Shown: positions 1-64,000 of the stretch, piece after piece
Numbering within the stretch: position 1 is the stretch's first letter
How the letters are laid out: every line of letters begins with the position of its first letter
Assembly (NCBI GenBank): GCA_017991315.1
Contig: JAGOQS010000002.1
Coordinates: 434,001 to 498,000, forward strand
Reading direction: 5' to 3'
Source: Ferrovibrio sp.
Lineage (GTDB): Bacteria; Pseudomonadota; Alphaproteobacteria; Ferrovibrionales; Ferrovibrionaceae
Length of the DNA stretch: 64,000 nt
The notes under the pieces: model-generated
Seen by the model: only the letters and a program-made list of their open reading frames with translations
Databases searched by the model: none
What the model was told of the DNA's origin: nothing
Made by a program: the position numbers and the translations under genes

Positions 1-1
1 C

Positions 2-1054
2 CTTATGGCCATTCGCGCGGCGCTGATCGCGCGCGGCGATGCGCGCAAGCGGATCCTGGCGCCAGAGTCTGCCCATGGCACCAATCCGGCCACGGCGGCG
101 ATGTGCGGCTATGAAGTCGATCCGATCCCGGCTACCGCCGATGGCCGCGTCGACCTGGAAGCGTTGAAGGCCAAGCTGGGGCCGGATGTGGCGGCGATCA
201 TGCTGACCAATCCGAATACCTGCGGCCTGTTCGAGCGCGAGATCAAGCAGGTGGCCGACCTGATCCATGGCGTCGGCGGCTTCTTCTACTGCGACGGCGC
301 CAATTTCAACGCCATCGTCGGCAAGGTGCGGCCGGGTGATCTTGGCATCGATGCCATGCATATCAACCTGCACAAGACCTTCTCGACACCGCATGGCGGT
401 GGCGGTCCCGGCTCGGGCCCGGTGGTGCTGTCGAAAGCGCTGGCCGATTTCGTGCCGCTGCCCTACGTGATGCTGACCCAGGCCGGCTACAAGCTGGTGG
501 AAATCGACATGAACGGCATGAGCTTTGGCCGCATGAAGGCGTTCCACGGCCAGATGGGCATGTTCATCCGCGCGCTGGCCTACATGCTCAGCCATGGCGG
601 CGACGGCCTCAAGCGCGTGGCGGAAGATGCCGTGCTGGCGGCCAACTACGTGATGGCAACCTGCGGCGACGTGATGAGCCCGGCCTTCGAAGGCCCCTGC
701 ATGCACGAAGCCCTGTTCGACGATGCCTTCCTGAAGGATACCGGCGTCACCACGCTGGATTTCGCCAAGGCGCTGATCGATGAGGGCTATCACCCGATGA
801 CCGTCTACTTCCCGCTGGTGGTGCATGGCGCGCTGCTGGTGGAGCCGACGGAGAGCGAGAGCAAGGATGCGCTCGATCATTTCATCGGCGTGCTGCGCGG
901 CCTCGCCGAACGCGCCCGCGCGGGCGGCAACGCGGAATACTTCCAGGGCGCACCGCGCCTCACCCCGCGCCGCCGCCTGGACGAAACCCAGGCCGCGCGC
1001 AAGCCGGTGCTGCGCTGGAAGCCGGCGCCGGACAGCAAGGCGGCGGCGGAGTAG
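2..1054 (+). CDS. gcvPB: Glycine dehydrogenase (decarboxylating) subunit 2, C-terminal part
   Basis: This is the P2 half of the two-subunit glycine cleavage P-protein. It uses pyridoxal phosphate to decarboxylate glycine and pass the aminomethyl group to the lipoyl H-protein. The reading frame is open to the left edge, so the N-terminus is missing and the first ATG (position 5) is probably internal. The PLP-lysine motif NLHKTFSTPHGGGGPGSGP is intact at about bases 364-420, and the C-terminal tail ends as in alphaproteobacterial GcvPB. The visible 350 residues are roughly two thirds of the usual length of about 500. The upstream neighbours (expected gcvT, gcvH, gcvPA) lie outside the window. 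Family assignment is firm. Confidence 0.95.
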   Translation, partial: LMAIRAALIARGDARKRILAPESAHGTNPATAAMCGYEVDPIPATADGRVDLEALKAKLGPDVAAIMLTNPNTCGLFEREIKQVADLIHGVGGFFYCDGANFNAIVGKVRPGDLGIDAMHINLHKTFSTPHGGGGPGSGPVVLSKALADFVPLPYVMLTQAGYKLVEIDMNGMSFGRMKAFHGQMGMFIRALAYMLSHGGDGLKRVAEDAVLAANYVMATCGDVMSPAFEGPCMHEALFDDAFLKDTGVTTLDFAKALIDEGYHPMTVYFPLVVHGALLVEPTESESKDALDHFIGVLRGLAERARAGGNAEYFQGAPRLTPRRRLDETQAARKPVLRWKPAPDSKAAAE

Positions 1055-1101
1055 CCTAAATCAGGAGAAAGCAGCGGGATACTTGGGGTAATTTATAGCC
1101 A

Positions 1102-1605
1102 ATGGCACACGATAGTCGTGCGATAGCGAACTTTCTGCTGGATGACGCAGACCAAAAAGGTCTGCGCCTTTCCAATCTTGTTATTTTGAAAATTCTGTAC
1201 TTCGCGCATGCTACGCATTTGCTTCAAAGCGATAAGCCGCTTTTGAAAGACGACTTTGAAGCTTGGGAACATGGCCCCGTTATCCGCGTTGTCTACGATA
1301 ATTTTAAAAACTGGAAAGATCAGCCTATTAGATCACGTGCAAACTGCATCAATTTCGATACTGGAGAAAATGAACCAGTCACTTACACATTAGATATTGA
1401 GGAGAGGGAATTCCTTCGGAAAATGCTCGATACTTACGTCAGAATTCCAGCATTTGTTCTTTCTGAAATGACTCATGAGCCAGGGGGGCCTTGGGACTAT
1501 GTGTGGAACCAACCTGACGGGAAGACCCATCTAGGTATGGTAATCACTGATTCTATCATTAAGGAGAAATTTATCCCCAGGACGGATCGCCATCGTCCCG
1601 TTTAA
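1102..1605 (+). CDS. Panacea-domain (SocA-like, DUF4065) protein, probable antitoxin
   Basis: A 167-aa protein with the Panacea/DUF4065 core: a short N-terminal helix (HDSRAIANFLLDDA), then NLVILKILYFAHATHLL and the hallmark FEAWEHGPVIRVVYDNF at residues 50-67. Panacea domains are known as promiscuous antitoxins, for example SocA in Caulobacter, which delivers SocB to ClpXP. The gene sits 47 bp after gcvPB and about 105 bp before an unrecognised 241-aa ORF on the same strand. Both genes are visibly AT-richer than the flanking housekeeping genes (line 1141-1200 is about 40% GC), which suggests acquisition by transfer. The domain call is strong; the antitoxin role is inferred from the family and the pairing. 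Confidence 0.85.
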   Translation: MAHDSRAIANFLLDDADQKGLRLSNLVILKILYFAHATHLLQSDKPLLKDDFEAWEHGPVIRVVYDNFKNWKDQPIRSRANCINFDTGENEPVTYTLDIEEREFLRKMLDTYVRIPAFVLSEMTHEPGGPWDYVWNQPDGKTHLGMVITDSIIKEKFIPRTDRHRPV

Positions 1606-1665
1606 TATCAATCACTTAAATAATTATTTTGTGTATTTACAACTATGACTCCACAAAATATCCCG

Positions 1666-1701
1666 ATCCAGCTATATTCATTATAGGAACAAAAGCTGGA
1701 T
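1666..1701. promoter_or_regulatory. Inverted repeat between the Panacea gene and its partner
   Basis: ATCCAGCT (1666-1673) is repeated in inverted orientation as AGCTGGAT (1694-1701), with 20 bp between. It lies in the AT-rich 105-bp gap just upstream of the ATG at 1711. Toxin-antitoxin promoters often carry such autoregulatory operators, but an RNA hairpin near the start of the second gene is equally possible. The repeat is seen directly; the function is inferred. Confidence 0.4.
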
Positions 1702-1710
1702 ATCCTTGAG

Positions 1711-2436
1711 ATGGCTGACATCAACATCCCACCAGATTTTGATTTGCCTCCGCTTATGAACAGAAACCTTCATTCCGCTAAAGTTGGCCTTGAAGGGTTC
1801 AATCTTAAGTCTCCCGGGCCATTTAACTATGACCCTACGCGAGATGGCTGCCACAACATCATGAGGGGCAGCTTTACTGAGGCGCAAATTCGCCACTTCT
1901 GTGATCAAATTCGTCCGCCGTCGGGTCAAAGCCCAAACTTTGCAGCCATGAAGTTGCTGCTGGGTTTGGATAAGCCGAAAGGATTGGTGGCCATCCCACT
2001 TACTACACGCAAGATTTTTATGCGGCCCGATGTTGGTTTCCCAGTGCGCCCGCAAATTGCCTACCGTGATGAATCTGGAGTGAAACGAATTCTGATACTC
2101 CAGCCACGCGAAAGCCATGACTACACCCTCAGTGCATACGGCTTGGTGGCGTCAATGGTCCGCTATGCATTCGCAAAGGATGATTTGGAAGGCGCTGTTG
2201 TGGAAATTGTTGATCTGCAAATTCCGGACGGTGGCACCGAGCGCAGGCTGCGTAAATTTCTTTCAACCGAATTGCCTCTCGTGAGTAACGAAGAAATTCA
2301 TGAGAGACTCGACACAATCGTTCAGGCCTACGACATCCTTAAAGCAGAAGGATTTGTGAGAAAGGCTAGCCCTCTCCGCAAATTTTACAGGGACGAAAAA
2401 ACAATTGAGATGTTTCCAGACGCACCGAAATTCTAG
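1711..2436 (+). CDS. Unrecognised 241-aa protein, candidate toxin paired with the Panacea gene
   Basis: I do not recognise this family. The protein is soluble, with no signal peptide or membrane segment. It has an N-terminal Pro-rich stretch (PPDFDLPPL), a central mixed region (KGLVAIPLTTRKIFMRPDVGFPVRPQIAYRDESG) and a charged helical C-terminus. The ATG at 1711 has only a weak ribosome-binding site. Codon use is AT-richer than in its neighbours and matches the upstream Panacea gene, so the two probably arrived together. In characterised Panacea systems the adjacent ORF is the toxin, which is the only ground for calling this a candidate toxin. No catalytic motif is evident. Confidence 0.6.
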   Translation: MADINIPPDFDLPPLMNRNLHSAKVGLEGFNLKSPGPFNYDPTRDGCHNIMRGSFTEAQIRHFCDQIRPPSGQSPNFAAMKLLLGLDKPKGLVAIPLTTRKIFMRPDVGFPVRPQIAYRDESGVKRILILQPRESHDYTLSAYGLVASMVRYAFAKDDLEGAVVEIVDLQIPDGGTERRLRKFLSTELPLVSNEEIHERLDTIVQAYDILKAEGFVRKASPLRKFYRDEKTIEMFPDAPKF

Positions 2437-2447
2437 CGTCGGCATCC

Positions 2448-3950
2448 CTAGTCGAGATTAAGCCGCGCGGCGGCCTGGGCAGCCAGGTCGCCGCTTTTTT
2501 GTCCGGCATCGAGATGCAGCCAGTCGGCGGGCGGCTCGATCGCTTCGGCCTGGAAACGCACCACATCAGGGGTCGCATCCGAGGCATCGCCGCGCCGTGC
2601 CGCCACGCGCTGGCAGAGCAGATCGGTGCCGCCTTCCAGCCACAGGCCGCGGAACACGGCATTGCAGTGCAAGGCCAGCTTGGCCGCTGCATCGCGTTCG
2701 CCCGGCTTGCCGAATACCGCGTCCAGGATCACCGGCACACCGGCTGCAAGCAATTGATGGGCATGTTCCAGCAAGGCGGCATAGACCCGCATGCTGGCCT
2801 GCGGCGTGTAGCTTTCTGGCGGCAGGCGCGTACCGGCCGCAACACCGGCCAGCCGCTTGCGCAGCACATCGGAGCGTAGCACCACAGCGCCGCAGACCGC
2901 GTCGAAGCGCGGCGCCAGCGCGCGGGCCAGCGTGGTCTTGCCGGTGCCGGAGCGGCCGCCGATGGCAAGCAGCAGCGGTGTGGCCGGGCGCAACACGCGC
3001 CGCGCCAGCGCCAGGTAGCGGCGCGCTTCCGGCCATTGCTGCGGCTGCAGCCCGGCGACATGGGCGCGGATCGCGGCACGCAAAGAAATATAAAGTGGCA
3101 GCAGTGGCAGCGCGCCATCATCGCCGCTCTGCTCCAGGTAGCGGTTCAGCGCCCGGTTGGCGAGATCGGCGCGGTTATGCGCCAGCAGATCCATCAGCAG
3201 GAAAGCGATGTCGTACGCCGTATCGGTGCGCGCCAGCGCGGCATCGAATTCCAGGCAATCGAACAGCAAAGGCTTGCCACCCAGCAGGCAGATGTTGCGC
3301 AGATGCAGGTCACCATGGCCGTGGCGGATACGGCCCTCGGCGCCCCGGCGCGATAACGGCACGGCCAGTTGTGCCAGCGCCTCCTCGGTTTCCTGGCGCA
3401 GGTCGGCAAGGAATATCTCCGGCAGCACTTCCGGATCGAGCCGCGCGAAGCTCTCCGTGTTCATTGCCGCCACGCGCCGCGCCGCCTCCAAGGCATCGCC
3501 ATCCAGCGGCGCCAGGCCAGCATGGAAACCGGCAACCGCTTCTGCCGTCGCCTCGATCAGTGCCGGAGTCAGGCGGCCCATGCCAAGCTGGCGGTCGAGC
3601 GTCGCGTCGTCCGGGAAACGCCGCATCTCCACCAGCCATTCGACCGCATGGGCCGGTTCGGCATCACGCGGCGCGAGCTGCAGCCGGCCTGCCGCATCCC
3701 GGATCACGGCGCGCAGTCCGAGATAGAGATCCGGCGCGGTGCGACGATTCAGCGCCAGTTCCTGGCACGCGGCGTCGTGGCGCTGCCGCAGCGTGGAGAA
3801 ATCGACATAAGGCAGATGCACCGCCCGCTTCAGCTTGAACACGCGGTCGCCGCAGAGATAGAGCCGGGAGATATGGGTCTCGACGACACGCTCCAAGGCT
3901 GGATCGGTGAACAGCAGGTCGAGATCGGGCGGGTTCGGCTGGATGCGCAT
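2448..3950 (-). CDS. Bifunctional aminoglycoside phosphotransferase-like / AAA-type ATPase (kinase) protein
   Basis: A 500-aa fusion. The N-terminal 300 residues form an APH/choline-kinase-like domain with the catalytic-loop motif GHGDLHLRN and a following LLFDCLEFD (DFG-equivalent) metal site. The C-terminal part, from about residue 325, is a P-loop kinase domain with Walker A GGRSGTGKTT, like zeta-toxin or gluconate-kinase-type enzymes. Such fusions are common in proteobacteria and their substrate is generally unknown; the name does not imply drug resistance. It converges on the Panacea islet, with its stop 11 bp from the end of the 241-aa ORF. The start MRIQPNPPDLDLLF fits the family. Confidence 0.85.
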   Translation of the reverse strand: MRIQPNPPDLDLLFTDPALERVVETHISRLYLCGDRVFKLKRAVHLPYVDFSTLRQRHDAACQELALNRRTAPDLYLGLRAVIRDAAGRLQLAPRDAEPAHAVEWLVEMRRFPDDATLDRQLGMGRLTPALIEATAEAVAGFHAGLAPLDGDALEAARRVAAMNTESFARLDPEVLPEIFLADLRQETEEALAQLAVPLSRRGAEGRIRHGHGDLHLRNICLLGGKPLLFDCLEFDAALARTDTAYDIAFLLMDLLAHNRADLANRALNRYLEQSGDDGALPLLPLYISLRAAIRAHVAGLQPQQWPEARRYLALARRVLRPATPLLLAIGGRSGTGKTTLARALAPRFDAVCGAVVLRSDVLRKRLAGVAAGTRLPPESYTPQASMRVYAALLEHAHQLLAAGVPVILDAVFGKPGERDAAAKLALHCNAVFRGLWLEGGTDLLCQRVAARRGDASDATPDVVRFQAEAIEPPADWLHLDAGQKSGDLAAQAAARLNLD

Positions 3951-3976
3951 GCGGCCATCCTACGCCCCGAAAATGA

Positions 3977-4017
3977 CCCCGCCTTGACCCAGAGCAAAAG
4001 CCGGGGCCAAGGCGGGG
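3977..4017 (-). terminator. Inverted repeat downstream of the DUF1328 gene
   Basis: CCCCGCCTTG (3977-3986) pairs perfectly with CAAGGCGGGG (4008-4017) across a 21-nt loop. Read on the minus strand it follows the DUF1328 stop and is succeeded by TCATTTTC, a poor T-tract. It may be a weak terminator or a dispersed palindromic repeat. Confidence 0.4.
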
Positions 4018-4029
4018 CGGGTTATGGGG

Positions 4030-4209
4030 TTACGAGAGAGGCGGACGGCGGCCGCTCAGCAGGCTCATCACCAAGGTAATGAAAAAGATTACCAGGAAGA
4101 TGAAGAACAGGATCTGGGCGATGCTGGAAGCAGCGGCGGCGATGCCGCCGAAGCCGAACAGGGCGGCCACCATGGCCAGAACGAAGAATACAACGGCCCA
4201 ATACAGCAT
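4030..4209 (-). CDS. DUF1328 small membrane protein
   Basis: A 59-aa protein of the DUF1328 family ([22 protein letters not shown]), with two hydrophobic segments at about residues 3-24 and 31-51 and a short basic tail. I chose the ATG at 4209 because a clear AAGGAGAAAG Shine-Dalgarno precedes it and family members start with MLxWA; a longer reading frame upstream lacks support. Function is unknown for the family. Relatives are often stress-induced membrane peptides. Confidence 0.9.
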
Positions 4210-4318
4210 GATCTTTCTCCTTGTTTCAGGAAACGACCAGGCCATCGGAACGGGGTAATGGGGCAAGGGTGCGGGCAAAACAGGGCATTTCCGCCGCAAA
4301 GGTTAACTCAGGCGGCCG

Positions 4319-4334
4319 TGTTTCACGTGAAACA
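4319..4334. other. parS: parS-like ParB-binding site 1
   Basis: TGTTTCACGTGAAACA is a perfect 16-bp palindrome identical to the bacterial parS consensus (TGTTNCACGTGAAACA). ParB/Spo0J CTP-switch proteins load at such sites for chromosome segregation. It lies in the noncoding gap between the DUF1328 gene and ubiG. parAB is not in the window. Confidence 0.85.
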
Positions 4335-4347
4335 CCCAGGGAACAAT

Positions 4348-4373
4348 CATCCTGTTTCACGTGAAACAGGATG
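4348..4373. other. parS: parS-like ParB-binding site 2, inside a 26-bp perfect palindrome
   Basis: The core at 4353-4368 repeats the same 16 bp (TGTTTCACGTGAAACA), and symmetry extends five bases further on each side to give a 26-bp perfect palindrome. Its centre is 34 bp from the centre of site 1. Paired parS sites close together are typical of origin-proximal segregation loci. There is no T-tract, so a terminator role for ubiG is unlikely. Confidence 0.85.
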
Positions 4374-4385
4374 GGAACACTATTT

Positions 4386-5144
4386 TTAGCGTTTCACCGC
4401 CACCATGAGGTAGTTCACATCGGTATCGCGGCTGATTGTCCAGCGTTCCGACAGAGGCGCATAGCTGGCGCCGGCGACCTGGGTGACGCTGAGCGAGGCA
4501 TCGCGCAGCAGCTTGGCCAGCTCATGAGGTTTTAGGAATTTTTTCCAATCATGGGTGCCGGCAGGCAGCCAGCGCAGGATATATTCGGCGCCGACGATGG
4601 CGAGCGCATAGGCCTTCGGGGTGCGGTTCAGCGTCGCCGCGACCAATATCCCGCCCGGATACCCGGCAGATGGGGGCTTCAGCATCTGGCCGAGTGCGCG
4701 GCAGAAACCCGCCGGATCGGCGACATGTTCCACGACTTCCAAGGCCAGGATGACATCGAAGCGCTCGCCCGCCGCCACCAGTTCCTCGGCTGCCGTGCAG
4801 CGGTAGTCGATTTCCAGACCGGATTCGGCGGCATGATGCCGGGCAACGCCGATATTCTTTTCCGAGGCATCGACGCCAATCACGCTGGCACCCAGCCGGG
4901 CCATGGGTTCCGAGACCAGGCCGCCGCCGCAGCCGATATCCAGCAGCCGCAGGCCGGCAAGCGGTGAGTCGCTGAGGGGATCGCGGCCGAAATGCCCGGC
5001 CACCGCATCGCGCACGAAGCCAAGCCGCACCGGATTGAACTTGTGCAGCGGGCGGAAACTTCCCACTGGATTCCACCACTCGGCAGAAAGCGCGGAAAAC
5101 CGCTCTATTTCGGCTGGATCGACACTGGCGGCCTGGACACTCAT
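4386..5144 (-). CDS. ubiG: Ubiquinone biosynthesis O-methyltransferase
   Basis: A 252-aa SAM-dependent methyltransferase that carries out both O-methylation steps of ubiquinone synthesis. It shows the UbiG N-terminal signature FSALSAEWWNPVGSFRPLHK, SAM motif I LLDIGCGGGLVSEPMARLGA, and the later motif ILALEVVEHVADP. The start at 5144 (MSVQAASVDPAEIERF) matches the family; the frame is open for 56 more codons, but that extension is basic low-complexity sequence. It is divergent from lysC across a 185-bp gap, an arrangement common in alphaproteobacteria. Confidence 0.95.
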   Translation of the reverse strand: MSVQAASVDPAEIERFSALSAEWWNPVGSFRPLHKFNPVRLGFVRDAVAGHFGRDPLSDSPLAGLRLLDIGCGGGLVSEPMARLGASVIGVDASEKNIGVARHHAAESGLEIDYRCTAAEELVAAGERFDVILALEVVEHVADPAGFCRALGQMLKPPSAGYPGGILVAATLNRTPKAYALAIVGAEYILRWLPAGTHDWKKFLKPHELAKLLRDASLSVTQVAGASYAPLSERWTISRDTDVNYLMVAVKR

Positions 5145-5329
5145 GCTGGCAACTTTATCTCGCCTCTCGGCTTGCTTAAACAGACGGCGCAAGCGTATTA
5201 ATACGCGCCTTTTTCCGGCCCCTTCCCGTCTCCGTTTACGCTGCCCTTTCAGGGGCTTCGGCGCGGCGGCGGACGGGCCAGCCGGTGGGAGGGGAAGTCT
5301 ATAACGGAACAAGACACGGGACGAGCCGC

Positions 5330-6550
5330 ATGGCGCGCTTGGTGATGAAATTCGGCGGCACTTCGGTCGGCTCGGTGGAGCGGATCAAGAATGTCGCGCA
5401 AAAGGTGAAGCGCGAAGTCGAGGCCGGCCACCAGGTCGCGGTGGTGGTCTCCGCCATGTCGGGCGAAACCAACAAGCTGGTCGATCTGTGCAAGGCCATC
5501 GACCCGGTGCATGACCAGCGCGAATACGACGTGGTGGTGGCTTCCGGCGAGCAGGTGACGACCGGCCTCCTGAGCATCGCGCTGCAAGCGGTGGGCGTGA
5601 AGGCGCGCTCCTGGCAGGGTTGGCAGATTCCGATCCGCACCAATGCCATGCATGGCCGGGCGCGCATCGAGAGCATCGAGGGCGAGCGCCTGCTGGCCGA
5701 TATGGCCGGCGGCACCGTGGCCGTGGTGGCCGGTTTCCAGGGCATGGGCCCGGAAGACCGCATCGCCACCCTGGGCCGGGGCGGCTCGGATACCTCGGCG
5801 GTGGCGCTGGCCGCCGCTTTGCAGGCCGACCGCTGCGATATCTATACCGACGTGGACGGGGTCTATACCGCCGATCCGCGCATCGTGAAAAAAGCGCGCA
5901 AACTCGATAAGATCACCTACGAGGAGATGCTGGAGCTGGCGTCGCTGGGCGCCAAGGTGCTGCAGACCCGCTCGGTCGAGATGGCGATGAACCATCGGGT
6001 GCGCACGCAGGTTCTGTCGAGCTTTGCCGATCAGCCCGGCACGCTCGTTGTGGATGAGGAAGAGATCGTGGAAAAGCAGATCGTATCGGGCGTCACCTAT
6101 TCCGCCGACGAGGCCAAGATCACGCTGATCGGCGTGGCCGACCGGCCGGGCATCGCGGCTTCCATTTTCGGCCCGCTGTCGGATGCCGGCATCAATGTCG
6201 ACATGATCGTGCAGAACATCTCGGAAGACGGCAAGAAAACCGACATGACCTTCACGCTCGGCCGTGCCGATCTCGACCGCGCCGTGGCGCAGCTTGAGAA
6301 GATGAAGGGCCAGCTCGACTGGGCCAAGCTGGTGCCGGACAAGAACGTGGTGAAGGTGAGCGTGGTGGGCGTGGGCATGCGCAGCCATGCCGGCGTGGCG
6401 CATACGATGTTCAAGGCTCTGGCCGACAAGGGCATCAACATCCAGGCGATCACCACATCTGAAATCAAGGTCAGCGTGCTGCTCGCCGCCGACTATACGG
6501 AACTGGCGGTGCGCTCGCTGCACACCGCTTTCGGTCTCGACGCCGAGTAA
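5330..6550 (+). CDS. lysC: Aspartate kinase
   Basis: A 406-aa aspartokinase catalysing the first step of the Lys/Thr/Met pathway. The catalytic N-terminal domain begins [15 protein letters not shown], with the nucleotide/aspartate site around [16 protein letters not shown]. Two ACT domains at about residues 265-400 ([19 protein letters not shown] and [19 protein letters not shown]) bind the feedback effectors, normally Lys and Thr in this subtype. The start at 5330 was chosen at the conserved [10 protein letters not shown]. Confidence 0.96.
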
Positions 6551-6649
6551 TATCGCGCCGAGCCATGCAGGGGGCTGGATGTATTTTGGGGGCGACGCCA
6601 GGCCGACCGGAGTGATCCGGACGGGCGATCAGGACCGGGGAGACCCGGC

Positions 6650-8917
6650 ATGATCGCGCGCGCTCCATCGCCCGGCCCGCGCGGCCTGCTGCGCCGCCTC
6701 CGCGAGATCATGGCGGAGGCCGGCAGTGTCGACGAACGCCTTGCCCGAGTGGTGCGCTCCATCGCCGCCAACATGGTGGCGGAAGTCTGCTCGGTCTACC
6801 TGCTGCGCAACGACGAGCTGGAACTCTACGCCACCGAAGGTCTGAACCCGGAAGCGATCCACAAGACGCGGCTGAAGGTCGGCGAGGGCCTGGTCGGCGA
6901 CATTGCCGCCCATGCCCGCCCGCTGGCGCTGGCGGACGCGCAGAACCACCCGCAATTCGCCTACAAGCCGGAAACCGGCGAAGAGATCTACCACTCGCTG
7001 CTCGGCGTGCCGCTGCAGCGTGATGCCCGCGTGATCGGCGTGCTGGTGGTGCAGAACAAGACCCGCACCCAGTATTCCGAAGAGGAAGTCGAAGTCCTCG
7101 AAACCATCTCCATGGTGCTGGCAGAGATGGTGGCCTCGGGCCAGCTTATCGGCGCCGAGGATGTGGCTGCCGTGGCGCGGGCGCCATCGCTGCCCTTCCG
7201 CGCCGATGGTCGCGTGCTTTCGGAAGGTCTCGCCATCGGCCAGGCGGTGCTGCACGAGCCGCGCATCCAGATCACCAAGACCATCGCCGACGACATTCCG
7301 CTGGAAAAGAGCCGACTGGATGCCGCCGTTGCCTCGATGCGCGATCAGGTGAACCAGATGCTCGACGCGCCCGACGACGATATCGTCGGCGAGAGCCGCG
7401 ACGTGCTGGAAACCTACAAGATGTTCGCGCATGACACCGGCTGGCTGGCCAAGCTGCATGGCGCGGTGGAATCCGGGCTTACCGCCGAGGCGGCGGTGCT
7501 GCGCGTGCAGGGCGACACGCGCCACCGCATGCAGGCGATCACCGATCCCTACCTGCGCGAACGCCTGGCCGACCTCGACGATCTCGCCAACCGCCTGCTG
7601 CTGCATCTTTCCGGCAAGACCGCCCGCACAGTGGCGGAAAACCTGCCCGACAACGCCATCCTGTTCGCCAAGGCGATGGGCCCGGCCGAACTGCTGGATT
7701 ATGACCGCCGCCGACTACAGGCGCTGGTGCTGGAGGAAGGCTCGGCAGCGAGCCATGTCGCCATCGTGGCGCGCGCCCTCGGCATCCCGGTGATCGGCGG
7801 CATCGGCGGCGCCATCGCCCGCGTCGAGCCCGGCGATCAGGTAGTGGTGGATGGCGACCACGCGCAGATTTTCGTGCGTCCTGGCCCCGATGTGGTGCGC
7901 GCCTTCGAGCAGAGCCTGCATCTGCGCCAGGCGCGGCTGGCGAAATACGCCGCGCAGCGTGACGAGCCGCCGATCACCCGCGACGGCAAGCGCATCGCGC
8001 TGCTGGTCAATGCCGGCCTGCTGATCGATCTGGCGCATCTGGACGAGACCAATGCCGATGGCATCGGCCTCTACCGTACCGAATTGCAGTTCCTGGTGCG
8101 CCCGACCATGCCGAAGGCCGATGCGCAGCAGCAGATTTACCGCCGCGTGATCGAGCATGCCGGCGAACGCCCGGTGGTGTTCCGCACGCTCGATGTCGGC
8201 GGCGACAAGGTGCTACCCTATCTCGCCAAGCACCCGGAAGAAAACCCGGCCATGGGTTGGCGTGCCATCCGCATTTCGCTGGACCGTCCGGCTTTGCTGA
8301 AAGTACAGCTCCGCGCCATGCTGCAGGCGGCGGAAGGCCATGTGCTGCATGTGATGTTCCCGATGATCGCCGAGGTGGACGAGTTCCGCCGCGCGCGCAA
8401 GATGCTGGACCGCGAGGTGGCGCGGCTGAAGGCGCTGAAGCGCCCGATGCCGCGCGATGTGAAGGTCGGCACCATGCTGGAAGTGCCGGCTTTGGCCTGG
8501 CAGTTGCCGGCCCTGCTGCCGCTGGTCGATTTCGTCTCAGTCGGTTCCAACGATCTGATGCAGTTCCTGTTCGCCACCGACCGCGGCAATCCGCGCATGG
8601 TGGATCGCTACGATCCGTTGAGCCCGAGCATGGTCAGCTTCCTGCGCTGGGTGGTGCAGCAGTGCAAAACTTATGAGAAGCCGCTCACCATGTGCGGCGA
8701 GATGGGCAGCCGGCCTTTGGAAGCAATGGCACTGCTCGGTCTTGGCTTCGAACGCCTCTCCATGCCAGCCAATGCGATTGGCCCGGTGAAGGAAATGCTC
8801 CGTAGCCTGGATGTTCTCTCGCTTGCGGAATTTTTGGAGGGCCTCTACTATCTCCCCGACCACAGCCTGCGTGCACGATTAGAAGAATTTGCGCGCGAAA
8901 ACGGTGTGATAGTTTAA
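6650..8917 (+). CDS. ptsP: PTS-Ntr enzyme I (phosphoenolpyruvate-protein phosphotransferase with GAF domain)
   Basis: A 755-aa EI-Ntr that takes phosphate from PEP and feeds the nitrogen-related PTS (NPr, EIIA-Ntr). The order is an N-terminal GAF domain (about residues 20-165), the HPr-binding/PEP-utiliser N domain, the phosphohistidine swivelling domain (EEGSAASHVAIVARALGIP, active His), and the PEP-binding TIM barrel with GIGLYRTELQFL, VGSNDLMQFLFATDRGN and the active-site Cys in TMCGEMGSRP. Full length and intact. The GAF domain in PtsP relatives senses nitrogen status (glutamine). It lies 100 bp after lysC. Confidence 0.95.
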   Translation: MIARAPSPGPRGLLRRLREIMAEAGSVDERLARVVRSIAANMVAEVCSVYLLRNDELELYATEGLNPEAIHKTRLKVGEGLVGDIAAHARPLALADAQNHPQFAYKPETGEEIYHSLLGVPLQRDARVIGVLVVQNKTRTQYSEEEVEVLETISMVLAEMVASGQLIGAEDVAAVARAPSLPFRADGRVLSEGLAIGQAVLHEPRIQITKTIADDIPLEKSRLDAAVASMRDQVNQMLDAPDDDIVGESRDVLETYKMFAHDTGWLAKLHGAVESGLTAEAAVLRVQGDTRHRMQAITDPYLRERLADLDDLANRLLLHLSGKTARTVAENLPDNAILFAKAMGPAELLDYDRRRLQALVLEEGSAASHVAIVARALGIPVIGGIGGAIARVEPGDQVVVDGDHAQIFVRPGPDVVRAFEQSLHLRQARLAKYAAQRDEPPITRDGKRIALLVNAGLLIDLAHLDETNADGIGLYRTELQFLVRPTMPKADAQQQIYRRVIEHAGERPVVFRTLDVGGDKVLPYLAKHPEENPAMGWRAIRISLDRPALLKVQLRAMLQAAEGHVLHVMFPMIAEVDEFRRARKMLDREVARLKALKRPMPRDVKVGTMLEVPALAWQLPALLPLVDFVSVGSNDLMQFLFATDRGNPRMVDRYDPLSPSMVSFLRWVVQQCKTYEKPLTMCGEMGSRPLEAMALLGLGFERLSMPANAIGPVKEMLRSLDVLSLAEFLEGLYYLPDHSLRARLEEFARENGVIV

Positions 8918-9076
8918 ATAATCCGCCCCGCTATTGGCAGTTGTGAATCGAGCCGAAAGTTTTCTTTTCGTTCGATTGAGTCGGGCCGTTTCACTGAAAT
9001 CGGGCCACTTGCCGAAGCATGGCGCTGTAGAGTTAGGCGGTAGAGTTCAGTGTTGCGCAAGGGGATCAAGCCGGTC

Positions 9077-10168
9077 ATGAGCGCAGAAGCCGGAGACAAG
9101 CCGGCCGCTTCTATCGCTGGGCCCTACGAGGGCGTCGGCCACAGCCTGAAGATCGTGCGCGAGCGACAGGGATTGTCACTCGTCGATGTAGCCGCGCGCA
9201 CCCGCATCCGTCGCCAGCATCTTGATGCCATCGAAGGCGGCCGCTTCACCGAACTGCCCGGCCCGATCTATATCACCGGCTTCCTGCGCACCTATGCCGA
9301 AACGCTCGGCCTCGAGCCTGAGCAGGTGGTGCAGAATTTCCAGTCCGAAAGCGATATCGCGCGCCAGCGCAAGGAACTGGTTTTTCCAATGCCGCGCCCG
9401 GAACAGCGCACCCCGCGCCTGCTGCTGGTGCTGCTGGCCCTGGCTGTCGCCGCCGGCGCCTATGCGGTGTGGTATCGCTATCAGGAAACCTTCCGCAGCG
9501 GCGCCGAATTGGTGAAGGCGGTGCCCGGCCGCCTGGCCGATCTGGTGCCGCCGCCGACACCGATCATGGCGGCGCCGCGCCCGGCCATGCCGCCGGTGGC
9601 ACCGATCGACGCGACCCCGACGACATCCAGCGCAACGGCGCCTGCCGCCACCGCGCAACCTGCTGCCGTGGCTTCCGTCGCGCCGCTGTCTGTGCCGCCC
9701 CCCAAAGCGCCGGCCCCGGCAGTCTCTCAGCCCGCCCCCTCTTCGCAGCCGGCCGCCGCCGTAACCGTGCCGCCTGCGCCACCGGTTCCGCCTGTTGCGC
9801 CCCCCACCCCTGTGGTGGCCGCCACGAGCCCAACTCCGGCAACAACCCCGGCCACGCCGCCTGCTACAGGCGCCAGCACCACACGGTTCGGCAGCGATCC
9901 CGGCCGCGTGGTGATCCGGGCCGAAGCGCAAAGCTGGGTGCAGGTGCGCGGGCCGAACAATGAGCCGCTGTTTACCCGGTTGATGGCGCCGGGCGAAACC
10001 TATGCCGTGCCGGGCCGCGAGGGCCTGACGCTGGCCACCGGCAATGCCGGCGGCATCCTGCTGACGCTGGATGGCAAAGCCCTGCCGCGTTTAGGGGATA
10101 CCGGCGAGGTGAAACGCGGCGTAACCCTGGATGCGGACGGCCTGAAAACCGCCCTGAAAGTCGAGTAG
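9077..10168 (+). CDS. RodZ-like helix-turn-helix membrane protein (DUF4115)
   Basis: A 363-aa protein with RodZ architecture. It has an N-terminal Xre-type HTH (GHSLKIVRERQGLSLVDVAARTRIRRQHLDAIE region, residues 18-90), one transmembrane helix (LLLVLLALAVAAGAYAVWY) near residue 120, a long Pro/Ala-rich linker of about 110 residues, and a C-terminal DUF4115 beta domain (RVVIRAEAQSWVQVRG...). RodZ links MreB to the cell-wall elongation machinery; in alphaproteobacteria these proteins are usually annotated only as HTH proteins. I start at ATG 9077, preceded by AAGGGG; a start nine codons upstream is possible. Confidence 0.85.
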   Translation: MSAEAGDKPAASIAGPYEGVGHSLKIVRERQGLSLVDVAARTRIRRQHLDAIEGGRFTELPGPIYITGFLRTYAETLGLEPEQVVQNFQSESDIARQRKELVFPMPRPEQRTPRLLLVLLALAVAAGAYAVWYRYQETFRSGAELVKAVPGRLADLVPPPTPIMAAPRPAMPPVAPIDATPTTSSATAPAATAQPAAVASVAPLSVPPPKAPAPAVSQPAPSSQPAAAVTVPPAPPVPPVAPPTPVVAATSPTPATTPATPPATGASTTRFGSDPGRVVIRAEAQSWVQVRGPNNEPLFTRLMAPGETYAVPGREGLTLATGNAGGILLTLDGKALPRLGDTGEVKRGVTLDADGLKTALKVE

Positions 10169-10213
10169 GCGCTCTTGCGAGCGGCGCCCAAAGGCGCCAT
10201 CTTACGCCCCATT

Positions 10214-11347
10214 ATGAGCATCCGCCCCTATCGCGATATCCAGCGGCGCAAGTCGCGGCAGATTTTCGTCGGCAAGGTGCCGGTGGGCGGCGACGCGCCG
10301 ATCACCGTGCAGACCATGACGAACACGCTGACCAGCGACGTCAAGGCGACGGTGGAACAGATCCGGCGCTGCGAGGAAGCTGGCGCCGATATCGTGCGCG
10401 TCTCCTGCCCCGACGAAGCCTCGACGGCGGCGCTGAAGGAAATCGTGCGCCAGGCCCGGGTGCCGATCGTCGCCGACATCCATTTCCACTACAAGCGCGC
10501 CATCGAGGCGGCCGAAGCCGGCGCCGCCTGCCTGCGCATCAATCCGGGCAATATCGGCTCGGCCGAGCGCGTGCGCGAAGTGGTGAAGGCTGCCAAGGAC
10601 CACGGCTGCTCCATGCGCATCGGCGTCAATGCCGGCTCGCTGGAAAAGCACCTGCTGGAAAAGTATGGCGAGCCCTGCCCGGAAGCCATGGTGGAAAGCG
10701 CCATGGACCATGCGCGCATCCTGGAAGACCACGACTTCCGCGAATTCAAGATCAGCGTGAAGGCAAGCGACGTGTTCCTCGCTGTCGCCGCCTATCAGGG
10801 CCTGGCGGAAGCCTGCGACTATCCGCTGCATATTGGCATCACCGAGGCCGGCGGCCAGCGCATCGGCACGGTGAAATCCTCGATTGGCCTCGGCATGCTG
10901 CTGTGGTCCGGCATCGGCGACACGCTGCGCGTGTCGCTCTCGGCGGCGCCGGAGGAAGAGGTCAAGGTCGGCTTCGACATGCTGAAGTCGATGAACCTGC
11001 GTCATCGCGGCGTCAACGTCATCTCATGCCCGTCCTGCGCGCGGCAGCAATTCGACGTCATCAAGACCGTGGAAGTGCTGGAACAGCGCCTGGCGCATAT
11101 CACCACGCCGATGACCTTGAGCGTGATCGGCTGCGTGGTGAACGGCCCCGGCGAAGCACGGGAAACCGATATCGGCTTCACCGGCGGCGGCAAGGGCTCG
11201 CATCAGGTCTATCTCGCCGGCCAGCCGGCGCACCGGCTGCAGAACGAAGATATCGTGCAGCATCTTGTGCGCCTGGTCGAGGCCAAGGCGCGCGAAATAG
11301 AGGCCGCGAAGGCCGACAAGGACACGGCCGCCGACGCGGCTGATTAG
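10214..11347 (+). CDS. ispG: 4-hydroxy-3-methylbut-2-en-1-yl diphosphate synthase (flavodoxin/ferredoxin)
   Basis: A 377-aa IspG/GcpE of the MEP isoprenoid pathway, a [4Fe-4S] enzyme that reductively opens MEcPP to HMBPP. The TIM-barrel part starts [21 protein letters not shown]. The cluster cysteines are in [11 protein letters not shown] and the third in [11 protein letters not shown]. The start at 10214 follows the family. It lies 45 bp after the RodZ-like gene and 31 bp before hisS, so the three may be co-transcribed. Confidence 0.96.
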
Positions 11348-11378
11348 CTATCAATCCGTTTTACCCAAGGAGCGACCC

Positions 11379-12614
11379 GTGGCCCAGTTCCAGCCCGTGC
11401 GCGGCACCCATGATCTTCTGCCCGATGACTATGCCCGCTTCCGCAGCGTAGTGGATACCGCGCGGCTCGCGGCCAGCCTCTATGGCTACCGCGAGATGGC
11501 GACGCCGATCTTCGAATTCACCGATGTCTTCGCCCGCTCGATGGGCGAGACCTCGGATGCCGTGTCGAAGGAGATGTATGCCATCAACGACCGCGGCGGC
11601 GAGAATCTGGCGCTGCGCCCGGAATACACCGCCGGCATCTGCCGCGCCTTCATCTCCAATGGCCTGCAGCAGCATGTGCCGTTCAAGGCTTTCGCCTGGG
11701 GCCCGATGTTCCGCTACGAACGGCCGCAGAAGGGCCGCCAGCGCCAGTTCCACCAGATCGACGTGGAAGTGATCGGCGCTGCCGAACCACAGGCCGATGT
11801 GGAAGTGATCTCGCTCGGCGCCGATATCCTGCGCCGCCTCGGCATCCTGGATAAATGCACCCTGCAGCTCAATACGCTGGGCGACCCGGAAAGCCGCGCC
11901 GCCTACCGCGAGGCGCTGGTGGCGTATTTCTCCGCGCACAAGGCCAGCCTGTCGGAAGACAGCCTGAAGCGGCTGCAGAAGAATCCGCTGCGCATCCTCG
12001 ACTCCAAGGATGAAGGCGACCGCAAACTGGTGGCCGATGCACCGCTGATCGACAATTACCTGACCCAGGCCGCCGGCGATTTCTTCGGCGCCGTGAAGCA
12101 GGGCCTGACGCTCGCCGGTGTGCCCTTCGTGGTCGATCCCCGCCTGGTGCGTGGCCTGGATTACTATACCCACACGGCGTTCGAGTTTGTCACCACCCAT
12201 CTCGGCGCCCAGGGCGCGGTGATTGCCGGCGGCCGCTATGACGGCCTGATCCAGCAGCTCGGCGGCCAGCCGACCCCCGGCATCGGCTGGGCCGGCGGCA
12301 TCGAGCGCCTGGTGCTGTTGAGCGATCCGCAGGTGGCGCCCGTCGAAGCCGTTGCTATCGTGCCGATTGGCGAACAGGCGGAAGCGGAAGCCGTGAAACT
12401 CGCCGCTGAACTGCGCGCCGCGAATATCGCGGTCGAACTCGGCTACAAGGGCAATGCCGGCAAACGCATGAAGCGTGCCGACAAGCTCGGTTGCCGCTTC
12501 GCCGTGATCTTCGGCGGCGATGAACTGGCCAAGGGTGTGGTGAAGCTGAAGGACCTCAAGGCCGGCAGCGAGGCGGAAGTGCCGCGCAACGATCTGGCGT
12601 CGCGGCTGAAATAA
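11379..12614 (+). CDS. hisS: Histidyl-tRNA synthetase
   Basis: A 411-aa class II aminoacyl-tRNA synthetase. Visible motifs are [13 protein letters not shown] at the N-terminus, motif 2 [22 protein letters not shown], the histidine-A motif [13 protein letters not shown], and motif 3 GGIERL. The C-terminal anticodon-binding domain starts near residue 325. The start codon is GTG at 11379 with AAGGAG 6-11 bases upstream. It lies one base before prfA, so the two are likely translated from one message. Confidence 0.96.
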
Positions 12615-12615
12615 C

Positions 12616-13701
12616 ATGGATCTCCCTGCCCTGCCCGAGGCGAAGCTCGAGAAGGTGCTCGAGCGGTTCGACCGGCTGCAATCCGAGATGGCCTCGGGCA
12701 GCGCCGGCGAAGCCTTCGTCAAGCTGTCGAAGGAATATGCCGAGCTGGAACCGCTGGTGGAGGGTATCCGCCATTGGCAGGCGAAGCGTGCCGAACTCAC
12801 CGACCTCGCGGCGATGAAGGACGATCCGTCAGCCGATGCCGAGATGCGCGAGCTGGCGGAAGCCGAGTGGAAGGATGCTCAGGCGGCAATGCCGGAGATC
12901 GAGCGCGGCCTGCTGATTCTGCTGCTGCCGAAAGATGCCGCCGACGAAAAGAACGCGATTCTCGAAGTCCGCGCCGGCACCGGCGGCGATGAGGCGGCCC
13001 TGTTCGCCGCCGAGTTGTTTGCCATGTATCGCGGCTATGCGGCGCAGAAGGGCTGGCGTTTCGAGGTGATGAGCATTGCCGATACCGAACTCGGCGGTGT
13101 GCGCGAAGCCGTGGCGGAGATTTCCGGCCGTGGCGTCTATGCACGGCTGAAATTCGAGAGCGGCGTGCATCGCGTGCAGCGCGTGCCGGCCACGGAAGCC
13201 TCCGGCCGCATTCATACCTCGGCAGCCACCGTGGCGGTGTTGCCGGAAGCCGAGGATGTGGACATCCACATCAATGAAAGCGACCTGCGCATCGATGTTT
13301 ACCGCTCCTCGGGTGCCGGCGGCCAGCATGTCAACACCACGGACTCGGCCGTGCGCATCACCCATATTCCCACCGGCATCGTGGTGGCGCAGCAGACCGA
13401 GCGCAGCCAGCACAAGAACAAGGCGCAGGCGATGAAGCTGCTGCGCGCCAAGCTGTTCGAGACCGAACGCGAGAAGCTGGCGTCAGCACGTGCCGCCGAC
13501 CGCAAGGGCCAGGTCGGCTCCGGCGACCGCTCGGAGCGCATCCGCACCTATAATTTCCCGCAGGGGCGCGTCACCGATCACCGCATCAACCTGACGCTCT
13601 ATAAGATCGACCAGATCATTACCGGCGAGGCGCTGGACGAAGTGATCGAAGCGCTGGCGGCGGAAGACCAGGCCGGGCGGCTCGCCGCCCTCAACGATTG
13701 A
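12616..13701 (+). CDS. prfA: Peptide chain release factor 1
   Basis: A 361-aa RF1 that terminates translation at UAA and UAG. The codon-recognition PxT tripeptide is present in [15 protein letters not shown], and the peptidyl-transferase GGQ motif in [17 protein letters not shown] at about residue 236. Full length. Its stop TGA overlaps the start of prmC by four bases, so the factor is coupled to the enzyme that methylates its GGQ glutamine. Confidence 0.97.
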
Positions 13702-14549
13702 GCAAGATAGATACAGCCCTGCGCCAGGCCACGGCGGCATTGAAAGCCGCTGGCTGCGACAGCCCGAGGCTGGACGCGGTGCTGTTGCTGGCCGAAGCCA
13801 CCGGCCTTGCGCCCGACCGCGTGCGCATCGAGACGGATCGCGACATCGCACCCGAGGCCGAAGCCCGCTTCAAAGCCTTGCTGGTGCGCCGCGCCGCACG
13901 CCAGCCAATGGCGCAGATTCTGGGCCGGCGCGAATTCTGGAGCCTGACTTTTCGCGTCACGCCCGATGTGCTGGACCCGAGACCGGACAGCGAAACCCTT
14001 GTTGCCGCCGTGCTCGAGCGCGTGGCCGACCGGCAGGCAAAATTGCGGTTGCTGGATTTCGGCACCGGCTCGGGCTGCCTGCTGCTGAGCCTGTTGCATG
14101 AACTGCCCGAGGCGCACGGCCTTGGCATCGACCAGTCGGAGGCGGCACTGGTCGTGGCACGCAGCAATGCGGCGAGCCTCGGGCTTGATACCCGCGCCAC
14201 CTTCCAGCTTGGCGACTGGGGCAGCGGCCTCGAAGGAGCTTTTGAGATCGTAATCAGCAATCCGCCATATATAGAGTCCGGCACGATTGCCGCTCTTGCG
14301 CCGGAAGTTGCCCGCCATGAACCGCTCAGCGCATTGGATGGCGGGGCCGATGGCCTTGAGGCCTATCGCCGGCTGATCCCCGATGCGGCAAGGCTGCTGG
14401 CCCCGGATGGCCTGGTGGCGCTGGAGATCGGCCAGGGCCAGGAAACGGCGGTGGCTGCCCTGCTGGAACGCGCCGGCTTCGGGGCGGTGGCCATGGCAGC
14501 CGACCTCGGCGGCACGATTCGGACCCTGCTGGCGCGCAAGTCCCGATAA
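13698..14549 (+). CDS. prmC: Release factor glutamine methyltransferase
   Basis: A 283-aa class I methyltransferase that N5-methylates the Gln of the release-factor GGQ motif. It shows the helical N-terminal domain with the ILGRREFW motif, SAM motif [17 protein letters not shown], and the catalytic NPPY motif [10 protein letters not shown], the signature of PrmC. The start is TTG at 13698, inside the prfA stop (TTGA overlap); no in-frame ATG lies nearby, so translational coupling is expected. Confidence 0.95.
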
Positions 14550-14895
14550 AAAAGCCCAATTTGGCTATTGGCAGGCTGCCCATAGCCGCTTATCTTGGGG
14601 CGCAGGGGTGGTGCTGCCCCCCGGGAATGATCCTTCGACATGAACCAGCGTACTGGTATCAGCCGGCCAATTGGCTAAGCCAAGGGCCGGTCGGAGAAGG
14701 GCCGATAATCTCGGCAGCGCCACCGCTCTCTCGATACAGACTCCTAAGGCCTGACCCGCCCTGGTATCGAAGCCCCGCCGGGAATCCGCGCCTGACCGCG
14801 CGGCTGGCGGATGTATCGAAAGGCCGACCATGCCGCCAATGCGGCCTGGCTGCCCAAGCAGCAACGCCCTATGCGATCCAGAGCGAGATGATCCT
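14550..14895 (+). other. 346-bp gene-free stretch between prmC and the DUF4167 gene
   Basis: No convincing reading frame occupies this gap. A hairpin, GGCTAT...ATAGCC (14563-14587), whose stem continues with GGC/GCC after one mismatch, lies 14 bp after the prmC stop without a good T-tract. The rest is G/C-rich and could form further stems, for example around the repeated GGCC/CCGCC segments at 14820-14870. It could hold a long 5' leader or a small RNA, but I recognise no named RNA family. Confidence 0.4.
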
Positions 14896-15405
14896 GTGAA
14901 TAAAAATCGTCAACGCGGTGGCCGTCCCCAAGGCCGTCGTCCCCATGGTGGTGGCGGCGGCGGCGGTGGCAACAACGGCGGCATGAACAGCAACAATGCG
15001 CACCGCAATTTCGACAGCAATGGCCCGGACGTAAAGATCCGCGGCACTGCCAGCCATATCTTCGAACGCTATTGCCAGCTCGCCCGCGACGCCAATTCCT
15101 CCGGCGACCGCGTGCAGGCGGAAAGCTTCCTGCAGCATGCGGAACACTATTACCGCATCATGCTGGCCCAAGGCGTGGCCCCGGCGCAGCGCGCCGCCAA
15201 TGCCGCCAATGGCCCGCAGCAGAATGGCAATGGCAACGGCCAGCCGCACCAGCAGCAGCCGCAGCAGCAGGCTGGCGGCGCTCCCTTCTCCGAAGGCGAG
15301 CCGCAGCCCAGCCTGGAAATGGAGCTGGAGCAGGTGCTGGAAAGCGCCCCCCGCGAAGGCCAGGGCGAGACCGAGGCCCGCGAGGATGCCTCGCAGCAGC
15401 ACTGA
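14896..15405 (+). CDS. DUF4167 protein
   Basis: A 169-aa protein with the DUF4167 core at about residues 40-95 (VKIRGTASHIFERYCQLARDANSSGDRVQAESFLQHAEHYYRIM). It is preceded by a basic Arg/Gly-rich head (NKNRQRGGRPQGRRPHGGG) and followed by a Gln/Pro/Glu-rich disordered tail. The basic head resembles RNA-binding RGG regions. The family is restricted to alphaproteobacteria, often sits next to prmC, and has no established function. The start is taken as GTG at 14896, where the basic head begins; the frame is open 22 codons upstream. A strong terminator follows. Confidence 0.88.
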   Translation: MNKNRQRGGRPQGRRPHGGGGGGGGNNGGMNSNNAHRNFDSNGPDVKIRGTASHIFERYCQLARDANSSGDRVQAESFLQHAEHYYRIMLAQGVAPAQRAANAANGPQQNGNGNGQPHQQQPQQQAGGAPFSEGEPQPSLEMELEQVLESAPREGQGETEAREDASQQH

Positions 15406-15429
15406 TGCTTGGATATATTGAGTAGAAGC

Positions 15430-15460
15430 AGCCGCCGGCCTTCCAGCCGGCGGCTTTTTT
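15430..15460 (+). terminator. Rho-independent terminator after the DUF4167 gene
   Basis: AGCCGCCGGC / GCCGGCGGCT form a perfect 10-bp stem with a 6-nt loop, followed by TTTTT (15456-15460). It closes the DUF4167 transcript and insulates the flagellar genes. Confidence 0.9.
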
Positions 15461-15464
15461 CATG

Positions 15465-15480
15465 CCCGGCAAAAGCTGCC
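15465..15480 (+). promoter_or_regulatory. ftr-like upstream activator site 1
   Basis: CCCGGCAAAAGCTGCC resembles, from memory, the ftr enhancer elements bound by FlbD upstream of Caulobacter sigma-54 flagellar promoters. It lies about 97 bp upstream of the -24 element and shares 13 of 16 bases with site 2. Confidence 0.55.
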
Positions 15481-15502
15481 CCGGCCTCCCGACGCCCTGC
15501 CG

Positions 15503-15518
15503 CCCGGCAATTTCTGCC
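15503..15518 (+). promoter_or_regulatory. ftr-like upstream activator site 2
   Basis: CCCGGCAATTTCTGCC is the second copy of the CCCGGCAA-N3-CTGCC pattern, starting 38 bp after the first and ending about 58 bp before the sigma-54 promoter. The spacing is typical for an enhancer of an NtrC-type activator. Confidence 0.55.
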
Positions 15519-15576
15519 TAGCGGGTCCGGCATGGAATCTTAAACAGAATCAATACATTGCACCTCCAAAACGGCT

Positions 15577-15592
15577 TGGCACGGGGCTTGCT
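15577..15592 (+). promoter_or_regulatory. Sigma-54 promoter of flgE
   Basis: TGGCACG-GGGC-TTGCT matches the sigma-54 consensus TGGCACG-N4-TTGCW exactly, with -24 GG at 15578-15579 and -12 GC at 15590-15591. Transcription should begin near 15603, about 32 bp before the flgE ATG. Class III flagellar genes of alphaproteobacteria are typically RpoN-dependent. Confidence 0.9.
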
Positions 15593-15634
15593 TTTATCAG
15601 GCCAAACCGTACTACCCGCTGCCTGGAGGCAACA

Positions 15635-16984
15635 ATGACGATCAGTGGCGCTTTGCAAACCGCGATTACCGGCCTGAACGGCCAGTCGACCGCGATTGGC
15701 TTCATCTCCGACAACGTCGCCAACGCGACCACCAATGGCTACAAGAAGGTGGAATCGCGCTTCGCCACGCTGGTCACCCAGTCGTCTGCCCAGGCCAACA
15801 CCCACTCGCCGGGCGGTGCGCTGAACTCTCCCTTCTTCGCCAACAATGCCCAGGGCGCCATTCAGCAGGTGAATTCCACCACCTCTGTCGCGGTATCGGG
15901 CCAGGGTTTCATCCCGGTGTCGAAGAAGACCGGTATCGACTCGAATACGGGCCTGCCGACCTTCGAAACCACTTCCTACTTCACCCGCGTGGGTGACTTC
16001 ATCCAGAACGAGGATGGCTACCTGGTCAATTCCTCGGGCTACTTCCTGCGCGGCTTCGCCATCACCGAGGATCCGACCACCGGTGCGCTGACCACCTCTG
16101 CGACGCCGACCGAGGTGCGCGTCTCCAACCTGCTCGACAGCCCGGTGGCCACCACCTCGGTGGAATACTCGGCCAACCTGCCTTCCAACGTGCTGGACTC
16201 CACCGGCGCGCTGCCGGTGACGCTGCCGACCAGCTCGATCCAGATCTTTGACGCGCTCGGCAACCCGCAGACGCTGGAACTGGACTGGACCCGCACCGCC
16301 ACCAATAGCTGGGACCTGACGGTCAACGCCGCCAACTCCACGCCGGCTACCTATGGCCCGATCACCGTGACCTTCGGCGGCACCATCGGCGCCACCACCG
16401 TGACCCCCGGCACCATCTCCGACATGACCACCGCTGACGGCAACATCACCCTGGTGGCCCCGGCCGCCGTGGGCGACAACGCCAACTTCACCCTGGCGAT
16501 GGATTTCGGCTCCGGCGCCCAGGCGGTCGGCATCGACTTCGGTTCCTATGGCGAAACCATCGGCACCACGCAGTTCGCCGGCACCACCCTGAGCCTGAAC
16601 GACTTCAGCCAGAACGGCGTGCCGCGCGGCAACTTCAAGAGCCTGGCGATCGACAATAACGGCCAGGTCTCAGTGACCTTCGACAACGGCAACGTGAAGC
16701 CCTTCTACCAGCTTCAGCTCGCCAAGTTCCGCGATCCGACCGAGCTTGACCGCGTGGATGGCAACGCCTTCCTCGAAACCCCCGGTTCCGGTTCGCCGGT
16801 GCTGACCCAGGTGGGCGGCTCTGGCGTCGGCAACCTGGTTTCCGCCGCCATCGAACAGTCCAACGTCGATATCGCGGAGGAATTCTCCAAGATGATCGTT
16901 GCCCAGCGCGCCTACTCGGCCAACGCCCGCCTGATCACGGTGGCCGACGAACTGCTGCAGGAAACGATCAATATCCGCCGCTAA
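15635..16984 (+). CDS. flgE: Flagellar hook protein
   Basis: A 449-aa hook protein exported by the flagellar type III system. It begins with the conserved rod/hook N-terminus (MTISGALQTAITGLNGQSTAIGFISDNVANATTNGYKK) and ends with the matching coiled-coil C-terminus (EEFSKMIVAQRAYSANARLITVADELLQETINI). The middle is the variable FlgE D1/D2 region, rich in Thr and Asn. The ATG at 15635 follows GGAGGC. It leads an flgE-flgK-flgL unit behind the sigma-54 promoter. Confidence 0.95.
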   Translation: MTISGALQTAITGLNGQSTAIGFISDNVANATTNGYKKVESRFATLVTQSSAQANTHSPGGALNSPFFANNAQGAIQQVNSTTSVAVSGQGFIPVSKKTGIDSNTGLPTFETTSYFTRVGDFIQNEDGYLVNSSGYFLRGFAITEDPTTGALTTSATPTEVRVSNLLDSPVATTSVEYSANLPSNVLDSTGALPVTLPTSSIQIFDALGNPQTLELDWTRTATNSWDLTVNAANSTPATYGPITVTFGGTIGATTVTPGTISDMTTADGNITLVAPAAVGDNANFTLAMDFGSGAQAVGIDFGSYGETIGTTQFAGTTLSLNDFSQNGVPRGNFKSLAIDNNGQVSVTFDNGNVKPFYQLQLAKFRDPTELDRVDGNAFLETPGSGSPVLTQVGGSGVGNLVSAAIEQSNVDIAEEFSKMIVAQRAYSANARLITVADELLQETINIRR

Positions 16985-17039
16985 TTCCGTACCGGGGGCG
17001 GCCCAGAACGGGCCGTCCGCTTAAGGAAGGAACTCCACC

Positions 17040-18494
17040 ATGTCGCTCACCGCCGCCCTGTCCTCTTCTGTCGCCGCCCTTGGCACCCTGCAGCAGCAGA
17101 CCCGTCTGCTGTCGGCAAACGTCGCCAACGCGCAGAACCCGGACTACACGCGCAAGGTGGCGACGCTGACCACGCCGGCCATCGATGGCCTGCCGGGTTC
17201 GCCGCTGATCTCGCAGATCAGCCGCGTCGCGGCGCCGGAAGTGCAACAGGATCTCTACACCGCCCGTGCCGATTACGGCCGCACCGGCACCCAGAAGACG
17301 CTGACCGCCGATCTGGCGGAAATCCTCGATGCCACCATCACCACCGGCGAACAGCCGGCGATGGCGCGTCTGCTGTCGCAATTCGAGGCTGCCTGGAAGA
17401 ACCTGGAAGCCAATCCGGAAAATTCCGACCTTGCCAACGAAGTAATCCGCCGCGGCCAGGATGTGGCGGTGTACATCAATCAGCTCAACGCCAAGCAGAC
17501 CCAGCTCCGCACCCGCGCCGATGATGCGGTGCAGACCTCGGTCAACACGCTGAACGATGCCTCGGTGCAGATCCAGAAGCTGAACGTGCAGATCGCCTCT
17601 GCGCTCGGTTCGGGCCAGCCGACCGGCGACCTGGAAGACCTGCGCGACAAGGAAGTGTCGCGCATCGCCGAACTGGTCAGCATCCGCACACTGACCAATG
17701 ATCGCGGCGAGATGACGGTTTATACCGAAGCCGGCGTGCAGATCACCGGCACCATCGCGCAGCAATTCACCTACACGCCCTCCTCCACCGGCTCGGCCGG
17801 CACCATCACCTATCAGGGCGCCACCACCTCGCTGAACGGCGGCTTCCTCAACGGCTCGATCCGCGCCGCGCTGGATTATCTCGATCCGAGCACGACGGCG
17901 GTCAGTTCCAGCGACCCCAATCTCGGCACGCTGGCCAAGTATGTGAATCAGCTTGATGCGATCGCCTACAACCTGGTGACCATCGTCAACAACGCCTACA
18001 ACGCGGCGGAAGCCGCCATCCCGGCACCCGTGCCGGCGGAAGGCACCGACTTCTTCACCTTCGGCGGCCTGACCAGCCAGGAAGCCCAGGGCATCGCGGT
18101 GAACGCGAACCTGCTGAATGGGACCGAAAGCCTGAAGGTGCTGGCCGCCGGCGACGTGCAGCAGGCGATGCGCAACACGCAGATCAGCGCCGCCGACGTC
18201 AACCGCCTCGGCGCCGAGAGCAACGGCCTGACCACCGGCAACCTCACCATCTTCGGCCTGGTCGACAATGTGCTGGCCTATCACGCGCGCAACGCCGCCG
18301 TGAATGCCGAAAATGCCGACAGCGCCGAGCAGATCCAGCACACGATGGATCAGAAGCTGCGCAACCTCACCGGCGTCGATATCGATACCGAACTCGCCAA
18401 TTTGCAGATCCTGCAGAACAATTATGCCGCCATGGCCAACGTGCTGAACAACATCACCCAGATGTTCGACACGCTGGTCAATATCGGGAGGTAA
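17040..18494 (+). CDS. flgK: Flagellar hook-associated protein 1
   Basis: A 484-aa HAP1 forming the first hook-filament junction layer. It has the N-terminal flagellar domain LSSSVAALGTLQQQTRLLSANVANAQNPDYTRK and the C-terminal coiled coil (TGVDIDTELANLQILQNNYAAMANVL). AAGGAAGGAAC precedes the ATG. It lies 55 bp after flgE and 2 bp before flgL, in the same operon. Confidence 0.94.
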   Translation: MSLTAALSSSVAALGTLQQQTRLLSANVANAQNPDYTRKVATLTTPAIDGLPGSPLISQISRVAAPEVQQDLYTARADYGRTGTQKTLTADLAEILDATITTGEQPAMARLLSQFEAAWKNLEANPENSDLANEVIRRGQDVAVYINQLNAKQTQLRTRADDAVQTSVNTLNDASVQIQKLNVQIASALGSGQPTGDLEDLRDKEVSRIAELVSIRTLTNDRGEMTVYTEAGVQITGTIAQQFTYTPSSTGSAGTITYQGATTSLNGGFLNGSIRAALDYLDPSTTAVSSSDPNLGTLAKYVNQLDAIAYNLVTIVNNAYNAAEAAIPAPVPAEGTDFFTFGGLTSQEAQGIAVNANLLNGTESLKVLAAGDVQQAMRNTQISAADVNRLGAESNGLTTGNLTIFGLVDNVLAYHARNAAVNAENADSAEQIQHTMDQKLRNLTGVDIDTELANLQILQNNYAAMANVLNNITQMFDTLVNIGR

Positions 18495-18496
18495 TC

Positions 18497-19537
18497 ATGG
18501 TCGCTATCACTGGCTCCACCCAATTTGCCCGCATCCTCGACCAGACCCGCCTGATCCGGAACCTGAACCAGGAACTTACCAATCAGCAGGCGCAGTTTTC
18601 TTCTGGCCGCATCCTTGGTGGCCTGGTCGGCGTTTCCACTCGCGCGCAGGAACTCGGCGACCTCAAGGCGGAATTGCAGAGCGCCAACGCCTACAAGAGC
18701 GCCGTCACCACGGCGCAGAACCGCGTGCGCCTCTACTCCATCACCATGGAGCAGCTCATCGAGGTGGCTACCGAGGCGCAGGATCTGATGATCAAGAACC
18801 GCGACTCGTTCTTTGCCTCGACCTCGGCGCCAACGGCGCAGATCAACGTGCTGCTCGACCGCGTCGGTACCTTCCTGCAGACCAAGGACAGCGAACGCTA
18901 CCTCTTCGCCGGCCGCAATTATGGCACCAACCCTGTGCTGTCGCCGCTTTCCAACGTGGTCGCCGACAGCCCGGCCGGCGCCGTGCCGCCGGCCCTCACG
19001 CCCTCCAACGAAGGCAGCGGTGTCGGCGGCCAGCCGCTGTGGCTGAACGTCACCAACACCGACGAACTGGACAACTACTATTTCGACACAGCCGGCACCA
19101 ACGGCGCGCCGGAAGACAACTTCATCTCGGTCTATGCCGACGATAACGAGCGCGTCCAGTATGGCATCAGCGCCACCGATCCTGGCATCCAGCAGCTTGT
19201 CGACTCCCTGACCCGCTTCCGCTCGGCGATCCAGGATATTTCGGACCCGGTGCTGTATGCCCAGCGCGTCGACGACGCCCTGGCCTCGCTCCGCACCTCG
19301 CTGCAGAGCCTCAAGACCACCGCCTCGACCAACGGCCATACCGAGCAGCGCCTGGTGGAACTGCAGGCCCGCCATGACCGTTCCGTCGATGTGCTGAAAA
19401 AGCGCATCGGCAGCATCGAGGATGCCGATCCGGCCGAGACCGCCACCCTGATCAAGGCGCTGCAGACCTCACTGGAAGCCACCTACACCATCACCCGCGA
19501 CACCCTGCAGCTCTCGCTGGTGAATTACCTGCGGTAA
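18497..19537 (+). CDS. flgL: Flagellar hook-associated protein 3 (flagellin-like)
   Basis: A 346-aa HAP3/FlgL, the second junction protein. It shows a flagellin-type N-terminus ([29 protein letters not shown]) and a C-terminus with coiled-coil pairing ([32 protein letters not shown]). The ribosome-binding site GGGAGGT lies within the flgK tail. No filament flagellin gene is in the window. Confidence 0.92.
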
Positions 19538-19590
19538 GCGGGGCTTTCAGACGGTTGCACTGTATCGCCATAGCCCTATATTCCGGGGCC

Positions 19591-20973
19591 ATGGCGATCC
19601 AGATTTACAATACCCTCAGCCGCCGCAAGGAGGCCTTCACCCCGCTCGATCCGAACCGGGTGACAATGTATGTCTGCGGCCCGACGGTCTACAACTTCGC
19701 CCATATCGGCAATGCCCGGCCGGCGGTGGCCTTCGACGTGCTCTACCGCCTGCTGCAGCGGCAGTATCCGTCTGTGGTCTATGCCCGCAACGTCACCGAC
19801 GTGGACGACAAGATCAACAATGCCGCCAAGGCCGAGGGCGTGCCGATCAGCACCATCACCGAGCGCTACCTCGCCGCCTACCATGCCGATATGGGCGCGC
19901 TGGGCGTGCTGCCGCCGGGGATCGAGCCGAAGGTGACGCAGCATATCGCCGCCATCATCGCCATGATCGAACGACTGATCGGCAACGGCCATGCCTATGC
20001 GGCGGATGGCCATGTGCTGTTCAATGTGCCGAGCTTCAAGGAATATGGCGCTCTGTCGCGCCGTGATCGAGACGAGATGATCGCCGGCGCCCGTGTCGAT
20101 GTGGCGCCCTACAAGCAGGACCCGGCCGATTTCGTGCTGTGGAAGCCATCGGCCGATGACATGCCGGGCTGGGACAGCCCCTGGGGCCGTGGCCGCCCCG
20201 GCTGGCATATTGAATGCTCGGCGATGATCGACCGCAATCTCGGCTCCGGCCCGATCGACATCCATGGCGGCGGGCACGACCTGATCTTCCCGCATCATGA
20301 AAACGAGATCGCCCAGAGCACTTGCGCCAACAAGGGCACGCTGGGCGGCCAACCCTTCGCGCGTTACTGGCTGCATAACGGCTTCGTCAATGTTGATGCC
20401 GAGAAGATGTCGAAGTCGCTCGGCAACGTGATGCTGGTGCGCGACCTGATCGGTATTGCGCCCGGCGAGGCAATCCGCCTCGCCCTGCTCTCGGCGCATT
20501 ACCGCCAGCCGCTGGATTGGACCGAGGCCGGCATGCGCGAAGCCAAGGCGCAGCTTGATCGGCTCTACCGCACACTGGATGGCCTGAAGGATGTGGCTGC
20601 CGCCGATGTGGCGGCACCGGTGGCCTTCGTCGAGGCGCTCTCCGATGATCTCAACACGCCCAAGGCGCTGGCCGAACTTCATGCCATCGCCAATGCCGCC
20701 AACAAGTCGGTGGAGCCGGCCGAACGGGCCCGGCTGAAGGGCGAGCTGGTCGCCGCCGGTTGGCTGCTCGGCCTGCTGCAGCAGGAGCCGGCGGCCTGGC
20801 TGCAAGGCGGCGATGCCGACGAGACCGCGGAGATCGAGGCAGCGATTGCCGCCCGCAAGGCGGCGCGCGCCGCCAAGAACTGGGCCGAAAGCGACCGCAT
20901 CCGCGACGAATGGGCGGCCCGCGGCATCCTGCTCGAGGACAAAGGCGGCGAAACCACCTGGCGGCGTGCCTGA
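19591..20973 (+). CDS. cysS: Cysteinyl-tRNA synthetase
   Basis: A 460-aa class I synthetase. The HIGH motif appears as [11 protein letters not shown] and KMSKS as [10 protein letters not shown]; zinc ligands include C in [11 protein letters not shown] and in HIECSAMI, with the HHENEIAQS motif. The start at 19591 ([16 protein letters not shown]) matches the family; an upstream in-frame extension of 12 codons does not. It is followed after 2 bp by sufE. Confidence 0.96.
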
Positions 20974-20975
20974 CA

Positions 20976-21398
20976 ATGGCGGAGATGACCGACATCAAGG
21001 CAGCGCAGGAAGAGATCGTCGACGACTTCTCGCTGTTCGACGACTGGATGGACCGCTACCGCTACCTGATTGATCTGGGCCGCGCCCTGCCGCCCTATCC
21101 GGACGAGTTGCGCACCGATGAATGGCGCGTGAAGGGCTGCATCAACCGCGCCTGGCTGCATGGTGCGGCACGCGATGGCCACGTCTATTATCAGGCCAGC
21201 AGCGAGAGCGAGATTGTCGCCGGCCTGATCGCCCTGCTGCTCAAGGTCTATTCCGGCCGCACGCCACGCGAAATCATCGACAACCCGCCGGATTTCCTGG
21301 AGCGCATTGGCGTGTGGGAGAATATCACGTCGAACCGCATCAACGGCCTCAAGGGCATGATCAATCTGATCCAGAGCGTAGCCAAGGCGGCGGCGTAG
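20976..21398 (+). CDS. sufE: SufE family cysteine desulfuration protein
   Basis: A 140-aa sulfur-acceptor protein that stimulates a SufS-type cysteine desulfurase and carries persulfide on Cys55 in RVKGCINRAW. Typical SufE length and C-terminal helices (ITSNRINGLKGMINLIQ). It lies two bases downstream of cysS and converges on an IscU-like scaffold gene; no desulfurase is in the window. Confidence 0.93.
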   Translation: MAEMTDIKAAQEEIVDDFSLFDDWMDRYRYLIDLGRALPPYPDELRTDEWRVKGCINRAWLHGAARDGHVYYQASSESEIVAGLIALLLKVYSGRTPREIIDNPPDFLERIGVWENITSNRINGLKGMINLIQSVAKAAA

Positions 21399-21410
21399 CG
21401 GCGGCACGAG

Positions 21411-21432
21411 ACCCGCGGTCCAGTCCGCGGGT
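21411..21432. repeat. Palindrome between convergent sufE and the Fe-S scaffold gene
   Basis: ACCCGCGG and CCGCGGGT form an 8-bp stem with a 6-nt loop, followed by GACGAGAAT. It resembles the short dispersed CCGCGGGT-type palindromes common in alphaproteobacteria. It could also act as a bidirectional terminator for the convergent pair, but lacks a T-tract. Confidence 0.45.
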
Positions 21433-21487
21433 GACGAGAATCACAGGTCGTGATCCCCGGGCCTTGTGTAAGAAGAAAGTCTCCCGC

Positions 21488-21943
21488 CTACCCCGCCTGG
21501 CGCTTGGCCTCGATCTGGTCGATGGCCTTCACCGTGGCTTCGAAAGGCAGCAGCACGGCGTTGTGACGGGCCTTGTGGTCGCGCACCGGGGTCAGCACTT
21601 CCAGATCGGTGAATTCGCCGCCAGCGAATTCGGCATCGGGGGCCGGGCCGCCTTCTTTCAGCATCGCCCGCATCCGCGCCAGCAATTGCCGCAGCGTGGC
21701 GGCATCCTGGCCCACCACATGCTGGCCGAAGATCGAGGCCGAAGCCTGGCCGAGCGCACAGGCCTTCACCAACTGGCCATAGCCGACCACCCGGTCGCCC
21801 TCCATCTTGAGGTCCACGGTGATGCGGCTGCCGCAGAGCGGGCTTTGCTGGGTGACCGTGGCATCGGGCTCGGCCAAGCGCTCGGTCTGGCCAATATGTG
21901 CCGCGAATCCAAGGATTTTCTCGTTATACAGGGCATTCAGCAT
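21488..21943 (-). CDS. IscU/SufU-like iron-sulfur cluster assembly scaffold
   Basis: A 151-aa NifU-N/IscU-fold protein (LYNEKILGFAAHIGQTERL...). Two of the three classical cluster cysteines are present: Cys37 in PLCGSR and Cys62 in KACALGQASAS. The third position reads KARHNAVLLPF, with no Cys. Loss of the third Cys is, as I recall, the normal state of this alphaproteobacterial subfamily, so it is probably functional but may handle the cluster differently from IscU. It is convergent with sufE and divergent from hisI. Confidence 0.88.
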   Translation of the reverse strand: MLNALYNEKILGFAAHIGQTERLAEPDATVTQQSPLCGSRITVDLKMEGDRVVGYGQLVKACALGQASASIFGQHVVGQDAATLRQLLARMRAMLKEGGPAPDAEFAGGEFTDLEVLTPVRDHKARHNAVLLPFEATVKAIDQIEAKRQAG

Positions 21944-22017
21944 GGGGCGGTCCGGAACCCTTCCTGGGGTGCGGGTTGAACACCGGGGGTCTGAACGATA
22001 TATAACGGCCCAATTCC

Positions 22018-22036
22018 CCAGGACAACTGGTCCTGG
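22018..22036 (+). promoter_or_regulatory. Hairpin in the hisI leader
   Basis: CCAGGAC / GTCCTGG form a 7-bp stem with a 5-nt loop, 23 bp upstream of the hisI GTG and just before its AGGAGAG ribosome-binding site. It could modulate translation or serve as an operator. Only the repeat is certain. Confidence 0.35.
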
Positions 22037-22059
22037 ACATCCGGTCAGGAGAGAAAGCC

Positions 22060-22533
22060 GTGTTCGCCAAGCGCATCAGCATCGAGCAGGTCGAAGAAGG
22101 CAACGAACTGGCGCCGAAGTTCGACGCCGACGGGCTGCTGCCCTGCGTCACCACCGCCGCCGATACCGGCGAGGTGCTGATGCTCGGCTACATGAACGAG
22201 GAAGCCCTCAAGCGTACCATCGCCACCGGCGAGGCGCATTACTACAGCCGCAGCCGCAAGACCCTGTGGCACAAGGGCGCCACTTCCGGCCTGGTGCAGA
22301 AGGTGGTGGAACTGCGCATCGACGACGATCAGGATGCCGTGTGGCTGCGCGTGCGCATCCCGGGCGATGCGAGCTGCCATGTCGGCTACCGCTCCTGCTT
22401 CTACCGCTCGGTACCGACCGGCCCGGAACAGTCTGCGGGAGAGACTCCGGTGGCCCTGACCTTCGAGGAGAAGGAAAAGACCTTCGACCCGAAGGCGGTG
22501 TATGGCGACGCGCCGAATCCGACCATCCTGTGA
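22060..22533 (+). CDS. hisI: Phosphoribosyl-AMP cyclohydrolase
   Basis: A 157-aa HisI catalysing the third step of histidine synthesis, with no HisE fusion. Motifs are [35 protein letters not shown], the metal-binding DDDQDA and the zinc-site cysteines in [12 protein letters not shown]. The start codon is GTG at 22060, 7 bp after AGGAGAG; no ATG fits. Confidence 0.95.
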
Positions 22534-22661
22534 TTTTCTGCTAATCGGGCGGATTTTCCCGGTTTCGTAGTGCTAAATTTCGTTAATACCGGTTTATCCG
22601 CACTGGCGGTTGCATAAACTGGGTATAGGCTGACGTTGATCTATAGGTCACGGTCAGCGAG

Positions 22662-24191
22662 ATGAGCCACTCAGACCAGAAATCCCTGCTAGATCGCCTG
22701 GGCGATCTGCTGTTCGGCGAGGATGAGCCACCGGCCCAGAAGCCGCTGGCAGTGCCGCCGCGCCCGCGCCAGGCGGCACTGCCAGAGCCGGCGGTGGAGG
22801 TGCAGCCCGCTCATCCGGCCAGCGTCAAGGTGCCGGCCGGCACCATGCAGTTGATCGGCCTCGATGGCCTGAAGCAACGGCTGGGAGTGAAATGGCAGCA
22901 GAGTGCCGAACGCATCGCATCAGTTGTGGAGAATGTGCTGCGCCGACGCCTTGATGTCACCGATGCGCATTACCGTGTCGGCGCGGATACCTATCTCATA
23001 TTGTTTACGCGGCTGGACCGCCGTGCAGCCGGTTTCAAGGCCAAGGTGATCGCCGACGAGATCGAAAAGCTGGTGCTTGGCGATATACCCGAAGGCAGCG
23101 GCGTGACGGTGCTGTCAGCTGTGGCGGAAGTGGATCGCGGCATCATCCTGGAGAAGATCCACAGCCTGCCGGACCTCGTGCAATATGTGCGCTCGGCAGC
23201 AGAAGCCGAGGCACTGCACCCGGCGCTGCCGAGCCCGCCGCCAGGCGATGTGCTGCTGTTCGAGGATGAACCACCGCTAGCGCCAGGCAGCCTGCTGCAG
23301 GAAGCGCGGCGCGGCCCAGTGGCAACCGGCGCCGGGCCGGACCTTGCCGACCTGGATCAGCCGCTCGGTGGCCTGTTCCAGCACAAGACGCTGGCCGCTT
23401 TCCTCAAGGAATGCCGCGCCGGCTTCTATCCCGCCTACAGCATCAAGCGCCATTCTTTCTCGCCCTATTTCGCCATTGCCATCCATGATCCCAGCAGCCT
23501 CCCTGCGCATCTGGTGCAGGATCCGCTGGTCGAGGATGCCGAGGATCTGTTCTTCCAGATCGACCGCTACGTGCTTACCTCCGCCCTGCTCGGTCTGCAC
23601 CGCATGCTCAGCAGCGGCGGCCGCGGCATAGTGGTGGCCAATGTCAGTTATGGCACTCTGTCGGTGCCGCGCCACCGCGAAGCCTATTTCACCCGCCTGC
23701 GCGAAATCCCGAGTGCCGTGGCCAAGTATATCGGCTTCGCCCTGCATGACATTCCCACCGGCACACCGGCCAGCCGTATCGCCGAGATCATGGCCTATCT
23801 GCAACCTTTCGGCGGCACCCGCATCCTGCAATTGCCGCCGGATTCCCGCCTCGTGGACCTGTTCGCCGATACCGGCTGCCATGCCTTCTCCACCAGCCTC
23901 CTGCTCTGCGACAGCGACCCGGCACGACGCCAGCAGGCCCTGGCCAATTTCGCCAAGCGGGTGCATCTGCATCACCTGGAAAGTGTGCTGTCCGATGTCG
24001 AGCGGCCGGAAGACATTACGGCGGGCAGCAGCGCTGGCTTCACCTACCTTGTCGGCAAGGCGGTGGCCGACCTGATCGACACCCCGGGACAGACGGATAG
24101 CCGGTTATTGGCCCAGCTCGCGATTGCCACGGGCCATCTGCACAGCGTCAACCAGCATGGCGCCGGCTCAATACAACTAGCGCAGAAGTGA
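22662..24191 (+). CDS. Degenerate GGDEF/EAL-like protein of unknown function
   Basis: A 509-aa cytoplasmic protein. Residues 65-150 look like a ruined GGDEF domain: an RIASVVENVLRRRL helix, then HYRVGADTYLILFTRL where RYGGDEF would be. Residues 235-470 look like an EAL-type barrel (LTSALLGLHRMLSSGG, YIGFALHDIPTG, GGTRILQLPPDSRLVDLFADTGCHAFST) but lack the E-x-L and metal residues. It is therefore more likely a c-di-GMP sensor, scaffold or inactive relative than an enzyme. The 60-residue N-terminus is Pro-rich. The domain reading is mine by eye and moderate in confidence. Confidence 0.6.
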   Translation: MSHSDQKSLLDRLGDLLFGEDEPPAQKPLAVPPRPRQAALPEPAVEVQPAHPASVKVPAGTMQLIGLDGLKQRLGVKWQQSAERIASVVENVLRRRLDVTDAHYRVGADTYLILFTRLDRRAAGFKAKVIADEIEKLVLGDIPEGSGVTVLSAVAEVDRGIILEKIHSLPDLVQYVRSAAEAEALHPALPSPPPGDVLLFEDEPPLAPGSLLQEARRGPVATGAGPDLADLDQPLGGLFQHKTLAAFLKECRAGFYPAYSIKRHSFSPYFAIAIHDPSSLPAHLVQDPLVEDAEDLFFQIDRYVLTSALLGLHRMLSSGGRGIVVANVSYGTLSVPRHREAYFTRLREIPSAVAKYIGFALHDIPTGTPASRIAEIMAYLQPFGGTRILQLPPDSRLVDLFADTGCHAFSTSLLLCDSDPARRQQALANFAKRVHLHHLESVLSDVERPEDITAGSSAGFTYLVGKAVADLIDTPGQTDSRLLAQLAIATGHLHSVNQHGAGSIQLAQK

Positions 24192-24299
24192 CGCGGTTTT
24201 ATGGCAATTTTACCTGCCTTTTGCACTGCACAATATTAGGCTCCGGCTGCATGTCATGGCGTGGGTCCGGTCGGGAACACGCCCCACGGGACAACGATC

Positions 24300-24881
24300 T
24301 TGCGCCGCTTGAACCGCCTGTTTCTGCTGCTGCTCGCGCCGCTGGCCTCGGCCTGCGCGATGGATGATGCCGTGCCCCAGTTCGCTAGCGGCGCAGCCAC
24401 GGCAACGATGGTGCGCGCCGTGGCAAATAACAACAGCGAGCCGCCGCTGCCACTCAATCCCGATGCCTCGGCGGAAGCAAAACTGACGCAGCAATACGCC
24501 AATGCCCTGGTGAACCAGCTCAATGTCGAGCGCGAACAGCGCCGCCGCGAACTGGCCGAGATGAAGCGCCGCGCCCAGATGGAGCGGCGCCTTGCCGATC
24601 TTGCCCGCCGCAAGCCGCAGCAGGCCAAGCAGGAGCGGCAGCCGATACCGGCCAAGCCGGCAATCGTGGCACCGACAGCCCTGGCCAGTGCGCCCGCTGG
24701 CGCCTTGCCGCCAAACCCGCAGGCACAGCCCCCCGCCCAGACCTTGGCGGCCGAGACGCCGGAATTCGAATCGACCGCCAGCATTCCGCTGCCGAAGCCG
24801 CTGCGGCCAGAACGGGCCGAGGGCACACGACGCCAGCCCGAACCGGTGCTGTTCGATCCGGAAAGCCGCAAGGGGGGCTGA
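24300..24881 (+). CDS. Putative lipoprotein with coiled coil and Pro-rich tail
   Basis: From the TTG at 24300 the product starts MRRLNRLFLLLLAPLASAC, a clean lipoprotein signal with the lipobox ending at LASAC. A charged coiled coil follows (NVEREQRRRELAEMKRRAQMERRL..., residues 70-105), then a Pro/Ala-rich disordered tail. An upstream GTG (24261) is in frame but would spoil the signal's n-region. The stop overlaps the start of the next gene (TGATG), so the two are coupled. Function unknown; a periplasmic spacer is one possibility. Confidence 0.65.
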   Translation: MRRLNRLFLLLLAPLASACAMDDAVPQFASGAATATMVRAVANNNSEPPLPLNPDASAEAKLTQQYANALVNQLNVEREQRRRELAEMKRRAQMERRLADLARRKPQQAKQERQPIPAKPAIVAPTALASAPAGALPPNPQAQPPAQTLAAETPEFESTASIPLPKPLRPERAEGTRRQPEPVLFDPESRKGG

Positions 24882-26425
24882 TGCCCTCCCCCGCCCGAGC
24901 GTCGCAAGCGAAGAACCAAGGCGGTCGGCTCGCGATCTTCCGCCAGCCGATCCTGTGGCTCACCCTGCTCTATCTCGCCTTCGAACTCGGCTTTTCGGCG
25001 CGACTGCTTGATGTGTCGAGCGGCACCGTGTCGCCCGAGATGCTCAAGGATGTTGAGCGCATTGGCCGCAGCCTGTCCGGCCTGGCGCTGGCGCTGGCGC
25101 TGCTGCCCCTGCTGCTCAACCGCGCCGACCTGTCCTGGCGGGCCAAGCTCGGCGGCGCGCTGCTGCTCACCGCGCTTTGCATCGGCGGCATGTTCTGGTT
25201 CCAGAGCTGGCTGGTGCGCGAACTCACCGAGGAACTGGATGCCCGCGACCGCCGCAACGCGGTGTTCCTGTCGCTTGCCGCCGTGGCCTTGAGCAATGGC
25301 GAAATGCGCGTGGCACGACTCGATCTTGGGCCGGAAGGCAGCGGCTCGCCTTCGGCCAAGGCTTTCGTCGCCGCCTTCCCGGCCCTGGCGCTGACCAAGC
25401 CCGACCTGGAGCAGGACGCGCTGAACGTGATGCGGCAATTGCTGCGCCGGCGCATTACGGAAGCCTGCGAACCAGGGACGCCGGGCTGCTTCGGCACGGC
25501 GGCGGATTTTCACGACATGGTGTGGCTGCCGCTCTATCTGCGCGTGGTCGAGAGCTATGCCCGCTACAGCGATGGCGCCCAGGCCTATCATGCCGCGCGG
25601 CGCCTGATCCCGGAGCGCCAGGAAGCCGCCTGGCGCGAATACCTCGCCAGCCGCAAGATCCGCCAGGGCAGCGCCGCCGAGCGCGCCGCCATCGACCTGG
25701 CGGTGCGCAACCGCGTGGAGCAGGAAGCCGACCATGCGGCCCAGAGCATCATGCGCGACAGTTTCGGCGCCGACCTGCCGCTGAACCTGGTGCGGTTTGA
25801 GGATTTCTTCCGCCATCCGACGATCCAGGCACGCATGCATGCGCTGCTGCCGCAGCCCTTCCAGGCGCTGGCGGCGTCGCTCCCCATGCTGCCGGCGGTG
25901 GCTGATGAAAACGAGGTGCAAAGCCGCGTGTTCGAACCGCTGCTGCAGCCGCTGATCGAGGCACAGATGGAGCCGTTGCTGGCACCGCTGGCCGATTACG
26001 AGGACGAAGGCCGGCTCGGCGAGCGCGGCCGCGAAGCCGCTGAACGCGTTATCGTGCCACCGGTTGCGCTCGGCTTCTCGCTGGCCGGCGGCCTCGGGCA
26101 TCTGTTCAAGCTCGGCTTCCTGCTGCTGCTGATCATCTTCCCGCGCCAGCAAGGCAAACCGGCCTGGCATTCAGGCCTGCCACGCGCGGCGCTGATGGGT
26201 TCAGGCGTTGCGCTGCTGGTGATCGTGACCCTGGCGCAGCCTAACAGCGTGGTGGAAAGCCCGGCCTATCCGGTGCTGCACCGCTATGCAACGGAACGCT
26301 TCACGGCGGCCGGCGCCACCACGATTGAATGGATCATCCGCATGCAGGCCTATGCCTATCCCTGCAACGAGGCGATCCGTCGCCACCTGCTGTTCGATCT
26401 CAGCTATGGCTACCAACCCGTCTAG
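24881..26425 (+). CDS. Unrecognised multi-pass membrane protein
   Basis: A 514-aa protein I do not recognise. Hydrophobic helices lie at about residues 23-40, 66-84, 90-108, 402-420 and 433-452. Between them lies a large Arg/Glu-rich soluble domain of about 290 residues carrying a Cys pair (ITEACEPGTPGCFGT), which may be extracytoplasmic. The start ATG shares a base with the lipoprotein stop, so the two products probably act together at the envelope. Confidence 0.65.
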   Translation: MPSPARASQAKNQGGRLAIFRQPILWLTLLYLAFELGFSARLLDVSSGTVSPEMLKDVERIGRSLSGLALALALLPLLLNRADLSWRAKLGGALLLTALCIGGMFWFQSWLVRELTEELDARDRRNAVFLSLAAVALSNGEMRVARLDLGPEGSGSPSAKAFVAAFPALALTKPDLEQDALNVMRQLLRRRITEACEPGTPGCFGTAADFHDMVWLPLYLRVVESYARYSDGAQAYHAARRLIPERQEAAWREYLASRKIRQGSAAERAAIDLAVRNRVEQEADHAAQSIMRDSFGADLPLNLVRFEDFFRHPTIQARMHALLPQPFQALAASLPMLPAVADENEVQSRVFEPLLQPLIEAQMEPLLAPLADYEDEGRLGERGREAAERVIVPPVALGFSLAGGLGHLFKLGFLLLLIIFPRQQGKPAWHSGLPRAALMGSGVALLVIVTLAQPNSVVESPAYPVLHRYATERFTAAGATTIEWIIRMQAYAYPCNEAIRRHLLFDLSYGYQPV

Positions 26426-26440
26426 AGCAGGCTATTGCGA

Positions 26441-26983
26441 CTAAGTGCCTTGCTTCAGCTTCCGCCAGGGCTGCGCAGCACCGGCCGCCGCTGAACGGCA
26501 CCAAGCGACGATGAAATCGGCAATGCCGGCTGTATCGTCGATATCCAGGCGCGGCGCGGTGAGATGCGGCGGCTCGGCATCGCAGGCAACGGCGATGATC
26601 GCCGGGTCATCGGGCTGCAACAGCGGCTTGCCGGTGCCCTGGCGCCAGATCTCGATCTTGGCATGGGTATCGCGCTTGAAGCCTTCCACCAGCACAAGGT
26701 CCACCGGACTCAGATGCTGCAGCAGCTCCGCCAGGCCGGGCTCGGCCTCGCCGCGATGCTCATGCATCAAGGCAAAGCGCTGCGCGGAAGCAATCAGCAC
26801 TTCGCTGGCGCCGGCCTCGCGGTGGCGGTAGCTGTCCTTGCCCGGCACGTCGACATCGAAAGCATGATGCGCATGCTTGATGGTGGAAACCTTGAGGCCG
26901 CGCTGGATCAGCAGCGGGATCAGCTTCTCCAGCAGGGTGGTCTTGCCCGCCCCGCTCCAGCCGGCGATGCCCAGCACATTCAT
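26441..26983 (-). CDS. mobB: Molybdopterin-guanine dinucleotide biosynthesis protein B
   Basis: A 180-aa P-loop GTPase of Mo-cofactor metabolism, with Walker A in LGIAGWSGAGKTTLLEKL, the HAHHAFDVDVPGKDSYRHREAGA motif region and LVEGFK. I start at ATG 26983 (MNVLGIAGWSGAG); a longer frame exists upstream but is not conserved. The partner mobA is about 11 kb away at 38.2 kb, not in an operon. Confidence 0.93.
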   Translation of the reverse strand: MNVLGIAGWSGAGKTTLLEKLIPLLIQRGLKVSTIKHAHHAFDVDVPGKDSYRHREAGASEVLIASAQRFALMHEHRGEAEPGLAELLQHLSPVDLVLVEGFKRDTHAKIEIWRQGTGKPLLQPDDPAIIAVACDAEPPHLTAPRLDIDDTAGIADFIVAWCRSAAAGAAQPWRKLKQGT

Positions 26984-27259
26984 GCCACTGCCCGTACTTT
27001 CATGGACACCGCCCACTCACCGAGGATCCGGTTTCATAGCAACGAAACATAGGACTTTCGCGGTATCAGAACCAGCCATGAGGGTGCAAAGCGCCGGACC
27101 TCGCCTGCTCCGTGCCGAGGCATCGTATTTCAAGGCCAGGAACCGGCAATTTTTCACCCCTGGAACAGTTTCATCCCACAGCCAGCGCGCTATCTTCCCC
27201 CTCGCCGCCAGACCTTCCCTCTGGACCAGACGACTGGCAAAAAATAAAGGACGGAACCT

Positions 27260-27865
27260 ATGACTGCCCCCTTCTCGATGAAGCCCCTCCCCTATGCCGA
27301 TGATGCGCTGAGCCCGGTGGTGAATGCCGGCACGATCGGCTTTCACTATGGCAAGCACCACACCACCTACCTCAACAACCTGAACAAGTTCGCCGCCGAC
27401 GACGCCTCGCTGCAGGGCAAGAGCCTGGAGCAGATCATCAAGGAGAGCGCCGGCAAGGCCGACAAGGTGGCGGTGTTCAACAACGCCGCCCAGGTCTGGA
27501 ACCATGACTTCTACTGGGATTCGCTGGCGCCGAAGGCCGGCGGCAAGCCGACCGGTCGCATCGCCGACCTGATCAAGGACAGCTTCGGCGACTATGACAA
27601 GTTCAAGGCCGATTTCGCCGCCGCCGCCGTTGGCCAGTTCGGCTCCGGCTGGGCCTGGCTGTGCCTCGAGAACGGCAAGCTGACCATCCGCAAGACCCCG
27701 AATGCCGAAACCCCGCTGACTGTCACCGGCGTGAAGCCGCTGCTCACCATCGACGTGTGGGAGCATGCCTATTACCTCGATTGGCAGAACCGCCGCCCGG
27801 ATTATGCCAACGCAGTGATCGACCAGTTGCTGAACTGGAGCTTCGCCGAAAAGAACCTCGGCTGA
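27260..27865 (+). CDS. sodB: Superoxide dismutase [Fe]
   Basis: A 201-aa Fe-type SOD. Metal ligands by position are His29 (FHYGKHH), His82 (WNHDFYW), Asp165 and His169 (DVWEHAYY). The active-site Gln in FNNAAQVWNH indicates iron rather than manganese. No signal peptide, so cytoplasmic. ATG at 27260 behind AAAGGACGG. A bidirectional terminator lies 22 bp downstream. Confidence 0.95.
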   Translation: MTAPFSMKPLPYADDALSPVVNAGTIGFHYGKHHTTYLNNLNKFAADDASLQGKSLEQIIKESAGKADKVAVFNNAAQVWNHDFYWDSLAPKAGGKPTGRIADLIKDSFGDYDKFKADFAAAAVGQFGSGWAWLCLENGKLTIRKTPNAETPLTVTGVKPLLTIDVWEHAYYLDWQNRRPDYANAVIDQLLNWSFAEKNLG

Positions 27866-27887
27866 TCCGGAACCATCGCTAAAACAA

Positions 27888-27919
27888 AAGCGGCGGCCTC
27901 ACGGCCGCCGCTTCTTTTT
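27888..27919. terminator. Bidirectional terminator between sodB and phbB
   Basis: AAGCGGCGGCC / GGCCGCCGCTT form a perfect 11-bp stem with a TCAC loop, followed by CTTTTTT on the plus strand and preceded by A-rich sequence that gives T's on the minus strand. It serves the convergent sodB and phbB. Confidence 0.9.
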
Positions 27920-27937
27920 TGCCTGCTTCAGGCCGGA

Positions 27938-28660
27938 TCAATACATATGCTGGCCGCCGTTGATGCTGAGTGTCGAGCCGGTGATGAAACCACCCTCATC
28001 AGCGACCAGGAACAGCACGCCGCGGGCGATTTCCTCGGCGCGGCCAAGGCGGCCGACCGGGATCTTGGCGACGATCTTCTCCAGCACGTTGGCCGGCACG
28101 GCGGCAACCATGTCGGTGTCGATATAGCCCGGAGCGATGGCGTTCACGGTGATGCCGCGGGCCGCACCTTCCTGCGCCAGCGCCTTGGTGAAGCCATGGA
28201 TGCCGGACTTGGCGGCGGCATAGTTCACCTGGCCATACTGGCCGGCCTGGCCGTTGATCGAGCCGATGTTGACGATGCGGCCAAAGCCGCGCTCGCGCAT
28301 GCCGTCGATGGTGGCGCGGCACATGTTGAAGCAGCCGCCAAGGTTGGTGTCGATCACTTCCTGCCATTGCGGCTCGCTCATGCGGTGCATGGTGCCGTCC
28401 CGCGTGATGCCGGCATTGTTGACCACGATGTCGACCGGGCCGAGTTCGCGCTCCACCTTCTTCACGCCCTCGGCGCAGGCGGTGAAATCAGCGACACTCC
28501 ACTTGTAGGCCTTGATCCCGGTCTCGGCTTCGAAGGCGCGCGCCTTCTCCTCGTTGCCGGCATAATTGGCGGCAACCTTGTACCCCGACTGGTGCAGCAG
28601 TTTGGAAATCGCAGCCCCGATGCCTCGGGTACCACCGGTAACGATTGCTACGCGCGACAT
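27938..28660 (-). CDS. phbB: Acetoacetyl-CoA reductase
   Basis: A 240-aa NADPH-dependent short-chain dehydrogenase that reduces acetoacetyl-CoA to (R)-3-hydroxybutyryl-CoA for PHB. It has the TGGTRGIG cofactor motif, catalytic YAAAKSG, and the PhbB-specific C-terminus GGFITGSTLSINGGQHMY. The ATG at 28660 has a strong GAGGAGG 5-11 bases upstream. It lies downstream of phaA, separated by a terminator-like hairpin, so it may have its own promoter. Confidence 0.95.
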   Translation of the reverse strand: MSRVAIVTGGTRGIGAAISKLLHQSGYKVAANYAGNEEKARAFEAETGIKAYKWSVADFTACAEGVKKVERELGPVDIVVNNAGITRDGTMHRMSEPQWQEVIDTNLGGCFNMCRATIDGMRERGFGRIVNIGSINGQAGQYGQVNYAAAKSGIHGFTKALAQEGAARGITVNAIAPGYIDTDMVAAVPANVLEKIVAKIPVGRLGRAEEIARGVLFLVADEGGFITGSTLSINGGQHMY

Positions 28661-28720
28661 GATGAGCCTCCTCGGTTTTTTTATGTGTCGCCTGAACTGA
28701 AACAAAAAAGCAGATACTAA

Positions 28721-28750
28721 AACGGCGCGGGCTTTGTGACCCGCGCCGCT
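28721..28750 (-). terminator. Terminator after phaA
   Basis: CGGCGCGGG (28723-28731) and CCCGCGCCG (28740-28748) form a 9-bp stem with an 8-nt loop, 11 bp past the phaA stop; on the minus strand TTTTAGT follows. Confidence 0.75.
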
Positions 28751-28758
28751 TGGAACAA

Positions 28759-31390
<2,632 letters not shown>

Positions 31391-31637
31391 GCAGGCCTAC
31401 CTGGCCCATCTTGTGCCACATCGCCATCCACATGCCGGAGAGTTCCGCCAGTTTCGGGTCGGTAGCGATGAGGCTGGCCTGCTCCTGCCACAGGTCGAGG
31501 AAGCGCTTGGCAAGCGCGCCCGCGTCGGGTTTGGCATCGGAAGGGCCATCGGCTTTGTCATTCATGGTCAGAGTATAGCCGAGCATGCCCGTGCCGCCAG
31601 CTTTTCCGCACCGCACCTCAGGGACGTTCCCTGGCTC

Positions 31638-31648
31638 TTGCGCTGCAA
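31638..31648. promoter_or_regulatory. Candidate PhaR operator
   Basis: TTGC-GCT-GCAA is a perfect inverted repeat in the 141-bp divergent gap between phaR and the PhaE-like/phaC genes. PhaR-type repressors are reported to bind TGC-N3/4-GCA-type palindromes, so it could regulate both directions. Short palindromes occur by chance, so confidence is modest. Confidence 0.45.
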
Positions 31649-31706
31649 CGTAAATACGAGTGATATATGTGATGTCAGGGTGGATAATCAGCGGAGCAAC
31701 GCAAAC

Positions 31707-32330
31707 GTGGCGACCAGCGATAACCAGAATGCGACCGGCGCGGCCCCTGCAATCAAGATCAAGAAATATGCCAACCGCCGCCTCTACAACACCGCCACCT
31801 CCTCGTATGTGACGCTGGAGAACCTGTGCCAGATGGTGAAGGACGGCCAGGATTTCGTGGTTGAGGATGCCAAGACCGGCGAGGACATCACCCGTTCCGT
31901 CCTTACCCAGATCATCTTCGAGGAAGAAGGCAAGACCGGGCAGAACCTGCTGCCCATCGGTTTCCTGCGCCGCCTGATCTCGTTCTACGGCGACAGCCTG
32001 CAGAGCCTGGTGCCGAGCTATCTCGATGTCTCGATGGCCTCGTTCCAGCGCAACCAGGAACACATGCGGCAATACATGGCCGAAGCCTTCGGCGAGATGT
32101 TCCCTTTCCGCAGCCTGGAAGAAATGGGCCGCCAGAACATCGCCATGTTCCAGCGCGCCATGACCATGTTCAATCCCTTTGGCATGCCCGATGGCAGCAG
32201 CGCCGAGGGCAAGCCGATGCAACCGCCGGCAAGCGCCGGCAATGCCGCGCCCACCGATGCCGAGATGCTGCAGCGCCAGCTCGAGGAACTGCGCAAGCAG
32301 GTGGAAGCGCTGGCGCGCAACAAGACGTAA
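31707..32330 (+). CDS. phaR: Polyhydroxyalkanoate synthesis repressor PhaR
   Basis: A 207-aa regulator that senses PHB and represses phasin and synthesis genes. The PHB/PHA accumulation DNA-binding domain (IKIKKYANRRLYNTATSSYVTLENL) is followed by the PHB-responsive region (VSMASFQRNQEHMRQYM, FNPFGM) and a C-terminal Gln/Glu coiled coil. The GTG at 31707 is preceded by GGAG 10 bp upstream; the frame is open much further upstream without homology. Divergent from the phaC transcript. Confidence 0.93.
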   Translation: MATSDNQNATGAAPAIKIKKYANRRLYNTATSSYVTLENLCQMVKDGQDFVVEDAKTGEDITRSVLTQIIFEEEGKTGQNLLPIGFLRRLISFYGDSLQSLVPSYLDVSMASFQRNQEHMRQYMAEAFGEMFPFRSLEEMGRQNIAMFQRAMTMFNPFGMPDGSSAEGKPMQPPASAGNAAPTDAEMLQRQLEELRKQVEALARNKT

Positions 32331-32343
32331 AAGCCCTGGTTTA

Positions 32344-34236
32344 ATGGCCGCTCTTCGGTTCGTCCGCGTGCGCCCGAGCATCGCTCAGGCGCTGGTGCTG
32401 GGTATCGGCCTGTTGGTGACCCTGGCCGGCATTGCCTATGGCATCGCCATGCTGTCTGGCCGCGCCAATACCGTGGAGCTGCTGCGCGACCGCAACCAGC
32501 GCATCATCGAGCGCTCGATGGAGCGCATCCGCGGCAAGCTGGAGCCGGTGCGCCAGCATCTCGAGGGCCTGCGCGACCGCATAGAGCACGGCGGCCTCTC
32601 GATCGATGATCCGAAACGTGTCGGCGATTATCTGACCGCCATGCTCGATGGCGTGCCGCAGCTCGATGCTGTCGGCGTGGTGAAAAAGGACCTGAGCGCC
32701 ACGCGGGCTGCCCGCATCAAGGGTCGTGTGTATGTGCTGCAGGATAGCCTGCTTGGCGTGCCCGGCACGGCGGAGCGGATGCGCAGCGGCGAGCAGATCG
32801 TGGACGCACTCCGGGCCAAAGGCGAGACCACCAAGCTGCTGCTTTGGGGCGACTTGATCTGGGAGCAGGAATTACGCCAAGCGCTGGTGAACCTGCGCGC
32901 GCCGTTGCTGGTGAATAATGAATTCGTCGGCGGCATGGCGGCGCTGGTCTCGCTCGGTTCACTATCGAAGGCACTCAAAGACGATGCCGAAGGGCATAAC
33001 TGGCTCGACGGCGAGGGCCAAAGCTTCATCCTCTACGACGACAATTACGTACTGGCCCATGCCAGCCTGGTGACCGACGAATACTATCTCTCCTATGAGA
33101 AGCCGCTGCCCTTCCTGGAGGAAGTCCATGATCCGGTACTGCACCGCATCTGGAGCGGGCGCAAGGACAGCCTGCTGGCGCGCTCGATGATGCGCGACCA
33201 GGACGCGCATCTGGTGGAGGCCGAGGGCCGCACCTGGATTTTCCTCTATCAGAAACTGGAAGGCTATGGCGAACGGCCCTGGCTGGTCGGGCGCTATTTC
33301 CCGTTCGACGAGATCGAGAATGAAGTGAAGCGCCTGCAATTCGCAGGCGCTATCGGCGGTGTCACACTGATCCTGTCGCTGCTGATCGCCTGGCGCTTGG
33401 GCCGCATCATTGGCCAGCCGGTACGCGAACTGGCTGCCGCGGCGCATCGCCTGCAGGCGCTGGATTTCGATGGGCCGCTGCTGCAGCGCCAGCGCCTGCG
33501 CGAACTGGATGAAGCGGCGCAGGCGGTGAATGCCGCTACGTCAGCGCTGAACTGGTTCGGCCATTACGTGCCGCGCCGCCTGGTCAGCCGCCTGATGCGC
33601 GAGGGCGAGGATGCGGTGAATCTGTCAAAGCAGCGCGAGGTGACGGTGATGTTCACCGACATCGTCGGCTTCACCTCGCTGGCCGAACACCTCACCGCGC
33701 CGGAAGTGGCCGAATTGCTGAACCACCATTTCGCCCTGCTGGCCGGCCATATCGAGGCCGATGGCGGCGTAATCGACAAGTTCATCGGCGATTCCGTGAT
33801 GGCGGTGTGGGGCGCGATCAAGCGCGACGAGAACCATGCCAAGAATGCCTGCCGCGCCGTGCTGAACGCCGCCGCCGCCCTGGCCGAGGATAACCGGCTG
33901 CGCCGTGCCGCCGGGCTGCCGGCCCTGCGCATCCGCGTCGGCCTGCATTCCGGCCCCGTGGTGGTGGGCAATATCGGCGCCCCTGGTCGGATCAACTACA
34001 CCGTGGTGGGCGACACGGTGAATATCGCCCAGCGCCTGGAGCAATTGGGCCGCGAGCATATGGCGGCAACCGACGATGTGGTGGTGCTGGCCAGCCATGC
34101 CACCGTGGAACTGGCCGAACTGGACAGCCTGCCGCCGGAAATCGGCAGCATCGCCGTGAAGGGCCGCGCCGCCGAGGTCGAGATCTACCGCCTGGCGGCA
34201 TTCCCGGCCTTGCCGCCCGAGGATGGCGCCTCTTAA
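32344..34236 (+). CDS. Membrane-bound class III adenylate cyclase with HAMP domain
   Basis: A 630-aa sensor cyclase. The order is TM helix at residues 12-35, an extracytoplasmic sensor domain of about 290 residues, a second TM helix near 335-355, HAMP, then a class III catalytic domain. The latter has the metal Asp in VMFTDIVGFTSL, the DKFIGDSVMAVWGA motif (Lys typical for ATP) and the transition-state region INYTVVGDTVNIAQRLE. It probably makes cAMP in response to an external cue. It starts 13 bp after phaR. Confidence 0.9.
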   Translation: MAALRFVRVRPSIAQALVLGIGLLVTLAGIAYGIAMLSGRANTVELLRDRNQRIIERSMERIRGKLEPVRQHLEGLRDRIEHGGLSIDDPKRVGDYLTAMLDGVPQLDAVGVVKKDLSATRAARIKGRVYVLQDSLLGVPGTAERMRSGEQIVDALRAKGETTKLLLWGDLIWEQELRQALVNLRAPLLVNNEFVGGMAALVSLGSLSKALKDDAEGHNWLDGEGQSFILYDDNYVLAHASLVTDEYYLSYEKPLPFLEEVHDPVLHRIWSGRKDSLLARSMMRDQDAHLVEAEGRTWIFLYQKLEGYGERPWLVGRYFPFDEIENEVKRLQFAGAIGGVTLILSLLIAWRLGRIIGQPVRELAAAAHRLQALDFDGPLLQRQRLRELDEAAQAVNAATSALNWFGHYVPRRLVSRLMREGEDAVNLSKQREVTVMFTDIVGFTSLAEHLTAPEVAELLNHHFALLAGHIEADGGVIDKFIGDSVMAVWGAIKRDENHAKNACRAVLNAAAALAEDNRLRRAAGLPALRIRVGLHSGPVVVGNIGAPGRINYTVVGDTVNIAQRLEQLGREHMAATDDVVVLASHATVELAELDSLPPEIGSIAVKGRAAEVEIYRLAAFPALPPEDGAS

Positions 34237-34259
34237 CCGGCTTTTAAGCTTTGGGCGTC

Positions 34260-34769
34260 ATGAGTCAGGCTGTGAGCAGCAGCGTGATCATCACCCCTCC
34301 GCCCGGGTCCAGACCCGATGCCGTTGACCCCCGCAACCGCCGGGCCAGCGATGCGGCGGACCGCGCTGCCGAACGCAACAATACCGCCCCCCGTACCGAT
34401 TTCGCCACCGCCGCCAGCGAGGCCAGTGCCGGCCAGCAGGCCGACCGCAAGGCCGCCGAGGCGGTGGTGGAGCGCCGCGCCGAGGCGGCAGAGGCCGGCA
34501 TCCCGAAACTGCGCCGCCGCACCGATGCTGGCGGCCCGCCGGCCCCTGGTGCTGGGCCGGGTATCGAATTGCCGGCTCATATGGAGCGCCGTCGCGCCTG
34601 GCGCGAGGCCAAGGGCCTGAACACTTTCCACACCCAAAGCCTTGCCCAGACCGAGGAAACCACCCCCGACAGCGAGACGCGCAAGGCCGCCACGCTCGCC
34701 TACCGGGAAAATGGCGGGCGCGGCAAGCTGGACATCGACCTTGCGCAGAAGTTCAGCCTAACCGTATAA
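34260..34769 (+). CDS. Hypothetical low-complexity protein
   Basis: A 169-aa protein I do not recognise. Residues 1-100 are Ala/Arg/Glu/Pro-rich and probably disordered. The C-terminal 60 residues (MERRRAWREAKGLNTFHTQSLAQT..., RGKLDIDLAQKFSLTV) look more ordered. No signal peptide or membrane span. It starts 24 bp after the cyclase stop, on the same strand. Confidence 0.6.
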   Translation: MSQAVSSSVIITPPPGSRPDAVDPRNRRASDAADRAAERNNTAPRTDFATAASEASAGQQADRKAAEAVVERRAEAAEAGIPKLRRRTDAGGPPAPGAGPGIELPAHMERRRAWREAKGLNTFHTQSLAQTEETTPDSETRKAATLAYRENGGRGKLDIDLAQKFSLTV

Positions 34770-34811
34770 AACACGGTCGATTTCACAGCACCTGAGTGGT
34801 TGTTTTCCCCC

Positions 34812-36326
34812 ATGCAGCAGCCCCCTGCTGACCTTCTGGTCATTGGCGGCGGCGTCAACGGCACCGGCATCGCCCGGGATGCCGCCGGCCGCGGCCTCAG
34901 CGTCATCCTGGCCGAACGCGGCGACCTTGCCGGCGCCACCTCCTCGGCAGCCACCAAACTGATCCATGGTGGCCTGCGCTACCTGGAGCAATACGAGTTC
35001 CGCCTGGTGCGCGAGGCCCTGGCCGAGCGCGAGGTGCTGCTGCGCCTGGCGCCGCATATCATCTGGCCGCTGCGTTTCGTGCTGCCGCATCATCCCGGCC
35101 TGCGCCCGGCCTGGATGATCCGCATTGGCCTATTCCTCTACGATCATCTCGCCAGCCGGGTCAGTCTTCCGGGTTCGGTTGGTATCTCGCTCAAAAATGA
35201 TCCGCGCGGCGCACCGCTGAAACCCAGCTTCACGCGCGGCTTTGAATACAGCGATGGCTGGGTCGATGATTCCCGCCTGGTGGTGCTGAACGCCATGAGC
35301 GCGCGCGAGCTTGGCGCCGAGGTGCATACCCGCACCGCCGTCACCGCCGCGCGGCGCGAGAACAGCCTGTGGCACGCCACTCTGGTGGACCAGGATAGCG
35401 GCCAGAGCCGCGAGGTGACGGCGCGCGGCATCGTCAATGCCGCCGGTCCCTGGGTGCGCGACCTGCTGGTGGGCGGCTTTGGCCGCAACCCGAAGAATGC
35501 CGTGCGCCTGATCAAGGGCAGCCATATCGTGACACGCAGGCTGTTCGAGGGCGAGCATTGCTACATCTTCCAGAATGCCGATGGCCGCGTGCTGTTCGCT
35601 GTTCCCTACGAACAGGATTACACGCTGATCGGCACCACCGATGTGGCGTTACAGAGCCTGGATGGCCCGCCGCGCATCAGCGAGGAAGAAATCGACTACC
35701 TGCTGGCTTCGGCTTCTGAGTATTTCGCCAAGCCGGTGCAGCGCGACGACATCGTGTGGTCCTATGCCGGCGTGCGCCCGCTCTATGACGATGGCGAGAA
35801 CGATCCTTCCGCCATCACCCGCGATTACGTGCTGGATCTTGAAGCCGATGCGGCGCCTTTGCTCTCGGTCTATGGCGGCAAGCTGACCACCTACCGGCGC
35901 CTGGCCGAACACGCCATGGACAAGCTCAAACCCTTCTACCCCGCCATGCGCAGCGGCTGGACCGCCACCGGCATCCTGCCCGGCGGCAATGTAGGCGAAT
36001 TCAGCGGTTTCGCCGCCGAACTGGCACGGCGCCATGCCGGCCTCGACCAGCCCTGGCTGCACAGCCTAGCCCGGCGCCATGGCAGCCATTGCGATGCCAT
36101 CCTCGGCGATGCCAAAGCGATGAGCGATCTGGGTGAGCATTTCGGCGGCGGGCTCTATGCGGCGGAAGTCTCCTGGCTGATGCGCCAGGAATGGGCACGC
36201 GAAGCCGATGACGTGATCTGGCGCCGCACCAAATGCGGCCTGCGCATGAGCGCGGTGCAGCGCGAGCGGCTGCAAACCTGGATGGCCGCCAACCGGCCGA
36301 ACCTGACGGAGACACCTTCGGCATGA
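34812..36326 (+). CDS. glpD: Glycerol-3-phosphate dehydrogenase (FAD, respiratory)
   Basis: A 504-aa membrane-associated flavoenzyme oxidising glycerol-3-phosphate to DHAP with electrons to ubiquinone. FAD motif DLLVIGGGVNGTGIARDAAGRGL; GlpD signatures TSSAATKLIHGGLRYLEQYEF and KGSHIVTRRLF; C-terminal domain with KCGLRMS. The start is ATG at 34812; a TTG four codons upstream is in frame. Its stop overlaps the start of the next gene (ATGA). Confidence 0.95.
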   Translation: MQQPPADLLVIGGGVNGTGIARDAAGRGLSVILAERGDLAGATSSAATKLIHGGLRYLEQYEFRLVREALAEREVLLRLAPHIIWPLRFVLPHHPGLRPAWMIRIGLFLYDHLASRVSLPGSVGISLKNDPRGAPLKPSFTRGFEYSDGWVDDSRLVVLNAMSARELGAEVHTRTAVTAARRENSLWHATLVDQDSGQSREVTARGIVNAAGPWVRDLLVGGFGRNPKNAVRLIKGSHIVTRRLFEGEHCYIFQNADGRVLFAVPYEQDYTLIGTTDVALQSLDGPPRISEEEIDYLLASASEYFAKPVQRDDIVWSYAGVRPLYDDGENDPSAITRDYVLDLEADAAPLLSVYGGKLTTYRRLAEHAMDKLKPFYPAMRSGWTATGILPGGNVGEFSGFAAELARRHAGLDQPWLHSLARRHGSHCDAILGDAKAMSDLGEHFGGGLYAAEVSWLMRQEWAREADDVIWRRTKCGLRMSAVQRERLQTWMAANRPNLTETPSA

Positions 36327-37318
36327 GGATTGCCATTATCGGTGCCGGCGCCATCGGCGGCTATATTGGCGGCATGCTGGCGCGCTCGGCACAGCAGGGC
36401 GCTGATCTGGAAGTAAGCCTGCTGGCGCGCGGCGCGCATCTGGCGGCGATCCAGGCCAAGGGCCTGACCGTGGAGCTTCCGACCGAGGATGGCGGCATCG
36501 ACCGCTTCACCGTGCAGCCTAAAGCCAGCGACGATCCGGCCGCGCTGGGGCCGCAGGATGCGCTGCTGATCACCGTGAAGGCCCCCGCCCTGCCCGCACT
36601 GGCGCCGCGCCTGAAACCGATGATCGGCCCCGATACCGCCTGGGTGACGGCGATGAACGGTATTCCGTATTGGTATTTCTACGGCCAGGGCGGCCAGCAT
36701 GACGGCAAGACGTTGCTGAGCTGCGACCCCACCGGCACCCTGTGGCGCGACCTGCCGCCGGCGCAAGCCATCGGCGGCGTGCTGTGGCTGCCATCCAGCG
36801 TGCCCGAGCCGGGACTGGTGCGGCGCGAACACGGCAACCGCGTCTCGCTCGGCGAACCGGATGGCAGCATGTCGGCGCGCGTGCAGGCGATTGCCGCCGC
36901 GCTGATCAAGGCCGGCATCGAAGCGCCGTTGCGCGCCGATATCCGCCAGGAGATCTGGCACAAGCTCTGGGGCAACCTGAGTTTCAGCCCGCTGGCGGTG
37001 CTGACGCTGTCGACCTTGGGCCAGCTTGCCGGCGATCCGGCCACCCGCGCCGTGGCGCGCGCCATGATGGTGGAGGCGCAAGCCGTGGCCGAAGCACTCG
37101 GCGTCCGGCTTCCTGGCACGGTGGACGAACGCATCGCCCATTCCGCCGCCATCGGCGCGCATAAGCCGAGCATGCTGCAGGACCTGGAAGCGCACCGGCC
37201 GATGGAAATTGAGTCGATCACCGGCGTGATCAGCGAACTCGGCCGCATGGTGGGCCTTGAGACACCGACCATCGACCTAGTGCTGGCGCTGGCGCGGCGC
37301 CGCGCGGCGGTGAACTGA
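36323..37318 (+). CDS. 2-dehydropantoate 2-reductase family protein
   Basis: A 331-aa ketopantoate reductase-fold oxidoreductase. The N-terminal Rossmann motif is MRIAIIGAGAIGGYIGGMLA, with the catalytic Lys in LITVKAPALP and the C-terminal helical domain beginning near KLWGNLSFSPL. It could be PanE (pantothenate pathway) or a paralogue acting on another 2-keto acid; the sequence does not settle it. It overlaps glpD by four bases. Confidence 0.88.
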   Translation: MRIAIIGAGAIGGYIGGMLARSAQQGADLEVSLLARGAHLAAIQAKGLTVELPTEDGGIDRFTVQPKASDDPAALGPQDALLITVKAPALPALAPRLKPMIGPDTAWVTAMNGIPYWYFYGQGGQHDGKTLLSCDPTGTLWRDLPPAQAIGGVLWLPSSVPEPGLVRREHGNRVSLGEPDGSMSARVQAIAAALIKAGIEAPLRADIRQEIWHKLWGNLSFSPLAVLTLSTLGQLAGDPATRAVARAMMVEAQAVAEALGVRLPGTVDERIAHSAAIGAHKPSMLQDLEAHRPMEIESITGVISELGRMVGLETPTIDLVLALARRRAAVN

Positions 37319-37346
37319 AACAGCGACGAGCAACGGAGCGAACGGC

Positions 37347-38198
37347 ATGGAATGGCGCGGCCTGACAGCGGATGAGCTTGAAGCGCAATACAATCCGCGC
37401 CGCGCGGTGCCGGATTTCGAGGTCCATTTCAAGGCCTACAAGGAGCGTTCGGAGCAGACCCGCGCCAAGCATCTCGGGCGCTACGACATCCGCTATGGCA
37501 CAGGGCCGCTGCAGACCTACGATCTCTATCCGGGGGCGAAGCCCGGCGCGCCGCTCTTCGTGATCGTGCATGGCGGCTACTGGCGCGGGCTGGACAAGAA
37601 CCTGCACAGCTTCATGATCGAGCCTTATCTCGCCGCCGGCTGCGCGGTGGCGAATATCAATTATGATCTCTGCCCGGCGGTGACGGTGGACCAGATCGTG
37701 CGCCAGACCCAGGAGGCCGTGGCACATCTGGCGAAACATGCCGGCGAATACAATGCCGATGCCGGGAAGCTGGTGCTGTTTGGCCATTCCGCCGGCGCGC
37801 ATCTCGCCGCTGCCGCCTATGCCCTGCCCTGGCCCGCGGATCTTGGCCCCCGCCCTGATCCCGCCGGCCTGGCGCTGGTTTCTGGCGTCTATGACCTGGA
37901 GCCGGTGCTGCATATCAGCGTGAACCAGGAAGTGCGGCTGGATGGCGCCATGGCGGCGCGCAATTCGCTGCTGCGCCAGCCGCTGAAGCTGAAGGCCAGG
38001 ACCCTGGTGGCGGTCGGCGGCCTGGAGCCGCAGGCCTGGCTGGACCAGAGCCTTGCCTTTCATGCCGCCTGCCGCGATGCCGGCACCCCGGCCCATGCCA
38101 TGACCATTGCCGGCACCAACCATTTCTCGGTGCTCTATGCCGCGAGCGACGCGCGCCAGCCGCTTACAGGCGCCATCCTGGAGATGCTGCGAGGCTAA
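37347..38198 (+). CDS. Alpha/beta hydrolase (arylformamidase-like)
   Basis: A 283-aa alpha/beta hydrolase. The oxyanion-hole motif HGGYWRGLDKN and nucleophile elbow FGHSAGAHLAA are clear, and the late His is in GTNHFSVLYA. The combination HGGYW plus GHSAGAHL is typical of bacterial kynurenine-formamidase-like esterases, but no tryptophan-catabolism genes are nearby, so the substrate is open. It ends 11 bp before the convergent mobA. Confidence 0.85.
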   Translation: MEWRGLTADELEAQYNPRRAVPDFEVHFKAYKERSEQTRAKHLGRYDIRYGTGPLQTYDLYPGAKPGAPLFVIVHGGYWRGLDKNLHSFMIEPYLAAGCAVANINYDLCPAVTVDQIVRQTQEAVAHLAKHAGEYNADAGKLVLFGHSAGAHLAAAAYALPWPADLGPRPDPAGLALVSGVYDLEPVLHISVNQEVRLDGAMAARNSLLRQPLKLKARTLVAVGGLEPQAWLDQSLAFHAACRDAGTPAHAMTIAGTNHFSVLYAASDARQPLTGAILEMLRG

Positions 38199-38209
38199 AG
38201 ACTGGCAAC

Positions 38210-38836
38210 CTAAAGATTGGCACCAAAGCGCTGCCAGAGCGCTTCGGCTTCCGCCAGTTCCTCGGGCGTATTGGCATTGAAGAAGGGATCGACCGGGTCG
38301 GTGACGAAATCGGTGACGCCCAGGCGGTGCCGTGCGGTCCAGATATCCACCTTGCGGATGCCGTCACGCGTTACTGCCGCGTGCAGATCGCCATAGAGTG
38401 CCAGCGGCCACAGCCCCACCACCGGATTGGGCTGGCCGCCAGAAGCGACGCAGGCCAGTTCGGCCCCCATCGCTTCGCAAACCTGCTCCAGCCGCGCCAC
38501 CAGGTCGCGCGGCAGGAACGGGCCATCACCCGGCACCGTGACGATATGCGTGATTTCCGGCTGGTTCTCTCGCGCCCAGTGCATGCCGGCCAGCACACCG
38601 GCCAATGGTCCGGAGTAATCCGGCGCCAGGTCAGGGGCCACGGGCAAGTCATAGGCCGCGAAGCGCGCCGGATCGCCATTGGCATTGAGGATGATGCCCT
38701 GCACCTGCGGTCGCAGGCGCTCGGTGATGATATCGAGCAGCGGCCGGCCGCCAAGCAGCTTCAACCCCTTGTCGCCGCCGCCCATGCGCCGCGCCAAGCC
38801 ACCGGCCAGGATCACCCCCAGGATGCGGCGCATCAC
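38210..38836 (-). CDS. mobA: Molybdenum cofactor guanylyltransferase
   Basis: A 208-aa nucleotidyltransferase that adds GMP to molybdopterin. It shows the signature LAGGLARRMGGGDKGLKLLGG, then VTVPGDGPFLPRDLV with the metal-binding Asp, and a C-terminal NANTPEELAEAE. The start Met-Met at 38836/38833 is ambiguous by one codon. Confidence 0.95.
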   Translation of the reverse strand: MMRRILGVILAGGLARRMGGGDKGLKLLGGRPLLDIITERLRPQVQGIILNANGDPARFAAYDLPVAPDLAPDYSGPLAGVLAGMHWARENQPEITHIVTVPGDGPFLPRDLVARLEQVCEAMGAELACVASGGQPNPVVGLWPLALYGDLHAAVTRDGIRKVDIWTARHRLGVTDFVTDPVDPFFNANTPEELAEAEALWQRFGANL

Positions 38837-38994
38837 GGCCCTCCCACGCCCAGGCGATCAACACCTGGCGGGTCGCGGCGCGCAATAATAGCGGATACAC
38901 CCTGTTTCATCGGCACCTTATAGCGTAAGCCCGCCTGCGCAGCCATCCCGACCTTCGGCGAAGCGCCCAGTAAAGCTTTCAGCCAGGCAACCTA
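38837..38994. other. 158-bp gap between mobA and the CBS gene
   Basis: No gene or clear repeat. It should contain the mobA promoter on the minus strand; I see no convincing boxes. Confidence 0.4.
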
Positions 38995-39426
38995 TCAGCC
39001 GGTGGCAATATACTGGCGCAACGCTTCAGCTTCCAATTCGGTATCGGCGATGCGGCGCTTCACCACGTCGCCGATCGAGATCATGCCGACCAGCCTGCCA
39101 TCCTCCAGTACCGGCAGATGGCGGATGCGCCGCTTGGTCATCACATGCATCACGTCCTCGATCGTATCGCCGGGCGAGCAGACCATGACATTGCGTGTCA
39201 TCAAGACATCGACATCGCGCTCGAGCAGGCTGGCACCATACTGCGCCAGGCCGCGCACCACATCACGCTCCGACAGGATGCCAGCGATGGCACCATCGGG
39301 ATTGAGGATCAGCACTGCACCGATGCCATGCCCGGCAAGCAGCCGGCAGGCAGCGGCAACGGTATCTCCTGGACGAGCCGAGATCATGGCCCCACCCTTG
39401 TCCTTCAGGATCATCGCGACATTCAT
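38995..39426 (-). CDS. CBS-domain protein
   Basis: A 143-aa protein made of two CBS motifs: residues about 8-65 (GAVLILNPDGAIAGILSERDVVRGL) and 75-130 (RIRHLPVLEDGRLVGMISIGDVVKRRI). Such stand-alone pairs bind adenine nucleotides and act as energy sensors. The ATG at 39426 follows GGAGGAAGCG. Partner unknown. Confidence 0.92.
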   Translation of the reverse strand: MNVAMILKDKGGAMISARPGDTVAAACRLLAGHGIGAVLILNPDGAIAGILSERDVVRGLAQYGASLLERDVDVLMTRNVMVCSPGDTIEDVMHVMTKRRIRHLPVLEDGRLVGMISIGDVVKRRIADTELEAEALRQYIATG

Positions 39427-39476
39427 GACGCTTCCTCCTCGCTCTCTATGGTTTCCCGGCTAAACGTGATGGACGG

Positions 39477-40412
39477 CTACAAATCCTCCCGCAAACTGGT
39501 AACGATCTCGCGCAGCACGCGGTCGGCTTCCGCATTCTCGACCTGGCAGGTGCCGGCGCCGGCATGGCCGCCGCCGCCGTAATGCAGCAGCAGCGGACCG
39601 ATCTCGAGGCCCGGCGCACGGCCGAAAATGGTCTTGCCCACGGCAAGCACGGTGTTCTGGCGATTCACACCCCACAGCACATGTACCGAAACGGAACAGC
39701 GCAGGTATAACGCATAGACCATGAAACGGTTCCCCGCCCAGATGGTCTCCTCGTTGCGCAGATCCAGCACCACCACATTGCCCTGCACCTGGCCGCAGCG
39801 CAGCAATTGCTCGCGGAACGGCGCTTCATGCTCGAAAAACAGCGTGGCGCGCTCGGCCACATCGGGCTGCGCCAGGATTTCATCGATACCGGTGCTGGAG
39901 CGGCAAAGCTCGATCAGGTCCAGCATCAACTGGTAGTTGGAGATGCGGAACTGCTTGAAGCGGCCAAGCCCGGTACGCGCATCCATCAGGAAGGAAAGCA
40001 GCGCCCAGCCCTTCGGCTCGAGCACATCTTCCACCGTGAAAGCGGCGGAATCGGCTTTGTCCACCGCCGCCATCATGGCATCGAATTTCACTGGAAAGCG
40101 CTGGTGACCGCCGAAATGCTCCCACACCACGCGGGCGGCAGAGGCCGCCGCCGGGTGAATGATATGGTTGGCCGGCGCCTTGCCAACGCGGAAGGCTTCG
40201 CTCAGGTGATGGTCGAAGCAAAGGTGGCAATCGGGCTGATAGGGCAGATTGGTGATGATATCGCGCGGCCCGATGGCGATCAGGCCATCCTGCATGTCCT
40301 TCGGATGCACGAACTTGATCTCATCGACCAGCCCAAGCTCCTTGAGCAGCACGGCGCTGGCCAGGCCATCGAAGTCGCTGCGCGTCACCAGCCGGTATGT
40401 TCCGCCACCCAT
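39477..40412 (-). CDS. DHH-family phosphoesterase (exopolyphosphatase-like)
   Basis: A 311-aa DHH/DHHA1 enzyme. Motif DFDGLAS is near the N-terminus, CFDHHLSE (the DHH motif) at about residue 66, and the C-terminal DHHA1 motif GGGGHAGAGTCQV. These metal-dependent phosphoesterases include exopolyphosphatases and nano-RNases; which one this is cannot be told. It lies between the GST and CBS genes on the same strand. Confidence 0.88.
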   Translation of the reverse strand: MGGGTYRLVTRSDFDGLASAVLLKELGLVDEIKFVHPKDMQDGLIAIGPRDIITNLPYQPDCHLCFDHHLSEAFRVGKAPANHIIHPAAASAARVVWEHFGGHQRFPVKFDAMMAAVDKADSAAFTVEDVLEPKGWALLSFLMDARTGLGRFKQFRISNYQLMLDLIELCRSSTGIDEILAQPDVAERATLFFEHEAPFREQLLRCGQVQGNVVVLDLRNEETIWAGNRFMVYALYLRCSVSVHVLWGVNRQNTVLAVGKTIFGRAPGLEIGPLLLHYGGGGHAGAGTCQVENAEADRVLREIVTSLREDL

Positions 40413-40474
40413 GGCTTTCCCTCCCGGAAATGCGCCGTTAAGTCTCGGTCAAGCCGCGCCGGCTGGCAAGAGGA

Positions 40475-41119
40475 TCATTTCGCCAGCATTTTGCGGGCGC
40501 CGTAATCCAGTTCCGCGAGTACCTTGGCACTGACCGCATCGGCCTGCAGGGCCGCCCAGTAGGCCGCCAGCCGAGGCGTGGCGAAGCAGCTTTCGAGGCC
40601 AATATGTTCGGCCATCAGCGCGGCAAAGAACAGCACCGGCAGCAGCGAACAATCGGCCAGCGTGTAAGCATCACCCACCGCAAACGGTCCCGGCCCAAGC
40701 CAGTTTTCCACCAGCCCGAGGGCGCGACGCATTTCAGCATCGGCCTTGGCGACGGCCTCCGCATCGCGCTTGGCCGGATTGGCCTGGCGGAACAGCTTGC
40801 CGATTGCCGCGAACAGGTAGAGGTCGCCGACCTGCATCAAGAGCCGCATGCGGGCGCGTGCCTCCGCCGCCTCCGGCCGCAGGGATGGCTCGGGAAATTT
40901 GTCTTCCAGGTATTCCAGGATGGCATGGGATTCCGGCAGCGGCGTGCCATCATCGAGCAACAGCACCGGAATCTTGCCGATCGGATTGAGATTGAGGAAT
41001 TCCGCCGACTTCAGGCCGCTCTGGGGCGGGAAGATGATCTCGACCGGCAGATTCTTGCGATAGATCTGCAACCGCACGCGGGCGGCATAGGGCGAGCCCT
41101 TCACCGACATCAATTGCAT
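40475..41119 (-). CDS. Glutathione S-transferase family protein
   Basis: A 214-aa GST. The N-terminal thioredoxin-like domain has SPYAARVRLQIYRKNLP, the glutathione-site GKIPVLLLDDG and ESHAILEYLEDKFP; the C-terminal domain is all-helical. The substrate class is not evident. It lies 28 bp after the upstream CoA-transferase gene, possibly co-transcribed, as in some maleylpyruvate- or thioether-type pathways. Confidence 0.9.
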   Translation of the reverse strand: MQLMSVKGSPYAARVRLQIYRKNLPVEIIFPPQSGLKSAEFLNLNPIGKIPVLLLDDGTPLPESHAILEYLEDKFPEPSLRPEAAEARARMRLLMQVGDLYLFAAIGKLFRQANPAKRDAEAVAKADAEMRRALGLVENWLGPGPFAVGDAYTLADCSLLPVLFFAALMAEHIGLESCFATPRLAAYWAALQADAVSAKVLAELDYGARKMLAK

Positions 41120-41147
41120 GGTTTCCTCCCCTTCCCGATGGTCTTTT

Positions 41148-42368
41148 TTATATCACGCCACGCTCGCGCAGACTTTTCAGCTTGCCGGCATCGAAACCAA
41201 GCTGCTCGGCCAGCACCTCGTCGGTATGCTCGCCCAGCAGCGGTGGGCCGCGGTCATAGGCCACCGGCGAATCCGACAGCCGCAGCGGGCTCGCCACGCT
41301 CGGCACGTGGCCCAAGCGGCTATGCGGCACATCACGGCGCAATTGCCGCGCCTGCACATGCGGATCGGCAAACACCTTATCCACGGTGTTGATCGGGCCG
41401 CAGGGCACGCCGCGCTTTTCCATCGCCAGGATCAGGTCGTCCATGCTGCGCTTGGCGGTCTCGGCGGCAATCAGCGGAATGAGTGCATCGCGGTTCACCA
41501 CCCGCGCGCCGGGCGACTTGAAGCGCTCATCCGAGGCCCATTCCGGGTGCCCTAGCTCGGCGGCAAGCTTGCCGAACTGGCCATCATTGCCCACCGCGAT
41601 GATCACGAAGCCATCGCTGGTGGGGAAGCTCTGATATGGCACCACGGTGGGATGGCCGTTGCCGAACCGCACCGGCGGCGTGCCACCGACGAGATAGAAC
41701 AAAGCCTGGTTGGCGAGCGTGCCGACCTGCACATCCAGCAAAGCCATGTCGAGATACTGCCCCCGGCCCGAGCGCGCCCGCTGGTGCAGCGCGCCGAGGA
41801 TGGCGATGGTGGAGTAAAGCCCGGTCATCACATCGGCCAAGGCCACGCCAGCCTTCTGTGGCCCACCACCCGGCAGGTCGTCGCGCTCGCCGGTGATGCT
41901 CATCAGGCCGCCCATGCCCTGGATCAGGAAATCGTAGCCGGCACGCGGCGCATAGGGGCCGGTCTGGCCGAAGCCGGTGATCGAGCAATAGACCAGGCGC
42001 GGGTTCAGTGCGCTGAGGCTCTCGTAATCGAGGCCGTATTTCTTCAGGCCGCCGAACTTGTAGTTCTCCACCAGCACATCGGCCTTGGCGGCCAGCGCGC
42101 GGATGATCTCCTGGCCCTCGGGTGTCGCCATGTCCACCGTCACCGAGCGCTTGCCGCGGTTGGCCGAGAGATAATAGGCGGCATCGCCCGGCTCTCCGGT
42201 TTCCGGGTCGGTGAGGAAGGGCGGGCCCCAGCGGCGGGTGTCGTCGCCCTCGCCGGGCTTTTCCACCTTGATCACCGTGGCGCCCAGATCGGCCAGATTC
42301 TGCGTCGCCCAGGGGCCGGCCAGCACCCGGCTCAGGTCCAGCACCACGATATCGTCCAGCGCCTGCAT
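41148..42368 (-). CDS. CaiB/BaiF family III CoA transferase
   Basis: A 406-aa family III CoA transferase. Conserved blocks: LDLSRVLAGPWATQNLADLGATVIKVEKPGEGDDTR, NRGKRSVTVDM, DVLVENYKFGG, and the region of the catalytic Asp in YLDMALLDVQVG. It moves CoA between an acyl-CoA donor and a carboxylic acid; the substrate is unknown. It is separate from the second copy at 61.2-62.4 kb. Confidence 0.92.
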   Translation of the reverse strand: MQALDDIVVLDLSRVLAGPWATQNLADLGATVIKVEKPGEGDDTRRWGPPFLTDPETGEPGDAAYYLSANRGKRSVTVDMATPEGQEIIRALAAKADVLVENYKFGGLKKYGLDYESLSALNPRLVYCSITGFGQTGPYAPRAGYDFLIQGMGGLMSITGERDDLPGGGPQKAGVALADVMTGLYSTIAILGALHQRARSGRGQYLDMALLDVQVGTLANQALFYLVGGTPPVRFGNGHPTVVPYQSFPTSDGFVIIAVGNDGQFGKLAAELGHPEWASDERFKSPGARVVNRDALIPLIAAETAKRSMDDLILAMEKRGVPCGPINTVDKVFADPHVQARQLRRDVPHSRLGHVPSVASPLRLSDSPVAYDRGPPLLGEHTDEVLAEQLGFDAGKLKSLRERGVI

Positions 42369-42553
42369 TTACCCCGTCTCTCCCTGTCCCTAGCGGCCTG
42401 CCAAGGCCTTGATTCCAGGGGCCGATCCTAGCCGGAAACGGGGTGCAGCTTAACCCCCGGACAAGCCTTGCGGGGGCGGGTGGCTTACGTTAAGGTCCGC
42501 GCCGCTTTCGACCCCGTCCGGCCACCCAGCCGGACCCAGTAGGTCCCCCTTGC

Positions 42554-42643
42554 GGAGAGGTGCCAGAGTGGTCGATCGGGGCGGTCTCGAAAACCGTTGA
42601 GCGTGCAAGCGTTCCGTGGGTTCGAATCCCACCCTCTCCGCCA
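42554..42643 (+). tRNA. tRNA-Ser (anticodon CGA)
   Basis: A 90-nt class II tRNA. The acceptor stem GGAGAGG pairs with CCTCTCC, CCA is encoded, the anticodon loop CTCGAAA gives CGA (reads UCG), a long variable arm GAGCGTGCAAGCGTTC is present, and the T-arm is GTGGGTTCGAATCCCAC. Confidence 0.97.
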
Positions 42644-42743
42644 TCCATTCCCACAGCGCATTGAATTATTTGGATTTTCGACAATCCATCAACACAAGCA
42701 GTGCCCTGCTGGCAAATAACAGCGGTATCAGTATTTCTGGTGC

Positions 42744-45700
42744 TTAGAATTGTTGCGGTCTGCCCGGCCCGTCCAGGGTCAACTCGATCAGGCCGAAGAA
42801 AAAGCTCTCTTTCTTGTAGATGCCCGCTTTCCTCAATAAATGCGGCATGAAGCCCATCGCGACGGCATCGTCATAACTGACGTCCGCAGTCGCCAATGCG
42901 CTGTACATCGAGTTGTAACTTGGGAAAAGCTGCGACATCTCACTGACGTTAAGCTTCAGCGGCAGCAAGAACTTCATCAGGTTGTTCTCCGGCCCCTTAT
43001 CTGGCCGCATGATTCGGCCGAGATCGGCAGAGAATTCACTGATCTGCTTCAATGTGATGCCCGAATCCAGGACTTGCTGGACGGAATAGCCGGCAGCAAG
43101 CACATCACCAACGGTGAAACCAGCCTTCAGCATCGCAGCCGGCGGGAAGCCGGCCGTGCGGATATCCTGCACCGGCCTCACCGCCAAGGCGGCATCGGCC
43201 TCCGGTACGCCGAGATTCATCAATGCCGCCTTGTCGAGGCCCGCCGCCGCCAGCTTCGGCGCCGAGACGCCTTGCTGCAACAAGTCCTTCGGGGTGAAAC
43301 CGAGAGCGCTCAACTGCGCCAGAGACACACCGTTCTGGAACAGACTGCCGGCCGTGTGGCCAACCGCCAGCAATGTCGGCAGGGAAATACCGTCCTTCAG
43401 CAACTGCGCCAGACTCGTACGGCTTTTAGGGCCGATGGCACCGACCGGCCAGCCAGCGGACTGCATGCCACTGGTTACTTCGGCCTGGGTGTAGCCAGCT
43501 TTGAGCATACTGGTAACGACCTCATCATAACGGGCCGCACTCTCGTAGGTACGCCGAAGGTTTAGGTATAGATAATCGTAGGCGGGCACATTGGCCGCTT
43601 TGAGATCCGGTAGCGGATAGCCAGCGCCGACGATGTCTTGAATGTGATACCCCGCGTCGCGCAGTAATGTCGCGGGAGCACCATTCGCCCGCATTTCGTC
43701 AGCGGGATAGCCAGCCTTCGCCACGACCGAAATATCAGCGCCCGCCTTGATCAGGTCGCTGGCGGAATAACCAGCCTGCGTGCGCAATTCGCTGAGCGGA
43801 AAGCCTGCTGCCAGCAGGTCGCTCAGACTGTAACCCGCATTCCGCAGATCAGCAGAATTGTAGCCTGCATTGCGCAGGTCGGAAGATGAGTAATCCAGCC
43901 CTTTGAGGGTCTTGGCATCAACACCGGCTGCCCGCTGCTCTTTCGGGGTATAGCCGTTGGCCTTCAACATGGCGCTGTCGAATCCGGCCGCCAGCACTTC
44001 CTTGGCTGAATAGCCAGCGCCTCTCAATTCAGCCGCAGGATAGCTACCCTTAAGGAAGTCCGAAACGCCATAGCCGGCCTTGCGGATATCTCCAGCAGGA
44101 TAGCCACCGAGCCGCAGGTCGCTCAGGCTATATCCGCCCGCCGCCATCTCGGACACAGTCAGGCCGATTGCGCGCTGATCCTGCACCGGTATGCCATTGG
44201 CCTTGAAGTCCTTCGGGCCATAGCCAGCGCCGCGGGTTTCCGCCAGGGGATAGCCCGCCTGCAGCAACTCCTTCAGATCGGCGCCCGCTCCCCTCACTTC
44301 GGCAGCGGAATAACCGACGCCGCGCAAATCGCTGTAGCTGGCACCAACCATCACCAGGTCTCTCGCCGGATAGCCACCGCTGCGCAAATCACCGAATGAA
44401 TAACCGAGCGGCGCCACTTCCGTGATCGGGAAGCGCGCCTTGCGGAAATCGCTTGCCTCGAATCCCTGATCTTTCAGCGATTGCGGCGTTAGGCCTGCCG
44501 CCTTCAACTCGTCGGCATACTTCACCCCAGGGCCGATGGCATAGCGGTTTGTCCTCAGGATATCGGCGACGCTGGTCAGCCCCAGATCCAGCATTTCTGC
44601 AACAGGGAAGGCAAACTGAAGCAACTGCTTCTGCTCTTGCGTGATTGTTTCCGGCGTAACACCACGCAGGAACAGGATCGCATTGGCCCCCGGCAGCATC
44701 CACAGGTCATCGAAGCTGTAGCCGCTGCGCCACAATGTGCCTACGGAATAACCGGCTTGGATGATCTGGTTGCGGTCGTAGCCAAAACTCGCCAGGTCAG
44801 CAACGGAGTAGCCGGCATTGCGTAATTCGCTAGCCGGCGCCCCCATTTTACGCAGATCTTCAGGGCTGAATCCGGCAGCCAGCAACGCTGCTGTATTGCG
44901 CCCGGCTTGCTGCAAATCCCCATAGCTGAAATTCAATGCCTTCAAGGTTGAAAGGTCATATCCGGCATCGAGCAAGTCACGTGCGCTATAGCCAGCCTGT
45001 TTCAAATCGGCCGGGCCATAGCCCGCCGATGCCAGTTGGCCGATGCTATATCCCTGGCGGCGCAAATCCGTGGCTGAATAGCCGGCGCCGCGCAAATCCT
45101 GCAGCGGGAAACCCGCCTTTACCAGATCACCGAGAGGATAGCCGGCGCTGCGAAGCTGAACGATATCAAGACCGGCGGTGCGCAATTCGCTTGCAGGGTA
45201 GCCCGAGCGCCGCAGTTCGGTGGCGGTGAATTGCGATTCCAGAAGCTCTGCCAGTGGGAAGCCGGCGGCTTTGAGCTCGGCGAGCGGAACGCCAACGGAT
45301 TTCAGTTCCGATGCTGTGTAGCCAATATTGCGCAACTCCGGGGTGCCAAAACCGATTTGCCGTAACGTCTGCAGCGGCGTGCCGGTATCGCGCAATTCGG
45401 TCACATCATAGCCGGCCTGCTTCAAACTGGCCGGATCGAAGCCCTCGCTTTTCAGATCAGCAGCGGAAAAGCCGGAGCGTTTCAGTTCAGAGGGGGGGTA
45501 GCCCAGGGCGAGGAGTTCGCGCGCCTTGAAGCCAATATCATGCAGAGCGGCCGCATTATAACCGGCCTGCTGGAAATAACGGCCAGGCAAACCAGCAAAA
45601 TGCAACTCGCTGTCGGTCAGGTCGAGCGATTGTCTCAGGTCTGCAAGCGAGTAGCCGGCATCAAGCAATTGCGCGGAGGAATAGCCCTGTTGAGCCAACT

Positions 45701-48700
45701 CTGCCGGCTCGTAGCCAGCCTGGCGCAAATCGGCGAGCGGATAGCCAGCGGCCAGCAAGTCTGCCAGGGGATAGCCATTCGCCTTCAGGGTGGTGAGCGG
45801 GATGCCATCTGCCTTCAGGTCAGACAGCGAATAACCGGCGGCATTCAGGTCTTTGATATTATACCCGGCAGCCAGCATGTCATTGATGCTGTATCCGGCT
45901 TCCCTGATAAAGACCGGGGAATAGCGCCCCTCCCTGATTTCAGCCAGGGGAATTCCGGCGGCGCGCAAATCCTCGACGGTATAGCCGGCGGAACGCAGAT
46001 TGCTGATCGTGTAACCAAACTCAAGCGCAATCAGCGGCGACTGGCCCAAGGCCAGCAAGTCGGAGAGCCTGGGGCGGCCATCATCCGGCAGCGACAGCGA
46101 AGCCACCTGTACAGCGTTGCCAACGTCCCGGCTGATCGAGGCGCTATCGGTAGAAGCCTGAGTACGCCGCGCCTGGTCGGCTACGGAATCGCTCGAGCTT
46201 GACCCACCGCCGCCGCCCAGATTGCCGACATCCGTGCCGGCAATGGTATAGGTGAAGCCGTTACCGCTGGCCGGGACATTCGAGCAATTGGTGGTCGGGA
46301 AATTCGAGCAGCTATAGCGCTCAAAGCCGGTCAACGCGCCGCGCGTGTCATTCGCCGGATTGACCGAACGGATCAGCCAGCGCCCGTTGGTCGCATCGAC
46401 CGTGCCACCGTTATTGATGAAGCTGGCGCCAGCAAGCGTGATCGCGGTGCCCGTGGCAGTGCTGCTGATGGCGGCGCCATTATCTAATGTGATGGCGCCG
46501 CTGCTCATGATCCGCACTGGCGTAGTGAAAGCCGACAGCGTGCCGCCGATGGTGACGGGGCCATTGGACATGCCGCCAATATTCAGCAAGGTGGAGGTCT
46601 GGAACCGACTCAGCACCGCATCGCTGATGCTCAGCAATCCGGCGCCGGTGCCAATGCCGATGCTGCCGGGGAAGGTGGACGGATAAATCGTCGCCTGCGT
46701 GCTTGCCGTCGCCGTCGTGGTGCTGCTGACAGCGAGGCTGTTGGCGCTGATATTGACGTTTGCGGCCTTCAGCGTCACGGTTCTGGTCGAGTCGAGCTGA
46801 ACATCGCTGGCGGTCAAATTGACATAGTTGGTGGTCGGGCTGCTGCTGACGCCATCCCAACCCAGCGCGACTGTGGCGCTGCCATTCGGCGTCGAGAACC
46901 CGATCTTGCCGCCCGTGGCGGTCAGGCCGATGCCGCCACTGCTGGAATAGATCGCGGTCTGCTGGGTGCCGCCATCGAAGGAAATGCCATAGGCCGGATT
47001 GGTGCTGGTGGTGGCCTGCGTGCCCGTGATGGTAATGGCCTGCGTGGTGGTGGAAATCTCCACGCCACTGCCGATATTAATGCCGGAGCTGAAGCCATTT
47101 GGGCCACCCGTGCTATCGCCGCCGATACCGGTAAGCTGGATCTGGCCGCTGCCGCTGGTGGAAATCTGCGAGCCGCTGGCGATATCGATGCCGATGGACG
47201 TAGCAACGCCATCCGCGCCCTTGCCGCGCAGGTTCAACGAACCGCCACCGGCATTAATGATGCTGCCATTGATGAACAGGCCGCGGCCGCCATTGCTGCC
47301 GGCGACACCTTGCGCGGTGCTGGAGGTGCCACCGCCGGTCATGATCACGCCGCCGCCTCGGGTGATGATCGAGGAGTTGCTGCCGATATAAATGCCGCCG
47401 CTATTGCCGGCCTGGAATTGCACCGTCAGGGGGTTGCTGCCCGAGGTGGCGGCAATGGACGTATTGTTGGCTAAAGATATGCCACCATCGGCCCGCACGG
47501 TGAAGACGGTGTTGCCGGCTGTCACTGTCGGGGTGATGCTGGAATTTATGGACACATTACCGGTGCCTGAAACGCAGGAGGCATAGGCGCTGGGACAGCC
47601 GCTGGTGTTCAGCGTGACATTGGTGGTGGCCAGCGCCGTGCTAAGCGCGGCGGCGCCAGTAGAGCCAATCGTCAGATCATTCGGGTCCAGCAGCCATTCG
47701 CCAGCCCGGCCCCTGGCTGCGCTGGCATCGACTGCCGCGCCGGCACCAATATCCAGCAGGATGCCGGAGGTTTCGATAAAGCCGCCATCGCCCCCCTGGC
47801 TGCCACCACGAGCCAGCGCCCTGCCGCTGAAGCGGGTATCCTGGCTGAACAGGGTAATGCTGCCGCCATCACCATTCTGCCCTGCCGAGGCTGAGAGCAG
47901 GGTGCCGGCATTGACCGTGGTGGCGGATGTAGCCCAACTGCCGATTTCGATCTTGCCACCAGCACCCTGGCTACCATCGGCGGTGATGCTGGCATCGGTC
48001 AGTGTGATCGGGCCGTTGGCGCTGGCGGTCACCGTGCCGCCACTGGTACCGCTGGCGGAGACAGTGCCGCTGACATTCAGCGAGCCGCTGGCCTCCAGCA
48101 CGATCTCGCCGCCACGTTCCACCAGACTGTCGGCGCGGATGACGCCAGAGGTATTGATGGCGCTGCTGGTCAATGCATCCAGCGCCTTGGCGGTAAGGAT
48201 CACGCGGCCGCCTTCCGCCATCACCATGGCGCGGTTGTCGATCAGCGTCTGGATCGTCGCCGGCTCCACCTGCAGCAAGACATTCTGGCCGATCTGCATG
48301 ACCACGGTCTCGCCGGCGGCGAGCGCCACCGTGCCGAGGCGTGCCGAAATCAGGCCCTCGTTACGCAGTTCCGGCGCCAGCAGGGCGATATAGCCGCGAT
48401 CACTGGCGGTCAGGCTACCCTGGTTGATGATCTGCCCGGTGCTGCCATTACGCTGGAAGCGGTAATTGCCGGCCATGAAGTCGTCGTCGCGGATGCTCAT
48501 GGTCGACCCGACCAGACCACCGACATTGATCTGGGCATCGCGCCCGAACACGATACCGGATGGGTTGACCAGGAATACCTGGCCATTGGCGGTCAGCTTG
48601 CCGAGAATCTCCGAGACATTGCCGCCGGTAACGCGGTTGAGCGTCACGGCACTGCTGTTCGGCTGGTTGAAGTTCACCCAGGCCTGGCTGCCGATATTGA

Positions 48701-48893
48701 AGCTCTGCCAGTTGATGATGCCGCGCTGGCTGCTCTGCGTCACATCCATGCGGCTGCCGGATTGAGTGATCGTGGCGGCACCGGCGGCCACGCTGCCACC
48801 AGTCGGCAGTGTGGTCGGCTGCGTCTGGGCCTGCACCGTAGCTGAAGCCAGCAATGCCGTGGTGGCGAGGAGCCGGAGCGTGATATTTTGCAT
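42744..48893 (-). CDS. TpsA two-partner-secretion exoprotein with a giant decapeptide-repeat region
   Basis: A 2049-aa secreted protein. Residues 1-22 are a signal peptide ending VQA. Residues 30-290 are the TPS secretion domain with the hallmark VFLVNPSGIVFGRDAQINVG and GGRVILTAKAL. Residues 290-900 are Gly/Ser/Thr-rich, as expected for a filamentous-haemagglutinin-like beta-helix. From about residue 942 to 1952 the protein changes character to roughly 90 degenerate ten-residue units (consensus LxDLRxAGYS/P), interrupted near residues 1425-1455 and 1790-1830. The last 95 residues are unique. It lies 11 bp after its TpsB transporter. No toxin domain or immunity gene is seen, so it is not an obvious CdiA. 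An adhesin or matrix role is the default inference. Confidence 0.9.
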   Translation of the reverse strand: MQNITLRLLATTALLASATVQAQTQPTTLPTGGSVAAGAATITQSGSRMDVTQSSQRGIINWQSFNIGSQAWVNFNQPNSSAVTLNRVTGGNVSEILGKLTANGQVFLVNPSGIVFGRDAQINVGGLVGSTMSIRDDDFMAGNYRFQRNGSTGQIINQGSLTASDRGYIALLAPELRNEGLISARLGTVALAAGETVVMQIGQNVLLQVEPATIQTLIDNRAMVMAEGGRVILTAKALDALTSSAINTSGVIRADSLVERGGEIVLEASGSLNVSGTVSASGTSGGTVTASANGPITLTDASITADGSQGAGGKIEIGSWATSATTVNAGTLLSASAGQNGDGGSITLFSQDTRFSGRALARGGSQGGDGGFIETSGILLDIGAGAAVDASAARGRAGEWLLDPNDLTIGSTGAAALSTALATTNVTLNTSGCPSAYASCVSGTGNVSINSSITPTVTAGNTVFTVRADGGISLANNTSIAATSGSNPLTVQFQAGNSGGIYIGSNSSIITRGGGVIMTGGGTSSTAQGVAGSNGGRGLFINGSIINAGGGSLNLRGKGADGVATSIGIDIASGSQISTSGSGQIQLTGIGGDSTGGPNGFSSGINIGSGVEISTTTQAITITGTQATTSTNPAYGISFDGGTQQTAIYSSSGGIGLTATGGKIGFSTPNGSATVALGWDGVSSSPTTNYVNLTASDVQLDSTRTVTLKAANVNISANSLAVSSTTTATASTQATIYPSTFPGSIGIGTGAGLLSISDAVLSRFQTSTLLNIGGMSNGPVTIGGTLSAFTTPVRIMSSGAITLDNGAAISSTATGTAITLAGASFINNGGTVDATNGRWLIRSVNPANDTRGALTGFERYSCSNFPTTNCSNVPASGNGFTYTIAGTDVGNLGGGGGSSSSDSVADQARRTQASTDSASISRDVGNAVQVASLSLPDDGRPRLSDLLALGQSPLIALEFGYTISNLRSAGYTVEDLRAAGIPLAEIREGRYSPVFIREAGYSINDMLAAGYNIKDLNAAGYSLSDLKADGIPLTTLKANGYPLADLLAAGYPLADLRQAGYEPAELAQQGYSSAQLLDAGYSLADLRQSLDLTDSELHFAGLPGRYFQQAGYNAAALHDIGFKARELLALGYPPSELKRSGFSAADLKSEGFDPASLKQAGYDVTELRDTGTPLQTLRQIGFGTPELRNIGYTASELKSVGVPLAELKAAGFPLAELLESQFTATELRRSGYPASELRTAGLDIVQLRSAGYPLGDLVKAGFPLQDLRGAGYSATDLRRQGYSIGQLASAGYGPADLKQAGYSARDLLDAGYDLSTLKALNFSYGDLQQAGRNTAALLAAGFSPEDLRKMGAPASELRNAGYSVADLASFGYDRNQIIQAGYSVGTLWRSGYSFDDLWMLPGANAILFLRGVTPETITQEQKQLLQFAFPVAEMLDLGLTSVADILRTNRYAIGPGVKYADELKAAGLTPQSLKDQGFEASDFRKARFPITEVAPLGYSFGDLRSGGYPARDLVMVGASYSDLRGVGYSAAEVRGAGADLKELLQAGYPLAETRGAGYGPKDFKANGIPVQDQRAIGLTVSEMAAGGYSLSDLRLGGYPAGDIRKAGYGVSDFLKGSYPAAELRGAGYSAKEVLAAGFDSAMLKANGYTPKEQRAAGVDAKTLKGLDYSSSDLRNAGYNSADLRNAGYSLSDLLAAGFPLSELRTQAGYSASDLIKAGADISVVAKAGYPADEMRANGAPATLLRDAGYHIQDIVGAGYPLPDLKAANVPAYDYLYLNLRRTYESAARYDEVVTSMLKAGYTQAEVTSGMQSAGWPVGAIGPKSRTSLAQLLKDGISLPTLLAVGHTAGSLFQNGVSLAQLSALGFTPKDLLQQGVSAPKLAAAGLDKAALMNLGVPEADAALAVRPVQDIRTAGFPPAAMLKAGFTVGDVLAAGYSVQQVLDSGITLKQISEFSADLGRIMRPDKGPENNLMKFLLPLKLNVSEMSQLFPSYNSMYSALATADVSYDDAVAMGFMPHLLRKAGIYKKESFFFGLIELTLDGPGRPQQF
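43040..46070 (-). repeat. Coding array of about 90 decapeptide units in TpsA
   Basis: By manual alignment about 46 units run without much interruption, then about 33, then about 11. A unit is [S/P/T/D]-x-x-[D/E]-L-[R/K/L]-x-A-G-[Y/F], for example LADLRQAGYE and SADLRNAGYS. Leu at position 4-5 and Gly at 9 are best kept. On DNA the units share only short words such as GCCGGCTAT, so the array is old or selected at protein level rather than freshly amplified. Confidence 0.85.
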
Positions 48894-48904
48894 CGCCCCC
48901 TCCC

Positions 48905-50611
48905 CTAGAACTGCAACACGGCCTGAATCCAGGCACGGTAGCGGTTTTTCTCACCATCGCTGTCATTGCCCGAGGCATCATGGCCGGCATTGCGGCCGAT
49001 CACTTTGGCCAGCGTGGTGGTGATGGTGAGGGCCTGGATCGGGGTCCAGGCCAAGGCGATGCCGAAGCCCTGGATGGCATAATTGTTCGGCATGTCGCTG
49101 CGCGGCTGCCAGTTGATCCAGGGATCGGTATGCTGGCGCACAAAGCCAAGATCGTAGAAGCCGGAAAGCTTCAGTTCATCGCCGATCTTCCGGTGCAGCT
49201 CAAGCGCCAGTCGCCCGCCGCTGTCGCCGCTGCCCTCGCCGCTGGGATAGGCGCGCACGCGGTCGATACCGCCAAGCGAAAACTTCTCCGAACTGTCCAG
49301 GTTGTTGCCGGAAGTCTGCGCTTCCAGCGTGGTGATAAGGGTCCAGTCATCGTCCAGCTTCTGTTCGCGTGTCGCGCTGGCCGCCAGCTTGGCATAGAAG
49401 CCTGCCGTGCCGGCGGTGACACGATCATTGGCGGCGGTGCTGGGCGAGCGATCGAGATTAAGATGGCCCACCGTGCCGGTCAGCGACAGGCTGTTGTTGC
49501 CGCCGCCGAACCAGTCATCCACCACCGTTGCCGAAAGCCCCAGCGAGGCGCTGTTGATCCGCTTGTCGTTCAAGGTCGCGCTGACGGCACGATCCTGCAT
49601 CATCTTGAAGTCGTAGGCGCTCGAAAGCGTCAGCGACAATTCATTGCCTCGCAGCAGTGGGTACGTGGCGTTGCCACCGGCGCTGACGCTGTAGCCATTC
49701 AGCCCCAGATTGGCGAAACGGCCGCCAACCTCGTATTCCAGGGCCGAGCCATTGATGCCTAACACCAGGCCGGAATAGCCCACCGGCACCGCCATCGCGA
49801 GCCGGCCATAGCGCGTGCCTTCGCTGGCCAGGGCCACCGCCGAGTATTTCTCGCCGGCGCCGAACGGGTTCTCCACTGAGAGCGTCGCCAGCCCACTCAC
49901 CACGCCGGTACTCTCCGAGCCGCCATTGTCGAGCGTCGCCGAACCACTGAACAGCGGCTTGTCCTCCAGCAGCAGGATGGCGTCGGTCTCGCCCTCCTTC
50001 TCGCCGGCCCGCAGCGAGGCCTCCGCCTTCACGCCCGGCACATCCTTCAACACCGCGATGGCCTCGTCCATGATGCCAAGGTCCAGCGTCTCGCCCGGCT
50101 TTAGCCGGTGTTCGATAATGCCGGTCGCCAGATTTTTATCGAGCCTGCTCTTGCTGGCCGGATCGACCTTCACCTTGCCGAGCTTGCCCTGCATCACCAC
50201 GATTTCGACCACGCCATCGCGGATTGTCTGCGGCGGCAGATAGGCATGCGCCAGCTTGCCCTTCTTGCGGCTGTAGTCACTCAGCTTGCGCGCCGCCGCC
50301 TGCAGTTCCGAAAAGCTCAGGCGTTTGCCGGTATAGCCCTGCAGCAGAGGCGCCAGTTCCTCCGCCGGAATGCCATCCGACTTGATGCGGAATTCCTTCA
50401 CATAGACGGTCTGGCCCTTCTTCTCGGGCAAAGGCTGTTCTGGCGGCGGCTGTGTCATCGGCGCCAAAGGCGCCGGCGCCGGCTGGCTCCGGCCCGTTGC
50501 GCGCTCCGTCTCACGCAGAATGCTGCCGGCATCCTGAGCCGCAACCGGCATGGAAATAGCGCAGGCAAGCAGCAGGGCTGACATGCGTGCGATGCCGGTC
50601 ACAACATGCAT
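48905..50611 (-). CDS. TpsB outer-membrane transporter (ShlB/FhaC/HecB family)
   Basis: A 568-aa Omp85-superfamily pore that exports the adjacent TpsA. A signal peptide (MSALLLACAISMPVAAQ) is followed by a Pro-rich linker, a POTRA domain (YVKEFRIKSDGIPAEELAPLLQGYTGKRLSF and IRDGVVEIVVMQGKLG), and a beta-barrel with SVENPFGAGEKYS near residue 250 and a C-terminal aromatic ending VLQF. The start at 50611 is taken because it gives a complete signal peptide; ATG at 50584 is also possible. Upstream DNA carries an inverted repeat and direct repeats. Confidence 0.9.
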   Translation of the reverse strand: MHVVTGIARMSALLLACAISMPVAAQDAGSILRETERATGRSQPAPAPLAPMTQPPPEQPLPEKKGQTVYVKEFRIKSDGIPAEELAPLLQGYTGKRLSFSELQAAARKLSDYSRKKGKLAHAYLPPQTIRDGVVEIVVMQGKLGKVKVDPASKSRLDKNLATGIIEHRLKPGETLDLGIMDEAIAVLKDVPGVKAEASLRAGEKEGETDAILLLEDKPLFSGSATLDNGGSESTGVVSGLATLSVENPFGAGEKYSAVALASEGTRYGRLAMAVPVGYSGLVLGINGSALEYEVGGRFANLGLNGYSVSAGGNATYPLLRGNELSLTLSSAYDFKMMQDRAVSATLNDKRINSASLGLSATVVDDWFGGGNNSLSLTGTVGHLNLDRSPSTAANDRVTAGTAGFYAKLAASATREQKLDDDWTLITTLEAQTSGNNLDSSEKFSLGGIDRVRAYPSGEGSGDSGGRLALELHRKIGDELKLSGFYDLGFVRQHTDPWINWQPRSDMPNNYAIQGFGIALAWTPIQALTITTTLAKVIGRNAGHDASGNDSDGEKNRYRAWIQAVLQF

Positions 50612-50614
50612 TTT

Positions 50615-50638
50615 ACAGGCGTCAATCCACACGCCTGT
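50615..50638 (-). promoter_or_regulatory. Inverted repeat over the tpsB translation start region
   Basis: ACAGGCGT-N8-ACGCCTGT (perfect 8-bp arms) ends three bases before the tpsB ATG at 50611, where the ribosome-binding site should be; no separate Shine-Dalgarno is evident. As RNA it would form a hairpin at the initiation region; as DNA it could be an operator. Confidence 0.5.
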
Positions 50639-50736
50639 TAGGGCATAAATTATACGTAAACCCACAGGAACGCTCGACTATTGGCCAATGGAACCGGGCC
50701 AAGCTAGCGCCGAGCATTTGCCAGCATCAACAATTC

Positions 50737-50766
50737 AATTCTTGTGGATTCTTTCAGAATCTTTCA
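50737..50766 (-). promoter_or_regulatory. Ten-base direct repeats, candidate response-regulator site
   Basis: On the minus strand TGAAAGATTC (50766-50757) is followed directly by TGAAAGAATC (50756-50747), then the weaker CACAAGAATT (50746-50737). A 10-bp direct-repeat period is what OmpR/PhoB-type dimers bind. The array lies about 125-155 bp upstream of tpsB, just past the stop of the regulator gene. Confidence 0.5.
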
Positions 50767-50787
50767 TGGCGAATTTGGCGTGTATTT

Positions 50788-51486
50788 TCAGCGCTCAATC
50801 CGGCACGGCGCGCTAAATATATAACCCTGGCCATATATCATTTTGATCGGCGGCTCGACCTCTACAGCCTGTCGTATTTTGCGCCGAAGGCGGTTAACGA
50901 CCGTATCCAGATTACGTATGTCGGCAGCCGCTTGTGGCCGGATAATGGCCTGCGCCAGCCAATCCCTGGAACAGGGCTGGCCGACGCGCTCGAAAAGAGC
51001 GGTGAGAAAAGACAATTCCGTGGCCGTCAACTTAATCGTCTTGCCACTGGGCGCAGCCAGGTGCCAATCCACAGCGTTAAGGCGCCAAGGCCCAGCTTCA
51101 TGGACCGCTGCCTTCCCCGCATTCGGCAGACGCCGCAGCAGGCTTTGCACGCCAGCGCGGATTTCCTGCAAAGAAGCCGGCTTGACCAAATATATATCGG
51201 CGCCGCTGTCAAAGCCTGTCGTGCGGTCTTCGCTGTCACCCAGCGCGGTCAGCATGATCACGCCGCAATCGCAGCGGCGGCGGATATCCCGCGCCATATC
51301 GAAGCCGCTGCCATCAGGCAGGCCGATATCAAGTATTATGACATCGGGAGGAGACCCTGCCTCCAGCTCTTCATTCATCTCCTGGCAGCTTGCCACCCCC
51401 TTGCTGGCATAACCCAGCAGGGAGAGATACTCGACGAGATCCCGTCGTAAAGCCGGTTCATCTTCAACGATCAAGATTCGGTTCAT
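50788..51486 (-). CDS. OmpR-family response regulator
   Basis: A 232-aa two-component regulator. The receiver domain has the acidic pair Glu8/Asp9 (VEDEPAL), phospho-acceptor Asp53 (ILDIGLPDG), Thr80 and Lys102. A C-terminal winged-helix DNA-binding domain follows (LTATELSFLTALF, TVVNRLRRKI, IYGQGYIF). Its start overlaps the kinase stop by four bases. Located directly upstream of tpsBA on the same strand, it is the likely regulator of that pair. Confidence 0.93.
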   Translation of the reverse strand: MNRILIVEDEPALRRDLVEYLSLLGYASKGVASCQEMNEELEAGSPPDVIILDIGLPDGSGFDMARDIRRRCDCGVIMLTALGDSEDRTTGFDSGADIYLVKPASLQEIRAGVQSLLRRLPNAGKAAVHEAGPWRLNAVDWHLAAPSGKTIKLTATELSFLTALFERVGQPCSRDWLAQAIIRPQAAADIRNLDTVVNRLRRKIRQAVEVEPPIKMIYGQGYIFSAPCRIER

Positions 51487-52931
51487 GCCGACACAGCAGC
51501 GTTGTTCAATGGTATGCCGGGTAAGGGCAAGTATATTGCCGCTATCGTTCCCCGGCCCGGTGCAGGCCGCAGGATAAGCCGCCCGTTATGAAAATCCAGC
51601 AATCTCCGGGTATTGTAAAGGCCAAGGCCGGTGCCGGTGGCCGCCGTGGTGTTCGATGCACGGAAAAATCGGCTGCCAATCGAGGAGACCTCCTCCTCTG
51701 GTATACCGATGCCATAATCACGGACCGACAGAACAATCTCATCCGCCTGCCGTAACACCGTCACCTCTACTGCAGTGTCATCCGGTGAATACTTGAACGC
51801 GTTATCGATCAAATTGATCAGGGCGGTAGCAAGCATCTGAGGATCGCCGATATACCGGGGCAGTCCCTCCGCAAGATAAAAGCGGAGCCGGCCGGCATCA
51901 TCCCATCCCTGAAAATGCTGCTGCATTCTGGAAACCAGGTCAGGCAACGCCAATTCCTCCGGCTGCGCCGCATCCCTTTCGCGCCGGTCTGCAGCCAGAA
52001 AACGCTCTGTAAAGCGGACAAGGCGCAATACAGCACCATGAATGGTCTCTACACGCTGGGTAACCGCCGGCAGCGACTTTTCAGTGACCACGTCGATCAT
52101 CTCGGCAGCGCGATCAATAATGCTCAAGGGGGTGCGGAATTCATGCGTTACCATGCGCAGCAATTGGCGCTGCTCCTTGCGTGCGGCCTTCTCCGCCGCC
52201 AGGGCTTTTGCGGCAGTTTCCTGAAGCTGCTTGCGTTCTTCGACCTCGCGCGACAGGGCAATATTACGCGCATGCAAGTCGGCCTGCAGGCGATATCCCA
52301 CCATGCCCAGGATGACCAGAAACAGGCAGCTGGTAACAAAATGGAAAAAGAAATAGTACCAGCCCTGAAGAATTGATTCGTATGTCCCGCTGCCCCAATA
52401 CATCAACCGGATGGTGATGATGCTGCGCAAGCAAAGAGCGCAGAATTGTATGGTTATCACCCCCAGGCCGATCCATCGGATCAGGCGCGGCTGGCTGCTG
52501 TCACGCCACAGAATTGCGAATATGGCCCCCGCTATCAGCATCCCGAGGGCATTGCTTGCAAGCACGCGCAGCCCGACATTACTTGGATCGACCAGCATGA
52601 TGACCGGCCAGAATATGGCGGCAAAGGCGACGCAGCCGAGCAGAAAGCGGGGATAACCCGATTGCTTCAACAGTCTGCCGAGGCCGTACACGATCAAGGC
52701 ACTGGCTACCGTAATAATAACATTGTGGGCAATGATATTGAGGCTCATATAATCTTTAAAAATGCCGCGAAAAATCAGCAACAGCATGGCAATGCCGTAG
52801 CAGATAAAACCGGCTGCAAAATACTTGAGGATGTGCAGTTGGCGCTGCGTCAGCCAGACCACCAGAAACACGCAGCCCTGCAACAACAGGGTAAGCGTGA
52901 TCATCAGAATACTTGTGGTGATATCGAGCAT
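51483..52931 (-). CDS. Membrane histidine kinase with multi-TM sensor
   Basis: A 482-aa sensor kinase. About seven hydrophobic helices fill residues 8-212 (for example 8-27, 36-55, 68-86, 96-114, 121-142, 190-212) with little periplasmic sequence, so it may sense a membrane or lipophilic signal. A coiled coil (EVEERKQLQETAAKALAAEKAA) leads to the dimerisation/phospho-His motif RMVTHEFRTPLS (His263), N-box INLIDNAFKYS, and G-boxes DYGIGIPEEE and GTGLGLYNTRRLL. Transcribed with the regulator. Base composition is AT-richer than in surrounding genes. Confidence 0.93.
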   Translation of the reverse strand: MLDITTSILMITLTLLLQGCVFLVVWLTQRQLHILKYFAAGFICYGIAMLLLIFRGIFKDYMSLNIIAHNVIITVASALIVYGLGRLLKQSGYPRFLLGCVAFAAIFWPVIMLVDPSNVGLRVLASNALGMLIAGAIFAILWRDSSQPRLIRWIGLGVITIQFCALCLRSIITIRLMYWGSGTYESILQGWYYFFFHFVTSCLFLVILGMVGYRLQADLHARNIALSREVEERKQLQETAAKALAAEKAARKEQRQLLRMVTHEFRTPLSIIDRAAEMIDVVTEKSLPAVTQRVETIHGAVLRLVRFTERFLAADRRERDAAQPEELALPDLVSRMQQHFQGWDDAGRLRFYLAEGLPRYIGDPQMLATALINLIDNAFKYSPDDTAVEVTVLRQADEIVLSVRDYGIGIPEEEVSSIGSRFFRASNTTAATGTGLGLYNTRRLLDFHNGRLILRPAPGRGTIAAIYLPLPGIPLNNAAVSA

Positions 52932-52984
52932 GACCCGACCCGCTCGCTCAAATGACTGGGGTCGGCAACAATAGCCTGCAGCCT

Positions 52985-53030
52985 GCCCCCTGAATGATCT
53001 TCGGGTAACATTAGTTTACAGTCAGGGGGC
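52985..53030. promoter_or_regulatory. Inverted repeat upstream of the histidine kinase
   Basis: GCCCCCTGA (52985-52993) and TCAGGGGGC (53022-53030) are perfect 9-bp inverted arms 28 bp apart, in the gap between the kinase start and the BKACE gene. The AT-rich core could hold the kinase promoter. Confidence 0.4.
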
Positions 53031-53054
53031 TCGGCAATGGCGGCACAAACCGCA

Positions 53055-53081
53055 CACCCCGCCGGTATTCCCGGCGGGGTG
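53055..53081 (-). terminator. Hairpin downstream of the BKACE gene
   Basis: CACCCCGCCGG / CCGGCGGGGTG form an 11-bp stem with a 5-nt loop, 37 bp past the BKACE stop on the minus strand. The following sequence has few T's, so it may need Rho or act mainly to stabilise the 3' end. Confidence 0.6.
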
Positions 53082-53117
53082 CATGACAGGCATAGCAGAT
53101 TGGGCGTTCTATTCCGC

Positions 53118-53945
53118 TTAAGCTGGCCGCAGCCCCAGGATCCGGCGGGCCTCATCCGGCGTGGCCGGGCGACGGCCATACTCGGCGCAGAGGCCGGCGA
53201 CGCGGGCGACCAGTTCGGCGTTGCTGGCGGCCAAGCGGGTGTTATCGAAGCGGATATTGTCCTCGAGCCCGGTGCGGCAATGGCCACCCATTTCGAGTGC
53301 CCAATGGTTCACTTCGAGCTGGTGGCGGCCAAGGCCGGCGGCGGTCCAAGTCGCTTCCGGCATCAGCTTGCGTAGCTGCGCCACCTCGAATTCCAGGATC
53401 TCGCGCCGTGCCGGCAGGGCATTCTTCACGCCCATGACGAACTGTACATGTGCCGGTCCCGGGATCAGCCCCTCGCGCACCAGATCGGCGGCGTTGTAGA
53501 GCATCGCCAGATCGAACACCTCAACCTCCGGCTTGACCTCGTAATCCTTCATGGTCTGTGCCAGGCCCTTGATGAAGTCCGGCGGGTTCTCATTCACGAA
53601 GGTGGGAAAGTTGACTGAGCCCGTGGCGAGCGAGGCCATGTCGGGGCGAAATTTCAGCATGCCGCCGCGCTCTTCCAGCTTGCGCCCGCGCGCGCCGGTG
53701 GAGAATTGCACGATCATGCCGGGGCAATGCTTCTCCACGCCTTCCTGCACGGCATGGAAGCGATCCGGATCGGAAGACGAGGACTCATCGTCGTTGCGCA
53801 CATGGATATGTACCAGCGAGGCACCGGCCTCGTAGCATTCATGGGTCGACTCGACCTGTTCGGCGACCGTGACCGGCACCGCCGGCGTGTCCTTCTTGCG
53901 CGGTACCGAGCCGGTGATGGCAACAGTGATGATGCAGGCTTCCAT
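53118..53945 (-). CDS. BKACE-family beta-keto acid cleavage enzyme (Kce-like)
   Basis: A 275-aa TIM-barrel, zinc-dependent enzyme of the 3-keto-5-aminohexanoate cleavage family, which splits a beta-keto acid with acetyl-CoA into acetoacetate and a new acyl-CoA. Typical features: GASLVHIHVRNDDE (metal His pair HIH), MIVQFSTGARGR, ATGSVNFPTFVNENPP, and GGHCRTGLEDNIRF near the C-terminus. Start at ATG 53945 behind AGGGTGG. It ends the catabolic cluster. The substrate of an individual BKACE cannot be told without the specificity residues being modelled. Confidence 0.9.
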   Translation of the reverse strand: MEACIITVAITGSVPRKKDTPAVPVTVAEQVESTHECYEAGASLVHIHVRNDDESSSSDPDRFHAVQEGVEKHCPGMIVQFSTGARGRKLEERGGMLKFRPDMASLATGSVNFPTFVNENPPDFIKGLAQTMKDYEVKPEVEVFDLAMLYNAADLVREGLIPGPAHVQFVMGVKNALPARREILEFEVAQLRKLMPEATWTAAGLGRHQLEVNHWALEMGGHCRTGLEDNIRFDNTRLAASNAELVARVAGLCAEYGRRPATPDEARRILGLRPA

Positions 53946-53991
53946 GTTTCCCACCCTAACTTTGTCGTTATGCGATTACTTTTGCGACCAA

Positions 53992-55557
53992 TTACTTCTG
54001 GGACTCGCCGTAGCCGCCGCCGCCGCCGGTTTCGATCAGCACGGTATCGCCGGGCTGCAGCACCAGTTGCCCTGTCGGCTCGCGCTGCTTGCCATTGATG
54101 GCAAAGGAGGCCGCTGCCCCATCCTCGCCACCGAACAGGCCCGGCGCCGGCCGCTTGATGCGGTTGACCATGAAGGAGGAGATCGCCATGCCCTCGCCGC
54201 GCATACGGAAGGCGAAGCGGATGCCATCGCCACCATTCTTCTCGCCGCGCCCGCCGGAGCCGTGGCGGATTTCGCGGCACAGCACTTCCATCGGCGCCTG
54301 GCTTTCCAGCACCTCGATCGGCGTGTTGGAAAGATTGCTCGGGAAACTGATCGCCGACAGGCCGTTATGACGCGCACTGGCGCCGGCACCAGCGCCGAGG
54401 AAGCCGGAAACGGAATAGCGCCGGGTGCCGCCAAGCCCCGCCACCTGCATGTTGTTGGACGGTGAGCCGGGCGTCGCCTGCACGCGGTCCGGCAGTGCCT
54501 GCGCCATGGCGCCCATGATCGCGGGCGGCAGCAGATGGCCGATCATGCCGCGCGCACCGCAGGGCGCGGGCCGCGTCGGATTCAGGATCGAACCGGCTGG
54601 CGCGGTGATGCGGATCGGCACGAAGCTGCCTTCGTTATTCGGAATCCACGGCGCGAACAGGGCTTTTAGCGCATAGGCACTGTAGGCATAGGTGTAGTTC
54701 ATCACCGTATTGATAGCGAGATTCACCTGGCCGCTGGAGCCGGTGTAATCCACCAGCACCTCATCGCCGGAAACCGTAACCTTGCAGGCAATGGTGATGA
54801 CGCCGCCCGGCATTTCCGCTGGGCCGTCATTCTCCACGGTATACTCGTAAACACCATCCGGCGTAGCGCGGATGGCATCGCGCATCGCGGTTTCGGTGCG
54901 CTGGCAGACCTCGTCGGTCAAGCGCTCGAAGTCAATACCGGTCTCGTCGATCAGGGCGGAAAGCAGTTCGCCCAGCGACGTGCAGCAGGACACTTGAGCC
55001 CAGATGTCGCCCATAGTCTCATCCGGCAGGCGCACATTGGTCTGGATCATTTCCACCAGCACATCATTCTGCACACCGGCCTGCAGGATGCGCATCGGCG
55101 GAATCTGCAGGCCTTCCTCGAACAATTCGCGGTTCGCCGGATTGCGCAGGCGGCCGCCGATATCGGGCAGATGACTGACCACGCCGGCGAAGCCGACAAT
55201 TTCGCCCTTGTGGAAAATCGGCATCACCAGGGTGGCATCGTTCAGATGTCCGGTGGCAAGCCAGGGATCATTGGTTATATAGGCATCGCCATCCTGCATC
55301 GTCTCGATGCCAAACTTGGCGATGAAGCTGCGAATGGTTGCGGGCAAGGTCGAGATGAAGGACGGGATGCTCTGGGAGGACTGCACCACATTGCGGCCGC
55401 GCCGGTCGGTGAGCACCACGGCATAGTCGTTGGCTTCGCGCACCAGGGTGGAGAAGGATGTGCGCACAAAGGTCGCCGCCGCCTCGTCCACCATGCTGAT
55501 CAGGCGGGTCCAGAGGATTTCCAGCGTGATCGGATCGATGCCCTGCTTGTCCTGCAT
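53992..55557 (-). CDS. Hydantoinase B / oxoprolinase family subunit
   Basis: A 521-aa HyuB-type subunit of an ATP-dependent cyclic amide hydrolase or related carboxylase. Conserved: DPITLEILWTRLISMVDE, DAYITNDPWLATGHLND, and the Gly-rich end IETGGGGGYGE. It starts within the stop of hyuA (TGATG), so the two subunits are made together. Family members include 5-oxoprolinase, N-methylhydantoinase, caprolactamase and acetophenone carboxylase. Confidence 0.9.
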   Translation of the reverse strand: MQDKQGIDPITLEILWTRLISMVDEAAATFVRTSFSTLVREANDYAVVLTDRRGRNVVQSSQSIPSFISTLPATIRSFIAKFGIETMQDGDAYITNDPWLATGHLNDATLVMPIFHKGEIVGFAGVVSHLPDIGGRLRNPANRELFEEGLQIPPMRILQAGVQNDVLVEMIQTNVRLPDETMGDIWAQVSCCTSLGELLSALIDETGIDFERLTDEVCQRTETAMRDAIRATPDGVYEYTVENDGPAEMPGGVITIACKVTVSGDEVLVDYTGSSGQVNLAINTVMNYTYAYSAYALKALFAPWIPNNEGSFVPIRITAPAGSILNPTRPAPCGARGMIGHLLPPAIMGAMAQALPDRVQATPGSPSNNMQVAGLGGTRRYSVSGFLGAGAGASARHNGLSAISFPSNLSNTPIEVLESQAPMEVLCREIRHGSGGRGEKNGGDGIRFAFRMRGEGMAISSFMVNRIKRPAPGLFGGEDGAAASFAINGKQREPTGQLVLQPGDTVLIETGGGGGYGESQK

Positions 55558-57659
55558 CACGCATCTCCCTTCAGCACTACTTCCAGCGTGCCGTCGCCGA
55601 GCACCGTCACCGTTGCCGGATAGGCCACCACAAGAGTCGATTCCGGCTCCACCACCACCAGCGGTCCGGCGAGCTTCGCGCCCGGCGGCAACTGATGCCG
55701 GTCATAAACCGGCGCAGTGGCGAATTTCTTCTCGCCCGGCAGATAGAGCCGGCGCGTCGAGGAAGCCTTGGCTTCGGTTTGGCGCCTGGCGCTGGCGGGG
55801 AAGGCATAGCGGCGGTGGCGTTCGCGCGACTGCGCCACCACGCGCCAGGTCACCACTTCCGGCTTGCCGCCCGGCACCGGACGCTTGAACAGCCGGATAT
55901 ATTCCTTGAGGAACAGCTCCTGCAGCAGCGTCTGGTTCAGCGCTTCGAAGGCGATATCGCCGAGATCGACCTCCACCTTGGCGCCCTGGCCCTGGTAGCG
56001 CATCTCAGCACAGAGATGCCATTGGATATCACCGGCAGCGATGCCGACATGGGAAAGGTCACTGGCAAGCGCGCTGCGCGCCGTTTCCAGGCGGTCGCCC
56101 AGATCGTGCCAGTCAATCAGGTCAACCGCTTCCAGCTTCGACCAGGATTGATCGGCGCGGGCCGGCGCCGCCAGGAAGCCGAGGCAGGAACCGACGCCGG
56201 AAGCCACCGGGCAAAGCACGCGGGCGATACGCAGGCGGCGTGCCACATCCACCGCATGCACCGGACCGGCGCCGCCGGTGGTGACAAGGGTGAAATGCCG
56301 CGCATCATGACCGCGCTCGGCGATATGGGTACGCGCGGCGGCGGCCATGTTCTCGTTCACGATATCATGGATGCCCCAGGCGACTTTCTCGGCAGACATA
56401 CCGCCGAGCCGCTGCCCCAAATCAGCCAGCGCCTGTTCGGCCTTGGCGAGACTGAGGCGCATGCGGCCGCCGAGGAAATTCTCGGCATCGAGATGGCCGA
56501 GGAAAAGATCGGAATCGGTCACTGTCGCATCGCTGCCGCCAAGATCGTAGCAGGCCGGGCCGGGTTCCGCGCTGGCGCTTTCCGGCCCTACCTGCAGCAG
56601 GCCCATGGTGCTGACCCGCGCGATGCTGCCACCGCCGGCACCGATCTCGATCAGGTCGATGCTGGGGCTCACCGCCGGCAGGCCACTGCCCTTGCGGAAG
56701 CGACGCACGCGGGCGAATTCAAAGGTATGCGTGATAGCCGGCACGCCATCCACGGCAACACAGGATTTCGCCGTAGTACCGCCCATGTCGAAGGCCAGAA
56801 TATTCTTCACCTGATGGATCGCGGCGCAATTGATGGCGCTGAGCACGCCGCCGGCCGGGCCGGATTCAAGCAGACGGATCGGGAAGCGGCCCGCCTGTTC
56901 GGCCTCGGTGAAGCCGCCGTTGGACACCATGATATCCAACCGTGATTCAAGCCCCAGTTCGGTGAGGCGACGACCGAGCGCATTCATGTAATGCTCGACA
57001 ATCGGCTGCACATAGGCATTCGCCGCCACGGTGGACATGCGCTCGTATTCGCCGATCTCGGCGGCGACTTCGGAGGAAATCGAATAGCTGCGTTGCGGCG
57101 TCGCCTGGCGCAGCGCATCGCGCACCCGGCGCTCATGGCGGCCATCGACGCAGGAATGCAGGAAGCAGATCGCCACCGCCGCGACATCCTCGCGCGCCAG
57201 CCTTTCGGCCAATTGCTTCAGTTCCGCGTCGTCTATTTCCTTCCAGTTCTCGCCAGCCGGGCCGATACGCTCGGCGAGCGGCAAGCGCTGGCCGCGCTCG
57301 ACCAGCGGTTCGGGGAAGCTGATTTCGAGATCGTAGGTGTCGTAGCGGGTCTCGCGGCGGATATCGAGCACATCCTCGGTGCCAGCGGTTACCACCAGGG
57401 CGGTCTTGACGCCCTTGCGTTCCAGCAATGTGTTGGTGATCAGTGTGGTGCCGTGCACCACGCGATGCACCGCCTTGCGGCCCTCAGCGACTGTCGCGGG
57501 AAGCTGTTCCAGCAACATCTCGATGACCCGCGCGATGCCCTTGCCCGGATCAGCCGGGGTGGTGAGCGCCTTGGCCACCCAGATCGTGTCGGTGGTAGCT
57601 TCCAGCATCACGCCATCGGTGAAAGTGCCGCCAACATCGACGGCGATCTGATACGTCAC
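55557..57659 (-). CDS. Hydantoinase A / oxoprolinase family subunit
   Basis: A 700-aa HyuA-type ATP-binding subunit of the ASKHA fold, with IAVDVGGTFTDGVM at the N-terminus, HGTTLITNTLLERKG, and FDMGGTTAKSC as second phosphate motif, plus the C-terminal hydantoinase domain. The start is GTG at 57659, four-base overlap (GTGA) with the Ldh-family stop; the open frame continues far upstream but without homology. Acts with HyuB. Confidence 0.9.
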   Translation of the reverse strand: MTYQIAVDVGGTFTDGVMLEATTDTIWVAKALTTPADPGKGIARVIEMLLEQLPATVAEGRKAVHRVVHGTTLITNTLLERKGVKTALVVTAGTEDVLDIRRETRYDTYDLEISFPEPLVERGQRLPLAERIGPAGENWKEIDDAELKQLAERLAREDVAAVAICFLHSCVDGRHERRVRDALRQATPQRSYSISSEVAAEIGEYERMSTVAANAYVQPIVEHYMNALGRRLTELGLESRLDIMVSNGGFTEAEQAGRFPIRLLESGPAGGVLSAINCAAIHQVKNILAFDMGGTTAKSCVAVDGVPAITHTFEFARVRRFRKGSGLPAVSPSIDLIEIGAGGGSIARVSTMGLLQVGPESASAEPGPACYDLGGSDATVTDSDLFLGHLDAENFLGGRMRLSLAKAEQALADLGQRLGGMSAEKVAWGIHDIVNENMAAAARTHIAERGHDARHFTLVTTGGAGPVHAVDVARRLRIARVLCPVASGVGSCLGFLAAPARADQSWSKLEAVDLIDWHDLGDRLETARSALASDLSHVGIAAGDIQWHLCAEMRYQGQGAKVEVDLGDIAFEALNQTLLQELFLKEYIRLFKRPVPGGKPEVVTWRVVAQSRERHRRYAFPASARRQTEAKASSTRRLYLPGEKKFATAPVYDRHQLPPGAKLAGPLVVVEPESTLVVAYPATVTVLGDGTLEVVLKGDA

Positions 57660-58747
57660 GTGCTTGCCCTCATAACCATGGCCGCGGCAGCCTTCAGGCT
57701 GTCCAGCAATGCCGGCGAAACAGGTATGCCATGGCGGCTGCGTTCGGCATACATCGTAGCGGCGCGCTGGCCCGGCAGGCGCGGAGCCGCGTTGGCGGCA
57801 GGCTGGCTCTGCTGGATGCGGCCAGCCACCGCTTCCACTGCCTGTAGCGCAGCGGCACGGCCGCTGAAATGCCCGGCATCGATGGCGATGAAGCAATGAC
57901 TGGTGCCGCTCGGCTCCGGCCCCGGGTCATGCGGATTGCGCACCAGGAAACCCGGACGACCGCCGGCCAGGCCAGCGCAGAGCAGTTCGATGGCCAAAGC
58001 CAGGGCATAGCCCTTGGCCCCACCCATCGGCTGAATTGTGCCGTGTAATGCGGCTTCGGCATCGGTGGTCGGCACACCATCGGCATCCAGCGCCCAGTCG
58101 GCAGGGATCGCAGCCTTGGCCTGTGCTGCCTTGCGGATACGGCCACGCGCCACCACGCTGGTCGCCATGTCGATCACGATGGGCGGCTGGCCATCGCGTG
58201 GGAAAGCGAAAGCCAGCGGATTGGTGCCGAGTATCGCCTCACGCCCGCCCCAGGGCGCCATGGTCGGCGCCGCATTGGACAACACAATACCGATCATGCC
58301 TTGCTTCGCCGCCATCTCGGCAAAGTAGTTCGCCGCGCCGAAATGGCTGGAATTGCGCACCGCGCAGGAACCGATGCCCTGGCCCGTCGCCAGGCGCAAA
58401 GCCTCGGTCATCGCCTTCTGCGCCGCCAGCACGCCGAAGCCGTTGCCGGCATCCAGCACGCTCGCCGCTGGACCTGCCTGGCTCAGTACCATCGCTGCAT
58501 CGGGCTTGATCGAACGCTCGCAGAGCCGCCGCACATAGACCGGCAGATGGGCCAGGCCATGGGAATCGATGCCCTGAAGCTGGGCCTGCACCAGAATGGC
58601 GGCGGCAGTCGCGGCATCGGTAGTGGCAAGCCCGGCGGCAGCCAGAATGTCTGCCGCCAGCGCCTGCAACATTGCCGCCGGCGTAGCCTCGCCCGCCTTC
58701 AGGCTTTCGAGCCGGGTTGCCAGGTCCTGCATGCTCAGGTCCTGCAT
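57656..58747 (-). CDS. Ldh-family (malate/L-sulfolactate type) NAD(P)-dependent dehydrogenase
   Basis: A 363-aa type-2 malate/lactate dehydrogenase family protein. It has QLQGIDSHGLAHLPVYVRRL with the catalytic His, NSSHFGAANYFAEMAA, and IGIVLSNAAPTMAPWGG. Relatives reduce 2-keto acids, ureidoglycolate, cyclic imines (piperideine- or pyrroline-2-carboxylate) or diketogulonate. The start is ambiguous because a 15-bp duplication created two equivalent ATGs (58747 and 58732). It follows the aminotransferase gene after two bases. Confidence 0.9.
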   Translation of the reverse strand: MQDLSMQDLATRLESLKAGEATPAAMLQALAADILAAAGLATTDAATAAAILVQAQLQGIDSHGLAHLPVYVRRLCERSIKPDAAMVLSQAGPAASVLDAGNGFGVLAAQKAMTEALRLATGQGIGSCAVRNSSHFGAANYFAEMAAKQGMIGIVLSNAAPTMAPWGGREAILGTNPLAFAFPRDGQPPIVIDMATSVVARGRIRKAAQAKAAIPADWALDADGVPTTDAEAALHGTIQPMGGAKGYALALAIELLCAGLAGGRPGFLVRNPHDPGPEPSGTSHCFIAIDAGHFSGRAAALQAVEAVAGRIQQSQPAANAAPRLPGQRAATMYAERSRHGIPVSPALLDSLKAAAAMVMRAST

Positions 58748-58750
58748 GCT
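58721..58750. repeat. 15-bp tandem duplication at the aminotransferase/dehydrogenase junction
   Basis: CAGGTCCTGCATGCT occurs twice head to tail. On the minus strand each copy carries an ATG, so the dehydrogenase has two start codons (MQDLSMQDL), and the first base of the second copy's end belongs to the aminotransferase stop TGA. Confidence 0.9.
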
Positions 58751-59673
58751 CAGCGCTGATGCACCGGGGTGAGCCAATGGCGCTTGGAGGCGATCACGCC
58801 GGTGGTGGCATCGAAATAGGCCTGCTGCAATTGCGTGGTGATCGGGCCGGGGCTGCCGCTGCCGACCTGGATACCATCCACATTCACCACCGGCACGACT
58901 TCCGCCGCCGAGCCGACCAGGAACAGTTCCTGCGCGGCATAAAGCTCGGTCTTGTCCATGGTGCGCTCCACCACCGGAATGCCGAGATCGCGCGCCAGTT
59001 CCATCACGCTGTCACGCGTGATGCTTTCCAGGATGCCGCTGGTCAGGTCCGGCGTCACCAGCTTGTTATGCCGCACCATGAAGATGCAGGAACCCGGACC
59101 TTCGGCGACATGGCCACTCTGATTCATCAGGATGGCTTCGTCATAGCCATCCTGCTTGGCCTGGAACCGCGCCAGACGGCTGTTCACGTAGTTGCCGCCG
59201 CATTTGATGCGCGGCGGCATGGCCAGGTCGGAAAGCCGCAGCCAGGCACTGACCTGGCAGCGGATCCCCTTGGACACATTCTTGTTGCGCGCCTTTTCCA
59301 GCGCCGAAATGGAATAGCTCACCGGGCCACGCACATCCTGCTCGCCCATGCCATCCAGATAGGCGATGGTGCGGATATGCACTGCCTCCTCTGCCTTGTT
59401 GGCACGCAGCAATTCCAGGGTCTTGGCGTTGATCTCATCCGGCGTGAAGGGCGCATCGAAGCGCAGCAGTTTCATCGACTGGAACAGGCGCTCGGTATGC
59501 TCCTGCAGCCGGAACACATACATCTGCCGTTCCTCGGCATTCCAGTAGCCACGCAGGCCCTCGAATACCGACAGGCCATACTTCACCGCCGGCGACATGA
59601 CATGGGTCACGACCTCGCCATAGGGCGTCAGCTTGCCATTATGGACCATGAATTCGGGCAGCACTTTCGACAT
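58750..59673 (-). CDS. Branched-chain amino acid aminotransferase (class IV)
   Basis: A 307-aa fold-type IV PLP enzyme of IlvE type. VKYGLSVFEGLRGYWN, the PLP-Lys segment IKCGGNYVNSRLARF, EGPGSCIFMVRHNKLVTP and the TSGILESITRDSVMELA block are all present. It interconverts branched-chain or related amino acids and 2-keto acids. Its position in a catabolic cluster suggests a dedicated transaminase rather than the housekeeping ilvE, but this is inference. Starts MM at 59676/59673 behind GAGAGG. Confidence 0.9.
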   Translation of the reverse strand: MSKVLPEFMVHNGKLTPYGEVVTHVMSPAVKYGLSVFEGLRGYWNAEERQMYVFRLQEHTERLFQSMKLLRFDAPFTPDEINAKTLELLRANKAEEAVHIRTIAYLDGMGEQDVRGPVSYSISALEKARNKNVSKGIRCQVSAWLRLSDLAMPPRIKCGGNYVNSRLARFQAKQDGYDEAILMNQSGHVAEGPGSCIFMVRHNKLVTPDLTSGILESITRDSVMELARDLGIPVVERTMDKTELYAAQELFLVGSAAEVVPVVNVDGIQVGSGSPGPITTQLQQAYFDATTGVIASKRHWLTPVHQR

Positions 59674-59695
59674 CATCGCCTCTCGACCAATAAAT

Positions 59696-60094
59696 CTAGA
59701 CCAGCTTGAACCGCGCGAGCGCGAGATCGCCCTCGTGCTCGATCTGCAGCGCCACCGACGCATGCAGGCTCAATTTCCTGCCCGCATCGCCATTCACGAT
59801 ATTGCTGAGCAGCCGGGGGCCTTCATCCAGCTCCACCAGCGTCACGTCGTATGGCACGCGGTCCTTGAAGGCATCGTTGTAGGAGACATGGTAGACCACC
59901 CAGCTCACTATTCGGCCACGGCCTGAGGATTCCACCCATTCCGCCTCGCGCTTGAGGCAGTTCGGGCAGGCATCGCGCGCCGGCAGCCAGCGGTTGCCGC
60001 AGGCGCGGCATTGCTGGAACAGCAGCTTGCCCTGCTTCAGGCCATCCCAGTAGGGCGCGCTCAACGGCGTGATATCGGGCTGCGGAAAGCTCAT
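59696..60094 (-). CDS. DUF35 OB-fold / zinc-ribbon acyl-CoA-binding protein
   Basis: A 132-aa protein with a rubredoxin-like zinc ribbon (CRACGNRWLPARDACPNC, residues 33-50) and a C-terminal OB fold (VVYHVSYNDAFKDRVPYDVTLVELDEGPRLLSNI). Such proteins bind thiolase-like partners and contribute the acyl-CoA site. It overlaps the thiolase-like gene by four bases (ATGA), so a complex is likely. Confidence 0.92.
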   Translation of the reverse strand: MSFPQPDITPLSAPYWDGLKQGKLLFQQCRACGNRWLPARDACPNCLKREAEWVESSGRGRIVSWVVYHVSYNDAFKDRVPYDVTLVELDEGPRLLSNIVNGDAGRKLSLHASVALQIEHEGDLALARFKLV

Positions 60095-61221
60095 GCCGCG
60101 GCCCCAAGGATCAGGGTGGCATGGGTATGCATCGTGCCGCCCTGGTTGCTGATCAGGCAGTGACGCGCGCCGGCGATTTGCGATACGGCGCTACCGCGCA
60201 TCTGGCGCACGCCCTCGATCACCAATTGCAGGCCGGGCGTACCGGTTTCCGACAGCAGACCACCGCTGGTGTTGAGCGGCAGATCGCCATCCAGTGCCAG
60301 GCCGCCGGCACCGGCGAAAGCCGCCGCCTGACCCGGTGCGAAGAAGCCGTAATCCTCCAGTGTCAGCAGCGGCGTGACGGTGAAACAATCATAGAGCTGC
60401 GCCACATCGATATCCTTGCGCGCGATACCGGCCATGCGGAAAGCCTTTTCGGCGGAGACACTGGCCTGCGTGCTGGTAAGCGAGGGACGCAAATGCACAT
60501 CCCAGGATTCCTGGCCCTGGCCGAAGCCCAGGATCGGCACCGCCTTGTCGATACCGAGCGACTTCGCACGCTGCCGCGAGGTGACGATGATGGCGGCGGC
60601 GCCATCCGAGAGCAGGCAACAATCATCGCGGCGCAGCGGCTCGACCACGAAGGGAGAAGCCATGTATTCATCCAAGGTGATGGCCTGGCGCAGATGCGCC
60701 TGCGGGTTGCGCGCGCCATTGGCGCGGCAGGCCACAGCGACAGCGCCGAAATGCTCATCCGGGATCCTGAATTCCTGGCGGTAACGCTGATGCACCATGG
60801 CATAGCCCGCCGCAGTGGAATACCAGCCATAGACCGCATCGTCGCCGCGTGGGCGCTGATAGACGCTGCGGCTGCCGGTACGCGGCGTGTCGCCATAGCA
60901 GATGATCGCCACCTGCATCAACCCGGCCTCGATGGCCATAGCGGCATAGCTGATCAGGCCAATATTCGCAGCGCCCCCCTGATCCAGCGAGGCGCCGACA
61001 TGCGGCTTGAGGCCCAGAGCCTCGGCCACCTTCTGGCCATAGAGGAAAGACGGCTCGGCATTGGCCATCTTGACCAGCACGCCATCCACCACATCCTTCT
61101 CGATACCTGCATCGGCCAGGGCATTGGCACAGGCTTCGACGATCAGCGACACGCGGTCGCGGCCGGGATGCTTGCCATAGGCGGTGTTGCCGATCCCGGC
61201 GATGACGCTTTGCCCGACCAT
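60091..61221 (-). CDS. Thiolase-like protein lacking the nucleophilic Cys (probable retro-aldolase, Ltp2/SCP-x type)
   Basis: A 376-aa thiolase-superfamily protein. Where a true thiolase has the acylated Cys (NNNCASG-type), this one reads HVGASLDQGGAANIGL, without Cys. The C-terminal blocks are LYDCFTVTPLLTLEDYGF, NTSGGLLSETGTPG and NQGGTMHTHATLIL. Cys-less homologues paired with DUF35 proteins (such as Ltp2 with ChsH2 in steroid side-chain breakdown) cleave tertiary hydroxyacyl-CoA by retro-aldol reaction, which is the best guess here. Confidence 0.85.
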   Translation of the reverse strand: MVGQSVIAGIGNTAYGKHPGRDRVSLIVEACANALADAGIEKDVVDGVLVKMANAEPSFLYGQKVAEALGLKPHVGASLDQGGAANIGLISYAAMAIEAGLMQVAIICYGDTPRTGSRSVYQRPRGDDAVYGWYSTAAGYAMVHQRYRQEFRIPDEHFGAVAVACRANGARNPQAHLRQAITLDEYMASPFVVEPLRRDDCCLLSDGAAAIIVTSRQRAKSLGIDKAVPILGFGQGQESWDVHLRPSLTSTQASVSAEKAFRMAGIARKDIDVAQLYDCFTVTPLLTLEDYGFFAPGQAAAFAGAGGLALDGDLPLNTSGGLLSETGTPGLQLVIEGVRQMRGSAVSQIAGARHCLISNQGGTMHTHATLILGAAA

Positions 61222-62435
61222 CAGATCACACTCTCCGCCTGCAGTGCGCTCAAGCCAGCAGCATCGATGCCAAGCTGGCCATAGATGGCGGCATTGTCCT
61301 CGGCATAGGCCGGGCTCGGGCGGTATTCCGGCTGCTTGATGCCGAGATAATTCAGCGGGCTGCGGTTGACGGTGATCGGCCCATAGCTGGGATGATCGAT
61401 TTCCAGCAGCATGCCGCGCGCATGCATATGCGGATCGGCGATCACTTCATGCAGGCTGCGCACCGGTGAGGACGGCACACGGAACTTAACCAGCCGCTCG
61501 AACAGCGCGTCGCGCTGGAAGCCGGAGGTCCAGGCCGCAACCATGGCGTCCACTTCGTCCATATGCGCCACGCGCTGGCGCATGCCGGCATATTGCTCAG
61601 CTTCCTTCAGCTCTGGCCGCTCCATGGCATCCAGCAGGGCATGCCAGTGCTTGTCACTGTTGCAGATGATGGCGATATAGCTGTCGGCGGTGGGATAGAC
61701 GTTATAGGGGCAGAGCGACAAGCCGCCATGGCGGTTGCCGGTGCGGAGCGGAATGTCGTCGCGCTCGCCATAGGTCATGCCGATGCTGGAAGCCAGCGTC
61801 GGATACACGGTTTCCAGCATCGCCACGTCGATCTGCACGCCGCGCCCGGTGCGCTCACGGCGCAACAGTGCCGTGACCATGGCTCCGTAAAGATGCACGC
61901 CGCCGAGGAAATCGCAGAGCGCCGCACCGGAACGCACCGGCGGGTTCTCCGGGAAACCAGTGGTGCTCATCACGCCGGACATGCCCTGCACGGTCAGATC
62001 CATTGCCGGGTAGTCTCGGTAAGGACCGGAGACGCCGTAGCCGCTGCCACTGGCGAAAACCAACTTTGGATTCTGTTTCCGCAAATCCTCGTAGCCGAGC
62101 CCCAAGCGATTCATCACGCCCGGCGCGTAATTCTCCACCACCACATCGGCATTGCGCACCAGCTCCAGGAACAGTTCCTTGCCGCGCGCTGCCTTCAGGT
62201 TCAGCGACACCGATTTCTTATTGGCGTTCAGCATGGCGAAAGGCACGCCGGCACCGCTGCGGGCATCGCGGCGGCGCAGGAATTCGCCCCCCGGCGGCTC
62301 CACCTTGATCACCTCGGCCCCTGCCATCGCCATCAGGAAGGTGGCATAGGGACCATTGTAGATCTGCGTCAGGTCCAGCACCCGGATGCCGGCGAGCGGT
62401 AGATCACTTTCGATTTCGGCGGCCTGCGCACTCAT
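61221..62435 (-). CDS. CaiB/BaiF family III CoA transferase
   Basis: A 404-aa family III CoA transferase. It has IRVLDLTQIYNGPYATFLMAMAGAEVIKVEPPGGEFLR, NKKSVSLNLKAARG, ADVVVENYAPGVMNRLG, and VQIDVAMLETVYPT at the usual catalytic segment. It is one-base coupled (TGATG) with the thiolase-like gene and 4 bp from the hydratase gene, so it probably activates the acid substrate of this pathway. Confidence 0.92.
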   Translation of the reverse strand: MSAQAAEIESDLPLAGIRVLDLTQIYNGPYATFLMAMAGAEVIKVEPPGGEFLRRRDARSGAGVPFAMLNANKKSVSLNLKAARGKELFLELVRNADVVVENYAPGVMNRLGLGYEDLRKQNPKLVFASGSGYGVSGPYRDYPAMDLTVQGMSGVMSTTGFPENPPVRSGAALCDFLGGVHLYGAMVTALLRRERTGRGVQIDVAMLETVYPTLASSIGMTYGERDDIPLRTGNRHGGLSLCPYNVYPTADSYIAIICNSDKHWHALLDAMERPELKEAEQYAGMRQRVAHMDEVDAMVAAWTSGFQRDALFERLVKFRVPSSPVRSLHEVIADPHMHARGMLLEIDHPSYGPITVNRSPLNYLGIKQPEYRPSPAYAEDNAAIYGQLGIDAAGLSALQAESVI

Positions 62436-62439
62436 GGCA

Positions 62440-63213
62440 TCAGCGGCCCGTGAATTTCGGCTTGCGCTTCTCGGCGAAGGCAGCCTTGGCGATCTTGGTA
62501 TCTTCCGAATGATGCAGGATGCGGTTGGTCAACTGCTCCATGCGCAGGCCGGTGGCGATATCCATATGGCGCGAGCGGATCGCCAGTTCCTTTGCCGCCT
62601 GCAAAGCCAGCGGCGCGTTGGCGGCGATGCGGTCAGCATATTCCTTGGCGACATCGGGCAGTTCGGCCAGCGTCACCACCTTGTTGATCAGACCCCAGCG
62701 CAAGGCGGTCTGTGCATCGATGCTATCGCCAGTGAGCAGCATTTCCATGGCAATGGCATAGGGCAACTGCTGCATGATGCGCTGCGTGCCGCCATTGGCG
62801 GCAATGATGCCGCGCTTCACTTCCGCCAGGCTGAAGATGGCATTCTCGGAGGCGACGCGGATATCGGTGGCGAGCAGCAGGGTCATGCCACCGCCAACGC
62901 AGACACCGTTCACCGCCGCAATTACCGGCTTCCAGATTTCCAGGCCCCGGTTGAGCAACTGGCCCTTCTGGGTCAGCCACAATTCCGCCAGCTCGGCCTC
63001 GCGGCCGACCCAGGATTTCAGGTCGGCACCGGCACAGAAAGCCTTGTCGCCGGCCCCGGTGATCACCGCCACATTGATCGCCGGATCGTCGCGCACCTGC
63101 ATCCAGCAGCGCGATAGGCCATCATAATGCTCGGCATCCAGCGCGTTGCGCCGCTCCGGCCGATTGATGGTGATGGTGGCAACGCCATCCTCGACAACGA
63201 AATCGATCGACAT
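62440..63213 (-). CDS. Enoyl-CoA hydratase/isomerase family protein
   Basis: A 257-aa crotonase-fold enzyme. Oxyanion loops are AFCAGADLKSW and NGVCVGGGMTLLLATD. Both hydratase glutamates are present, in SLAEVKRGIIAANGG and AMEMLLTGD, so a true hydratase is likely. The C-terminus KRKPKFTGR fits. It lies between the acyl-CoA dehydrogenase and CoA transferase genes. Confidence 0.93.
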   Translation of the reverse strand: MSIDFVVEDGVATITINRPERRNALDAEHYDGLSRCWMQVRDDPAINVAVITGAGDKAFCAGADLKSWVGREAELAELWLTQKGQLLNRGLEIWKPVIAAVNGVCVGGGMTLLLATDIRVASENAIFSLAEVKRGIIAANGGTQRIMQQLPYAIAMEMLLTGDSIDAQTALRWGLINKVVTLAELPDVAKEYADRIAANAPLALQAAKELAIRSRHMDIATGLRMEQLTNRILHHSEDTKIAKAAFAEKRKPKFTGR

Positions 63214-63226
63214 GCCTTAACCCTCC

Positions 63227-64000
63227 TCAGGCGGCGCCAGACAGCAGCGCGCGCGCCACCACCATGCGCTGCACTTCCGACGGCCCCTCGCCGATGCGCT
63301 TGATGCGCAATTCGCGATACCAGCGTTCCAGCGGCAATTCCTTGGCGATGCCGAGCGCACCGAACATCTGTACGCAGCGGTCCACCACGCGCCAGGCGGT
63401 TTCGGTGGCCGTCACCTTGGCGATGGACGCTTCCAGCTTGATGTCGTGGCCAAGATCGGCCTGCCAGGCGGCCTGATAGACCAGCAGGCGGGCGGCGCGC
63501 AGTTCCATCTCGGAATCGGCGATCATCCACTGGATCGACTGGCGGTCGGCCAGCTTGGTGCGAAAGGTGGAACGCTGCTTGACCCAGGCGATAGCCAGTT
63601 CCAGCGCTTCCTGGGCAACACCGATGACGCCGGCGGCATAGGGCACGCGGGCATGCACCAGCCATTTCTGGCAGACGGCGAAACCCTCGCCTTCCTCGCC
63701 GAGGCGGTTCTCCACCGGAATCTCGACATCGTTGAAGTGAACCTCGAATGGTTCGTAGGAGCGGATCACCGGGATCGGCTTGACGCTGATGCCGGGCACA
63801 TGGCGGTCGACGATGAAGCAGGAAATGCCACCACGGTCGCCAGCCTCGCCGGTGCGGGCGAAAACCAGGCCCCATTCCGCCTTGTCGGCGGCGGTGATCC
63901 ACAGCTTGGTGCCATTCAGCACGTAGCTGTCGCCCTTGCGCACAGCACGGGTGGAAATCGAGCGCGCCGGGTCGGAACCGCCCGAGGCTTCCGAGATGGC
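63227..64000 (-). CDS. Acyl-CoA dehydrogenase, partial (N-terminus outside the window)
   Basis: The C-terminal 257 or so residues of an acyl-CoA dehydrogenase: AISEASGGSDPARSI (FAD/substrate loop) at the window edge, KLWITAADKAEWG, VVDRCVQMFGALGIAKELPLERWYRELRIKRIGEGPSEVQRMVVARALL. The catalytic base could be the Glu in IGEGPSEV or lie elsewhere. It would oxidise the acyl-CoA to the enoyl-CoA used by the neighbouring hydratase. The gene runs off the right edge. Confidence 0.93.
   Translation of the reverse strand, partial: AISEASGGSDPARSISTRAVRKGDSYVLNGTKLWITAADKAEWGLVFARTGEAGDRGGISCFIVDRHVPGISVKPIPVIRSYEPFEVHFNDVEIPVENRLGEEGEGFAVCQKWLVHARVPYAAGVIGVAQEALELAIAWVKQRSTFRTKLADRQSIQWMIADSEMELRAARLLVYQAAWQADLGHDIKLEASIAKVTATETAWRVVDRCVQMFGALGIAKELPLERWYRELRIKRIGEGPSEVQRMVVARALLSGAA

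What the first reader, a model, noticed from the sequence alone, without database searches (positions are those of the whole stretch)
42744..48893. TpsA exoprotein whose C-terminal half is about 90 decapeptide repeats
Seen: a normal TPS N-terminus and beta-helix-like region, then about 1000 residues of ten-residue units (LxDLRxAGYS/P). Ser/Pro/Asp at the start and Gly-aromatic at the end of each unit look like helix N- and C-caps, so the array may form an alpha-solenoid of very short helices joined to a beta-helix. Known TpsA proteins usually carry beta-helix repeats or C-terminal toxins; I do not know of this combination being described. It may be a new class of surface fibre or ligand-binding scaffold.
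Basis: partly seen in the sequence, partly recalled or inferred. Interest (0 to 1): 0.82.

Follow-up and report, generated by a model that had tools for sequence, protein, structure and literature searches.

The report
Exported fibre of ninety tiny helices
This bacterial gene encodes a two-partner-secretion protein whose second half is about ninety copies of a ten-residue unit known from the Legionella DotG secretion channel; the copies are predicted to fold into a rod of very short helices, a shape our searches matched to no solved structure, and the protein would likely be exported as a surface fibre.

The parts
42744..48893 (-). tpsA-type gene, 2049 aa: TPS domain, EtpA-like half, decapeptide array, C-terminal tail
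48060..48809 (-). TPS secretion domain, residues 29-278, with NPSGI motif at residue 110
   Evidence: PF05860 E 3.6e-39; motif
46194..48053 (-). EtpA-like region, residues 281-900 (beta-helix by homology up to about residue 744)
   Evidence: phmmer to EtpA 8vba residues 13-744 E 7e-68; not modelled here
46074..46193 (-). Gly/Ser-rich linker, residues 901-940
   Evidence: sequence
42822..46073 (-). decapeptide array, 90 parsed units, residues 941-2024, with short islands
   Evidence: PF25296 679 bits; unit parse
44691..46073 (-). first and longest block of units, residues 941-1401, 44 parsed units
44721..45470 (-). 25 units (residues 1142-1391) predicted as 25 six-residue helices
   Evidence: AlphaFold2 mean pLDDT 96.4, pTM 0.80
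43590..44522 (-). second large block of units, residues 1458-1768, 30 parsed units
42747..43058 (-). C-terminal tail, residues 1946-2049, two weak units at 2005-2024, low model confidence
48905..50665 (-). tpsB: ShlB-type outer-membrane transporter with POTRA_2, ends 11 bp before tpsA
   Evidence: PF03865 E 2e-20, PF08479 E 1.4e-9; gap
50788..51486 (-). OmpR-type response regulator
   Evidence: PF00072, PF00486; same gene beside the ortholog in L028
51483..52931 (-). histidine kinase of the same two-component system
   Evidence: PF02518, PF00512
42554..42643 (+). tRNA-Ser(cga) directly downstream of tpsA
   Evidence: ARAGORN

Best explanation
This is a TpsA exoprotein whose second half is about 90 DotG-type decapeptide repeats (PF25296) that are predicted to fold, one short helix per ten residues, into an alpha-solenoid, and it would likely be exported through the adjacent TpsB as a two-part surface or secreted fibre. 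Shown by sequence: the TPS domain, the EtpA-like half, the array, and the neighbouring tpsB and two-component genes. Predicted: six-residue helices at unit positions 3-8, capped by Ser/Thr/Asp/Pro before and Gly after. Inferred from established TPS biology (recalled): the chain leaves N-terminus first and unfolded, the N-terminal half folds as a beta-helix, and the decapeptide units then fold outside one after another, so that the array is a long rod carrying a surface of variable positions (probably unit positions 4, 7 and 8). Its likely role is adhesion to cells or surfaces, or a place in the biofilm matrix, probably switched by the adjacent two-component system; none of this is tested.
For: TPS and TpsB domains; EtpA homology; PF25296 at 679 bits and DotG repeats at E 4.8e-78. 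AlphaFold2 of the whole C-terminal half (9-row alignment) shows helices and no strand of 3 or more residues; 59 of 112 ten-residue blocks have mean pLDDT 80 or more. 25 units with an in-phase 20-row alignment give mean pLDDT 96.4, pTM 0.80, 25 helices, no strand. Support that does not come from the model: 41 of 44 prolines in the 90 units fall at positions 2-4, and 46 of 90 units have a capping box; over 138 of 141 proteins (6085 units, the window's protein among them) 970 of 1043 prolines fall at positions 2-4. Lag-5 identity is absent (0.064), whereas one pentapeptide protein run as a positive control gives 0.516. AlphaFold2's published bias with perfect repeats is towards beta-solenoids (PMC11795689, abstract and passages), so an alpha result runs against it. 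dN/dS is 0.044 over the array within the species (5 nonsynonymous, 39 synonymous changes). The kinase-regulator-tpsB-tpsA order is kept in a second Ferrovibrio species.
Against: No experiment shows secretion, helicity or adhesion. The pTM of the full C-terminal model is only 0.32, so the overall shape is unknown, and about residues 1026-1145, the islands and the tail have lower confidence. A review and a paper describe the same repeat in DotG as a likely beta-helix or as penta-peptide repeats (PMC6362355, PMC7511231, passages). PF13599 Pentapeptide_4 matches weakly here (17 bits, cut-off 38) and above its cut-off in P0010 and P0137 (42 and 56 bits); the NCBIfam pentapeptide models HetL and Alr5209 match below cut-off, and designed pentapeptide proteins match by sequence (E 2.9e-5 to 8e-4). 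The C-terminal part is not conserved in the second species, which could also fit a delivery role.
Confidence: 0.62

Rival explanations
1. The array is a pentapeptide-type right-handed beta-helix, two pentapeptides per unit, so that the whole TpsA is one continuous beta-helical fibre.
For: The same repeat in DotG is described as likely beta-helix / penta-peptide repeats (PMC6362355 and PMC7511231, passages). The unit can be read as two A(D/N)LXX-like pentapeptides (consensus recalled); PF13599, two NCBIfam pentapeptide models and designed pentapeptide proteins match weakly, and PF13599 exceeds its cut-off in P0010 and P0137. A beta-helix is usual for TpsA.
Against: No lag-5 periodicity (0.064 against 0.285 at lag 10), while one real pentapeptide protein gives 0.516. 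Proline and cap statistics fit a helix. Two AlphaFold2 runs give helices only, against AlphaFold2's published beta bias.
Confidence: 0.1
2. It is a contact-dependent or toxin-delivering TpsA: the repeats are a long stalk and the variable C-terminus is an effector that is swapped between strains.
For: The C-terminal part is replaced in the second Ferrovibrio species while the TPS domain is 90% and the next 620 residues 82% identical; domain exchange at the 3' end of tpsA is reported for Neisseria (PMC3848433, search listing only). P0137 has a Ntox33 match below its cut-off (22.3 bits, cut-off 28.4), lying inside its repeats.
Against: No VENN/VDNN motif in the window's protein or the ortholog; no toxin family among the Pfam matches at E <= 1 of the window's protein or at E <= 0.001 of L028, P0010 and P0065. 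The 375 bp downstream hold a tRNA-Ser, and the ORFs of 30 aa or more on the tpsA strand there overlap it, so no immunity-gene candidate is seen. What stands in L028 instead includes further decapeptide units.
Confidence: 0.12
3. The array is a ligand- or peptide-binding scaffold rather than a mechanical fibre: the exposed unit positions form a code-like binding surface, as in other alpha-solenoids.
For: About 90 units differ from each other at positions 4, 7 and 8 yet are nearly frozen within the species (dN/dS 0.044), as expected if the individual surface residues matter.
Against: No binding partner is known; no binding test was possible; strong constraint could also come from folding. Between the two species the first ten units do change at surface positions (for instance 6 of 10 at position 7).
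Confidence: 0.3

Closest known systems
DotG/IcmE of the Legionella Dot/Icm type IVB secretion system (repeat region, PF25296)
   Same: The decapeptide unit, in sequence and phase: the IcmE chains 9ngw/7muc match residues 1045-1375 and 1136-1365 (E 4.8e-78); NCBIfam DotG model 781 bits.
   Different: No VirB10/TrbI domain (PF03743) in this protein and none in the genomes G143 and G006; here the repeats follow a TPS and EtpA-like half. The DotG repeats are said in print to be likely beta-helical (PMC6362355, passage).
EtpA-like TpsA exoproteins (two-partner secretion, type Vb)
   Same: TPS domain and about 700 residues of the N-terminal half align with EtpA (E 7e-68); adjacent TpsB.
   Different: The C-terminal half is a decapeptide array; EtpA's alignment ends at residue 744.
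TPS + decapeptide proteins from metagenomes (P0010, P0065, P0137) and the Ferrovibrio sp. ACE_PRO18 ortholog (L028)
   Same: TPS domain in front, PF25296 array behind.
   Different: The metagenome proteins carry MBG (P0010 also YDG) domains, and two of them an ESPR signal; in the tree of the TPS domain they do not group with the Ferrovibrio pair.
HEAT/ARM/TPR-type alpha-solenoids (repeat lengths recalled)
   Same: A stack of helices giving an extended solenoid (predicted).

Membership tests
TpsA (two-partner secretion exoprotein) | N-terminal TPS domain with NPNGI-type motif | tested here: met
   PF05860 135.6 bits, cut-off 33.5; NPSGI at residue 110 (motif recalled)
TpsA (two-partner secretion exoprotein) | Cognate TpsB (POTRA + ShlB barrel) beside it | tested here: met
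   PF03865 and PF08479 in 48905-50665, 11 bp upstream
TpsA (two-partner secretion exoprotein) | Beta-helix after the TPS domain | tested here: inconclusive
   Sequence homology to solved EtpA up to residue 744; this half was not modelled
TpsA (two-partner secretion exoprotein) | Secretion through TpsB | not testable with these tools
   needs an export assay
Decapeptide repeat family PF25296 | Score above the curated cut-off | tested here: met
   679.2 bits, cut-off 45, 15 stretches
DotG/IcmE (T4BSS channel protein) | C-terminal VirB10/TrbI domain PF03743 | tested here: not met
   absent from the Pfam scan at E <= 1, although the NCBIfam DotG model passes its cut-off on the repeats (781 against 750)
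DotG/IcmE (T4BSS channel protein) | A VirB10-type T4SS in the genome | tested here: not met
   PF03743: 0 of 2 Ferrovibrio genomes searched (G143, same species; G006), found in 2 of 14 control genomes; the window's own incomplete assembly was not searched
Pentapeptide repeat (PF00805/PF13599) | Five-residue periodicity | tested here: not met
   lag-5 identity 0.064 against 0.516 in one pentapeptide control
Pentapeptide repeat (PF00805/PF13599) | Beta-helical fold | tested here: inconclusive
   AlphaFold2 gives helices, but a prediction does not settle it
CdiA/BcpA contact-dependent inhibition | VENN-type border, C-terminal toxin, immunity gene | tested here: not met
   (some BcpA-type proteins lack VENN, recalled)
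Known alpha-solenoid with a solved structure | Structural match | tested here: inconclusive

The most novel reading that the evidence does not exclude
The decapeptide repeat is a new class of solenoid, an alpha-solenoid with a single six-residue helix per ten residues and the shortest unit of its kind, used by cells in two settings: in the periplasmic stalk of DotG, where the beta-helix assumption is wrong, and as exported TPS surface fibres whose C-terminal arrays are exchanged between species.
Probability: 0.5. Interest if true: 0.8.

Novelty: new variant of a known kind. Interest (0 to 1): 0.6.

Why it matters
If right, a repeat that sits in the central channel protein of the Dot/Icm secretion machine, and that has been described as beta-helical, is really a very short-period alpha-solenoid. 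A version of it from an environmental bacterium would be a tractable object on which to solve that structure. It would also show that the TPS pathway can export large all-alpha arrays behind its usual beta-helix.

Tried and rejected

Assembly artefact or chance fusion: rejected. A second genome of the species (G143) has the gene without a gap in residues 951-2049 and with 99% or more identity in each stretch compared there, and Ferrovibrio sp. ACE_PRO18 has an ortholog.

Endogenous DotG as donor of the repeats: no PF03743 match in G143 or G006 (the window's own assembly not searched).

tRNA-borne genomic island: the four-gene cassette sits in different surroundings in the two species. Four of the six 2-kb steps from 42001 to 54000 have G+C 0.58-0.61, while 25 of the 26 other steps have 0.63-0.67 and one 0.56. 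The cassette abuts tRNA-Ser, but no second copy of the tRNA end was found in the window; left open.

Single origin of TPS + decapeptide: the tree of 19 rows needs two changes and the AU test weakly rejects one clade (p 0.03), with long branches and weak inner forks. Among the 15 loci only L028 shows an array, but some contigs end inside or soon after the gene, among them L029, the nearest row to the Ferrovibrio pair, which may carry an unseen array. Suggestive only.

Phage match: three Caulobacter phage records matched weakly. In the one looked at (RW) the match is antisense to an annotated pentapeptide gene, so it is spurious; that gene served as the pentapeptide control. The other two were not opened.

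Weak PF25296 matches in many relatives (62 of 143 genomes at E <= 0.001, own genome included, but only 3 of 143 above the cut-off: G000, G006, G018) were not pursued.

Papers: PMC7511231, PMC12857230, PMC8486379 and PMC6362355 were read as passages only; PMC11795689 as abstract and passages; PMC3848433 seen in a search listing only. Ghosal et al. 2019 and Yue et al. 2025 were not read; they are known to me here only as cited in those passages.
Full report
What is there. The minus-strand ORF 42744-48893 encodes 2049 residues. Residues 29-278 are a TPS secretion domain (PF05860, E 3.6e-39) with an NPSGI motif. Residues 13-744 align with EtpA, a solved TpsA (8vba, E 7e-68). After a Gly/Ser linker, residues 941-2024 hold 90 parsed ten-residue units. 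The gene starts 11 bp after a tpsB gene (48905-50665; ShlB and POTRA_2 domains), which is preceded on the same strand by an OmpR-type response regulator and a histidine kinase. The genus is taken to be Ferrovibrio: the genome G006, listed as same genus, has a contig of the same length and the same ORF as the record titled Ferrovibrio sp. ACE_PRO18 (L028).

The repeat is not chance. Residue identity at lag 10 in 951-1945 is 0.285, against 0.081 +/- 0.008 (maximum 0.107) in 1000 shuffles, and is 0.273, 0.254 and 0.251 at lags 20, 30 and 40. At DNA level the units have diverged (no TRF row in the gene; mean DNA identity between units 0.43), so the array looks old.

The repeat is a known family. 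Pfam calls it PF25296, Decapeptide repeat region (679.2 bits, cut-off 45, E 1.1e-209). By sequence it matches the repeats of DotG/IcmE of the Dot/Icm type IVB system (E 4.8e-78), so much so that the NCBIfam DotG equivalog passes its cut-off (781 against 750). The protein is nevertheless not DotG: it has no VirB10/TrbI domain, and the two Ferrovibrio genomes searched (G143 of the same species, 99% complete, and G006, 98%) hold no PF03743 match.

Alpha or beta. [quoted passage not shown] I tested this in three ways. First, periodicity: there is none at five residues (0.064), while one true pentapeptide protein gives 0.516. Second, proline and caps: 41 of 44 prolines in the 90 units sit at positions 2-4; 57 units have Ser/Thr/Asp/Asn/Gly and 25 Pro at position 2; 46 have a capping box; 79 have Gly at position 10. 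Over 138 of 141 proteins with at least 8 units (6085 units; the window's protein is one of the 141) 970 of 1043 prolines are at positions 2-4 (units were picked by anchors at positions 0, 1, 6 and 10, so those positions carry no information). Third, prediction: the whole C-terminal half with a 9-row alignment shows helices and no strands, with 59 of 112 ten-residue blocks at mean pLDDT 80 or more, lower values around residues 1026-1145, in the islands and in the tail, and overall pTM 0.32. 25 units with a 20-row, in-phase alignment give mean pLDDT 96.4, pTM 0.80, and 25 helices at unit positions 3-8 with no strand. AlphaFold2's published failing with perfect repeats is confident false beta-solenoids (PMC11795689, abstract and passages), so this result runs against the bias. 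Against it stand weak pentapeptide-family matches, which exceed the Pfam cut-off in P0010 and P0137.

Distribution. The homology search with the array gave 68 proteins at E <= 1e-10 among 7997 scored candidates (a capped set); 2 of 68 list a TPS domain (P0010, P0065) and 19 of 68 the VirB10/TrbI domain PF03743. A second search with the array of P0010 gave 204, of which the best 120 were listed; 2 of 120 list a TPS domain (P0010, P0137). Others combine the array with fn3, RCC1, EF-hand or PF03382 domains, or with membrane parts. Pfam confirms TPS + PF25296 in P0010, P0065, P0137 and the Ferrovibrio ortholog L028. In a sample of 398 genomes of the phylum only the window's own genome has a PF25296 match at E <= 1e-9; in the set of 143 relatives, own genome included, 3 exceed the cut-off: G000, G006 and G018 (G018's open frame is 282 aa and was not followed up). 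A close TpsB (82-100% identity) is present in 3 of 10 genomes of the genus (G000, G143, G006).

Evolution. Against a second genome of the species (G143) the array is colinear; dN/dS is 0.044 over residues 941-2024 (5 nonsynonymous, 39 synonymous), 0.073 in 281-900 (6 and 29) and 0.119 in the TPS domain (4 and 11). The array is thus under strong purifying selection; the differences between the regions rest on few changes. Against L028 the TPS domain is 90% (224 of 250) and the next 620 residues 82% identical (506 of 620); the first dozen units stay colinear (in 951-1090, 78 of 119 aligned residues identical and 21 gapped), with dN/dS 0.11 in 941-1064 at near-saturated dS. After about residue 1065 the L028 protein differs: other units, a proline-rich linker, a non-repeat stretch and a further short array (35 units after residue 930). 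The order kinase, regulator, tpsB, tpsA is kept, but the cassette stands in other surroundings. The TPS-domain tree suggests more than one fusion of TPS with decapeptides (two changes; AU p 0.03, weak).

How it probably works. From established TPS biology (recalled; not tested here): the TPS domain docks on the POTRA domains of TpsB and the unfolded chain passes the barrel. The EtpA-like half would fold as a beta-helix. The decapeptide units, each needing only its neighbours, would then fold outside as a helical rod. I commit to an exported two-part fibre that serves adhesion or the biofilm matrix, controlled by the adjacent two-component system; export, fold, control and role are all unproven. 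A toxin-delivery role is less likely: no VENN motif, toxin domain or immunity-gene candidate was found.

Literature. Searches for DotG with decapeptide repeat, IcmE/DotG with pentapeptide, two-partner secretion and TpsA with decapeptide, filamentous hemagglutinin with pentapeptide repeat, alpha-solenoid with 10-residue repeat, and a six-term search listed no paper whose title or abstract start is on TPS + decapeptide or on a helical DotG repeat; searches returned nothing, and of the 146 papers the 20 best were listed. The library is open-access only, so this is weak evidence of novelty.

Noticed in passing
G000:C3:523484-525902 (outside the window, same contig): A second tpsB-tpsA pair with a 4628-residue open frame for the TpsA, present in both genomes of the species.
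   Followed up: no
window 42744-48893; P0006, P0031, P0075: The NCBIfam DotG/IcmE equivalog passes its cut-off on a protein without VirB10 domain, and at least three database proteins named 'intracellular multiplication protein IcmE' list no PF03743: a likely source of wrong names.
   Followed up: partly
P0034, P0035, P0036, P0040, P0041, P0046: A group of probably eukaryotic membrane proteins (my reading of the sequences) with long decapeptide arrays, source organism not named.
   Followed up: no
P0017, P0021, P0023, P0042, P0076, P0128, P0130 and others: Decapeptide arrays joined to EF-hand domains, some clusters with more than 60 member sequences.
   Followed up: no
window 42554-42643: tRNA-Ser(cga) directly behind tpsA, on the opposite strand; also there in G143, but no tRNA in the 20-kb stretch around the ortholog in the second species.
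   Followed up: partly
L058 1243-2313 (Caulobacter phage RW): The antisense strand of a pentapeptide gene reads as decapeptide-like protein and gives a tblastn match to the array.
   Followed up: partly
window 53118-57896: BKACE and hydantoinase A/B genes next to the cassette, an ordinary catabolic neighbourhood.
   Followed up: no
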